Of a DNA stretch of 40,098 nt, positions 1 through 40,098 are shown piece after piece. The first letter of the stretch is position 1. The number at the start of each line of letters is the position of its first letter. Below the pieces are notes generated by a model that ran no database searches, was not told where the DNA came from, and worked only from the letters and a program-made list of their open reading frames with translations. Location: positions 16,053 to 56,150 of the forward strand of contig JAIEEY010000077.1 in the NCBI GenBank assembly GCA_029067205.1. Reading direction: 5' to 3'. Source of the DNA: Lachnospiraceae bacterium. GTDB taxonomy: Bacteria; Bacillota; Clostridia; Lachnospirales; Lachnospiraceae. The position numbers and the translations under genes were made by a program.

Positions 1-34
1 ATAATTTTCATTCCTTCCTATATTTTTATTCATT

Positions 35-189
35 TTATGATTTGTATTGCACATAAATATTACAATTATTTTCAGTAACAAACGAATCGACCAGTTTATT
101 CCAGTAACTGTTCAAATTCTTGAAATGATGGATATTAACTGATTCCAATCCAATTCATCGAATCGTACAGGTTTCGTTTTCGCATACAT
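35..189 (-). pseudogene. Short ORF, possibly a frameshifted gene remnant
   Basis: An AAAGGAG site lies about 10 nt before an ATG at 189, just downstream of the 669-aa gene. From it a 25-codon frame begins MYAKTKPVRFDELDWNQ and stops at 112. An overlapping frame then runs open, ending ...IYVQYKS, to a stop at 35. A good ribosome binding site followed by a broken frame suggests a decayed or frameshifted small gene, but the two halves may be unrelated. I do not recognise the protein. Positions 1-34 show nothing convincing. Confidence 0.25.
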
Positions 190-232
190 TAAGACAAACT
201 CTCCTTTTGATTGATTTGTAAGCAACTCCTTA

Positions 233-2242
233 TCATTCTGGAAAAATCTGCTCGTGTAGATTCTTGTAATAGTTTACTCCGCTTTCGCTAATACCTTTAA
301 TCTTATTCTCCTCTGCCAGCTTGATAAAGACATCCATCTCTGCCCTTGCATCCTCCCTGCTTCCAGGCAGATTTTCAAAAAAGCTCTGTATCTGATAGGA
401 ATCCACGAATGGCAGTCCCCGCAATGCAAAAACTTCCGCAAGTCCCTTACACTTCGTCCATTTGTAACCATTTAGATAATCCAGATACCGAAGCATCCTG
501 TGTCTGACAATGGGAGACGGTACATGATCCATATCAAAAAATTTGTTGTAGAACCATTCTCCCATTTTCGCGCATTCGGCTTTATCATCTCTGTCTGTCC
601 AGCAATAAATCAACTCATCCCATTGATATTTCATCATCCACTGAATAATACTCTCGGCATTCGGAATATCGAGCACACGCCAGAAACGCTTATCGACATC
701 CTCACGTAAGTTATAATAAGCATTTCGATAGCCATACATCCCACCGCGGCAGTATTGCGCGCCGCAATATCCATGAACATACCCATACATCGTATATTCA
801 TGCTTTCTTTCATCCCACCTCACGTATTGCAGGGCTGCTCTGATCGCGTCCCGTCTGCCTTCCGCGTCCCTGTGCTCTGTCTTTGCCTGTATCTGCTCCT
901 CATACCAGACTGTACAGTCACCGCCCTCATACAGTTTTGCCAACGCGGCAGCAGTCAGAAAATTGTCATTCTTTTGCTTTCCATCCTGATTCTCATATTG
1001 TTCCATTGCAAACGCCGCAATCTGTTGATCATTGTTAACAACAAGCGAATTTGCAAGGTGCATGCCGATCGTCTCTTCCCATGTATGGCGCTTTTTCCTC
1101 TCCTTTGCATCCTCAAACTGAGATTCCACGACATAATATCCAATCTCATCCCCCGCCAGAATATCCAGCCTTTCTTTATGATCAAGGAGCAGTCTATAGC
1201 ATTTCACCACGTCATCGCCGCGTTTGCCAGCCAATGCCTCCACACTTCTGCAAAACCTTTTTATCTTCAGTTTCTCATCATCCGTGCGCTCCTGCACCTC
1301 CTGTATCTCCAATATTGCTGGCAGCAGCTCCATACACAGATGTGCGATGATTCCGGACGCACCCTCTGTTGCTGATGTGACCAGATATTCGCAGACATCT
1401 TCCGGCTTTTTCTGAACCATCTTTCCAAAAATCGCATCAATCCTGTCATCCTGCATGCCAGCGAGAATGTTCAACACCGCCTGTTTGTTTTTGCCCTTTT
1501 CTGTATTTGCCATATCAAGAAGAATTTCCTTATTCGAAGGTTCCTCTCCAAGACACTTGATCAACTCCAACCGGATATCTTTTTCCGCACCCGCAAGCAT
1601 CTGGAGATAAAAATCATTTTCCTTTTTCCCTGCGATCGTATAGATAACCTCAAGTCTGCGCTGCATCTCTTTCTTTCCTTTTGGATCAAAATCCTTTTTT
1701 AGTAACGGAAGAACGGAAGCATCATCCTCCATAAGCCACTCTTTCACCATCTCTGCAAGTTCTGCATACGAAGCCCCAAGTGCATGAACCAGTGCATGGC
1801 GCACACGGTAATCTTTGAAAATCTCAGGAGAAGTTTTGTGCATATCCTGGACAAATGTGCAGTTTCCACTGCCGCTGGTCGTGAGTGCTTTGATCAATGC
1901 TTTCACCTTTGAACATGGCGCATTGACAATCACCCGATCTGCCACCATATCAATCTCTAATGGCTGAATTTCCCCAACTGCTTCAACGGCTCCCAGTGTA
2001 CAAATCACTGCATCAGCCAGGACAAGAGCATCCAACAATACTGCCATCGGGTTTGTGCAGTCTGCTGACAACAATACTGTCATCTGCTGGTTCAGCTTCG
2101 CAAAGACTGGTGATGCTCCCTCCAGCGGTTTTACTGCTTCCGCGGCGCGCTTTAACCGAAAATCCTCCTGGAGCAGATTAACCCCCGCAATAGCAGCTGA
2201 CCGCAGACGGTTCTGTAGTTCGTAAATCGGTGCAATGTCCAT
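233..2242 (-). CDS. Large helical-repeat (HEAT-like) protein of unknown function
   Basis: This 669-residue protein has no signal peptide and no obvious membrane segment, so it is probably cytoplasmic. Residues about 140-400 are a run of short amphipathic helices with alternating leucines and acidic/basic faces, which resembles HEAT/ARM-type helical repeats. The first 120 residues look like a separate alanine- and valine-rich domain. Around residue 500 is an unusual stretch rich in Gly, Tyr and Cys (pieces such as YGYVHGYCGAQYC). The start at 2242 follows a GGGGAGATG-type site. It lies downstream of the thioesterase gene, with a palindromic repeat in the gap. Similar helical-repeat proteins occur beside MoxR/VWA ATPase gene sets in other bacteria, but the window ends too soon to test that. 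I cannot assign a function; a protein-interaction scaffold is an inference. Confidence 0.75.
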   Translation of the reverse strand: MDIAPIYELQNRLRSAAIAGVNLLQEDFRLKRAAEAVKPLEGASPVFAKLNQQMTVLLSADCTNPMAVLLDALVLADAVICTLGAVEAVGEIQPLEIDMVADRVIVNAPCSKVKALIKALTTSGSGNCTFVQDMHKTSPEIFKDYRVRHALVHALGASYAELAEMVKEWLMEDDASVLPLLKKDFDPKGKKEMQRRLEVIYTIAGKKENDFYLQMLAGAEKDIRLELIKCLGEEPSNKEILLDMANTEKGKNKQAVLNILAGMQDDRIDAIFGKMVQKKPEDVCEYLVTSATEGASGIIAHLCMELLPAILEIQEVQERTDDEKLKIKRFCRSVEALAGKRGDDVVKCYRLLLDHKERLDILAGDEIGYYVVESQFEDAKERKKRHTWEETIGMHLANSLVVNNDQQIAAFAMEQYENQDGKQKNDNFLTAAALAKLYEGGDCTVWYEEQIQAKTEHRDAEGRRDAIRAALQYVRWDERKHEYTMYGYVHGYCGAQYCRGGMYGYRNAYYNLREDVDKRFWRVLDIPNAESIIQWMMKYQWDELIYCWTDRDDKAECAKMGEWFYNKFFDMDHVPSPIVRHRMLRYLDYLNGYKWTKCKGLAEVFALRGLPFVDSYQIQSFFENLPGSREDARAEMDVFIKLAEENKIKGISESGVNYYKNLHEQIFPE

Positions 2243-2283
2243 CTCTTTTCATCTCCCCTTTCGTAATATATCTATCACTCTTA

Positions 2284-2316
2284 TATCCCTTGTGTGCTCT
2301 GGCACACATACCAATC
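2284..2316. repeat. 33-bp dispersed palindromic repeat, copy A
   Basis: The core TGTGTGC-TCTG-GCACACA is a perfect 7-bp hairpin with a 4-nt loop. The 33-bp unit matches positions 4637-4669 at 29 of 33 bases, all four differences being transitions. It lies in the gap between the thioesterase and the 669-aa gene and touches the thioesterase stop codon (2315-2317). Confidence 0.7.
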
Positions 2317-2761
2317 AATAGCTTATCTTAACACTTCCTGACATCAGCCGGAATTGTTCATCAATCTCCGGGCGGTCACGCTTCAATGAAATAACACGCC
2401 CCTCCCTGTCCAAAAAACAATGTGTGCTTGTCCCCTTGGTACGAAGTTCGCCGGTGATGCTGTCTGTCATTTCGTATTCCAGGTCGAGCCGCACGCCGTT
2501 GTACTTTACGACTTTTACCTGAATCTGCACTGTGTCATCGAAATGCACCATACTTTTGTACTGACAGGACACAGAGACTACAGGGCTGATCACTCCTTGC
2601 TCCTCCATGTCCCGGTAAGAGATCCCAAACTGGCTCATGACGTCCATCCTTGCCTCCTCCATCCACCGGATATAATTGGAATGATGAACGATCCCCATCT
2701 GGTCTGTCTCGTAATATTTCGCATGGTGTATGTATGGTTTGATATGACTTTCTCCACTCAT
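2315..2761 (-). CDS. Acyl-CoA thioesterase, 4-hydroxybenzoyl-CoA thioesterase (YbgC/FadM) family
   Basis: This 148-residue protein is a single hotdog-fold thioesterase of normal family length. The N-terminal signature is clear: YYETDQMGIVHHSNYIRW around residues 16-33, with Asp20 as the expected catalytic aspartate and the downstream HHSNY and MEEAR segments typical of the YbgC/FadM branch. Such enzymes hydrolyse acyl-CoA thioesters in the cytoplasm; the substrate cannot be read from the sequence. Neighbours are a CxxC-containing hypothetical gene upstream (gap about 44 bp) and the 669-aa gene downstream. Its TGA stop lies within the 3' end of repeat copy A. Family assignment is firm, physiological role open. 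Confidence 0.88.
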   Translation of the reverse strand: MSGESHIKPYIHHAKYYETDQMGIVHHSNYIRWMEEARMDVMSQFGISYRDMEEQGVISPVVSVSCQYKSMVHFDDTVQIQVKVVKYNGVRLDLEYEMTDSITGELRTKGTSTHCFLDREGRVISLKRDRPEIDEQFRLMSGSVKISY

Positions 2762-2805
2762 CTATCAGTTATTGCCCCCTTCTGTGTCTCATTCAAAATT
2801 GCACC

Positions 2806-3654
2806 TTAGTCTGACAATTCAGACTTCATAAAATCAATAATCATTTTTTTCTCACCACATTCAGGGCATGTATATATTCCATATAAATAAGGGACAAGAT
2901 CAGCTTCTTCAACCTCCAAATCACGAAGAAAACTTCCAAACCACGCATATGTATTGTCATAATTTATTCCGTCCCACTGTACAGGCGGCGCAGGGGTAAT
3001 GCTTTTGAGAAAACTCTCATCGTCAAAGTAATTATTTTCGTCATCATAGCCGCACTGATCGCATTTTATACGTATACAGCCCTCTTCCCAGTCGGTCATA
3101 TATAACTCGTAAGCGGCTTCTCTGTCAAATAAAATCGCCATTACCGACAGGGAAAACATCCATTTCTCATCAGCATCCCTGGCCTTTATTTCTTCGAAGT
3201 TATTTCTGATAAAATCTTTTGTTTTTTCCCGAATGATTGAAACTGCGCTCTCATAACTATTATAAACGCTTTCATAACTGCTCAATACAGTTTTGTTGAT
3301 CCTTCTTGTATAATACGGAATATCCGTCGCCAGACACCATCCTATGTTAGAGATCATGGAAAACAACCTGTCGAAATTACCCTCGTTTTTTTCCAGAAGC
3401 TTAACCATGTAAGGCATTACAATATACGTAGCTTCATAAAAATCCGCCTGATGTAACAGATTTGCCCAAAGGTTTTCATAAGCAGTGTCATAATCGTTTT
3501 TCTCTTCCAAATCCAATCTTTCCAGCTTTGATGAAGACGAAATATCCATTATATCTCCCATGACAATTTTTACGTCCTCGCACATATTGCCGTATGCTCC
3601 CTTGTATATTGTCCATAATTGAGAATCATAAGGAATTAAAATCATTATATTCAA
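2806..3654 (-). CDS. Hypothetical protein with two C-terminal CxxC motifs
   Basis: This 282-residue, apparently cytoplasmic, acidic protein is not one I can name. Two CxxC pairs, Cys198/Cys201 (CDQCGY) and Cys263/Cys266 (CPECGE), could together hold one zinc ion as a split ribbon near the C-terminus. The N-terminal half contains LWANLLHQADFYEATYIVMP around residues 62-81. From memory this resembles a phrase (NL-HQ--Y-A-Y---P) found in helical-repeat proteins that often sit in toxin-immunity or accessory neighbourhoods; that link is inference. Met4 is an alternative start. It lies between pgeF and the thioesterase gene, apparently co-directional with the core operon but not part of its conserved order. 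Confidence 0.7.
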   Translation of the reverse strand: MNIMILIPYDSQLWTIYKGAYGNMCEDVKIVMGDIMDISSSSKLERLDLEEKNDYDTAYENLWANLLHQADFYEATYIVMPYMVKLLEKNEGNFDRLFSMISNIGWCLATDIPYYTRRINKTVLSSYESVYNSYESAVSIIREKTKDFIRNNFEEIKARDADEKWMFSLSVMAILFDREAAYELYMTDWEEGCIRIKCDQCGYDDENNYFDDESFLKSITPAPPVQWDGINYDNTYAWFGSFLRDLEVEEADLVPYLYGIYTCPECGEKKMIIDFMKSELSD

Positions 3655-3707
3655 TCTCCTTTGACTATTTGTATACTGTTGGCTCTACTACTTCTGACTG
3701 CCGTTCC

Positions 3708-4631
3708 TTACTTCAACATCATAAATGCCCCAAGATTCCCGCGCTTTCCTCTGCTGGCTCTATGGCTAAACATCAGTTTGGCATTGCAGCAGGTACACAC
3801 ATCTGTCACTTCAATATTTTCGTCTGGAACTCCTGCATCGCGAAATACTCTGTAATTCGCATACCACAGATTGAGCTGGTACTTGCCATTTTCTTTCCGA
3901 TACATCAGACAATCCTTGATCTCCTTCTGCGTATATTCCTGCTTATACCGCGCAAGGTACGCTTCCGCCTTTGCATCCTCCTGCGCAAAAGCCTCCCCAA
4001 AGGCAAGCGCGACATCCTCACTCACCTCATAACAGCCCTGACAGATGGAGGGTGCGATTGCGACTCTTACCTCCTCCGGCTTTGTGCCATACTCTTCCCG
4101 CATTCGATCCAAAGTCACCTTCCCCATTTTTCCGACGGTTCCACGCCAGCCGGAATGCGACAGTCCGACTGCCCGATTTACAGGATCTACAATAAAAAGC
4201 GGTACACAATCCGCATAAAAAGTTGCCAGGATAATCCCTTTTTCATTTGTGATCAGACCATCTACATCGGTATAATCACGTTCACAGACTACTCCTTTTC
4301 CTTTGTCGGCAGCAGTCACCTTGCGCACATTTGTGGTATGTGTCTGCTGTGAACAGACGATATCGCTGCTTGTCATACCCAGATGCGCCGCAGCCCTTCT
4401 ATAATTTTCATCCACATTTTTTTTTGTATCACCCTGCGAATAACTGAAATTGAGGGAATACAGATAATCGCTGCTCACTCCGCCGTATCTGGTTGAGAAA
4501 AAATGCTCCACAATGCCTGTCTGTTCCAGACTTGCAAATGTGAAATATATCATTTCCTTATTTTTATTGTCAAAATCAAGCCTGCAGGTTCCCCTGCTGC
4601 CATACCTGATAATTTGTTCTTCCATATTCAT
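3708..4631 (-). CDS. pgeF: Polyphenol oxidase / purine nucleoside phosphorylase family protein (YfiH/PgeF)
   Basis: Members of the YfiH/PgeF (Cu-oxidase_4, DUF152) family are linked to peptidoglycan editing and to purine nucleoside cleavage. Family signatures are plain: THTTNV, FYADCVPLFIVDP, GLSHSGWRGT and, near the end, DVCTCC followed by FSHRAS. The His and Cys residues in these motifs form the metal-binding site. I take Met at 4631, which gives 307 residues and an AAGGGG site 5-6 nt upstream. The frame also runs up to a GTG at 4739 overlapping the yraN stop, but that extra 36-residue leader crosses repeat copy B and has no family counterpart I know. The family usually runs about 250-280 residues. 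Confidence 0.9.
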   Translation of the reverse strand: MNMEEQIIRYGSRGTCRLDFDNKNKEMIYFTFASLEQTGIVEHFFSTRYGGVSSDYLYSLNFSYSQGDTKKNVDENYRRAAAHLGMTSSDIVCSQQTHTTNVRKVTAADKGKGVVCERDYTDVDGLITNEKGIILATFYADCVPLFIVDPVNRAVGLSHSGWRGTVGKMGKVTLDRMREEYGTKPEEVRVAIAPSICQGCYEVSEDVALAFGEAFAQEDAKAEAYLARYKQEYTQKEIKDCLMYRKENGKYQLNLWYANYRVFRDAGVPDENIEVTDVCTCCNAKLMFSHRASRGKRGNLGAFMMLK

Positions 4632-4636
4632 ACTGA

Positions 4637-4669
4637 TACCCCTTGCGTGCTCTGGCACATATATCAATC
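4637..4669. repeat. 33-bp dispersed palindromic repeat, copy B
   Basis: Second copy of the element at 2284-2316, 29 of 33 bases identical. Its hairpin core TGCGTGC-TCTG-GCACATA keeps most pairings. It sits between the yraN stop (4736) and the preferred pgeF start (4631), so it may have pushed the two genes apart. If translated in the pgeF frame it would encode part of a VPEHARG-containing leader. Confidence 0.7.
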
Positions 4670-4735
4670 TTCTTTCAAACTTCCTCTCTAAGAAATCGTT
4701 TTCCCTATAATACTTTGTATGTATACCAGGCATGT

Positions 4736-5092
4736 TCACCGATCAATATGTTCAAATGCATTTTGATACCATGTGATCTCTTCTCCGCAGATCGCAACCA
4801 CATCATACCGAACGGGAGAGAAATCCCCCATGCGATGCATCATCCGGTAATAGTCCGCCACCCTGCATATCGTCCGCTGTTTGCCGTAATTCACTGCCTC
4901 CACAGGATATCCCTTGGTATTGTCTTTGCGGTATTTTACCTCAAAAAACACAGTATACTCGCCATCTCTTCCAATAATGTCAATCTCACCCCTGCGGTTT
5001 CTGTAATTGTGCTCTAATATTACCACTCCCTGCCTTTGTAGATATTCTATGGCAGTCTGCTCATATGCAGCACCTTTTTTTCTGGTATTCAT
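4736..5092 (-). CDS. yraN: UPF0102 family protein YraN, putative nuclease-fold protein
   Basis: This 118-residue protein matches the YraN/UPF0102 family in length and in its core motif. RGEIDIIGRDGEYTVFFEVK (residues about 34-53) carries the E-D-ExK residues of a PD-(D/E)xK nuclease-like fold. YraN is classically encoded near rnhB and other housekeeping genes in Bacillota, and here it follows ylqH with a 14-bp gap. Its biochemical role is not settled; a Holliday-junction or DNA-processing role is only suggested by the fold. The TGA stop overlaps the GTG that begins the long alternative pgeF frame. Confidence 0.9.
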   Translation of the reverse strand: MNTRKKGAAYEQTAIEYLQRQGVVILEHNYRNRRGEIDIIGRDGEYTVFFEVKYRKDNTKGYPVEAVNYGKQRTICRVADYYRMMHRMGDFSPVRYDVVAICGEEITWYQNAFEHIDR

Positions 5093-5106
5093 TCACACCC
5101 TCGTAT

Positions 5107-5418
5107 CTATTGTTTTTTACCGCCATTCTGATAGGCACTTACCTTTGCCTTGATCTTATCCATGCTGTCCACAAACATAAGGATTTCCGCCACCACTTCA
5201 TAGAGCTCCGGCGGTATCATATCACCAATCTGCAGCTTTGACAGCGTATTTGCAAGTTTGTCATCCTTGTGAACAGGCACATCTGCCTGCTTTGCCTGCT
5301 CGATAATCTTATCCGCCAGAGCCCCCCGCCCCATTGCAATCACCCTGGGTGCACTGTCTGCCGGATCATACTCCAACGCCACGGCCTGTTTTACTTTTTG
5401 CTTTTTATCCCCTGCCAT
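5107..5418 (-). CDS. ylqH: FlhB-like export-switch C-terminal domain protein (YlqH)
   Basis: This 103-residue protein corresponds only to the cytoplasmic C-terminal domain of FlhB/YscU, the substrate-specificity switch of flagellar and type III export. Recognisable pieces are AVALEYDP, APRVIAMGRG, LADKIIEQA, VPVHKDDKLANTL and GDMIPPELYEVVAEIL. The membrane part and the NPTH autocleavage motif are absent. In B. subtilis the orthologue YlqH also stands alone after ylqG, so this is a conserved arrangement rather than a truncation. No flagellar export genes are visible here, so a role in flagellar assembly cannot be claimed. The start is preceded by GGGGG about 10 nt upstream. Confidence 0.9.
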   Translation of the reverse strand: MAGDKKQKVKQAVALEYDPADSAPRVIAMGRGALADKIIEQAKQADVPVHKDDKLANTLSKLQIGDMIPPELYEVVAEILMFVDSMDKIKAKVSAYQNGGKKQ

Positions 5419-5456
5419 ATCAACAACACCCCCTATATTTGTGCCCTACGACTCCC

Positions 5457-5484
5457 GAACGAACGCTGCCCTTTGCGTTCGTTC
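5457..5484. repeat. Perfect 10-bp hairpin with AAAGGGCA loop
   Basis: Arms GAACGAACGC (5457-5466) and GCGTTCGTTC (5475-5484) pair perfectly around the loop TGCCCTTT (AAAGGGCA on the minus strand, the transcribed sense). It lies between the ylqG stop and the ylqH start and is not followed by a run of T on the minus strand, so it is not a typical terminator. Confidence 0.7.
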
Positions 5485-5485
5485 T

Positions 5486-5546
5486 AAAACAATTTCGTAA
5501 TTCTTAGAGCATGCCCTTTATGCTCTTAGAATTATGAAATCGTTTT
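5486..5546. repeat. Long (about 27-bp) near-perfect hairpin with the same GCCCTTT loop
   Basis: AAAACAATTTCGTAATTC and onward (5486-5512) pairs with 5520-5546, leaving the 7-nt loop GCCCTTT. Mismatches are 5505/5527 and 5491/5541, with one G-T pair at 5497/5535. The hairpin reaches into the ylqG stop codon (5545-5547). It stands 1 bp from the other hairpin and shares its loop sequence. Confidence 0.75.
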
Positions 5547-7434
5547 ATGCCCTCGTATCAAACGTCTGATAACTCAACACCGCGCTGCCACCTGCCACCT
5601 GCTCCTCCATGTGCTCGAGAACAGTCTTGTCCTCCTCCTTCTCGAGAATCATATTCTTGCACTGATAGCCCTTTTTCGAAAGTCTCTGCGCCAGTTCATC
5701 AATATGCCCCTCAACTAATGCGATGGAATCTTCATCAAGATAAAATTTTGTGGTAACTTGATTTCGCTCCGTCTGCAGGGAAATACTGACATCCAATGCC
5801 CCCAGATTATCCATATCCAGATGTAAAAACGCTGTGAGCATACCATCCTTACGCGCCAAGTTCTTTTTGTTCGTATAGACATACAGATCCCCATGCGCCT
5901 GGGAATTGCTCAGTTTCAATGGAAGCTGTACATAGTTGAACATCTGGTTCATCTGATTCATAAATTCCACATTTTCGCTGATATTTCCCATGGCACGCGC
6001 CTGTGTACCACTTCCGCTTTGACCACTTGCCTGCATCGCCTCGTTCATCATGCGCGACAACTGACTGCTTTCCTTTGCAAGCTTCTGATAGAATTCCTCC
6101 ACCCTGCCTTCCCGCGTCAATTCCTGTGGTGTCAGTGTCCATTGTTTCTGCAGTCCGTTTTTGAGCATCGACTTAAATGGCTCTGAGCGGAATATCGCCG
6201 CCTTTTGTTCTGCTGTCAGCTGCTTTCCCGGATCGCCGTCCATTAACAGCTGCTTCATATCCTTGATTTCAAGCTTTCCGTCCTTGATCCCTTCTCTTAT
6301 AAGCGAAATGATCTTATTGGGAAGTGCCTGTGGTTTTTCCCCTTTTAACTGCGCAAGAATTGTATCAAGCGGTCTTTGGCTCTGCTGTACGTTTTTCTGT
6401 GTCTCCTTTGGCATTGCTTCCTGTTTCGGCAGCTGTCCGGCTTCTTTGTCTGTCCTTGCCGTCCTGTCACCAGTGGATTCTGCCACTGCTGATTCCTGCA
6501 GATTGTCTTTTATGACAGATGCGTTCCCTGCTCCTGCTTCCTCATTGTCTTGAACAACAGTTTCTGCTCCTGGCCGTATATTCTGTCCTTCTGGCGGAAC
6601 TGCGGCACTGTTATTTCCAGTTACAGCCGCTTGCGTTTCTCCTGTCTGCCCTTCCTCACCTGCAAGCAGCACAAGCACCTGTTCCATAAATTTCCCGCCA
6701 TTTTCCAATGCTGCCTGCCCTGGTAAGGTTCCCTGCTCAGGAACAGCATTCGCAGACACAGTCTGGTTCCCCTGCACATCTGCTTTTCCAGTCAATGTAT
6801 CATAGAGCTTTAGAATTTCGTCCGAAGCTTCTCTAATGCCATCGAGCAGTTTGTGCTCCATATTTTGATAATTCTGAAGCTGGGTAAGACTGTTGTCATT
6901 GACTGGAAGCTGCAGTTTATTTAATTTAATCAAATCGGTCATGCTTGCACCAGGGTTCTGCAGCGTCAGACGGTTAAACAACATCAATGTATTCTTGTTG
7001 ATTGACATTCCGTTTTCCAATAATGTTGACACAAGTGTCAGATTTCTATCACTAACAGCCATATGCGCTGCCCTGAGTGCCGCCTCTCCCACTCTCAACA
7101 TCTGCATTCTTCCGTCATAGACTGGCTTTAACACCACTCTGTTATCCTTGTTGGACTGCACCTGCAGATTCATAAACTGTCCGAGCGCCACCTGTACATC
7201 GCGCTCAAGCTTCGCCGCCATATATTGCCCGTTTGTCAGCTGTATCTGAACATCCTCGCCATTTACAGAGACAATCTCACCCTGAAATGTGTCGCCGGGC
7301 TGCAGCTGCGTCACGTCAACTCCCTGCGCGCTGACAGACCCCGCACTCCCTGATAAGCTCACATTTCCTGTATACCCCTGTCCTACCTGTGTCCCTTCAT
7401 AACTATGCGAAAATCCCGATAAAAAGCTTTCCAT
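5545..7434 (-). CDS. ylqG: FliK-like hook-length-control domain protein (YlqG)
   Basis: This 629-residue protein has a low-complexity middle (about residues 200-360, rich in Gln, Glu, Ala, Thr and Asn) and a C-terminal domain (about 490-600) resembling the FliK hook-length-control fold. Cues are PLKLSNSQAHGDLYVY, then LTAFLHLDMDNLGALDVSI and a helix with LAQRLSKKGY. Length and layout (disordered centre, folded C-terminus) match FliK-type molecular rulers, which bind the FlhB C-terminal domain. The next gene encodes exactly such a domain, so the pair probably interact. Both match the ylqG-ylqH pair downstream of rnhB in B. subtilis. Function outside flagella is unknown. It begins 25 bp after the rnhB stop. 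Confidence 0.82.
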   Translation of the reverse strand: MESFLSGFSHSYEGTQVGQGYTGNVSLSGSAGSVSAQGVDVTQLQPGDTFQGEIVSVNGEDVQIQLTNGQYMAAKLERDVQVALGQFMNLQVQSNKDNRVVLKPVYDGRMQMLRVGEAALRAAHMAVSDRNLTLVSTLLENGMSINKNTLMLFNRLTLQNPGASMTDLIKLNKLQLPVNDNSLTQLQNYQNMEHKLLDGIREASDEILKLYDTLTGKADVQGNQTVSANAVPEQGTLPGQAALENGGKFMEQVLVLLAGEEGQTGETQAAVTGNNSAAVPPEGQNIRPGAETVVQDNEEAGAGNASVIKDNLQESAVAESTGDRTARTDKEAGQLPKQEAMPKETQKNVQQSQRPLDTILAQLKGEKPQALPNKIISLIREGIKDGKLEIKDMKQLLMDGDPGKQLTAEQKAAIFRSEPFKSMLKNGLQKQWTLTPQELTREGRVEEFYQKLAKESSQLSRMMNEAMQASGQSGSGTQARAMGNISENVEFMNQMNQMFNYVQLPLKLSNSQAHGDLYVYTNKKNLARKDGMLTAFLHLDMDNLGALDVSISLQTERNQVTTKFYLDEDSIALVEGHIDELAQRLSKKGYQCKNMILEKEEDKTVLEHMEEQVAGGSAVLSYQTFDTRA

Positions 7435-7459
7435 AAGCTTCCCTCCAAGTGATTTGTCC

Positions 7460-8248
7460 TCAATCTATCTCCAATGATTCTTCAATGAAATTTTTGATAA
7501 AACTCTTTCTGTGTATAGGTGTTGCCCCATGTTTTTTCAGCGCTTCTATATGAATTGGCGCCCCATATCCCTTATTATCTGCAAAATGATACTCTGGATA
7601 TGCTTTATCATACTCCACCATCAGACGATCCCTTGTCACTTTTGCGACAATACTCGCCGCGGCGATCGATACGCTCTTGGCATCTCCCTTTATAATCGGA
7701 ACCTGTCTGATATCCACCCCTGGAATCGTAACTGCATCATTTAACAGCAGATCCGGCTGTACACTCAAATTGCTGATTGCCTGACGCATCGCCTCATAAG
7801 TAGCCTGTAAAATGTTTATCTCATCAATCCGTTCATGCGATGCATACCCGATTCCCACTGCCACTGCCTCTTTCATAATCACGTCATAGAGCTCTTCGCG
7901 CTTTTTCTCGCTCAGCTGCTTGGAGTCATTGAGGTATAGGATCTGACAGTCCTTTGGCAATATGACTGCACCTGCCACCACAGGTCCCGCGAGCGGTCCC
8001 CTGCCTACCTCGTCAATCCCACAGATATATCCAAAGGAAGCATATTCTTTTTCGTACTTTTTCATGCATTCTGTGCGCTTTTTTTCTTTCTCGTATGCGT
8101 CAATTCCTTTCCTCGCCTTCGCCACAAGCGCCTGCACACCACTTCTCCCATCACCCTCGTACGTTTTCACAAAAACAGGCAGCTCACTTTCGCATGCTGC
8201 CTTTAATTCATTTTTGATCTCTCCTATTTTCTTTTCCACAAAATCCAT
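7460..8248 (-). CDS. rnhB: Ribonuclease HII
   Basis: RNase HII cleaves the RNA strand of RNA/DNA hybrids and removes single ribonucleotides misincorporated in DNA. The signature [20 protein letters not shown] carries the first catalytic Asp and Glu (residues 79-80 from the chosen start); [27 protein letters not shown] and NKGYG follow as in all type II enzymes. I place the start at 8248, which gives 262 residues and lines up with the N-terminal helical extension of the B. subtilis enzyme. A start at 8308 would add 20 residues overlapping lepB and has a poorer ribosome binding site. The position after rbgA/lepB is conserved in Bacillota. Confidence 0.95.
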
Positions 8249-8268
8249 GTCCTTTCCATATGGTACTT

Positions 8269-8844
8269 TTACTGGTGTTTCAATATTCCAAATTTCGAGA
8301 AAGGCCATATCCTGATAAAGGCTCTGCCGATAATATCCCTGCGATGAATATTTCCCACGGAAGGATCCCTGCTGTCCGAACTATTGTTCCGGTTGTCTCC
8401 CATCACAAAATACTCATCATCGCCAAGCTGTATCGGATCACCTGCCCTGCCCGGACTTTGAATGACCTCCCGTCCATAGTTCTCATCCAATACCTCACCG
8501 TCTATATATATATTCCCACTGTCATCAATCTGTACCGTCTCTCCCGGCATTCCGATAATTCGTTTGATATAATATGTATCTGTGTCATATTGAAAAGGAA
8601 ATACGATAATATCGAACCGCTCCGGATCATCAAAGCGATATGAAATCTTGTCAACAATCAGATGGTCCCCATCACTCAAAGTCGTCTCCATACTGCTTCC
8701 GCTCACCTGTGTTCTCTGCCCCACATATGTGACAATGATATATGCGGCACAAAATACTAACAACAGATAGATACTGATGCTCAATATTTCCTTCAATACG
8801 TTCTTCATTTTATTTTCCCCTGTTTCTATTGTTTCTGTTTCCAT
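8269..8844 (-). CDS. lepB: Signal peptidase I (second copy)
   Basis: Membrane-bound type I signal peptidase that releases secreted proteins from their signal peptides. One N-terminal membrane helix (about residues 20-40) precedes the catalytic box SGSSMETT (nucleophile Ser51), [19 protein letters not shown] (general base Lys94) and the C-terminal [11 protein letters not shown] box. The ATG at 8844 overlaps the rbgA stop in a TAATG junction; Met13 (8808), with GGGGAAAATAAA before it, is an equally good start and better fits the family. Together with the copy at 9729 it flanks rbgA. The two paralogues differ clearly, so they may serve different substrates. Confidence 0.95.
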
Positions 8845-9698
8845 TATTCTTCTGGCATCTCCAATGTAATTTTTCCTATTCTTCCATTTCTAAAATCATC
8901 CACAATCATCGAAGATGCCTTCATAATGTCGAGTTCCTCACCTTTTAGATAACACTTCTTGCTGACACAGACTGCCTTGATTGTGTCATAAGCATCCTGA
9001 TCATCTAAAATCTCTATATCATATCTTTTCTCCAAAAGTCCTGGGTATTCCCTGCACAAAAAGTTGATCAGATCATATGCAAGCTCATCCAGATGCACAA
9101 TCTCATCATTTATGGAGCCAATCATTGCAAGACGCAGCCCCACTGTCTGATCTTCAAACTTCGGCCACAAAATACCAGGTGTATCCAGCAGTTCCAGCCC
9201 TTTATTCAGACGAATCCACTGTTTTCCCTTCGTCACCCCAGGTTTGTTCCCGGTCTTGGTGCACGCCCTTCCCGCAAACGAATTGATAAATGTAGACTTT
9301 CCTACATTCGGAATCCCAACCACCATGGCGCGCACAGGTCTGTTGAGAATGCCTCTGCGCCTGTCACGTTCTATCTTTTCCTTACAAGCCTCCTGTACGA
9401 CACTCTGAATCGATTTCACGCCAGAACCCGTCCTTGAATTGATTTCCAGCGCGTGAAATCCCTTATTTGCAAAATATTCCATCCATATCTTATTTTTCCT
9501 TGTATCTGCCAAGTCCGATTTATTCAGCAAAATGATCCTTGATTTATTTCTTCCAAGATCATCAATATCCGGATTCCTGCTGCTGAGTGGTACTCTGGCA
9601 TCCACCAGTTCGACCACCAGGTCAATCAGTTTGATATCCTCCTGCATCATCCGTTTTGCTTTTGTCATATGACCCGGATACCATTGGTAATTCGCCAT
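8844..9698 (-). CDS. rbgA: Ribosome biogenesis GTPase (RbgA/YlqF)
   Basis: This circularly permuted GTPase completes assembly of the 50S subunit in Bacillota. At 284 residues it has normal family length. The G motifs appear in permuted order: DARVPLSSRNPD and LNKSD (residues 59-62, G4) come first, then GIPNVGKST (128-136, G1 P-loop), the PGVTKG switch, and DTPG (172-175, G3). The N-terminal YQWYPGHMTKA is characteristic of the family. It sits between two signal peptidase genes, joined to the downstream one by a 1-nt overlap that implies translational coupling. Confidence 0.95.
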   Translation of the reverse strand: MANYQWYPGHMTKAKRMMQEDIKLIDLVVELVDARVPLSSRNPDIDDLGRNKSRIILLNKSDLADTRKNKIWMEYFANKGFHALEINSRTGSGVKSIQSVVQEACKEKIERDRRRGILNRPVRAMVVGIPNVGKSTFINSFAGRACTKTGNKPGVTKGKQWIRLNKGLELLDTPGILWPKFEDQTVGLRLAMIGSINDEIVHLDELAYDLINFLCREYPGLLEKRYDIEILDDQDAYDTIKAVCVSKKCYLKGEELDIMKASSMIVDDFRNGRIGKITLEMPEE

Positions 9699-9728
9699 AT
9701 ATTATCATGCCTTTCTGTTTTCCGTTTA

Positions 9729-10310
9729 CTACTCTATCAATCCTAATTTGCTGTCACCGGCAGCGAGTTTCATCCACGCCTTTCCTATGATAAAACTTTT
9801 CTTGACTGTGCCAATATTCGCGGAACGGCTGTCCTCGCTGTTATTACAGTTATCGCCGATCACGAAATACTCGTCTTCCCCGAGTGTGACTTTGCTTTCC
9901 AATAATCCCGGTTCTGCAATCCGGTCATTAAAATATTCCTCAACAGTCTCATCATTCACATACAACAGACCATTTTTTATGTACAGTGTATCCCCCGGAA
10001 CTCCTACCACACGTTTTACGTAATAATGCGACTTTTCATTTCCATTTGGGAGAAATACAATCACATCTCCCTCCCTTGGCGATGCCACCTTATAGATCAG
10101 TCTGTTCAAGAATATACTCTGTCCATTGTACAGACTCGGCTCCATCGAGGGTCCAATCACACTCGTCTTCATCCCGACACAGAAAACCGTCACAACCGCA
10201 AGCAGCATTGAGGCAAATATCCAGAAAAACCAGCTGAAAATTTCTTTGACGATAACGATATTCAGTTTTTTCTTTTTCTGATAAAAAGTTAATCCCTTTC
10301 TTCTTGCCAT
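9729..10310 (-). CDS. lepB: Signal peptidase I (first copy)
   Basis: Type I signal peptidase of 193 residues. A lysine-rich cytoplasmic N-terminus (KKKKK) precedes one membrane helix (about residues 22-46), then VIGPSMEPSL with nucleophile Ser55, GDVIVFLP, YYVKRVVGVPGD with general base Lys99, and the GDNCNNSEDSR box, where Cys replaces the usual Arg. It appears to be the first gene of a unit lepB-rbgA-lepB-rnhB-ylqG-ylqH-yraN-pgeF, because a good promoter (10427-10455) and the rplS terminator both lie just upstream. Confidence 0.95.
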   Translation of the reverse strand: MARRKGLTFYQKKKKLNIVIVKEIFSWFFWIFASMLLAVVTVFCVGMKTSVIGPSMEPSLYNGQSIFLNRLIYKVASPREGDVIVFLPNGNEKSHYYVKRVVGVPGDTLYIKNGLLYVNDETVEEYFNDRIAEPGLLESKVTLGEDEYFVIGDNCNNSEDSRSANIGTVKKSFIIGKAWMKLAAGDSKLGLIE

Positions 10311-10391
10311 CCATTATGTCCTTCTAAAAGCGTTTGTCATTCAATAGTAGTGATTCCATACATCATCGTCGCAAGCATTAAATCATACAAA

Positions 10392-10408
10392 AACTGTTCT
10401 GAACAGTT
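10392..10408. repeat. Perfect palindrome downstream of the lepB promoter
   Basis: AACTGTTC-T-GAACAGTT is a perfect 8-bp inverted repeat with one central base, about 12-28 nt past the expected transcription start of lepB. On the minus strand the overlapping 16-mer AAGGAACTGTTCAGAA (10397-10412) is identical to the terminus of the MITE-like element at 12684-12699. It may be an operator, a 5' RNA hairpin or a remnant of that element. Confidence 0.5.
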
Positions 10409-10426
10409 CCTTTCAATACATAAATA

Positions 10427-10455
10427 ATTATACTCAATCTGCAGCATGATTTCAA
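10427..10455 (-). promoter_or_regulatory. Sigma-A-type promoter of the lepB unit
   Basis: On the minus strand, TTGAAA (10455-10450), a 17-bp spacer and TATAAT (10432-10427). It lies between the rplS terminator and lepB. The remaining 255-bp gap (10311-10565) shows nothing else convincing beyond the palindrome and the terminator. Confidence 0.7.
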
Positions 10456-10520
10456 GTATGAGTTGGTCGAGTATACGCTCCTGTTCAATCGAGTAGGGGA
10501 ATGTCCTTTTCCCCTGCACA

Positions 10521-10552
10521 TAAAACCAAACGGAGCCTGTTACCAAGCTCCG
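10521..10552 (-). terminator. Rho-independent terminator after rplS
   Basis: On the minus strand CGGAGC and GCTCCG pair around a 10-nt loop and are followed by TTTGGTTTTA. It starts about 14 bp after the rplS stop. Confidence 0.7.
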
Positions 10553-10565
10553 CCATACAAACCAA

Positions 10566-10913
10566 TTATTTCACCAGTTCCTTAACCTTAGCCTTCTTAC
10601 CAACACGATTTCTCAAGTAGTTTAATTTAGCACGTCTAACCTTACCTGCTCTTACAAGCTCTACTTTTTCTACATTTGGAGAATGCATAGGCCATGTCTT
10701 CTCTACACCGACACCATTCGAAATCTTTCTGACTGTAAAGGTCTCCCTGTTGCTGCCACCCTGAATCTTCAATACAGTACCCTCGAAGATCTGGATTCTC
10801 TCGCGATTACCCTCTTTGATCTTACCGTGCACTCTCACTGTATCGCCGACTCTGAAGCTGTCAACTATTTCCTTTAACTGTTCCTTCTCGATTTCTCTGA
10901 TAATTTCGTTCAT
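10566..10913 (-). CDS. rplS: 50S ribosomal protein L19
   Basis: L19 lies at the interface of the 30S and 50S subunits. The 115-residue protein has normal length and clear family motifs: [26 protein letters not shown], the [17 protein letters not shown] segment and the conserved end with [15 protein letters not shown]. It is preceded by an AAGGAGG site and by its own likely promoter (11016-11044), with about 100 nt of leader that could hold an autoregulatory L19-type structure; I cannot confirm a match to that family. A terminator follows directly, so it is probably also transcribed as a single gene. Confidence 0.97.
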
Positions 10914-11015
10914 ATGATTTGCCTCCTTATTATTTCGACGTTCTTAATACTTCTGCATCATCTAATCTTATCATGACTCGTACCAGAGGACCATCTCTTT
11001 ATTCGCAACATTAAT

Positions 11016-11044
11016 AATTTACCATAATCCTGGTGCAAATGCAA
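11016..11044 (-). promoter_or_regulatory. Putative promoter of rplS
   Basis: On the minus strand, TTGCAT (11044-11039), 17 bp, TAAATT (11021-11016), directly after the trmD stop at 11053. The transcript would have a leader of about 95 nt before rplS. Confidence 0.5.
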
Positions 11045-11052
11045 GCATTTTT

Positions 11053-11817
11053 TCAATTTCTTCCTTGTGACCGCTTATTCTTTGGCGGCTTGGGCGGATA
11101 TGCCGTGAGATATGCCTCATACAGATCTGGTCTTCGAACCCTCGTCCTCTCCAAGGACTGCTCCAGCCTCCACTTCTCGATGTTTGCATGATGTCCGCTC
11201 AACAGTACGTCCGGCACTTTCTTATCATGCCAGACTTCAGGCCGCGAGTATTGTGGATATTCCAGCAGCCCATCTGCATGGGACTCTGTCTGCGCCGATT
11301 CCCCGTTATTCAATACCCCTGGAACCAGCCTTGATATCGCATCAATCATGACCATCGCCGGAAGTTCCCCGCCGGTAAGCACATAGTCCCCTATCGATAT
11401 ATAGTCTGTCACAATCTCATCGAGAACCCTCTCATCGATCCCTTCATAATGCCCACAGAGAAAAATTAGATCTTCTTCCATGGATAATTCCGCGGCTTTC
11501 TTCTGGCTGAAAACTTCCCCCTGCGGAGTCACATAGATCACTCTTGTCCTTTTACTGTCCTTTTCATCATCTTTTCGTCTCGCAATTTTTTCATCAAGCG
11601 TCTTCCAGCAGTCATATACAGGCTGTGCCTGCATCAGCATGCCCGCCCCGCCGCCGTACGTATAGTCGTCCACTTTCTTATGTTTGTCAAGCGTGTAATC
11701 GCGTATATTCACCGCCTCTATGGAGATGCATCCCCTTTCCTCTGCCCGCCCTATAATGCTGGTATGCAGCCCGTCAAGTACCATCTCCGGAAACAGTGTC
11801 ATAATATGAAAATGCAT
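11053..11817 (-). CDS. trmD: tRNA (guanine-N1)-methyltransferase TrmD
   Basis: TrmD methylates G37 of tRNAs that read CNN codons, using S-adenosylmethionine, and so prevents +1 frameshifting. The 254-residue protein has the SPOUT trefoil-knot motifs [22 protein letters not shown] and [18 protein letters not shown], plus the C-terminal helical domain. The last residues ([14 protein letters not shown]) are a short basic tail slightly longer than usual. It lies 12 bp after rimM, the standard rimM-trmD pairing, and before rplS. Confidence 0.97.
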
Positions 11818-11829
11818 AAATCCTTTCTC

Positions 11830-12339
11830 CTAATCCAGCAAACCTTCCATGATGTGAACTTTCATCTTCCTGTTCTCCATATCTACGTCAAGAATACACT
11901 GCTTAATTGCCGGAAAAAGCACTTGCCTGCCATCCTCGAATTTTACTTCATACACATCGTTTGCCCCGGTTTCGATCACGTTCGTCAACACACCGAGATA
12001 TTGTCCCATTTCATCATATACTGCCATGCCGATCAGGTCCGCTATAAAATATTCATCGCGTCCAAGTTTTACTGCATTTTCCCTTGTCACCAAAAGAGGC
12101 TTACCCTTGTATTTCTCTATGTCATTTATGCTGTCAAAACCCTTGAATTTCAAGATGGCATACTGTTTAAAAAACTTCACGCCTTCTATTTCGAGAATCT
12201 TTTTTTCCTTGCCCGTATCCAGAATTACTTCCTTTAATTTCTTAAACCGCTTCACATCATTCGTCGTAGGAAATACTTTTACTTCTCCATGAACACCATG
12301 CGGCTGTGTGATTGCCCCTACCTGTAGTAAATCTTCCAT
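11830..12339 (-). CDS. rimM: 16S rRNA-processing / ribosome maturation factor RimM
   Basis: RimM binds S19 and helps 30S head maturation. The 169 residues form the usual N-terminal beta-barrel (VGAITQPHGVHGEVKVFP at about residues 6-23, the family signature) and the C-terminal PRC-barrel (EYFIADLIGMAVYDE onward, ending VDMENRKMKVHIMEGLLD). An ATGGAGG site lies just upstream. Unlike the usual tight operon, 358 bp separate it from khpA, and that gap contains a terminator, a hairpin and a MITE-like element, so it may depend on readthrough or an unrecognised promoter. Confidence 0.96.
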   Translation of the reverse strand: MEDLLQVGAITQPHGVHGEVKVFPTTNDVKRFKKLKEVILDTGKEKKILEIEGVKFFKQYAILKFKGFDSINDIEKYKGKPLLVTRENAVKLGRDEYFIADLIGMAVYDEMGQYLGVLTNVIETGANDVYEVKFEDGRQVLFPAIKQCILDVDMENRKMKVHIMEGLLD

Positions 12340-12371
12340 GAAACCTCCATTTTTTCAATAAATTCCATAGA

Positions 12372-12422
12372 AACTGACGATAAATAACTTGTGCAGATTG
12401 CGCGGGATATTTATCGCCAGTT
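12372..12422 (-). promoter_or_regulatory. 15-bp stem-loop in the 5' region of rimM
   Basis: AACTGACGATAAATA (12372-12386) pairs with 12408-12422 with one G-T wobble, leaving a 21-nt loop. It lies between the terminator at 12437-12462 and the rimM start. A regulatory RNA structure is possible; no known riboswitch is recognised. Confidence 0.4.
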
Positions 12423-12436
12423 CCTTCTTTATACGT

Positions 12437-12462
12437 ATAAAAGGGTGTTCCACCGAACACCC
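12437..12462 (-). terminator. Rho-independent terminator between khpA and rimM
   Basis: On the minus strand GGGTGTTC and GAACACCC pair perfectly around a 4-nt loop and are followed by TTTTAT. It is oriented to end the ylxM-ffh-rpsP-khpA transcript. Confidence 0.7.
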
Positions 12463-12523
12463 CGCTTATCATGCACAACCCCATGCAAAGGAAATATGAC
12501 GCTGGGGCGCGCAGCTCGATTAC

Positions 12524-12700
12524 TTAGGAACTGTTCAAGAATAACCTGTACACCTTGACTTGTCTATTTCTCCGATTGCACAGGTCAAAAAGCCTCGCCG
12601 TAGCCCACTACGCCTACGTTTTTTGACCAATTGATTTATCAATTTAACCTCGAAGAAATATCCTCGCAAGTTGTACATGTTATTTCTGAACAGTTCCTTA
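12524..12700. mobile_element. MITE-like palindromic element (177 bp)
   Basis: The termini are 29-bp inverted repeats (12524-12552 and 12672-12700) with 4 mismatches; each begins near AGGAACTGTTCA and ends TGTACA. The similarity extends inward in a looser form (TTG and ATTTCT-CGA blocks). The centre holds another inverted repeat, GGTCAAAAA and TTTTTGACC. There is no transposase. The right end supplies the TAA stop of khpA (12698-12700). It fills about half of the 358-bp gap 12340-12697; the rest holds the terminator and the rimM hairpin. Confidence 0.65.
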
Positions 12701-12928
12701 CACAATTTCAACATCCACCTTAAGATTGTCTTTGGAAGATGCTGCCTTGACAACAGAACGGATTGCTTTCGCAATTCTGCCCTGCTTGCCAATTACCTTA
12801 CCCATATCAGCTGGTGCTACATGAAGCTCAACGGTGATATTCTTCCCCTCCGCCTTCTCAGTAACAACTACCTCATCAGGGTTGTCTACTAAAGCTTTCG
12901 CTATAACTTCGACTAACTCTTTCATCAT
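12698..12928 (-). CDS. khpA: KH-domain RNA-binding protein KhpA
   Basis: This 76-residue single type II KH domain carries the GxxG loop in MGKVIGKQGRIAKAIRS. In Gram-positive bacteria KhpA pairs with KhpB (Jag) and binds many RNAs, affecting cell division and elongation. The N-terminus ELVEVIAKALVDNPDEVVV is typical. It lies 27 bp downstream of rpsP, a conserved position. Its last codon is followed by a stop provided by the terminus of the MITE-like element; the protein still ends ...LKVDVEIV, so the insertion cost little or no sequence. Confidence 0.95.
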   Translation of the reverse strand: MMKELVEVIAKALVDNPDEVVVTEKAEGKNITVELHVAPADMGKVIGKQGRIAKAIRSVVKAASSKDNLKVDVEIV

Positions 12929-12955
12929 TCACACCTCCAAGAGTGTCAGAGTCGA

Positions 12956-13201
12956 TTATTTCTCGATACCTGCTGCCTTGAAAATCTTTGAAACGACCTC
13001 TGTAGGCTGGGCTCCGTTTGATAACCATTTCTTAGCAAGCTCCTCGTTTACCTTAAACTCGCTGGGATCTGTGTTCGGGTTATATGTTCCGATCTCCTCG
13101 ATACACTTTCCGTCTCTGGGTGATCTCGAATCTGCTACAATGATTCTATAGATAGGAGCTTTCTTCTTACCCATTCTTCTTAATCTGATTTTTACTGCCA
13201 T
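12956..13201 (-). CDS. rpsP: 30S ribosomal protein S16
   Basis: S16 is an early 30S assembly protein. The 81-residue product begins [20 protein letters not shown] and continues [11 protein letters not shown] and [11 protein letters not shown], all diagnostic. It follows ffh by 41 bp and precedes khpA, as in other Bacillota. Confidence 0.98.
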
Positions 13202-13242
13202 TTTTCTTCACCTCATAAATCTTTCTTTGTATTTAAAATGTA

Positions 13243-14598
13243 TTAAAAAGGAAGTTTAAATCTTCCTTTTTTACCGCCAAATCCTCCCATCATACCCGGG
13301 AGCTGCTTCATCATTTTCTGTGACTGTTCAAACTGCTTGATGAAGCGGTTTACCACTGCAATGTCCACACCCGCACCCTTTGCAATCCTGTGCTTCCGGC
13401 TCGGATTCAACAACTTAGGATCCTTGCGTTCTGCCGGCGTCATGGATAACACAATCGCCTCCATGCGTGCAAGCTGTTTGTCATCGATCGCCGACTCGAT
13501 ATCGCTCGCCTTGATCCCCATGCCTGGCATCATACCAAGAATACTTGACAGACCTCCAAGCTTTTTCATCTGGCTCATGCTTTCAAGGTAATCCTCAAAA
13601 TCAAATTTCCCCTTTTTCAGACGCGATGCCATTTCTTTTTCCTTTTCAGCATCCATCTCAAGGTTTGCCTCTGCGACTTTATCGATTAAGGTAAGGACAT
13701 CCCCCATTCCTAAAATGCGGTTTGCCATTCTGTCTGGGTGGAACTGCTCTATATCTGTAAGCTTTTCGCCTGTGCTCACAAACAAAATCGGCTTTCCGGT
13801 GACTGCTTTTACAGAGAGTGCGGCACCGCCTCGCGTATCGCCATCCATCTTTGAGAGGATCACGCCGCTCACGCCTACTTTCTCATCAAATTCCTTCGCT
13901 ACATTTACGGCATCCTGTCCGGTCATGGCATCCACGACCAGCAGTGTCTGATGCACCTCGACATTCGCCTTGATCTCCTGCAGCTCTGCCATCATCTCCT
14001 CGTCTATATGCAGACGTCCGGCAGTATCTATGATTACGATATTGTTATTATTCTTTGCCGCATGCTCCATAGATGCCTTTACAATATCAACAGGCTTGTG
14101 GTTTGATCCCATTGAAAAAAAGTCGACCTGCTGTTTGTTGGCATTCACATTTAACTGCTCGATTGCCGCTGGCCGATAGATATCACACGCAACCAGCAAC
14201 GGTTTCTTACCTTTTAATTTCAGTTTCCCAGCAATCTTTGCCGCCGCGGTTGTCTTACCTGCACCCTGCAGACCGCACATCATGATCACTGTGGTAGCTT
14301 TGCCTGGCTGCAGCTGTAACTCTGTTGTCTCAGACCCCATCAGTGCTACCATTTCCTCATTAACGATCTTGATTACCATCTGCCCGGGATTCAGACCGTT
14401 CATGACATCGGAACCGACCGCGCGCTCCTCCACTGACTTTACGAACTGCTTTACCACCTTGAAGTTTACATCTGCCTCCAATAAAGCCATCTTCACTTCC
14501 TTGAGCGCAGTCTTCACATCAGCCTCTGTGAGACGTCCCTTGCTTCTTAAATTTCTGAATACATTCTGCAGTTTATCTGTTAAGCTCTCAAATGCCAT
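13243..14598 (-). CDS. ffh: Signal recognition particle protein Ffh (SRP54)
   Basis: Ffh binds 4.5S/scRNA and signal sequences and delivers ribosomes to the FtsY receptor. The 451-residue protein has the N domain, the GTPase G domain with P-loop GLQGAGKTT (from residue 109), DTAGRL and SKMDGDTRGGAALS, and a methionine-rich M domain ending GGFGGKKGRFKLPF. It starts 4 bp after ylxM. Its receptor gene, ftsY, is also in the window at 29571, separated from it by the phosphonate block. Confidence 0.98.
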   Translation of the reverse strand: MAFESLTDKLQNVFRNLRSKGRLTEADVKTALKEVKMALLEADVNFKVVKQFVKSVEERAVGSDVMNGLNPGQMVIKIVNEEMVALMGSETTELQLQPGKATTVIMMCGLQGAGKTTAAAKIAGKLKLKGKKPLLVACDIYRPAAIEQLNVNANKQQVDFFSMGSNHKPVDIVKASMEHAAKNNNNIVIIDTAGRLHIDEEMMAELQEIKANVEVHQTLLVVDAMTGQDAVNVAKEFDEKVGVSGVILSKMDGDTRGGAALSVKAVTGKPILFVSTGEKLTDIEQFHPDRMANRILGMGDVLTLIDKVAEANLEMDAEKEKEMASRLKKGKFDFEDYLESMSQMKKLGGLSSILGMMPGMGIKASDIESAIDDKQLARMEAIVLSMTPAERKDPKLLNPSRKHRIAKGAGVDIAVVNRFIKQFEQSQKMMKQLPGMMGGFGGKKGRFKLPF

Positions 14599-14602
14599 CC
14601 GA

Positions 14603-14959
14603 TCAAAGCTCCTCTATAATTTCATTCGACAATCGTTTAATCTGCTCATCATCTGTAAGACTGTTGATTTGCTGGATATTGAACTTAATCCTTGAAAACT
14701 TTTCCACCAGATGAAGCTTGTTCTCATAACCAGCCAAGATCTTGTCGCACCGCTTAACCAGATCATGCACACCCTGACGGCTGATTCCCTGTTCATCTGC
14801 AATCTCGCTTAAAGATAGGTCATTCAATACCGCATCCTCGTAAATCTTTTTCTGGTGCTGCGTGAGAAGTTCCCCGTAAAAATCATAGAGCATACCTCTA
14901 TATTCAAATTTCTCAAGTTCGATCACAGCTTTTTGGGCTGTCGTATTACCAGCTTCCAC
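14603..14959 (-). CDS. ylxM: YlxM/p13 family DNA-binding protein
   Basis: This 118-residue helix-turn-helix protein belongs to the YlxM (UPF0122) family, nearly always encoded just before ffh and thought to influence SRP gene expression. The sigma-region-4-like helix-turn-helix is [20 protein letters not shown], preceded by [16 protein letters not shown] as in relatives. The start codon is GTG at 14959, with GGAGG 8 nt upstream; an internal Met23 would cut off part of the N-terminal helix. Its promoter at 15018-15046 lies directly in the terminator of the preceding phosphonate block. Confidence 0.93.
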
Positions 14960-15017
14960 GTTGCTTCCTCCGCAAGAGCACTTTTAAACACACTCTAATA
15001 TGTCACGCGACTTTATT

Positions 15018-15046
15018 AGAATACTACAAATAAAAACAAGTGTCAA
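15018..15046 (-). promoter_or_regulatory. Sigma-A-type promoter of ylxM-ffh-rpsP-khpA
   Basis: On the minus strand, TTGACA (15046-15041), 17 bp, TATTCT (15023-15018). The -35 box is part of the descending arm of the upstream terminator hairpin, so the two signals share bases. Confidence 0.65.
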
Positions 15047-15065
15047 GTGTTTTTTCTTGACACCT
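15028..15065 (-). terminator. Rho-independent terminator of the phosphonate block
   Basis: On the minus strand GTGTCAAG and CTTGACAC pair around an A-rich 8-nt loop, followed by TTGTTTTTATTTG. It begins about 25 bp after the last gene of the block. Confidence 0.75.
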
Positions 15066-15089
15066 GAACTTTATTTTTTCAAAAACTTC

Positions 15090-17252
15090 CTAATAGGCTG
15101 CACTCCCAATCGACCAACTGTCAAGGTCTGCGGCATGTCCATCAATTAAAAATTCAATATTATAATTACTATAAATAAACCTATATGTACGCACTCTCTG
15201 ATCATCAATTGGTATTTCCTCAAATGCTCGTCCATAAGAGGCATATTCTAGATCAAACGCTTTCAAAATAGTTGGAATTAACTCTTCCTGTGATACAGGC
15301 GCCTCATTTATGTCCATCTTCTCATGACACTCACCAGGCTTTTTTACCAAAAATAACGGACGAGATGTATCATCTATTTTTCCATCGTACCCTTCTATAT
15401 TAAAAACATGCTTTTGTCCATGGTCTGCTGTTATGATAATCGTAGCATCATTATATTTTCCAAGTGCCTTCATCTGCTCCAAGTATTCATACACAATTTT
15501 CAAACTGCCCTTTCCTTGTGAGTCAGCAGATGAATCACTTCCTGTTGGATCATATCTTAAATTTTCTGTCATATAATAGGGATTATGTGGACCTCTCATA
15601 TGATAAAAACGAAATGCAGTTTTATATGTCTCAGATACACTTAACCCTTTTTCTACAATATCATAATAAAACCAAAGATCATTATCAATACTCCATATAT
15701 CATTATTATATGTCATCTCTTTAATATCAGATGTATAATATCCATACAAAGACTTCAACAAAAATGGAGCAATTTTATACATTGAACTCTTCATCATGGT
15801 GCAATATGTTTTAACAAAATTGTATTTTCTAATGATAGAATCAGAATAATTATCCAACCTCTGATACAATTCTTTTGACATCAGATTCAAATCTGTAAAA
15901 ACTCTAACATCCGTTCCTCGTTCTGCAATCTTTTCCAAAACGTTACTATTCTCATATGCATATTGAAAGTAATTATCTACATCTGTATTCCACTCTACTC
16001 CAGTTAACATGTATGGTATTCCCAAATCCGTAAATGCAAATTGTGAAGTCCCGTTTCTATAAAAAGTAAAATCCATTAGAGGTTCTAAAATACTACTATC
16101 ATCCTGATAGATTTCCTCAAACCAACTGCTGTCAAAATTGTCCAACACAAACACAAGCACATTGTTTTCCTGTGCCAGTTCAAGTGAACCTTTATTTGTA
16201 ATCGCAGCATATTGATTTTGATTTTTTATATCTGACGTGAGAAGAAGCCAGCCTAATGTCACTAGCTGAATCAGCGATATATACACACATAACATTTGAC
16301 ATATTTTCCTGATGGCCTTCTTGCGGTATCCCCCGATTACAGAGATCAACAAAATTACAATCCATATACAGATATTGACAAAAAGCTTATGTACGGGCCA
16401 AATCTGTTCTTCCCCGTTCATGGTGTTTAATGTACCATTCAGAAACATACTTTGCAGATATCCTGCACAACTTATGCCAGCGAACAACAGATACATAACC
16501 CGAAAAAGCTTTTTTGGCAGAAACAATAAAAATACAACCATCAACAAAAGTATCTCTGCTACACTGCCAATCAGCATAATCAGAAAAAAAGCAGCATAAT
16601 TTCCCACAAACTCTTCTATATTGTGTATATACAGCTCATTCGGGAAATATACCCCTGTCATCACTACCCATGCACTTACAAATGGTAGTGCCTCTATAAA
16701 CCTGGATTTGAACTCTTCTCTGCCAATATACTCAATCGGATGATGATAGACAAGGTTTTTGCGAATATATTTACTTGTTCGAATAGGGCGGTTATCATTA
16801 TAAAATGAAATGAATCCTCCAACCAACATACAAAATACATACAAAATACAGTAATTTTTGTTATTGATCCGCCCAAACAAGAGCAATTCAATTACTATTA
16901 CCGCTACATAGATAAAATCAAATATATGCACAAGATGATAACCATACGATGAAAACAGCCGTTTCATCAGTAATGGAACCACAATAGATATCGCGATAAA
17001 AACAATCCCATAGTGCAAATAGGTTCTACCCACCACATCCCAGAAACTTTCAGTCAATGTGATTTCTGCCTCATCCAGATATGACTTTATTGCCGACACG
17101 GTAAAATAAATTCCCGCAAAGAAGAATAAAACAGATTTGAGGCTGTAGAGTTTCATACTGTCCTCTATACAATCCCGATTAAGCACTGTCCATATACCAC
17201 CTGCAATGATTCCAAAAAGCAGTATATACAATATCATTCCTACACTCTGCAT
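15090..17252 (-). CDS. Membrane sulfatase-fold transferase A (LTA-synthase/phosphoethanolamine-transferase-like)
   Basis: This 720-residue protein has about ten hydrophobic segments in residues 1-350, then a large extracytoplasmic alkaline-phosphatase/sulfatase-fold domain. Metal-site motifs include LVFVLDNFD, a likely nucleophile threonine in AFTDLGIPYMLTG, HMRGPHNPYY and IIITADHG. Relatives such as LtaS and EptA move glycerol-phosphate or phosphoethanolamine from lipid donors to surface acceptors. No sulfatase Cys/Ser-x-Pro-x-Arg modification motif is seen, so transferase is more likely than sulfatase. It is the last gene of the phosphonate block, visibly AT-rich, and preceded by an AGAGG site. 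I infer that it places AEP or another phospho-group on a surface glycan or teichoic acid; the substrate is unproven. Confidence 0.78.
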   Translation of the reverse strand: MQSVGMILYILLFGIIAGGIWTVLNRDCIEDSMKLYSLKSVLFFFAGIYFTVSAIKSYLDEAEITLTESFWDVVGRTYLHYGIVFIAISIVVPLLMKRLFSSYGYHLVHIFDFIYVAVIVIELLLFGRINNKNYCILYVFCMLVGGFISFYNDNRPIRTSKYIRKNLVYHHPIEYIGREEFKSRFIEALPFVSAWVVMTGVYFPNELYIHNIEEFVGNYAAFFLIMLIGSVAEILLLMVVFLLFLPKKLFRVMYLLFAGISCAGYLQSMFLNGTLNTMNGEEQIWPVHKLFVNICIWIVILLISVIGGYRKKAIRKICQMLCVYISLIQLVTLGWLLLTSDIKNQNQYAAITNKGSLELAQENNVLVFVLDNFDSSWFEEIYQDDSSILEPLMDFTFYRNGTSQFAFTDLGIPYMLTGVEWNTDVDNYFQYAYENSNVLEKIAERGTDVRVFTDLNLMSKELYQRLDNYSDSIIRKYNFVKTYCTMMKSSMYKIAPFLLKSLYGYYTSDIKEMTYNNDIWSIDNDLWFYYDIVEKGLSVSETYKTAFRFYHMRGPHNPYYMTENLRYDPTGSDSSADSQGKGSLKIVYEYLEQMKALGKYNDATIIITADHGQKHVFNIEGYDGKIDDTSRPLFLVKKPGECHEKMDINEAPVSQEELIPTILKAFDLEYASYGRAFEEIPIDDQRVRTYRFIYSNYNIEFLIDGHAADLDSWSIGSAAY

Positions 17253-17282
17253 TCATAATCCTCTTTTCTCATCCATCAATAT

Positions 17283-18416
17283 TTACTTCCCACCGTGATA
17301 TCCACTCATAAAATGAATCCTGTTCTCCCTTGCACTCTCTTTTGGTCTGCCAAGATCCGCGCGGGAATCCAGTGATGTCATCACTTCGATCATGGAAAGT
17401 TCTTTTCTGTCTTTGGCAGCAAGAAGCGCCGCCTCCAATTCAGATCCTGTTTGCACCAGATATGTGCCTGAATATCCACATGCTTTTGCAATCTGAGAAT
17501 ATGTCTGACCACTAAAGCCTGTCGGCATTGCCCCAACAGATTCATGTGCTGCATTGTTAATCACTATATGCAGAAGATTCTTTGGTGATTGTTTTGCAAG
17601 AAACGCCAATGCCCCCATATGCATCATCACCGCGCCATCGCCGTCGATACATACAATACATCTGTTTTCATCAGCCTGCGCCATGCCATATGCAATCATC
17701 GATGCATGTCCCATTCCTCCCACAGTCATAAAAAGCCTGTCATGATTTCCGTATAGTATGTCACTCTGTTCATACAGTTCTCTTGATATTTTCCCTGTTG
17801 TGGAAACGATATACGAATCATTATATACTTTTTCGAGAATTATCTTCAACGCCTGTTCGCGGACAAATTCATAGCCATTTTCCCATGAAAATGTATATTC
17901 TTTCTCAAATGCCCCCTTTTTAACAACAATCGCATACTGCCTGTTGTCCTCCATTTGTCTGTGTGCCTGAACCAGAATCTCCTTAAGCCGTGATTCTGAA
18001 GTAGTATCGTCAATCACAGAATACGGCACATCCATGACCTCCAAAAGCTCACAGGTCACTTTTCCCTGATAAACATGCTGCGGTTCATCTTTTATCCCTG
18101 GTTCGCCACGCCATCCAACAACAAACAGCACAGGGATTCCATACACCTCCTGATTGGCAATTGACGCCAGCGGATTGATGATATTCCCGAGACCGGAATT
18201 TTGCAGATACACCAGACAGGGGCGTTTTTCTGCCAGATATACGCCTGTTGCAAGTCCAACCGCTGCGCCTTCATTTGCAGTCACATAATGCTGAAATTCC
18301 TTTCCCTCATCAAGGCAGACTGCATCACAAAACTGTTTTAAAGTAGAGTCTGGGACACCTGCAATTGTGTGAATTCCTATATTCTTGATTTCCTCCAAAA
18401 AAACGCTTGCTTTCAT
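17283..18416 (-). CDS. aepY: Phosphonopyruvate decarboxylase
   Basis: This thiamine-diphosphate enzyme converts phosphonopyruvate to phosphonoacetaldehyde, the step that makes PEP mutase flux irreversible. The 377-residue length is typical. The activating glutamate is in YVTANEG (Glu49), and the ThDP motif runs from GDG (residues 259-261) to NN (287-288), with NNAAHESVGAMPTG after it as in Fom2/AepY proteins. Sulfopyruvate decarboxylase is the nearest alternative, but the PEP mutase gene in the same block decides for phosphonopyruvate. It sits between the two sulfatase-fold genes and has an AGGGGATT site. Confidence 0.93.
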   Translation of the reverse strand: MKASVFLEEIKNIGIHTIAGVPDSTLKQFCDAVCLDEGKEFQHYVTANEGAAVGLATGVYLAEKRPCLVYLQNSGLGNIINPLASIANQEVYGIPVLFVVGWRGEPGIKDEPQHVYQGKVTCELLEVMDVPYSVIDDTTSESRLKEILVQAHRQMEDNRQYAIVVKKGAFEKEYTFSWENGYEFVREQALKIILEKVYNDSYIVSTTGKISRELYEQSDILYGNHDRLFMTVGGMGHASMIAYGMAQADENRCIVCIDGDGAVMMHMGALAFLAKQSPKNLLHIVINNAAHESVGAMPTGFSGQTYSQIAKACGYSGTYLVQTGSELEAALLAAKDRKELSMIEVMTSLDSRADLGRPKESARENRIHFMSGYHGGK

Positions 18417-18452
18417 TTCTAATCCCCTTTTCTGTTCTTTCCATTGATTATT

Positions 18453-20627
18453 TCATCGAAAATCATTGTATTCATCAGTCGCAATCCAATTGCTAAAATC
18501 CAGTGAACTTCCTTTGATTTTGTATGTTCTTACTGCTGTCTGCACCATATTCTCGACAACATGAAAATAATGAACCCGCTCACGCCCTGGGTTACTCGCA
18601 TCGTCTGAAAGTAAATCAATTCCCCACTCTTTATCAGCAGTTATCCCTATCGCTCCTGCCAGAGTAGGCAGCAAGTCACTTTGTGCCGCGTACGTTTCCG
18701 AATAACACAATGGTTCTTCTGATCTTCCTCTTGGTTTAATATACATAATGACATTTACTTTTTCAGGAAGCACATTTCCATTTTCAAAATTATCACCATG
18801 ATCAGCTGTAATAATAACTGTCGCATTTTCATATAAACCAAGTCTTTTTAATTCATCCAAATAATTGTACACAATCTGCATACTACCCATATACTGTTCC
18901 ATATTCAAATCTTTTGACTCTCCAACACGATTGCCATCTCTGTCAAGAGAATATGGAGGATGTGCTCCAAACATATGAATAAACCGAAACGCCTTGCGAT
19001 CATCATTGATTGTAAGACCTGACTCTTCCAACTGCAATTTTATTTTTGCATCATCCATTTCATATTGTTCTTGTGTCCATATTTTATTAGATATCACAAG
19101 ATCATTAATCGTATCCTCCGTATAGCTGAAATAATCTTTTACGATATATGGCATTATCCTATAACAATTCATTGTATGAATACTTCTAATACATCCCATT
19201 AGAGATAGTTCCTTTTTCATAAGCTCTCCCTGTTCAATGTAATTATCCGTCTGCTGTTTTACACTGTCTCCAATATAGGAAACATGATCTTCATAAAAAT
19301 ACATATGAAAATCTTTTTCGGCTAAATCTTTCCAAAAAGAACAATCGTCAAACGCCCAGTTGATATAATTTTCTCCTGAGGGTACATTAAAAAAGGTATG
19401 ATTTGTCAACATGTATGTTATCGCTGGATACGTTCTTGAAAACTGGGCAACAGTATCTGGAAAACTCACAAATCCTTTCAATGGATCCAAAAAATCAGGC
19501 TCTTCCTCCAGAACCTCCTGCATATACTTCCCATCATATTTATCTAAAACAAATACAATTACGTTCTCTTCTGCTGCAACTTCATACAATCCATTTGTAG
19601 AAAAATACTCTGACTCCTTTCTTGTTTCAAAATGACCACTATTTTTTATAAGTAAAGAAAAAACTCCTGTTAACTGCATAACCACTATTGCGGCACAGCA
19701 AAATTTTAAAATGCCTTTCCAGTTCTCCTTACAGCAATACCTAAGAACAAATATTCCCACAAATATGATTCCCCATATAATTACATTCAATATTTTAATT
19801 CCAACAGTCCACTCCCTATTTACTCCATCCATCAAAAAAAGTTGCCTGTTTAGGAATAGCGCCTGTAAATATGCCGCTAATGTAAAAGAAAATATTCCAA
19901 GAATAGTCATTTCCCATATCTTACCTGACAAATTATTCAAAATAACCATTATTACAAAAAATACTATTGTCAAAAATATTATAAGGCATAGCAAAATATC
20001 TTTAAGAGCAAATGAGAATTCCTCTGAATTTGATAAAAATGTCTCAAGATAAGGATATACACAGACAGTTATGATAAAAGCTAAAGTAATTGTAACCGAT
20101 AACTTATCCTTGTGCCTTTTACTATCGTCAAGAACTATTTTCATAGTCAGATGGGATATCACTGCAATCTCTATCCAAACAATCAATCCAATCACTGATA
20201 TCACTTCTGGAATCAGACAATGATAGAAAGCACTATTGATATTTCTATATTTAAGATATTGATATATAAAGGCACCTGTCATAGCTATGACGATGCATAT
20301 TAGAACAACCAAAATATTGTTTCCTTTTTTAGTGCGATCGGTATACATATATGACTTAGGCAGAAGGGACACACCTGCTATTCCCATCAAAATGTCAATC
20401 ATAAGTAAACGTAAATCCTGAGTATATGAGAAAAACTCCCCTGTTCGCAAGAAAATTAATCTTCCAACACCCATAAAACAGTATCCACTAAATATGTAAA
20501 TTGCAGCAAAAACCGCTTTATCCCCAAATGACTTTAATTCTAATGCCTTTCCTTTCAGTCTCATGGCAGTCATACCAAACACTACTGCTAAAAGCATCAT
20601 TTCTATTACGGTGACTTTTTCTGACAT
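18453..20627 (-). CDS. Membrane sulfatase-fold transferase B, paralogue of A
   Basis: This 724-residue protein has the same layout as the protein encoded at 15090: many membrane helices in residues 1-340, then a sulfatase-fold domain. Shared motifs are VIVFVLDKYD, a probable nucleophile in SRTYPAITYMLTN, FIHMFGAHPPYS and VIITADHGDN. The two are clearly paralogous but much diverged, which suggests two different acceptors, donors or positions. An AAGGAG site precedes the start. The gene is AT-rich compared with ffh or smc, consistent with horizontal gain. Sulfate-ester hydrolysis is unlikely, as no formylglycine motif is seen. A role in adding AEP or phosphoglycerol to a surface polymer is inference from context. 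Confidence 0.78.
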   Translation of the reverse strand: MSEKVTVIEMMLLAVVFGMTAMRLKGKALELKSFGDKAVFAAIYIFSGYCFMGVGRLIFLRTGEFFSYTQDLRLLMIDILMGIAGVSLLPKSYMYTDRTKKGNNILVVLICIVIAMTGAFIYQYLKYRNINSAFYHCLIPEVISVIGLIVWIEIAVISHLTMKIVLDDSKRHKDKLSVTITLAFIITVCVYPYLETFLSNSEEFSFALKDILLCLIIFLTIVFFVIMVILNNLSGKIWEMTILGIFSFTLAAYLQALFLNRQLFLMDGVNREWTVGIKILNVIIWGIIFVGIFVLRYCCKENWKGILKFCCAAIVVMQLTGVFSLLIKNSGHFETRKESEYFSTNGLYEVAAEENVIVFVLDKYDGKYMQEVLEEEPDFLDPLKGFVSFPDTVAQFSRTYPAITYMLTNHTFFNVPSGENYINWAFDDCSFWKDLAEKDFHMYFYEDHVSYIGDSVKQQTDNYIEQGELMKKELSLMGCIRSIHTMNCYRIMPYIVKDYFSYTEDTINDLVISNKIWTQEQYEMDDAKIKLQLEESGLTINDDRKAFRFIHMFGAHPPYSLDRDGNRVGESKDLNMEQYMGSMQIVYNYLDELKRLGLYENATVIITADHGDNFENGNVLPEKVNVIMYIKPRGRSEEPLCYSETYAAQSDLLPTLAGAIGITADKEWGIDLLSDDASNPGRERVHYFHVVENMVQTAVRTYKIKGSSLDFSNWIATDEYNDFR

Positions 20628-20654
20628 TCTCTTTTGCTCCTTTATGTTTTTGTT

Positions 20655-21365
20655 TTATAAAACATTTGCGTCCAGTGCAATCAATTCATCCACCGTATCA
20701 ATCTCCACAATCTGCCCTTCTTCCACTGGAAAGACTTTCAAGCGAAGCCTGTCAAGATTCTGATCAACAACTTCATCCCAGAACAGGTCTGCACTCGCTT
20801 CTTGATCATACGCTTGTACGATCGCATCGACAAGGATTTTTGCATCTTCTTTTTTAAAAAAAGAAATTCCGACCATGTTGTAGGTATCTGTTCCGCCCTT
20901 TCCCACTCTGGAGATCAAACCATCCTGCTGTTCAAATACCCAGTCATCCGAATATCCCCTGACCATCTTTCCATAATAACCAGAACAATCGAGGTTTTTG
21001 CCAAAAACAGATAAATCTGACACAAGTAAATCAGCCTCGCAGATAAAACAGTCTGCCATTCCCAGTACATCTCTTGCAGCATAAATAGAGGAAATGTTAT
21101 TTTTTACAGAATAATCTGGATTTACCAGCAAATGGATTTCCTGGTATTTCTCACACAAATAAGAAAATTGTTCTTTCAGATATCCTACAACAACATATAT
21201 TTCTGATATATCCCTGCTTTTTAAACCTTCTATGACCGTTTCAATCAAAGGCTTTCCAAACACTTTTACAAGCGGTTTTGGCATATTTAAAGTCAATGGA
21301 CGCATCCGAGTACCGAGTCCTGCCGCCATGATAATCCCGATTTCTTTTTCCATATATCTTACCAT
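20655..21365 (-). CDS. LicC/PntC-like CTP:(choline/aminoethylphosphonate) cytidylyltransferase
   Basis: This 236-residue single-domain nucleotidyltransferase starts with the pyrophosphorylase signature GIIMAAGLGTRMRPLT and PKPLVKVFGKPL. The KNNISSIYAARD segment and the CEADLL metal-site motif resemble LicC (phosphocholine) and PntC (2-aminoethylphosphonate) cytidylyltransferases more than sugar-phosphate enzymes. In a block making AEP, activation to CMP-AEP is the obvious reading, though a hexose-phosphate substrate is not excluded. Met5 (21353) is an alternative start. The 163-bp gap upstream (21366-21528) holds only a weak 7-bp inverted repeat and no clear promoter. Confidence 0.82.
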   Translation of the reverse strand: MVRYMEKEIGIIMAAGLGTRMRPLTLNMPKPLVKVFGKPLIETVIEGLKSRDISEIYVVVGYLKEQFSYLCEKYQEIHLLVNPDYSVKNNISSIYAARDVLGMADCFICEADLLVSDLSVFGKNLDCSGYYGKMVRGYSDDWVFEQQDGLISRVGKGGTDTYNMVGISFFKKEDAKILVDAIVQAYDQEASADLFWDEVVDQNLDRLRLKVFPVEEGQIVEIDTVDELIALDANVL

Positions 21366-21528
21366 TCTCTCTAGACAGCGTTATTTTGTACCATTCAGTA
21401 CTTTTCTGGCTACAAGCATCAAGCTATGTAAAAGTATTTTTTGTTTGGCTTGATACATTTCACAGTTTACATATTTCAACAATCAGCGCAATATATACGC
21501 AAACCTATACTAAATCGTTACTTTATTA

Positions 21529-22824
21529 TTACATATCATCTATCAAAGTGATAATCTCCTGAAACGGCATCAGTTTCGAGTCAACCTCCAATGCCCTGTG
21601 GTTTTTCAAGATTTCAACTGCCGTACTCTGCATTGCCGGAAATGCACTTCTCGTCAACTGGTTTGCATAAATTACAATATTGACACCATGCTGTGCAAGC
21701 TCCGCCTCCGTAACACTGTTAAAAGAAGTTGGTACGACAACAATAGGAGTGTCCCTATTTTCACTTCGAAATCTGTCACAGAACTCAAAAATCTCATCTG
21801 GCGATTTCTTTCTGGAGTGAATCATAATTGCATCTGCTCCGCTCTCCACATATGCAAAGGCACGCCTCAAAGCATCCTCCTGCCCTTTTTCCAATATAAG
21901 GCTCTCAATTCGTGCAATGATCATGAACTCCTCTGTCCGCTGCGCATTTTTTCCAGCACGAATCTTTTCGCAGAAGTTTTCAATGGAATCCTGTGTCTGC
22001 TCTACCTCCGTTCCGAATAGGGAATTTTTCTTTAATCCTGTCTTGTCCTCAATGATGACCGCAGACACACCCATACGCTCCAACGTGCGCACATTGTATA
22101 CAAAATGTTCCACAAGACCGCCTGTATCACCATCGAGGATAATCGGTTTTGTCGTCACCTCCATCACATCGTCAATCGTGCGCATTCTCGATGACATGTC
22201 GACGAGCTCGATATCTGGCTTTCCCTTTGCGGTAGAATCACACAAACTTGACAGCCACATCGCATCAAATTGGTCAAGTTCTCCATTGTGCTCAACGATT
22301 GTCTTCTCCGCAATCAATCCTGTAAGTCCACTGTGAACCTCTATCGTTTTCACAACAGGACATAACTTGATCAGCTGACGAAGACGTCTCCTCCTATACT
22401 CTGGCATGGCAAGCTTTTCCTTAATGTTGTCATCGATTTTTTTCACATTCTCATTATAAGTATAACCAGTCTCAATCAGCTCTCCGCCATACTTCTTTAA
22501 ATTGGCAATAACATTTTGCCGAATCGCGCGCTCAGGACCTTCACACCAGTTATCCCCATGAATCACATAGTCCGGCCTAACTTCTGCGAAAATCGAATCA
22601 TACATAATTTCATCTTGAATCACCACGGAACCTGCAAGTCCAGTGTCCAGCACAATCTGCTTTCGCTCCTCTATCGTGATCGTTGGAAACCTGTTGAACT
22701 TGATCATAGCGGCATCACTTAAAATTCCAACGATTACCTCACCATATTTATTTGCTTCACGGAGAATATTCAAATGTCCTTCATGAATCACATCTGTACA
22801 GAAACAGGTATATACCTTTTTCAT
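21529..22824 (-). CDS. pepM: Cytidylyltransferase-phosphoenolpyruvate mutase fusion
   Basis: PEP mutase rearranges phosphoenolpyruvate to phosphonopyruvate and makes the C-P bond that starts nearly all phosphonate pathways. Residues about 140-431 are the mutase: DGDTGG at 221-226 and the diagnostic EDKTGLKKNS at 249-258, matching the EDKx5NS motif that separates mutases from isocitrate-lyase relatives. Residues 1-130 are a TagD-like cytidylyltransferase domain with VIHEGH (HxGH, 14-17) and IEERK, followed by GDNWCEGPERAI. Such fusions are known in some phosphonate clusters. With the separate LicC-like gene, the block has two nucleotidyltransferases. The aminotransferase gene precedes it by 85 bp. 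Confidence 0.94.
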   Translation of the reverse strand: MKKVYTCFCTDVIHEGHLNILREANKYGEVIVGILSDAAMIKFNRFPTITIEERKQIVLDTGLAGSVVIQDEIMYDSIFAEVRPDYVIHGDNWCEGPERAIRQNVIANLKKYGGELIETGYTYNENVKKIDDNIKEKLAMPEYRRRRLRQLIKLCPVVKTIEVHSGLTGLIAEKTIVEHNGELDQFDAMWLSSLCDSTAKGKPDIELVDMSSRMRTIDDVMEVTTKPIILDGDTGGLVEHFVYNVRTLERMGVSAVIIEDKTGLKKNSLFGTEVEQTQDSIENFCEKIRAGKNAQRTEEFMIIARIESLILEKGQEDALRRAFAYVESGADAIMIHSRKKSPDEIFEFCDRFRSENRDTPIVVVPTSFNSVTEAELAQHGVNIVIYANQLTRSAFPAMQSTAVEILKNHRALEVDSKLMPFQEIITLIDDM

Positions 22825-22909
22825 GTGCTACACCAAACCTTTCCATAATGAATCTGTAACTATTCGGTTTCCTTGTAGTATTAAGGAACTGTTATGACCT
22901 GCATATATA

Positions 22910-24052
22910 CTATTTGTTATATTGAACAGGTATTTGAACATTGAACGTCCTGAGTGCCTCCTCCAAAACAACAAAAAATTCCTCGATATCCTCTGCGGTG
23001 ATCGCTCCCAGCGCACAGAGCCGGAATGTGTTCTGTGTTGACACTTTTCCTGGATAGATTGTAAAACCGCGCTCATAACAATAGTCATGCACTTTCTCAA
23101 AATCCCAGTTTGCATCGTCAGGATACTTCACAGATACGACTAACCCCGCCTGCAGTTCCCTCTTGATGATATCCTGAAATCCCAAACGCTCAAGTCCTGT
23201 ATGAATCGCCTCAAAAACACTCCGATGCCGCCCCCATTTTGCCTCCTCACCCTCTGCGAAATACTCATCAATTGCCTGTCTTGCAGCATAGATTGTCTGA
23301 ACCGGAGGCGTAAAGTGCATCTCTCCTGTCGTCTCAAAAAAATGGTACTGCAGGTACAAATTACAGTAATATGACCGCTTCGGATAGTCTGCTGATTTTC
23401 TGATTATCTCTGTATTTCCAACGATAAAAGAGAGTCCTGTCATTGCCATAAGCCCCTTCTGTGCAGATGCCATACAGAAATCAATATTGTCTTTCTCAAT
23501 ATCAATTGGGCGCATTGCATAAGTGGAAGTAGTATCCACTGTAAACACTGCACCATATTTGTGTACCAGTGCACCTATTTCCCTAATCGGATTTAAGATA
23601 CCTGTCCCAGTTTCATTATGCGTCGTATGAACAAGTGCGATATCTGGATTTTCTTTTAATATCTGCTCTATCTTATTTAGATCAGGCTGCTCATCTACTG
23701 GGAATTTCAAGTCAATAAAGGGTAAGCCATAATACGCACAGATTTCCACCGCCCTGGCACTGTAAGCGCCATTATTGATAACAAGCACCTTTTTCCCTTC
23801 CGGCAGCAGGGAATTCAGGCAGATATCAATGTTGATTGTACCCGAACCACAGAACAAAACAGAGGTGTATTTATCAAAATCACCGTGAACAATACGCACC
23901 AAATCTTCACGCATCTTTTTCATCATAGACGCGAACTCTTTCTCCCTAGGACAAATATCTGGCACAATCTGTGCCATTTTTACAGTATCCGTTGTCGTTG
24001 CGGGACCCGGATTCAATAAAATATTTCTTTTTATATTAGAAACTCTATCCAT
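22910..24052 (-). CDS. phnW: 2-aminoethylphosphonate aminotransferase (PhnW/AepZ-type)
   Basis: A class V, PLP-dependent aminotransferase that would aminate phosphonoacetaldehyde to 2-aminoethylphosphonate (AEP), completing the pathway. From the ATG at 24052 it has 380 residues: LLNPGPATTTDTV at the start, CGSGTINID, HNETGTG, TVDTTSTY, and SAQKG with the PLP lysine at 199. This start is chosen because GGAGG lies about 10 nt upstream; the longer frame up to 24274 would lie inside the methyltransferase gene. It overlaps that gene by 8 nt, implying coupled translation. Catabolic PhnW enzymes run the reverse reaction, but the adjacent PEP mutase and decarboxylase argue for biosynthesis. Confidence 0.9.
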   Translation of the reverse strand: MDRVSNIKRNILLNPGPATTTDTVKMAQIVPDICPREKEFASMMKKMREDLVRIVHGDFDKYTSVLFCGSGTINIDICLNSLLPEGKKVLVINNGAYSARAVEICAYYGLPFIDLKFPVDEQPDLNKIEQILKENPDIALVHTTHNETGTGILNPIREIGALVHKYGAVFTVDTTSTYAMRPIDIEKDNIDFCMASAQKGLMAMTGLSFIVGNTEIIRKSADYPKRSYYCNLYLQYHFFETTGEMHFTPPVQTIYAARQAIDEYFAEGEEAKWGRHRSVFEAIHTGLERLGFQDIIKRELQAGLVVSVKYPDDANWDFEKVHDYCYERGFTIYPGKVSTQNTFRLCALGAITAEDIEEFFVVLEEALRTFNVQIPVQYNK

Positions 24053-24785
24053 TTGACATTTTCCTCCACTCAGAGTTGAATTTATTTTTATACATATAAC
24101 AAGAAAACACAAATTGATTATTCCAATATCCTTCCATATCTTGATCTGAAAATTCAACAAGTAATTGATGTTTTCCAGCAAATTTTTCAAAGAATTGCTT
24201 TGGGTAAAAAAGCTTTGGCAAATTAGCGTATCGCTTGTCATAGTCCTTAATGATCCTTCTTCTATAGGAAACAAATTCGTCTTTTTTTTCTATATTATGT
24301 ATATCTATCAGTCCAATAACATAATTCGCCTTATCTAGCATTTTTTCCAGAACTCGTTCTGCGTACTCCTCATTCTCAAAATAAGAAAAAACACTATTCG
24401 AAAATACCGCATCATATTTTTTCTCTATTGGCAAATCAATTGCTTCAGCACATAAAATATCCTGTGTACTTAACACTTGCTTTGCAAGTTGAACTAAACT
24501 GGAAGAAAAGTCCAGTCCTCCCGAAAATACGTTCTCACTTTCGAATAAGTAGAGATTTGCACCACTGCCACAGCCAACCTCATATACACTCTTTATTGGA
24601 TTGTATTTTTGAAGATTTTTCTTGATTTCTTCATATTGTGCGCAAAATGCCTCAAATGACATTCCCTCTGCAACATCAAACCCATTACTCCTTTTCAGTT
24701 CCAGTAGTATAGCTCTTTTATCACCATTCAAAAGAATTTCACTATCTGCCGTTTTCCCATTCCATATTTTTTTCCAGCTATTCAT
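24045..24785 (-). CDS. Class I SAM-dependent methyltransferase
   Basis: This 246-residue methyltransferase has motif I YEVGCGSGANLYLFE and a typical post-motif I GLDFSSSLVQLAKQ, then CAEAIDLP and DAVFSNSVFSYF. The ATG at 24785 is preceded by AGGAGG and begins 1 nt after the fusion gene's stop; its own 3' end overlaps the aminotransferase start. This tight packing places it in the AEP pathway. Methylation of the AEP nitrogen or of a glycan residue bearing AEP are both plausible, and the sequence does not decide. Confidence 0.85.
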   Translation of the reverse strand: MNSWKKIWNGKTADSEILLNGDKRAILLELKRSNGFDVAEGMSFEAFCAQYEEIKKNLQKYNPIKSVYEVGCGSGANLYLFESENVFSGGLDFSSSLVQLAKQVLSTQDILCAEAIDLPIEKKYDAVFSNSVFSYFENEEYAERVLEKMLDKANYVIGLIDIHNIEKKDEFVSYRRRIIKDYDKRYANLPKLFYPKQFFEKFAGKHQLLVEFSDQDMEGYWNNQFVFSCYMYKNKFNSEWRKMSNG

Positions 24786-24786
24786 C

Positions 24787-26733
24787 TTATTCCTCCTCTT
24801 CTGCCTCATGTAACTCCTTAAAATATGCAAGACGTTCCATAATGTATTGCGCTCCAACCTCTCCGCTTGAACCAATATTGTAAATATATTTATTCCGGAT
24901 TTTCTCAAGCGCTTCTGTCGAAAATGCATTACTGTGAAGCAACTCCTCCACTATTTGAGGTAGTGTATCCAACTTGTCCATATCAACACTTCTACCCACT
25001 ACACTGCGCAGCTCAATGTCAATCGGCGTAATGCCAAGTTCTTGATAATCCTCATTTAATATTTTCATTGGCGTATTAATATACAATGAAGGCTTTAAGG
25101 TTGCAAAAGAATATTCAAAAGCAATACTAGACCAATCTGTAATCAATATATCTGCCTCATACACTGTTTTATTAGATGAAAAATCTGTCTGTAGTTCCAT
25201 ATCGTCACGAGTATCAATATTGAATTTTTGGCGCAAATATGTCAAGCGTGCCTCTTCATGCCGTACAAACTGTGGATGTGGTCTAACGATAATCTTATAA
25301 CCATGTCCCTGCAGATTCGCTAAAATCTCTTCAATGCATGATGATAAGATATTATCTTTCTGCCATGACGGTGCTATTAAAACTTTCTTAACCCTTTTTG
25401 TGCTTTTATTCATTGCACTATAAGCTTGAATCATATTGTCAATAACACTAGATCCCCATTCTATAATTCTTTTTGGGGGCAGTTTATAAAGTTCCTCCCG
25501 TTTCCTGATTTCTTTTGTACACAAAACTCCCGAAGAAAAAATTGTGTCAAAATGATCCAGAGCCTCCTTGCGAAAAGCCATGTTTACACTGTTCACATCA
25601 TGCGGCACATAGATATATTCATTATCTTTGCGCACAAGCGAACGCTTGATGTGAAAGCTTTCCAGATCCGGCGTTGTCATCACGACAATATCGGCTTCCA
25701 TCTTCATCATCAACACAATCAGCTTGTTTTCCCCAATATAATATGGTTTAAATCGATCGCTTTCCATCTCAAAAACCTTGTCATTCGGATCACTCGTAAT
25801 ATAATTGATCACCACATCAGATTTTTCCAGAAGTGTCTCGATGATATTTTGAAAATATTTATAAAAACCATTCTTCTCCGAGTAAAACACCAGCTGCATC
25901 TCATAATCCTTAAAAAAGCGCTTGTAATCCGCCTTTTCCTTCTTTCTATAAGGATCTTTTTCAAACAGTTTCTTTTTATTCTGCCTCCCAAAGGCACTCG
26001 CCGCTTTTAGTTCTTCGCGGCTCTTTTCCAGTGCCTCGTAGTCAATGTATTTCTTTGGATTCATGATGATATTGAGAAAATACAGCTGCAGTACCGAAAA
26101 AAGATTACTGAAAGTCCAGTATATACCGACGCCCGTCTTGACAAAAAAACCAAGATACAAAGACAGGCCAATGGACAGAATCATCGTCCCTAACTGATTT
26201 ACTTTCCCCTGTTCCGACTGCAGGACATTAATTCTATTCTGTATATAACACATAAACCACGCAGAAAACGCAGCGATCAGAGGAATCAGATATGCAATTC
26301 CTCCAACCTCTGCGGGAACAGATGACAAATCAAGACTGCCAAGCATTGTGTCAAGTATACCCGGTTTTCCACGAAAAATATGCTCTTCCGGATGATTGAT
26401 CACATCAATAACACCCATCAGCAGGATCAACTGCAATGCCAGCGGAATCAAGTCAGCGAGCGGCTGATAGTGTTCTCTCTTATAAAGCTCATATTGTTCT
26501 TCCGAAATCTTCTCACTGTTTCCATAATACTTTGCCTTGATAAAATTCATTTCTGGCTGCATTTTTACCATTTTGATCGAGTTTTTCTGAACCCACAGTG
26601 ATACTGGCATCAGAACAATCTTCGTTCCAAAGGTAAAAATAATGATCGAGATAAAATAGTCTGGCAGAATGTGATAACAAAAATACATCAGCCAGCCTAA
26701 GACATCGCCTATCAGACCTATTATATCATTCAT
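24787..26733 (-). CDS. YidC/Oxa1-like membrane domain fused to TagB/TagF-type CDP-glycerol glycerophosphotransferase
   Basis: Residues about 1-235 resemble a YidC/Oxa1 insertase: several helices, TKIVLMPVSLWVQKN after the first helix, a charged loop, and a second helix cluster ending FSNLFSVLQLYFLN. The groove residue that is Arg in most insertases appears to be Lys38. Residues about 275-648 resemble CDP-glycerol:glycerophosphate transferases, with IIVRPHPQF (from 481) and ITDWSSIAFEYS (from 531); the usual WHG motif appears as VPHDV (His378). It would join glycerol-phosphate (or a related unit) to a membrane acceptor while anchored by the YidC part. It is the second gene of the block, 24 bp after the small membrane protein gene. 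Confidence 0.88.
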   Translation of the reverse strand: MNDIIGLIGDVLGWLMYFCYHILPDYFISIIIFTFGTKIVLMPVSLWVQKNSIKMVKMQPEMNFIKAKYYGNSEKISEEQYELYKREHYQPLADLIPLALQLILLMGVIDVINHPEEHIFRGKPGILDTMLGSLDLSSVPAEVGGIAYLIPLIAAFSAWFMCYIQNRINVLQSEQGKVNQLGTMILSIGLSLYLGFFVKTGVGIYWTFSNLFSVLQLYFLNIIMNPKKYIDYEALEKSREELKAASAFGRQNKKKLFEKDPYRKKEKADYKRFFKDYEMQLVFYSEKNGFYKYFQNIIETLLEKSDVVINYITSDPNDKVFEMESDRFKPYYIGENKLIVLMMKMEADIVVMTTPDLESFHIKRSLVRKDNEYIYVPHDVNSVNMAFRKEALDHFDTIFSSGVLCTKEIRKREELYKLPPKRIIEWGSSVIDNMIQAYSAMNKSTKRVKKVLIAPSWQKDNILSSCIEEILANLQGHGYKIIVRPHPQFVRHEEARLTYLRQKFNIDTRDDMELQTDFSSNKTVYEADILITDWSSIAFEYSFATLKPSLYINTPMKILNEDYQELGITPIDIELRSVVGRSVDMDKLDTLPQIVEELLHSNAFSTEALEKIRNKYIYNIGSSGEVGAQYIMERLAYFKELHEAEEEE

Positions 26734-26757
26734 AGTGCTATTGTTCTCCGTAAAGTG

Positions 26758-27003
26758 TTATTGCTTGTCCTCAGACTGATGCTTTTTCTTGGCATGTTTC
26801 TTTTTCTGGCTGCGGAAAAACTTCATAATCTTATGCCTATATACAGTACAAGCTGCACCGATAGCAATCGCTACTCCTGCAACTGCCTGGATTACATATG
26901 TCACTGCTGATGGATCAATATACGCAAAAGAAGTATTACCCAACAGCACGAAAAAACAAGTGAAAAAATAAGTAAATTTCAATGCTTTTATGATCTTTTT
27001 CAT
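26758..27003 (-). CDS. Small membrane protein, first gene of the phosphonate block
   Basis: This 81-residue protein has a signal-like hydrophobic N-terminus ending near NTSFA, then a short AYIDPSAVTYVIQ segment, a second hydrophobic helix (VAGVAIAIGAA) and a strongly basic tail (KKKHAKKKHQSEDK). YIDP-type small proteins of this shape are familiar to me beside surface-polymer genes in Clostridia, but I know of no defined function. Its basic tail would lie in the cytoplasm. Being first after the operator-promoter, and directly before the YidC fusion, it could be an accessory subunit of that protein. Confidence 0.8.
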   Translation of the reverse strand: MKKIIKALKFTYFFTCFFVLLGNTSFAYIDPSAVTYVIQAVAGVAIAIGAACTVYRHKIMKFFRSQKKKHAKKKHQSEDKQ

Positions 27004-27050
27004 TTTCCGATCGTTCCTTTCTACTTTTCCTTTGTTCTTATCTCATAACT

Positions 27051-27079
27051 ACTTTAGCCTAAAATGTTCTAAATGTCAA
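27051..27079 (-). promoter_or_regulatory. Promoter of the phosphonate block
   Basis: On the minus strand, TTGACA (27079-27074), 17 bp, TAAAGT (27056-27051), followed by 47 nt to the first start codon. The -35 box lies within the spacer of the inverted repeat at 27061-27090. Confidence 0.7.
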
Positions 27080-27090
27080 TAGAACATTTT
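27061..27090. promoter_or_regulatory. Inverted-repeat operator over the -35 box
   Basis: AAAATGTTCTA (27061-27071) and TAGAACATTTT (27080-27090) form a perfect 11-bp inverted repeat with an 8-bp spacer that contains most of the -35 box. A bound regulator would block or affect the phosphonate promoter. It lies 69 bp before the divergent XRE gene; the XRE protein is the natural candidate ligand. Confidence 0.6.
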
Positions 27091-27158
27091 GAGCCACATT
27101 AATATGAAAGTATCTATTTATCCCATGTTTAAATAGGTACTTATGAAATCATACTAAA

Positions 27159-27380
27159 ATGAAAGGAGGGATTTCCATATACTATAGAATCAAAAATCTT
27201 CGCGAAGATGCCGATCTGACACAGACAGAAATCAGCCAGCGTCTAAACATATCCCAGCGCGCCTACTCCCACTACGAGAACGGCACGCGGGATATTCCCA
27301 CAAATATTCTGATTGCACTTGCCGATTTCCATAATGTAAGTATTGACTATCTCTTAGAACGGACAAACTCAAAAAAATAA
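27159..27380 (+). CDS. XRE-family helix-turn-helix transcriptional regulator
   Basis: This 73-residue single-domain Cro/CI-type regulator has the helix-turn-helix LTQTEISQRLNISQRAYSHY and the conserved ENGTRDIPTNILIALADF, ending YLLERTNSKK. It is the only plus-strand gene and stands back to back with the phosphonate block. The ATG at 27159 has no ribosome binding site upstream; a strong AAAGGAGG lies inside the frame (27162-27169), 8 nt before an ATA codon at 27177 that opens YYRIKNLRED, where such proteins normally start. A non-standard start is therefore possible. Family assignment is firm; the target is inferred from the divergent layout. Confidence 0.88.
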   Translation: MKGGISIYYRIKNLREDADLTQTEISQRLNISQRAYSHYENGTRDIPTNILIALADFHNVSIDYLLERTNSKK

Positions 27381-27389
27381 ATACCTAAA

Positions 27390-27438
27390 TATGAAAGAAA
27401 TGGCAAGTATTCAATTTTTACTTGCCATTTCTTTCATA
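27390..27438. terminator. 20-bp perfect hairpin between convergent genes
   Basis: TATGAAAGAAATGGCAAGTA and its exact complement pair around a 9-nt loop. It lies between the ends of the XRE gene (27380) and the YitT gene (27441). On the minus strand it is followed by T-rich sequence, so it likely ends the ilvA-yitT transcript and can serve both directions. Confidence 0.65.
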
Positions 27439-27440
27439 TA

Positions 27441-28304
27441 CTATATCTTATCCCTTGTAATATCCTTATACCCTTCCCCAAAAATCTCACTTGCAGAAGC
27501 CACGATCATAAACGCAGAGGCATCTTCGTCCTTTACAATCTCCTCAAGTTTAGGATACATCTGCTTTCTTGTGACAACCATCAACAGTTCCTTGGGCGCG
27601 TTGGTGTAGGCGCCCCTTGCTGTGATGATTGTCGCTGTGATGTCAAGCTCATCAAAGAGCCTCTGCTTTACCTGAGCGGGTTTCGTGCTTATGATGTACG
27701 TAAGTTTCGCCTCATCTGAACCATACAGTATCTTATCCATCACAATAGAATCCGTCACCACTGCAAGACATGCGTAAAATGCCACTGTCAAATCCTGAAA
27801 CACAATCCATGAAGCAAGGATTACCATGCTGTCAAAAGCAAGAAACAAAATATTTGTCTTGATGTGCTTTCGTTTCGTGCGAACCACCTTGACAATAATA
27901 TCAATGCCTCCCGTCGTGGCACCTGCCCGAAACACAAGCGCAAGCGCAACTCCGATCAAAGCCCCGCCAATCACTGACGCGATCAGCAGTTCATCTGTCA
28001 CTGGTCCGTAAAAAGCAAACGCATTGATAAAAACAGTGATCAATGCTAATGTATACATCGTGGAACAGATAAACCTCCACCCAAATTTCCATAACCCCAG
28101 CAGTACGATCGGAATATTGATGAGTAAATTAATTGTACCAGTTGGTATCGCAGTAAATCGATTTACCAATATGGAGATACCTGTCACGCCTCCAGGTGCA
28201 ATATTGTTGGGATCCAGAAATAAGCTAACCGCAACGGCATAGATTACTGCTGCTGCTGTCAGTATCACATAGCACTTTACCCTTTTTGCAACTTCTTTTT
28301 CCAT
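27441..28304 (-). CDS. YitT family membrane protein (DUF161 plus DUF2179)
   Basis: This 287-residue integral membrane protein has five or so helices in residues 10-180, with the family phrases NNIAPGGVTGISILVN, VFRAGATTGGIDIIVK and GSDEAKLTYIIS. The C-terminal soluble domain (about 205-287, the DUF2179 part) has VKQRLFDELDITATIITARGAY and MVVTRKQMYPKLEEIV, typical of the family. Function is unknown in most species. It follows ilvA by 15 bp and ends at the bidirectional terminator. Confidence 0.93.
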   Translation of the reverse strand: MEKEVAKRVKCYVILTAAAVIYAVAVSLFLDPNNIAPGGVTGISILVNRFTAIPTGTINLLINIPIVLLGLWKFGWRFICSTMYTLALITVFINAFAFYGPVTDELLIASVIGGALIGVALALVFRAGATTGGIDIIVKVVRTKRKHIKTNILFLAFDSMVILASWIVFQDLTVAFYACLAVVTDSIVMDKILYGSDEAKLTYIISTKPAQVKQRLFDELDITATIITARGAYTNAPKELLMVVTRKQMYPKLEEIVKDEDASAFMIVASASEIFGEGYKDITRDKI

Positions 28305-28319
28305 AATGCCTCGTTATAA

Positions 28320-29540
28320 TCAAATATTTGTTCTAACCTGCTTCGGCTGATATCCTTTGTCCTCCAATGCACTAATAATTTGATTCTTATGATCTGTACC
28401 AAAGGTTTCAAGTGTAATCCGAAGTTCCACAGCTGCGTTTCTATTGATGGAAACAAACTGATTGTGTTCAAGCTTGATGACATTGCCGTTTAGTGCCGCA
28501 ATCACCTCTGACACCTTTGTCAACTCACCTGGCTTGTCAGGCAGCAGCACAGATACCGTAAAAATACGATCTCTGAAGATTAATCCCTGCTGTACTACTG
28601 AAGACATGGTTATGATATCCATATTCCCGCCGCTCAATATCGATACAATCCTCTTATTCTTCACATCAAGATGACGCAGCGCCGCCACTGTGAGAAGACC
28701 TGAATTCTCAACAACCATCTTGTGATTTTCCACAATATCGAGGAAGGAAACGACAAGCTCCTCATCTGGCACAGTGATGATCTCATCTATATTGTCCCTG
28801 ATATATGGGAAAATATTCTTTCCCGGAGTTTTCACTGCTGTACCATCCGCTATGGTATTGACACCAGGAAGTGTGACAACCTCGCCTGCCTTCAGTGATT
28901 CCTGCATACAATTTGCCCCTGCCGGCTCCACCCCTACTACTTTAATCTTAGGATTCAAAAGCTTTGCAAGTGTAGATACACCAGTTGCAAGTCCGCCTCC
29001 TCCGATTGGCACAAGAATGATATCCACCAGCGGAAGCTCCTTAAATATTTCCATTGCAATTGTTCCCTGACCAGTAGCAACTGTCAGGTCGTCAAATGGG
29101 TGGATAAACGTGTAGCCCTTTTCTTCTGCCAGCTGATATGCATACTCGCACGCCTCGTCATAGACATCGCCTTTTAAGATTACTTGCGCTCCATATCCCT
29201 TGGTGCGGTTTACCTTCATAAGTGGTGTCGTTGTAGGCATCACGATCACTGCTTTCACACCATATTTTTTCGCTGCGTAGGCAACCCCCTGCGCGTGATT
29301 GCCCGCCGATGCCGTGATCAGTCCCTTTTCACGTTCTTCGTCCGAAAGCGTGCTTATCTTATAATATGCACCCCTGAGCTTATATGCGCCGGTAAGCTGC
29401 ATATTCTCAGGTTTTAAATAAACTTTGTTTCCCGTCTGCCCGCTCAGATATTCGCTGTAGATCAGCTTTGTCTCAGAAGTAACTTTTTTCACGATTTCTG
29501 ATGCTTCTTCAAATTTTTCCAGTGTAAGCATATCCGACAT
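28320..29540 (-). CDS. ilvA: Threonine ammonia-lyase (threonine dehydratase)
   Basis: A PLP enzyme that converts threonine to 2-oxobutanoate and ammonia, feeding isoleucine synthesis or fermentation. The PLP lysine lies in LTGAYKLRGA (Lys54); SAGNHAQGVA and IGGGGLATG form the substrate and phosphate sites. At 406 residues, with one C-terminal ACT-type domain (about 330-406, from VSVLLPDKPGELTKV), it resembles the shorter TdcB-like or YbgE-branch enzymes rather than the long E. coli IlvA with two regulatory domains. It lies between ftsY and the YitT gene, 30 bp after ftsY. Confidence 0.94.
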   Translation of the reverse strand: MSDMLTLEKFEEASEIVKKVTSETKLIYSEYLSGQTGNKVYLKPENMQLTGAYKLRGAYYKISTLSDEEREKGLITASAGNHAQGVAYAAKKYGVKAVIVMPTTTPLMKVNRTKGYGAQVILKGDVYDEACEYAYQLAEEKGYTFIHPFDDLTVATGQGTIAMEIFKELPLVDIILVPIGGGGLATGVSTLAKLLNPKIKVVGVEPAGANCMQESLKAGEVVTLPGVNTIADGTAVKTPGKNIFPYIRDNIDEIITVPDEELVVSFLDIVENHKMVVENSGLLTVAALRHLDVKNKRIVSILSGGNMDIITMSSVVQQGLIFRDRIFTVSVLLPDKPGELTKVSEVIAALNGNVIKLEHNQFVSINRNAAVELRITLETFGTDHKNQIISALEDKGYQPKQVRTNI

Positions 29541-29570
29541 GTTCCATATCCTCCCTGTATCTCTATTCTA

Positions 29571-30767
29571 TTATTTCCAGAAAAACCATTTTTTCTTCTT
29601 TGGATTTTCGGTGCTGTCCTCGTCAGCAGTGTCTTCATTCGAGCTTTCTGACTCCAAATCTTCTGTATCGAAACTACTTTCCGCTTCATCATTTATGACA
29701 TTACTGTCATAATCTGGTTCATCAGTAGTATTTTCAGTGATATCTTGTTCCGATTTAACATTCCCATTTTCAGTAACTATAGTTTCAACATTTTCATTGC
29801 TCTCGTTTTCTGTGTTCTCGGTCTCACCATTTTCCTCCGCCTTCACACCAAATAATGCATTCACAAACTCCTCTGCATTGAATTTCTGCAAATCCTCAAT
29901 TGTCTCCCCCACACCAATATACTTTACTGGCACATTCAACTCCGACTGTATCGCTACTGCAATACCCCCCTTTGCTGTCCCATCCATCTTGGTTAGAATG
30001 ACTCCAGTAAGATTTGCCACCTCACCAAACTCCCTTGCCTGTGAAAGTGCATTCTGCCCCGTTGTCCCGTCGAGCACGATCAGATTTTCCCTGTGTGCAT
30101 CAGGAAATTCCCTGTCTATGATACGGTTCATCTTCTTGAGCTCTTCCATCAGATTTTTTTTGTTATGAAGTCTCCCTGCTGTATCGCAGATTAATATATC
30201 CACTTTTCTTGCCTTTGCAGCATTTACGGCATCATATATTACAGATGCCGGATCTGCACCGTCCGCACCGCCGATCATATCAACACCCGCGCGGTGCGCC
30301 CATTCTGCAAGCTGATCACCGGCTGCAGCACGAAATGTGTCTGCTGCGGCAATCAGAACTTTCTTACCCTGTCCTTTCAGAATACTTGCAAGTTTTCCGA
30401 CAGATGTGGTCTTTCCGACGCCATTGACTCCGATTACAAAAATAACCGACTGTTTCTTCTCAAAATCATACGCGGTCTCGCCAACGCACATCTGTTCCTT
30501 GATGCTCTCCACAAGGAGCTGCTTACATTCTAACGGATACTTTAAATGACGTTTTTTCACTTCCTCCTTCATGCGCTCAATGATATCATTGGTTGCATTG
30601 ACACCAATGTCTCCCGTAATAAGGATTTCCTCTAATTCCTCATAAAAATCATCATCAATCTCCGATGCCCCATAAAAAACAGCGTCAATGCCTGCAACAA
30701 TATTATCCCTGGTCTTATTGAGCCCTGCTTTTAGACGGGCGAAAAATCCTTTCTTTTCCTCTGCCAT
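29571..30767 (-). CDS. ftsY: Signal recognition particle receptor FtsY with acidic C-terminal extension
   Basis: FtsY is the membrane-associated SRP receptor GTPase. The N domain starts GFFARLKAGLNKTRDNI, and the G domain has GVNGVGKTT (from residue 113), DTFRAAAGDQL, DTAGRL and LTKMDGTAKGG. The usual FtsY carries its acidic, membrane-targeting region at the N-terminus. Here the N-terminus is short, and about 90 residues (308-398) rich in Glu, Asp, Asn and Thr follow the GTPase end (FVNALFG), finishing with KKKKWFFWK. That basic-aromatic end could bind the membrane surface. The frame is open and the neighbouring genes intact, so it is not a simple frameshift. It is followed by ilvA. Confidence 0.96.
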   Translation of the reverse strand: MAEEKKGFFARLKAGLNKTRDNIVAGIDAVFYGASEIDDDFYEELEEILITGDIGVNATNDIIERMKEEVKKRHLKYPLECKQLLVESIKEQMCVGETAYDFEKKQSVIFVIGVNGVGKTTSVGKLASILKGQGKKVLIAAADTFRAAAGDQLAEWAHRAGVDMIGGADGADPASVIYDAVNAAKARKVDILICDTAGRLHNKKNLMEELKKMNRIIDREFPDAHRENLIVLDGTTGQNALSQAREFGEVANLTGVILTKMDGTAKGGIAVAIQSELNVPVKYIGVGETIEDLQKFNAEEFVNALFGVKAEENGETENTENESNENVETIVTENGNVKSEQDITENTTDEPDYDSNVINDEAESSFDTEDLESESSNEDTADEDSTENPKKKKWFFWK

Positions 30768-30816
30768 AAATCTTCCTCCTACACCTTGCCAAAAGTCTGC
30801 GATCTTTTCCCGGCTG

Positions 30817-32199
30817 TCATCCCATATGTTTTGTATTCATACACACGATCTCATAAATGTTTACATTGCCGCTCCCTGTCCGGTCAGAATCCACAAATCC
30901 GAAAAACAAAAACTGTGTGCAGACAGGTGCGAATACCCTTGTCGTAATATCCGCATTTGCCTTGTTTACATAGCCCATGTCAATCGTCATCCATTCCTGC
31001 GCCGCAGAATCCCAATAAAGTACATTCCACTTTACAGTATTGAGCGAAGAATCTTCCTTAATCCCTGCATGATATATCGCATAGGCATCCAGCTCTACCT
31101 CATTTCCCAGATCAAGGATCACATAATGCTGCAGATCTTTTCCCAGCCATTCATCCTGCCTGTTTGCATCTGCAGCCGCCGCCGACCACTTTGTATCCAG
31201 ATCATTATCCACCAGAAACTCTGCAATACTGTGTTCTGACGATGCGCCGGAACACCTATATATGATCGCTCCATTACACAAATTTCCTGCAAAGCTTTGC
31301 GACGGATACGAAGGATTTTTTACTCCTGGCAGGTTCTCTGTGATAACATTGTCAGAATATCCGGCAAACCCGTTAAATTCCCAGCTTCCTGTCTCTAGTT
31401 CAGACACATACCGCTGACGTAACTGCTCCATATTATCCAGACCTGTTATCTTCTTCACAATCGCATTAAACTGTGGATCCTCCATTTTATCATTTTGTAT
31501 CTTTCCTTCCTGTATGGAAAAATGAATTGCGTCAATCAGACCATAAATCCGTTTGCCGGAAGCATCCACTGTTGTCGGATACCGACTGTCCATATATGTG
31601 AAAAACAGCTCTGATTTTCCATAGGCAGCCCAGTCCCAGTCTTTCCATCCAGGATCCAGCAGATCTACATTAAAAAGGTTTCTGTTGTCATTCATTGTCA
31701 TAAACTGCGGCTCTGTCCAGTTAAAATACCGCCAGACACAATACTCCGCCAGAGATTCTGTCCACCAGTCCGACCGAAAATTATCATAGCACTCAACCAC
31801 ATGTCCAAGCTCATGTACCAGTACAGCCAGACGATCCTGCCTCTGATTGTTATCCTCTGCCCCGATCACGATGTAGCGTTCCCGCGATCCCTGCTCTTGT
31901 GATGTATAGCCGCCAAAAATTTTCTCACCAACTACAGCCTGTGGCACAATCTGAACCCGGACGATCTCCTGCCGCCGCTCATCCTGCCGCCCCCAGCGGA
32001 CGACAAGACGCGGATATACCTGACTAAATACATACTGCATCTGCGCCTGCATATCTGCATTATTCAGAAGACTCCAATCCCCGTCACAAACCATCTGGTA
32101 ACTTTCTGCCGCATGAACGAGACAGGCAGGCTCTGCAAACAGCCATGCTGCAAAAAACACAGCCAACCCCCGTCTCCAAAGTTTCAATATTCTTTCCAT
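30817..32199 (-). CDS. Secreted zinc metallopeptidase with C-terminal F5/8 (discoidin-like) domain
   Basis: From Met at 32199, after GGAGG, this is a 460-residue protein with a signal peptide (basic MERILKLWRRG, hydrophobic core, cleavage near CLVHA-AES). The zincin motif HELGH (residues 129-133) is followed by TESLAEY, whose Glu is the likely third zinc ligand. Residues about 315-460 look like a galactose-binding/F5-8 type C jelly roll: NDLDTKWSA, YVILDLGNEVELDAYAIYHAG. It would act outside the cell, bound to a glycan or the wall. The upstream start at 32247 would overlap the smc end. Placement between smc and ftsY is unusual for a secreted enzyme. Confidence 0.87.
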   Translation of the reverse strand: MERILKLWRRGLAVFFAAWLFAEPACLVHAAESYQMVCDGDWSLLNNADMQAQMQYVFSQVYPRLVVRWGRQDERRQEIVRVQIVPQAVVGEKIFGGYTSQEQGSRERYIVIGAEDNNQRQDRLAVLVHELGHVVECYDNFRSDWWTESLAEYCVWRYFNWTEPQFMTMNDNRNLFNVDLLDPGWKDWDWAAYGKSELFFTYMDSRYPTTVDASGKRIYGLIDAIHFSIQEGKIQNDKMEDPQFNAIVKKITGLDNMEQLRQRYVSELETGSWEFNGFAGYSDNVITENLPGVKNPSYPSQSFAGNLCNGAIIYRCSGASSEHSIAEFLVDNDLDTKWSAAAADANRQDEWLGKDLQHYVILDLGNEVELDAYAIYHAGIKEDSSLNTVKWNVLYWDSAAQEWMTIDMGYVNKANADITTRVFAPVCTQFLFFGFVDSDRTGSGNVNIYEIVCMNTKHMG

Positions 32200-32216
32200 A
32201 GTTTTCCTTCCTCCGA

Positions 32217-35200
32217 TCATTCTGCTTTCTTCTCTTCCTGACTCCACTGGTCAACCTCACTGTCGACCAGGTTGACACTCACAAGGGTTGATACCCCCTT
32301 TTCCTGCATCGTGATGCCATAAAGTCTGTCGGCCTGCTCCATCGTGCCGCGTCTGTGCGTGATCACGATAAACTGTGTCCCCTTTGTCAGCTTATTCAGG
32401 TACTTTGCAAATCGGATTACATTTCCCTCATCGAGCGCCGCCTCGATCTCATCCAGCAGACAAAACGGTGACGGCTTTAAGTTCTGTATGGCAAAAAGCA
32501 GTGCAATCGCTGTAAACGACTTCTCACCACCAGAGAGCTGCATCATATTCTGCAGCTTCTTTCCTGGCGGCTGTGCTATGATACGGATTCCCGCCTCGAG
32601 AATGTCCTCATCCTCGATCAGTTCCAGCGTACCCTTGCCACCGCCGAAAAGCTCCTTGAATACCTTGTCAAACTCCCGTTTGATCTCCTCAAACTTCTCC
32701 GTAAACTGCTTCCGCATCGCAGTGTCAAGCTCTTCAATAATGCCTTCCAGCGTCTTTTCCGCCTCAATCAAGTCATCATGCTGGTTTTTCATAAAGGTAT
32801 AGCGCTCCATGAGAACCTTGTAATCCTCAATTGCATTCACGTTGACATCACCGAGCTTTCTGATCTCATCCTTGATATTGGATATCTCCTTTTTCATCTC
32901 TGCAATATCCTTCAAAGCTTCATTCCGCATAGATGCCGCCTTGTTCAGCGTGATCTCATACTCATTCCACATATAATTGATCTGGTTCTCTACTGTTTCC
33001 TCCAGCTTTTCTTTCTGGGAATTCAGTCGGTACACCTCTTTATCAAGTGCATTTTTCTTCTCGGACAGTTCTTCTCTTTTCTTGAAGAAATTCTTTTGTT
33101 TTTGGGACAATTCTTCCTTTGTCTTCTGTTTCTCCTTCAATGCAGTCTCAGCATCGGACTGTGTGATGTGTGATGCACTGATTGTATTCTCAATCTCTGC
33201 TATGTTCTGCTGCCTGTTCTGAATCTCTGCCAGACAGCTGTCAAGGCTTGTCTGTACCTCGGCAAGCTCCTCCCTGCTGCGCACCAGTTCTCCCTCGATA
33301 CGATTCAGGTTTGTCTGCTCAAACTCCTGTTTCTGGAGCATTTTCTCATACGCAACATCCCATTCCCCGACCATTCCGGTCTTGCTGGACTCCTCAATCC
33401 GGTAATTTTCCAGCTCTTTCTGGTATGTAACAATATTTTGTTCCAAATTCTTCTCGTTTTCCTCTGATGCCTTCAGGTCATTTAAGGTTTTCTCCTTATC
33501 CACATGAATCTCAGCCACCTTCCGCTCGATATCCTGCTGCTCGTCCTGCAAGGTTCCAAATCCCTGCTCTGCCTCATTTTTCCTCTCCTCTGCGGTCACG
33601 ACATTCATTCTGGCAGTGTTCTGCTTGATAAATAGTTCCTGCAGAGCCGCTTTCTCCTCTTCGATTGTCTTTCTGACATGATTTCGCTCGGCTTTAATAT
33701 TTTCAATGTCCGCGTTTGCAGCATCCAGTTTTTCCTTTGCTGCCTTCATCTTTTGTTCCAGCTCCTCGATTTCACGCCTTCGCCCCAGAAGATTGGAATT
33801 ATTCTTAAAGGCACCGCCGCTGATCGCGCCCCCTGGTACGAGAAGCTCACCTTCCAGCGTGACCATTCTGACACTATAGTTATATTTTTTCGCAATCCTT
33901 ACTGCATTGTCGACATTGTCTATTACAACAATTCTTCCAAGCATCGTTTTTGCCACGTTCCTGTACTTCGCATCTGTCCGTACAAGGGAATCAGCCAGTC
34001 CGATCACGCCCTTTTCGTTTAACACATTCCGTGTCCTAAACTCCTGTGGTTTCGTGATACTTGTCAGAGGCAGAAAAGTAGCACGTCCAAAACGATTCTT
34101 TTTCAGGAATCCGATCATCGCCTTGGCAGTCTCCTCATCCTCTGTGACAATATTCTGTATACTTCCGCCAAGGGCCGTCTCGATTGCCGTCTCATACTCC
34201 TTATTGACCTTTATAATATCTGCTACAACGCCAATGATTCCTTTATTCTGCCCTCTCTGCTCCATGACCTTCTGGATACTGTTCCCGAAGCCCTCATACC
34301 GCTCTGTCAGATTGGAAATCGTATCAAGCTGGGATCTGTATCTCTGGTACGCTCCCTGGCTTTCCTGGATTTCACTATCTTTATTGGTCAATCTCTCCCG
34401 AAATGTCTTATTGTGCTCCTCCAGCTCAGCCAAATGTGTGTTGACTAAGACGATCTGGTCATTAACACCCTGAAACTCTTCCTGCAGTGCCTTAATCTCG
34501 GCATCACGTTCCGCCTCATCACTTCTGGCACGCAAAAGCCGTGAATTTAACTCCGCCTTTCTGATGCGCAGCTGTTCCATCATCGTATCAAAACTACTCA
34601 TTTTCGATTTGATATTTGCGCGCTCATTCAGCATGGTAATAATCCGGTTCTTATCTTCCTCTATTTTCTCATTCAGTTCTTCAATACGCAGCTGAACCGC
34701 TGAAAGTGAACTCCTTGCCTCATTACGCTCTTTCTCCAGTTCAGCTACCTTCTTATCCAGCACAGCCTTGCCCTCAAGGATTTTGGCGCGTTCCCCCTCT
34801 CTCTCGGCAATCTGTTTCTGTATCGTCGTTATTCTCTCCCGAAAATGAAGTTGATTCCCCTGGGCACCCTTAATCTGTTCTTTTAATACATTGATCTCAC
34901 CTTCAAGCTTACCGCGTGTGACACTTGCATCGGTCAATGTATTTCTGGTAAATTCAATCTCCTTGTCCAACTCCTCAATATGTGCCTGAATCTCATCATA
35001 CTCTATTTTTATTCTGTCGTACTGCTGTGTTGTATTATTGTAATCCTCCTGGGCAATCTTATAGTTGCCTTCAATCTCATCAAGCTGCTCTGTCAGCTTT
35101 TTATTTTCCAGTAAAAATACATTGACATCGTACTCTTTGAGTTCTTCCTTTTTCTTTAAGTATACTTTTGCCTTTTCGGACTGCTTTTCCAGAGGTTCTA

Positions 35201-35804
35201 CCTGTTTTTCAAGCTCACTTAAAATATCTGCCACACGCACCAGATTATTCTTCTCATCTTCGAGCTTCTTCTGGGCTGTCGCTTTGCGTTTCTTGAACTT
35301 GACAATACCTGCCGCCTCGTCAAAAAGCTCACGTTTTTCCTCAGGTTTACCACTCAGAATCTTTTCAATCTGTCCCTGACCGATAATTGAATAGCCTTCT
35401 TTGCCAATACCAGTATCATAAAATAATTCATTTACATCCTTCAAACGACAGGGAGTCCCATTGATGGAATACTCACTTTCGCCTGAACGATATAAACGCC
35501 TTGCCACGGTCACTTCCTGATAATCAATCGCAAGCTTGTGGTCCGCATTGTCAAAGGTGATTCCCACATACGCATAGCCCAGAGGTTTTCTGAGCTCAGT
35601 GCCGGAAAAGATGACATCCTGCATAGATTCCCCTCGCAGCTGCTTGATACGCTGTTCACCGAGCACCCACCGCACTGCGTCTGCCACGTTGCTCTTGCCA
35701 GAGCCATTCGGTCCCACAATGCCCGTGATTCCCTGATGAAATTGAAATACGATTTTGTTTGCAAAAGATTTAAACCCCTGTACCTCTATACTTTTTAAAT
35801 ACAT
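32217..35804 (-). CDS. smc: Chromosome segregation protein SMC
   Basis: The SMC ATPase condenses and separates chromosomes with ScpA and ScpB. The 1195 residues show the full layout: Walker A GPNGSGKSN near residue 33, two long coiled coils, a hinge around residues 510-640 (GVVADIIKVNKEYETAIETA), the signature LSGGEKSFTA near 1090 and Walker B FCLLDEIEAALDEGN near 1115. The length is normal. It follows rnc by 20 bp, as in many Bacillota (rnc-smc-ftsY), here with a peptidase gene in between. Confidence 0.98.
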   Translation of the reverse strand: MYLKSIEVQGFKSFANKIVFQFHQGITGIVGPNGSGKSNVADAVRWVLGEQRIKQLRGESMQDVIFSGTELRKPLGYAYVGITFDNADHKLAIDYQEVTVARRLYRSGESEYSINGTPCRLKDVNELFYDTGIGKEGYSIIGQGQIEKILSGKPEEKRELFDEAAGIVKFKKRKATAQKKLEDEKNNLVRVADILSELEKQVEPLEKQSEKAKVYLKKKEELKEYDVNVFLLENKKLTEQLDEIEGNYKIAQEDYNNTTQQYDRIKIEYDEIQAHIEELDKEIEFTRNTLTDASVTRGKLEGEINVLKEQIKGAQGNQLHFRERITTIQKQIAEREGERAKILEGKAVLDKKVAELEKERNEARSSLSAVQLRIEELNEKIEEDKNRIITMLNERANIKSKMSSFDTMMEQLRIRKAELNSRLLRARSDEAERDAEIKALQEEFQGVNDQIVLVNTHLAELEEHNKTFRERLTNKDSEIQESQGAYQRYRSQLDTISNLTERYEGFGNSIQKVMEQRGQNKGIIGVVADIIKVNKEYETAIETALGGSIQNIVTEDEETAKAMIGFLKKNRFGRATFLPLTSITKPQEFRTRNVLNEKGVIGLADSLVRTDAKYRNVAKTMLGRIVVIDNVDNAVRIAKKYNYSVRMVTLEGELLVPGGAISGGAFKNNSNLLGRRREIEELEQKMKAAKEKLDAANADIENIKAERNHVRKTIEEEKAALQELFIKQNTARMNVVTAEERKNEAEQGFGTLQDEQQDIERKVAEIHVDKEKTLNDLKASEENEKNLEQNIVTYQKELENYRIEESSKTGMVGEWDVAYEKMLQKQEFEQTNLNRIEGELVRSREELAEVQTSLDSCLAEIQNRQQNIAEIENTISASHITQSDAETALKEKQKTKEELSQKQKNFFKKREELSEKKNALDKEVYRLNSQKEKLEETVENQINYMWNEYEITLNKAASMRNEALKDIAEMKKEISNIKDEIRKLGDVNVNAIEDYKVLMERYTFMKNQHDDLIEAEKTLEGIIEELDTAMRKQFTEKFEEIKREFDKVFKELFGGGKGTLELIEDEDILEAGIRIIAQPPGKKLQNMMQLSGGEKSFTAIALLFAIQNLKPSPFCLLDEIEAALDEGNVIRFAKYLNKLTKGTQFIVITHRRGTMEQADRLYGITMQEKGVSTLVSVNLVDSEVDQWSQEEKKAE

Positions 35805-35824
35805 TCCTTATACCCCGTATGCCA

Positions 35825-36523
35825 TCATTTCTTGCCTTTTAATTTCTTGAGCGCTTCATATGCCGCCTGCTGCTCTGCTGCCTTTTTCGTCCTTCCCACA
35901 CCAGAACCAATCAGATTGTCGTCAAGATATGCCTCAACACGAAACTGCTTGTCATGATCAGGACCTGTTTCCCCTACCAGATCATATCTTAACTGCGCTG
36001 TATTATTCTTCTGTATCTCTTCCTGCAGAAGCGTCTTACTATCCATAAACAAAATCTTATCTTCCAAATCTGAGAGCACAAACCGATAGATAAATTTCTT
36101 GGCATTCTCAATACCTCCGTCAAGAAATATGGCGCCGATCACAGCCTCCATAACATCAGAAATGATGGAATCCCTTTTTCGTCCCCCTGTCGATTCCTCG
36201 CCCTTCCCAAGCAGTATATATGAATTTAATTCGATATCTCTTGCACAGTACGCCAGCGCTGGTTCACATACCATGGAGGCGCGCAGCCTTGTCAACTGTC
36301 CTTCGGGCATGTCCTCATTTTCATTATACAAAAACTCACTGGACACAAGCTCCAGTACTGCATCGCCCAGAAATTCCAGCCTTTCATAATTATTCAGTTT
36401 GTTGATCTTCTGTTCGTTGGCAAAAGAACTGTGTGTTAATGCCTGCTTCAGCAAAGATTCCTGCCGAAACCGATACCCTATTTTTCCCTGCAGCTCCCGC
36501 AAGGCTTCTTTCATATTTTGCAT
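35825..36523 (-). CDS. rnc: Ribonuclease III
   Basis: RNase III cuts double-stranded RNA and processes rRNA precursors. The 232 residues have the catalytic signature ERLEFLGDAVLEL (47-59) and a second acidic site around SDVMEAVIGAIFLDGG, then a C-terminal double-stranded-RNA-binding domain with IGSGVGRTKKAAEQQAAYEAL. It is directly upstream of smc. A terminator-like hairpin at the acpP stop separates it weakly from plsX-acpP. Confidence 0.97.
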   Translation of the reverse strand: MQNMKEALRELQGKIGYRFRQESLLKQALTHSSFANEQKINKLNNYERLEFLGDAVLELVSSEFLYNENEDMPEGQLTRLRASMVCEPALAYCARDIELNSYILLGKGEESTGGRKRDSIISDVMEAVIGAIFLDGGIENAKKFIYRFVLSDLEDKILFMDSKTLLQEEIQKNNTAQLRYDLVGETGPDHDKQFRVEAYLDDNLIGSGVGRTKKAAEQQAAYEALKKLKGKK

Positions 36524-36605
36524 GTCTTAACTCCTATTCCATCTACAAGCGGGCAGGTTCTATCCTGATCACCACACCGCTAACATGCCATAACAGCGGC
36601 ATACA

Positions 36606-36631
36606 CATAAAGAAAGCCCTACAAAGGGCTT
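36606..36631 (-). terminator. Weak terminator-like hairpin at the acpP stop
   Basis: On the minus strand AAGCCC and GGGCTT pair around a 6-nt loop and are followed by TCTTTATG. The stem includes the last codons and stop of acpP. The 95-bp gap to rnc shows no clear promoter, so partial termination is likely. Confidence 0.45.
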
Positions 36632-36855
36632 CTTGCTTTTTTGATCCAATCGACAGCCTCACGCACCGTCGTTATTTTTTCCAGACCTTCCGTCGGTATC
36701 TGCAGACCAATCTCTTCCTCCACACCCCTGAATATCTGGTACAGATCCAGCGAGTCGGCTCCTAAGTCGGTGAGAAAAGTCATATCCATCTCGATTTCAT
36801 CCGGATCCATACCCAAAACAGTGGCTGCAACCTTCTTCAAAGCTTCAAATTCCAT
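36619..36855 (-). CDS. acpP: Acyl carrier protein
   Basis: A 78-residue carrier for growing fatty acyl chains. The phosphopantetheine site is the Ser of GADSLD (Ser35), in the classic LTDLGADSLDLYQIF context; the protein is acidic and helical as expected. It follows plsX by 16 bp, linking the two steps of fatty acid and phospholipid synthesis. The end RSPL is encoded in the terminator-like stem. Confidence 0.95.
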   Translation of the reverse strand: MEFEALKKVAATVLGMDPDEIEMDMTFLTDLGADSLDLYQIFRGVEEEIGLQIPTEGLEKITTVREAVDWIKKARSPL

Positions 36856-36871
36856 TTGTTCCGATCCTTCC

Positions 36872-37891
36872 CTACTCGTCTTTTAAGATAACTTTATCCT
36901 TGATTTTCTGATTAATTTTCTGTTCCTTAAAGGTTACGCATTGCAAAATCGAATTTTTGATCTCGACTGCCTTGGAACTTCCGTGTGTCTTAACCACCAG
37001 TCCATTTAAACCTAACAGCGGCGCCCCGCCGTACTCTTCAAGGCTAAATCCTTTCAGTGTCTGTTTGAGTGCAGGTTTTACCAGAAGTGCACCGATCTTA
37101 CTCCGGAGTGATGTCATCATACCTGCTTTCACTTTCTTGATCAATGTGGCTCCAACACCTTCATACAGCTTCAAAATGATATTTCCTGCAAATGCCTCAC
37201 ACACGATCACGTCCGCATAACCTGTCGGAATCTCCCTCGCCTCGATACTTCCTATAAAATTGATCTCCGGACAGTTTTTCAACATTGGAAATGTCTCTTT
37301 CACAAGCGCATTTCCCTTCTCCTCCTCCGCCCCGATATTGACGATTGCAACTTTGGGATTTGGGATTCCCATAACGCTTTCCATGTACACGGAACCCATC
37401 TTTGCAAACTGAACCAAATGCGAAGGTCTGGCATCCACATTAGCACCGCAGTCAATCAACAGGGCACAGCCTGTCTCCGTAGGAATCAACGGTGCAAGAG
37501 GCGGCCGCTCAATTCCTTTAATTCTTCCTATAATCAATTGCCCGCCGACAAGCACAGCACCTGAACTGCCCGCTGATACAAATGCATCGCATGTACCATT
37601 TTTCACTAAATTAAGTGCGACCACAATCGAAGAATCTTTCTTTTTTCTGATTGCCATTACCGGAGGTTCCGCTGTCTCGATCACCTCCGTAGCATTTACA
37701 ATTTCGATCTGTTCTTTATTATAAGTATACTGCACAAGCTCTTTCTTGATCTCTTTTTCTCTGCCTGTCAGATACACCTTGATTTTACTGTTCTCGTTGA
37801 CGGCTTCCACGACGCCCTTCACGATCTCTACCGGGGCATTGTCCCCACCCATGGCGTCCACTGCTACTTTGGTCATCTCATCCATTGCCAT
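36872..37891 (-). CDS. plsX: Phosphate acyltransferase PlsX
   Basis: PlsX makes acyl-phosphate from acyl-ACP, the first committed step of phospholipid synthesis in Bacillota. The 339-residue protein has the family start VAVDAMGGDNAPVEIVKG, a central SAGSSGAVLVGGQLIIGRI, GCALLIDCGANVDARP and YGGAPLLGLNG. GGAGG lies just before the ATG at 37891; Met3 or Met6 would also serve. It has its own strong promoter (37919-37947). Confidence 0.96.
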   Translation of the reverse strand: MAMDEMTKVAVDAMGGDNAPVEIVKGVVEAVNENSKIKVYLTGREKEIKKELVQYTYNKEQIEIVNATEVIETAEPPVMAIRKKKDSSIVVALNLVKNGTCDAFVSAGSSGAVLVGGQLIIGRIKGIERPPLAPLIPTETGCALLIDCGANVDARPSHLVQFAKMGSVYMESVMGIPNPKVAIVNIGAEEEKGNALVKETFPMLKNCPEINFIGSIEAREIPTGYADVIVCEAFAGNIILKLYEGVGATLIKKVKAGMMTSLRSKIGALLVKPALKQTLKGFSLEEYGGAPLLGLNGLVVKTHGSSKAVEIKNSILQCVTFKEQKINQKIKDKVILKDE

Positions 37892-37918
37892 ATTCCTCCA
37901 TCGTTCTGTACTTATATA

Positions 37919-37947
37919 AATATACTAAACATATCAGCAAAAATCAA
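37919..37947 (-). promoter_or_regulatory. Promoter of plsX-acpP
   Basis: On the minus strand, TTGATT (37947-37942), 17 bp, TATATT (37924-37919), 27 nt before the plsX start. Confidence 0.6.
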
Positions 37948-37970
37948 GGGAAAACAGTTAAAAATACCCG

Positions 37971-37998
37971 TGAAAAGTAACCCTTCGGTTACTTTTCA
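37971..37998 (-). terminator. 12-bp hairpin after the lipoprotein gene
   Basis: TGAAAAGTAACC and GGTTACTTTTCA pair perfectly around CTTC. It lies 7 bp after the lipoprotein stop; on the minus strand a T-run (GGGTATTTTTAA) follows 4-5 bp later. It probably ends that transcript just before the plsX promoter. Confidence 0.55.
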
Positions 37999-38005
37999 TG
38001 CTCCC

Positions 38006-39025
38006 TCACTTCACAGAATACGTATAGCGGCTGCCGTCTATTTTAAAAGAAATTGTTACCTGCTCACTGCTGGTTTCCAGCTCTTCGGGAACCTGAAATA
38101 TGTAATGGATATATCCTGTACACAGTGGTATGATATTCACAAGACTGGCAGAGTCGAACATACTCCTCTCACCCTCTTCCGCCACTCTTGTCTGTGCTTC
38201 CGCCTGGTTCAGCTTGGCAGAAACAGCTTTATCCGCAGTAATCTTATGGGTTGACATATTGGTGTATGCGATGCAGAAATCTATAAACAGTTTCCCCTCC
38301 TCAGCGGCATAATAATTATAACCATAGTTCGGCGCCGGCGGAATTACCTCCTTCGTAAATTCCGAATATTCCACATAAAATTCTGCGTTATCTGTGATCA
38401 CCACCTCTCCATCCGCCACCTCTCCAGATGCACTAATACTTCCGCTGGCAGGAATGGTTCCTCTCTCACCCTCTCGTATAATAACCCGATAGTCATTTTC
38501 ACATATATTCATATTCAACTCTACCATGCGGCTGCTATCCTGCACCTCCTTTGGCACCAGGAAAAAGTAATGCACCTGCCTGGTATCAGAAGGCTCCATG
38601 TCGATCCAATGTGCCGGTGACAGCGAACTGCCATCCTCCTCAGCCGCCCTGGCAATACCATCATATTCATACTGTCCAGAATAAATCAGTTCCCCATTCA
38701 TGATCCTGTCCGCATTGATCGTATAATCTGCAAGATTCTTATAGGTAATGCAGAAATCCACATAGGTTTTACCAGTGCCTGCTTCATAAAAAAGCTTTGG
38801 ATTCTCTGATATAGATACATAGTCCACATGGAATTCGCACACACCGTCAACCGTAACATTTTCCCCTTCTTCTAGTAATGTTGCGTTGTTTTCTTCCAGA
38901 GAAATGTCCTGATCTCTTTGTGAAAGGGTTTGGGACTGTGGTTCTTCGTCCGGGTTTTGCTCTGTGCACCCTGTAAGGGAAAAAACTAACAGGATCATAA
39001 TTGCCAGCTTTAAGTATTTTTTCAT
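38006..39025 (-). CDS. Lipoprotein with two tandem copies of a DUF4352-like domain
   Basis: This 339-residue protein starts MKKYLKLAIMILLVFSLTGC, a lipoprotein signal peptide with lipobox LTGC, so it is anchored to the outer face of the membrane. Two related domains of about 130 residues follow (roughly 65-190 and 205-339). Each has a FHVDY or FYVEY strand, then a K-YVDFCITYKN or KLFIDFCIAYTN block, and a VHYFFLVPKE or IHYIFQVPEE segment. Such immunoglobulin-like domains are common in Gram-positive lipoproteins of unknown role. It appears monocistronic, between hairpins at 39117 and 37971, with a possible promoter at 39162-39191. Confidence 0.85.
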   Translation of the reverse strand: MKKYLKLAIMILLVFSLTGCTEQNPDEEPQSQTLSQRDQDISLEENNATLLEEGENVTVDGVCEFHVDYVSISENPKLFYEAGTGKTYVDFCITYKNLADYTINADRIMNGELIYSGQYEYDGIARAAEEDGSSLSPAHWIDMEPSDTRQVHYFFLVPKEVQDSSRMVELNMNICENDYRVIIREGERGTIPASGSISASGEVADGEVVITDNAEFYVEYSEFTKEVIPPAPNYGYNYYAAEEGKLFIDFCIAYTNMSTHKITADKAVSAKLNQAEAQTRVAEEGERSMFDSASLVNIIPLCTGYIHYIFQVPEELETSSEQVTISFKIDGSRYTYSVK

Positions 39026-39116
39026 TGAACTCTACTCTCCTTTTGAAATTTGCTTATGAATAATTTCCTCATTATAAGGGTTTCATTTAGACAGAAGTGA
39101 TTGTTCTCCAGTATAA

Positions 39117-39165
39117 TAAAATAAGGATATCAGAGTTATTTATTCACCCTTCTATCCTCATTTTA
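39117..39165 (-). terminator. Terminator-like hairpin after rpmF
   Basis: A 13-bp stem (TAAAATAAGGATA at 39117-39129 with 39153-39165, one G-T pair) encloses a 23-nt loop. It lies 64 bp after the rpmF stop. Loop size and weak T-run make the terminator reading uncertain. The 203-bp gap holds otherwise only the possible lipoprotein promoter. Confidence 0.4.
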
Positions 39166-39191
39166 TAGCATATTCATCTGGATTAAACCAA
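39162..39191 (-). promoter_or_regulatory. Possible promoter of the lipoprotein gene
   Basis: On the minus strand, TTGGTT (39191-39186), 18 bp, TATAAA (39167-39162). The -10 box overlaps the hairpin arm at 39153-39165, so one of the two assignments may be wrong. Confidence 0.35.
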
Positions 39192-39228
39192 TATCATTTA
39201 TCCTTTAGAATACTCCTAAATCAACACA

Positions 39229-39408
39229 TTAATCAACTGAAATAATTTCTTTCTTGTTGTATGAGCCGCACGTCTTGCAAACTCTGTGAGGCATCATCAA
39301 AGCGCCGCACTTGCTGCACTTTACTAATGTAGGTGCGCTCATCTTCCAGTTTGCTCTTCTCTTATCTCTTCTGCCTTTTGAAGATTTATTTTTTGGACAT
39401 ATAGACAT
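39229..39408 (-). CDS. rpmF: 50S ribosomal protein L32
   Basis: This 59-residue protein begins MSICPKNKSSKGRRDKRRAN and carries the zinc-ribbon cysteines in CSKCG and CKTCGSYN, the form of L32 that binds zinc. A TAAGGAGGTG site lies 4 nt before the ATG. It starts 2 bp after yceD; the yceD-rpmF pairing, often followed by plsX, is conserved widely across bacteria. Confidence 0.96.
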   Translation of the reverse strand: MSICPKNKSSKGRRDKRRANWKMSAPTLVKCSKCGALMMPHRVCKTCGSYNKKEIISVD

Positions 39409-39410
39409 TG

Positions 39411-39950
39411 TTACACCTCCTTATTCGCATTAAACAAATCTTTTATTGCCGCCATTCTGGGATCTGGTACGAAATCATCGCAGCCGCAGTCGCCATCGTT
39501 GAGATTTTTGCCACACACCTTACAAATGCCTTTACAATCTTCCTTGCATAAAATCTTCATCGGCCAGTTCAGCAATAATTCATTATTGATTAGTTCATCC
39601 ACATTTAAGTGATATCCTTCCATAAGTGCCGTGGAATCCTCGTATTCCATGGAATCCCCCGTGTCATCACCTATATAATCCGGAGACACGACTACACTGT
39701 CAAAAGATAAATCAAATGTATAATCAACATCTCGCAAACACCTGTCGCAGGCGAGTACAAATGTAATCTTTGCGTTTCCCTGAACGAATGCTTTTGATTG
39801 TCCTATATTAGAAAGCCTCAGCGCAACAGGACCCTTTTCCTTGATCAAAAAAGTTCCGAACTGACTTGTAAATGTATCCGCTTCATACGATACATCTAGC
39901 TCCTGCACTTGTCCTTCATTTGTAAATACATCTGTCAAATTCACTAACAT
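39411..39950 (-). CDS. yceD: DUF177 (YceD) family protein
   Basis: This 179-residue protein belongs to the YceD/DUF177 family, linked in other bacteria and plants to 23S rRNA accumulation. The family core is ACDRCLRDVDY (Cys68 and Cys71) in the middle and a cysteine-rich end CKEDCKGICKVCGKNL (Cys135, 139, 143, 146), probably a zinc site. An AGGAG site lies 6 nt before the ATG. It is followed by rpmF and driven by a consensus promoter. Positions 40007-40098 show nothing convincing. Confidence 0.94.
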   Translation of the reverse strand: MLVNLTDVFTNEGQVQELDVSYEADTFTSQFGTFLIKEKGPVALRLSNIGQSKAFVQGNAKITFVLACDRCLRDVDYTFDLSFDSVVVSPDYIGDDTGDSMEYEDSTALMEGYHLNVDELINNELLLNWPMKILCKEDCKGICKVCGKNLNDGDCGCDDFVPDPRMAAIKDLFNANKEV

Positions 39951-39977
39951 CGTAGACTCCTATCCACACATTTATTC

Positions 39978-40006
39978 ATTATACATAACCGCCTATCTTT
40001 TGTCAA
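39978..40006 (-). promoter_or_regulatory. Consensus sigma-A promoter of yceD-rpmF
   Basis: On the minus strand, TTGACA (40006-40001), exactly 17 bp, TATAAT (39983-39978): both hexamers match the consensus perfectly, 27 nt before the yceD start. Confidence 0.85.
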
Positions 40007-40098
40007 CTAAATTTTTCAAACTACAGTTATGAAAGGAAAACTCTTTTTCAGCCTGTCATCTTTAGGAAATTTATTTTATGCACATTTTTTCTGAGTTT

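Follow-up and report, generated by a model that had tools for sequence, protein, structure and literature searches.

According to the abstract of Rice 2019 (PMC6697681), most of the phosphonate capacity of bacteria is directed to cell surfaces, and the tailoring that follows formation of the C-P bond is called enigmatic there. The question raised by the locus considered here is how 2-aminoethylphosphonate (AEP), once made and activated, could be delivered to the outside of a Lachnospiraceae cell. The window, i.e. the whole stretch of 40,098 nucleotides that was analysed, contains a cassette of nine genes (15090-27003) with yitT on one side and ylxM-ffh on the other, all on the minus strand and where the earlier note had placed them (Table 1). 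We lean towards the view that this cassette is a self-contained operon that tags surface glycans with AEP by means of one membrane machine, in which folds of the YidC, TagF and sulfatase types would work together with a YIDP peptide. A single machine is proposed because its parts are found in four kinds of shuffled fusion and in a conserved neighbourhood. The new point is this delivery part, in which the four elements co-occur and are fused in shuffled pairs. Among the titles and abstract openings listed in a literature search, none dealt with YidC-TagF or YidC-sulfatase fusions, or with the YidC/YIDP/TagF/sulfatase set, and since subscription papers were mostly outside its coverage the absence of earlier reports is unproven.

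The locus and its surroundings

The order ftsY-ilvA-yitT on one flank and ylxM-ffh on the opposite side, where ftsY, ilvA and ffh were identified by inspection of the sequences, agrees with the housekeeping surroundings described earlier. The block has a GC content of 0.380, and its flanks have 0.443 and 0.439. The proposal that the block was acquired has also gained ground, as the same site in the own genus carries the cassette in one of the eight other regions that were read and is without it in several. Terminator-like hairpins (61 vs 45.8, sd 7.2, in shuffles) and promoter-like sites (11 vs 7.0, sd 2.9) are only somewhat commoner than in shuffled sequence. A repeat search gave a single result, a perfect inverted repeat of 21 nt in the interval that separates yitT from the cassette, and Rfam and tRNA scans gave no matches. 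The source genome is a draft assembly in 504 contigs, and its estimated contamination is 8.7%.

Table 1 Features of the cassette and its borders, in the order of transcription
Feature	Position	Strand	Remarks
Promoter-like site	27051..27079	(-)	Upstream of first gene; weak evidence
YIDP peptide, 81 aa	26758..27003	(-)	No Pfam or NCBIfam match
YidC-TagF fusion, 648 aa	24787..26733	(-)	PF02096 103.5 bits; PF04464 39.6 bits
SAM methyltransferase, 246 aa	24045..24785	(-)	Listed ORF longer; chosen start has GGAGG upstream
AEP transaminase, 380 aa	22910..24052	(-)	TIGR03301 469.5 bits (cut-off 360.8); GGAGG at start
PF01467 cytidylyltransferase fused to PEP mutase (PepM)	21529..22824	(-)	TIGR02320 414.5 bits (cut-off 319.55)
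PntC/LicC-like cytidylyltransferase	20655..21365	(-)	Glu110 at AEP-selectivity position
Putative sulfatase-fold membrane phosphotransferase B	18453..20627	(-)	PF00884, N-terminal membrane helices; Thr399 at nucleophile position
Phosphonopyruvate decarboxylase (Ppd)	17283..18416	(-)	TIGR03297 444.4 bits (cut-off 312.5)
Putative sulfatase-fold membrane phosphotransferase A	15090..17252	(-)	PF00884, N-terminal membrane helices
Terminator-like hairpin	15037..15066	(-)	3' of last gene; weak evidence

Synthesis and activation of AEP

The full route from PEP to AEP that had been proposed is borne out by PepM, Ppd and the AEP transaminase, all of which score above curated NCBIfam cut-offs. PepM has the sequence EDKTGLKKNS at 259, which fits EDKX5NS, the diagnostic motif of these enzymes (Rice 2019, PMC6697681). 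Activation with CMP is likewise supported. The cassette has two cytidylyltransferases, one of them fused to PepM. The top PDB match of the PntC/LicC-like enzyme is LicC (1jyk, 1.1e-34), with a weaker match (3.7e-8) to 6pd1, which we take to be Tde-PntC; with the residue offset that we assumed for the Tde-PntC positions Glu104 and Glu196, it has Glu at the former but a LicC-like Asp at the latter. Judged by these family matches, which are strong for the first three enzymes, PepM, Ppd and the transaminase would convert PEP to AEP, and the PntC-like enzyme would convert AEP to CMP-AEP. Such a combination of AEP synthesis and CMP activation follows the known Pnt logic (Rice 2019).

The place of the methyltransferase is different. 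Its tblastn matches among loci L001-L165 were confined to stretches of the window's own genome, by which it is ruled out as a core part. Of the genes first described, the membrane transferases belong to the conserved cassette, and the methyltransferase falls outside the conserved set.

Recurrence of the cassette in Lachnospiraceae

Apart from its methyltransferase gene, the cassette is a recurrent one in Lachnospiraceae. The order YIDP / YidC-TagF / AEP transaminase / PepM / cytidylyltransferase / (sulfatase) / Ppd / sulfatase was found, whole or partial, in many of the 29 loci that were retrieved with the YidC-TagF protein, several of which are cut by contig ends. For the neighbourhood, the block is not the unusual one it had seemed. 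Among 299 genomes of the family, about one per genus, 10 have both YidC-TagF (E <= 1e-80) and PepM (E <= 1e-50) where 1.7 are expected (P=2.5e-7), and the figures are 9 vs 1.6 when the own genome is omitted (P=1.5e-6), both P values being uncorrected for kinship; in 8 of the 10 genomes the two genes are at most 2 kb apart. Related genomes in which these genes are unrelated neighbours, named by the earlier note as fatal to its reading, are thus not what is found: the recurring order and the non-random co-occurrence rule this out.

The association can also be viewed from each gene separately. PepM is found without YidC-TagF in 22 of 32 genomes and without both versions of the machine in 18 of the 32, so that the machine appears to be one of several delivery routes; in the genome studied here, a LicD gene located elsewhere represents an alternative transferase. 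Conversely, 6 of 16 YidC-TagF genomes lack PepM, including G196 of the same genus. A tally covered 30 YidC-TagF loci that have 4 kb or more of sequence to either side; many of them are close kin, and their genes were labelled by BLAST to seeds. Of these loci, 26 have a cytidylyltransferase or PepM within 6 kb (4 do not), 22 have a sulfatase-fold gene within 9 kb (8 do not), and the YIDP peptide was counted in at least 19, to which tblastn adds L004, L007, L009, L015 and L016. Labels of this kind also underlie the gene order in the retrieved loci, the fusions, and the rows used for the YidC groove and selectivity positions, and they carry some caveats, since the "sulfatase" of L086 has no Pfam match and the cytidylyltransferase of L076 is a 143-aa frame. 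The tally leaves out L008, L084 and fifteen YidC-TagF loci with a contig end within 4 kb, and L028 and L030, which have the YidC part only, were not counted as YidC-TagF loci. L010 and L168, as well as L021 and L084, are apparently the same contigs, being of equal length and having identical YidC-TagF, and L007 and L008 are near-copies; near-copy loci were kept in the residue tally and in the YidC-TagF tree. On this tree the AEP label does not form one clade but requires 9 changes, at least 7 of them forced, and this scatter suggests that the linkage was partly re-formed. A search of viral contigs for the YidC-TagF protein found none.

Membrane proteins and shuffled fusions

The most informative part of the block consists of the YidC-TagF fusion, the YIDP peptide and the sulfatases. 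The TagF-like enzyme reported before is indeed present, but it does not stand alone: a YidC fold (residues about 1-235) precedes a TagF-like GT-B transferase part (about 262-648). The YidC part scores 97.7 bits against TIGR03592 (cut-off 84.3), and an AlphaFold model of the fusion (pLDDT 82.4, pTM 0.59) matches TagF 3l7k and YidC 3wo7, with structure-search ranks that fail to set the TagF part apart from UDP-GlcNAc epimerases. The YIDP peptide has a signal-like N-terminus ending in ...SFA; YIDPS comes next, then a single membrane helix and a tail rich in K and R.

In the sulfatase-fold proteins, Thr occupies the position of the formylglycine Cys of sulfatases in 20/20 aligned sequences, and in 4upk the residue aligned with Thr399 is the Cys that opens the C-x-P-S-R motif. 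T399, D362, H551, H556, D609 and H610 are invariant in the same 20 proteins, and include putative metal ligands besides the nucleophile-position Thr. Residues about 43-167 of protein B are poorly modelled, and structure-search ranks fail to set LtaS apart from sulfatases or YejM.

The position of the YidC groove Arg is occupied by Lys in all 45 TagF-fused rows that have a residue there (2 rows are gapped) and by N/Q in 20/20 sulfatase-fused rows. A separate housekeeping YidC is encoded in the same genome and has Tyr, so that loss of the Arg was dropped as proof of a non-insertase YidC domain; Lys or Asn/Gln at this position says little when a housekeeping YidC also lacks the classical Arg.

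The four kinds of fusion are YidC-TagF (in the window), YidC-sulfatase, YIDP-TagF and, in one case (L074), YIDP-sulfatase; elsewhere the YIDP element is fused to a TagF-like domain in 13 proteins and to a sulfatase in 1. A YIDP-TagF gene is present at a distance of at most 4 kb from 14 of the 20 YidC-sulfatase genes and is not within 4 kb in the other 6. Nine of the 20 have no recognised supply gene in 9 kb, some of these being near contig ends. Glycan genes occur near some loci, namely GtrII in L168, acyltransferase 3 in L002 and GT2 in L007.

Supply genes for CMP/CDP head groups often lie beside the modules, and are of AEP, hydroxyethylphosphonate, choline-kinase-like or CobD-like type. In alignments, the active-site residue at the PntC selectivity position tracks the supply type: it is E in 28/30 AEP-type rows, H in 13/14 hydroxyethylphosphonate or PepM-fused rows, S/C/P in 8/9 choline-kinase-type rows and E in 4/4 rows of CobD-like type, where the rows include PepM loci without the machine and ten "other" rows stand outside the four groups. 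The two AEP rows without Glu (L020_1556 and L092_13799) look like unrelated sugar nucleotidyltransferases, and both loci also have a Glu-type enzyme. Supply types other than AEP are only weakly suggested by neighbouring genes; none of the reductases, kinases and CobD-like proteins tested scored over a curated NCBIfam cut-off, and in L029 and L105 the best match is to ErcA and not to the phosphonate reductase model.

A possible mechanism and its alternatives

If the cassette encodes one machine, CMP-AEP would be consumed at the membrane. In the most likely, though hypothetical, order of events the cytosolic TagF domain would transfer AEP from CMP onto a membrane carrier, the YidC/YIDP part would hold the loaded carrier or pass it to the other side, and AEP would then be placed on glycans by extracellular sulfatase-fold enzymes with a Thr nucleophile. 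This would amount to use of AEP on a surface polymer. Judging from the adjoining genes, other genomes may feed this kind of machine with hydroxyethylphosphonate, with choline-kinase-like head groups or with CobD-like ones of ethanolamine or aminopropanol type. A more general and decidedly tentative proposal is that Clostridia move CMP/CDP-activated head groups across the membrane by means of a modular relay, in which the TagF fold loads, YidC/YIDP carries the lipid across and the sulfatase fold places the group on an outside glycan, with an exchangeable supply of AEP, hydroxyethylphosphonate, or choline- or ethanolamine-type groups. If such a relay exists, the YidC fold is used outside protein insertion.

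The strongest competitor, which we nevertheless consider unlikely, is that the TagF-like domain puts AEP directly on a lipid-linked glycan inside the cell, a route that has been proposed for CD0244 or for LicD, with the YidC fold and YIDP peptide serving only as anchors and the sulfatase-fold enzymes adding or removing other groups on the exported glycan. The TagF part resembles TagF and Cps3D, which act in the cytosol. Locus L025 has YidC-TagF with a cytidylyltransferase and YIDP, and no sulfatase-fold match in 22 kb. Moreover, the TagF-like protein CD0244 of C. difficile is required for phosphothreonine on flagellin GlcNAc, with no YidC or sulfatase partner in the published model (PMC10714395), so that a TagF part may decorate a glycan in the cytosol by itself. 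However, cytosolic decoration gives no reason for the fusion of sulfatase-fold domains to this very YidC fold and YIDP peptide, nor for the sulfatase-fold genes found near 22/30 YidC-TagF genes.

It is improbable that the YidC domain is a dedicated insertase for the YIDP and sulfatase-fold proteins beside the transferase, with no part in head-group movement. The fold is intact by profile and model, and the two supposed clients, both of them membrane proteins, have their genes close by, but the housekeeping YidC is already separate in the genome, and we know of no client-specific insertase that is joined to a cytosolic transferase as well as to an extracellular enzyme.

Still less credible as an end product is a membrane lipid with AEP, which the TagF domain would make and the sulfatase-fold proteins would recycle or remodel. 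AEP lipids do occur in nature, and the matched AP-superfamily structures include YejM/PbgA and LtaS, which handle lipids or lipid-borne groups; yet the cassette is devoid of acyl- or CDP-alcohol-type lipid enzymes, and the glycan genes of L168, L002 and L007 point away from a lipid product. A small diffusible phosphonate, or a set of neighbours without common function, scarcely merits consideration even though PepM also opens phosphonate antibiotic pathways and a cytidylyltransferase is likewise fused to PepM in Fom1, an enzyme of the fosfomycin pathway. The gene order is kept in many loci, co-occurrence is non-random, and a diffusible product is rejected on the gene content of the cassette: none of the nine genes encodes a tailoring oxidase, a peptide ligase or a member of a known exporter family.

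Implications

Under the preferred reading, delivery of AEP by one membrane machine, the locus is a concrete candidate for the missing phosphonate transfer steps. Phosphonate, phosphoethanolamine-like and choline-like surface tags would be linked through one shared kind of protein set, and the YidC fold would be tied to glycan modification, a tie that was not found in the literature search. The residue at the selectivity position may make it possible to predict from a sequence which head group is used. Some carriers are gut isolates, and in these such charged tags on the surface may have a bearing on phages, antimicrobial peptides and recognition by the host.

Comparison with known systems

In Treponema denticola and Atopobium rimae, the phosphonyl tailoring (pnt) clusters (Rice 2019, PMC6697681) share PepM, Ppd, AEP transaminase and a LicC-like cytidylyltransferase, here putatively acting on AEP, with the present cassette. 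Further common points are the domains PF01467 and PF12804, which are joined to PepM or located close to it, and a proposed surface use. The later steps are left open there, whereas delivery here would involve YidC-TagF, the YIDP peptide and sulfatase-fold enzymes; a term search of the main text of that paper gave no sulfatase, YidC, TagF or CDP-glycerol. The C. difficile type A flagellin glycan cluster CD0240-CD0244 shares a cytidylyltransferase and a TagF-like transferase and includes a methyltransferase, but the published model has no YidC fold, YIDP or sulfatase-fold protein, and its acceptor is flagellin GlcNAc (PMC10714395). By analogy, CD0244 may be regarded as a precedent for a TagF-like enzyme acting with a non-glycerol phospho head group.

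The TagF/TarL polymerases (3l7k, 8va1) and Cps3D (8qoy) have the same GT-B fold, and a conserved His and T/S-D-x-S motif align, at only 12-18% identity. Their donor is CDP-glycerol or CDP-ribitol, whereas the donor predicted from the neighbouring genes is CMP-AEP, and the domain is fused here to a YidC fold. The latter has the fold of the YidC2 insertase (3wo7; TM-score 0.69 by target length), from which it differs by fusion to TagF or sulfatase domains and by having Lys or Asn/Gln in place of the groove Arg. Finally, the LtaS/EptA-type phosphotransferases of the AP superfamily share N-terminal helices, the sulfatase fold, the nucleophile-position Thr and the DHG metal motif with the putative phosphotransferases of the cassette; LtaS is 15-20% identical to these in structure alignments, and relatives of the cassette's enzymes occur elsewhere fused to a YidC fold or to YIDP.

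Cassette composition

The nine-gene 2-aminoethylphosphonate (AEP) block that the earlier note placed between yitT and ylxM-ffh is borne out by the coordinates: all genes share a strand, and neighbours lie at most 163 bases apart and, at the closest, overlap slightly. The proposed route from PEP to AEP also stands, as PEP mutase (PepM), phosphonopyruvate decarboxylase (Ppd) and AEP transaminase all score above the NCBIfam cut-offs in family searches, and the reported AT-richness is confirmed (GC 0.380, against 0.443 and 0.439 in the flanks), with a minimum in the methyltransferase and both sulfatase-fold genes. The N-terminus of the PepM protein is a PF01467 cytidylyltransferase domain (Pfam) in which the HxGH motif, read from the sequence, is kept as HEGH; the best solved relative of residues 4-136 is 5x3d, a PDB entry listed as phosphomutase. 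A separate LicC/PntC-like enzyme is encoded after the PepM gene, and AEP cassettes retain these two different cytidylyltransferases for one head group. It is very likely that the cassette encodes both AEP synthesis and its activation with CMP. Elsewhere the genome has two further PF04464 genes and a LicD gene, whose cluster looks unrelated on inspection by eye.

Coordinates of features in the window and in loci of other genomes
Feature	Position	Strand	Remark
Cassette	15090-27003	-	nine genes
LicC/PntC-like cytidylyltransferase	20655-21365		after PepM gene
PepM protein	21529-22824		N-terminal PF01467 domain
YidC-TagF fusion	24787-26733	-	648 aa
YIDP	26758-27003	-	81-aa membrane peptide
Perfect inverted repeat	27389-27439		21 nt, 9-nt loop; between yitT and cassette
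HELGH frame	30817-32247		476 aa; between smc and ftsY
Triple fusion	L029:4159-6171		670 aa; nucleotidyltransferase, cytidylyltransferase, PEP mutase
Cas12a-like start, by eye	L170:1323-5042 (G688:C13)		1239 aa; about 13 kb from ylxM

A probable membrane machine of four modules

The YidC-TagF fusion combines an N-terminal part that resembles YidC (model versus 3wo7, TM 0.69) with a TagF-like C-terminal part, identified by the PF04464 profile and by TagF 3l7k as top Foldseek match of the model (6.1e-10). A profile of 12 TagF-like transferase domains retrieved Cps3D (4.7e-10) and TarL (2.5e-5) from the PDB. In two other PepM clusters (L094, L105) the modules are re-dealt as YidC-sulfatase (PF02096 and PF00884) and YIDP-TagF fusions; the latter also occurs in L096, and a YIDP-sulfatase fusion was seen once, in L074. 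The YidC-sulfatase form is present in 15/299 Lachnospiraceae genomes and in 10/341 genomes of the class, eight of these from one genus of another family, and only G022 in the family sample carries both forms. In a survey of the surroundings of 20 YidC-sulfatase genes, YIDP-TagF lies no more than 4 kb away in 14 cases, and genes recognised as supplying a head group no more than 9 kb away in 11. The repeated swapping of partners among the same four modules suggests that they cooperate functionally, and a dedicated membrane machine made of YidC fold, YIDP, TagF fold and sulfatase fold is likely.

The C-terminus of YidC lies in the cytosol, and therefore the fused TagF domain should be inside. Judged from its sequence, the YIDP element would have its YIDP motif outside, then one helix, and a basic tail inside, an orientation that would likewise place a TagF domain fused to it in the cytosol. 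The catalytic parts of the sulfatase-fold proteins, which follow several helices, are expected outside, and the module set would thus span the membrane, with a predicted CMP-using enzyme inside and a phosphotransferase fold with a Thr nucleophile outside. Thr399, Asp362, His551, His556, Asp609 and His610 are invariant in 20 aligned sulfatase-fold proteins, YidC-fused ones being left out, and in an alignment with phosphonate monoester hydrolase 4upk Thr399 falls on the sulfatase-motif Cys. In LtaS and EptA/MCR the nucleophile is Thr, which makes phosphotransfer more likely than sulfate removal. A relay order through a lipid carrier is a tentative and rather doubtful hypothesis.

Exchangeable head-group supply

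The supply genes adjoining the machine differ between loci. The window and most named loci carry the AEP set, while in L029, L080, L105 and L164 an iron alcohol dehydrogenase replaces the transaminase, giving a hydroxyethylphosphonate (HEP) set; the phosphonate-reductase model gives 249 bits for L164, 128 for L029 and 136 for L105, and so stays short of its cut-off (423.7) in all three. In L079 (PF01633) and several YidC-sulfatase loci a choline-kinase-like domain is either fused to the cytidylyltransferase or encoded next to it. A cytidylyltransferase-CobD-like fusion in L071, L072, L073 and L156 (CobD model 169 bits in L073 and 183 in L156, cut-off 290.55) might allow a single protein to make CDP-ethanolamine or CDP-aminopropanol.

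The position of Glu104 of Tde-PntC was mapped through a 1jyk alignment, with an assumed residue offset. It is Glu in 28/30 AEP rows, His in 13/14 HEP or PepM-fused rows, Ser, Cys or Pro in 8/9 choline-kinase rows and Glu in 4/4 CobD-like rows; the rows include PepM loci without the machine and share ancestry within a supply type, and hence do not count as independent. On a YidC-TagF tree built by a quick method, 9 changes are required to account for the AEP label, at least 7 of them forced. According to Rice 2019 (PMC6697681), Glu104 and Glu196 of Tde-PntC are placed to bind the AEP amine, and LicC has Asp at both positions.

Distribution and probable insertion site

The YidC-TagF protein matched 29 loci in named genomes, mostly titled Lachnospiraceae. 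Many of the sufficiently long loci have YIDP, YidC-TagF, AEP transaminase, PepM, cytidylyltransferase, Ppd and sulfatase-fold genes in the same or nearly the same order; L024, L025 and L026 gave no PepM match. Within the family, YidC-TagF occurs in 16/299 genomes, PepM in 32/299 and both in 10/299, versus 1.7 expected; the two lie within 2 kb in 8 of these 10 and on different contigs in G022 and G189. Beyond the family YidC-TagF is rare (two of five matches among 391 class genomes), and one of these two loci, L164, has PepM, Ppd and a reductase adjoining.

The cassette adjoins yitT in six loci (L002, L003, L004, L009, L010, L028), two of which (L004, L010) also have ylxM next to it; in the remaining loci it is located elsewhere or the locus is cut off. 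Of 11 other genus members searched, ffh was found in nine, and eight of those regions were read. L168 has the full cassette between yitT and ylxM, L167 just one 566-aa frame, which matches no Pfam family, and L169, L171 and L172 other genes; in L173 yitT, there in two frames, directly adjoins ylxM, and yitT was not seen in the regions read of L166 and L170. With such differing cargo, the site behaves like an insertion hotspot. G196, classed in the same genus, lacks PepM, and its YidC-TagF (L071) belongs to a different supply type. In three of six outgroup-order regions read (L174-L176) smc-ftsY-ylxM-ffh is contiguous or nearly so. Together these regions are consistent with an ancestral order of housekeeping genes in which a site for variable cargo arose later. 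The HELGH frame is present only in L028 among four related loci spanning smc-ftsY (L002, L004, L010, L028), and therefore looks like a species-level insertion.

Comparison with known systems

The triple fusion in L029 is like a rare class named in Rice 2019 (PMC6697681). AEP has been seen on the flagellin glycan of C. difficile, without a known source. For the TagF fold, a study of the same glycan describes the TagF-like CD0244 as needed for phosphothreonine on flagellin GlcNAc, with CDP-threonine as the donor proposed by its authors (PMC10714395).
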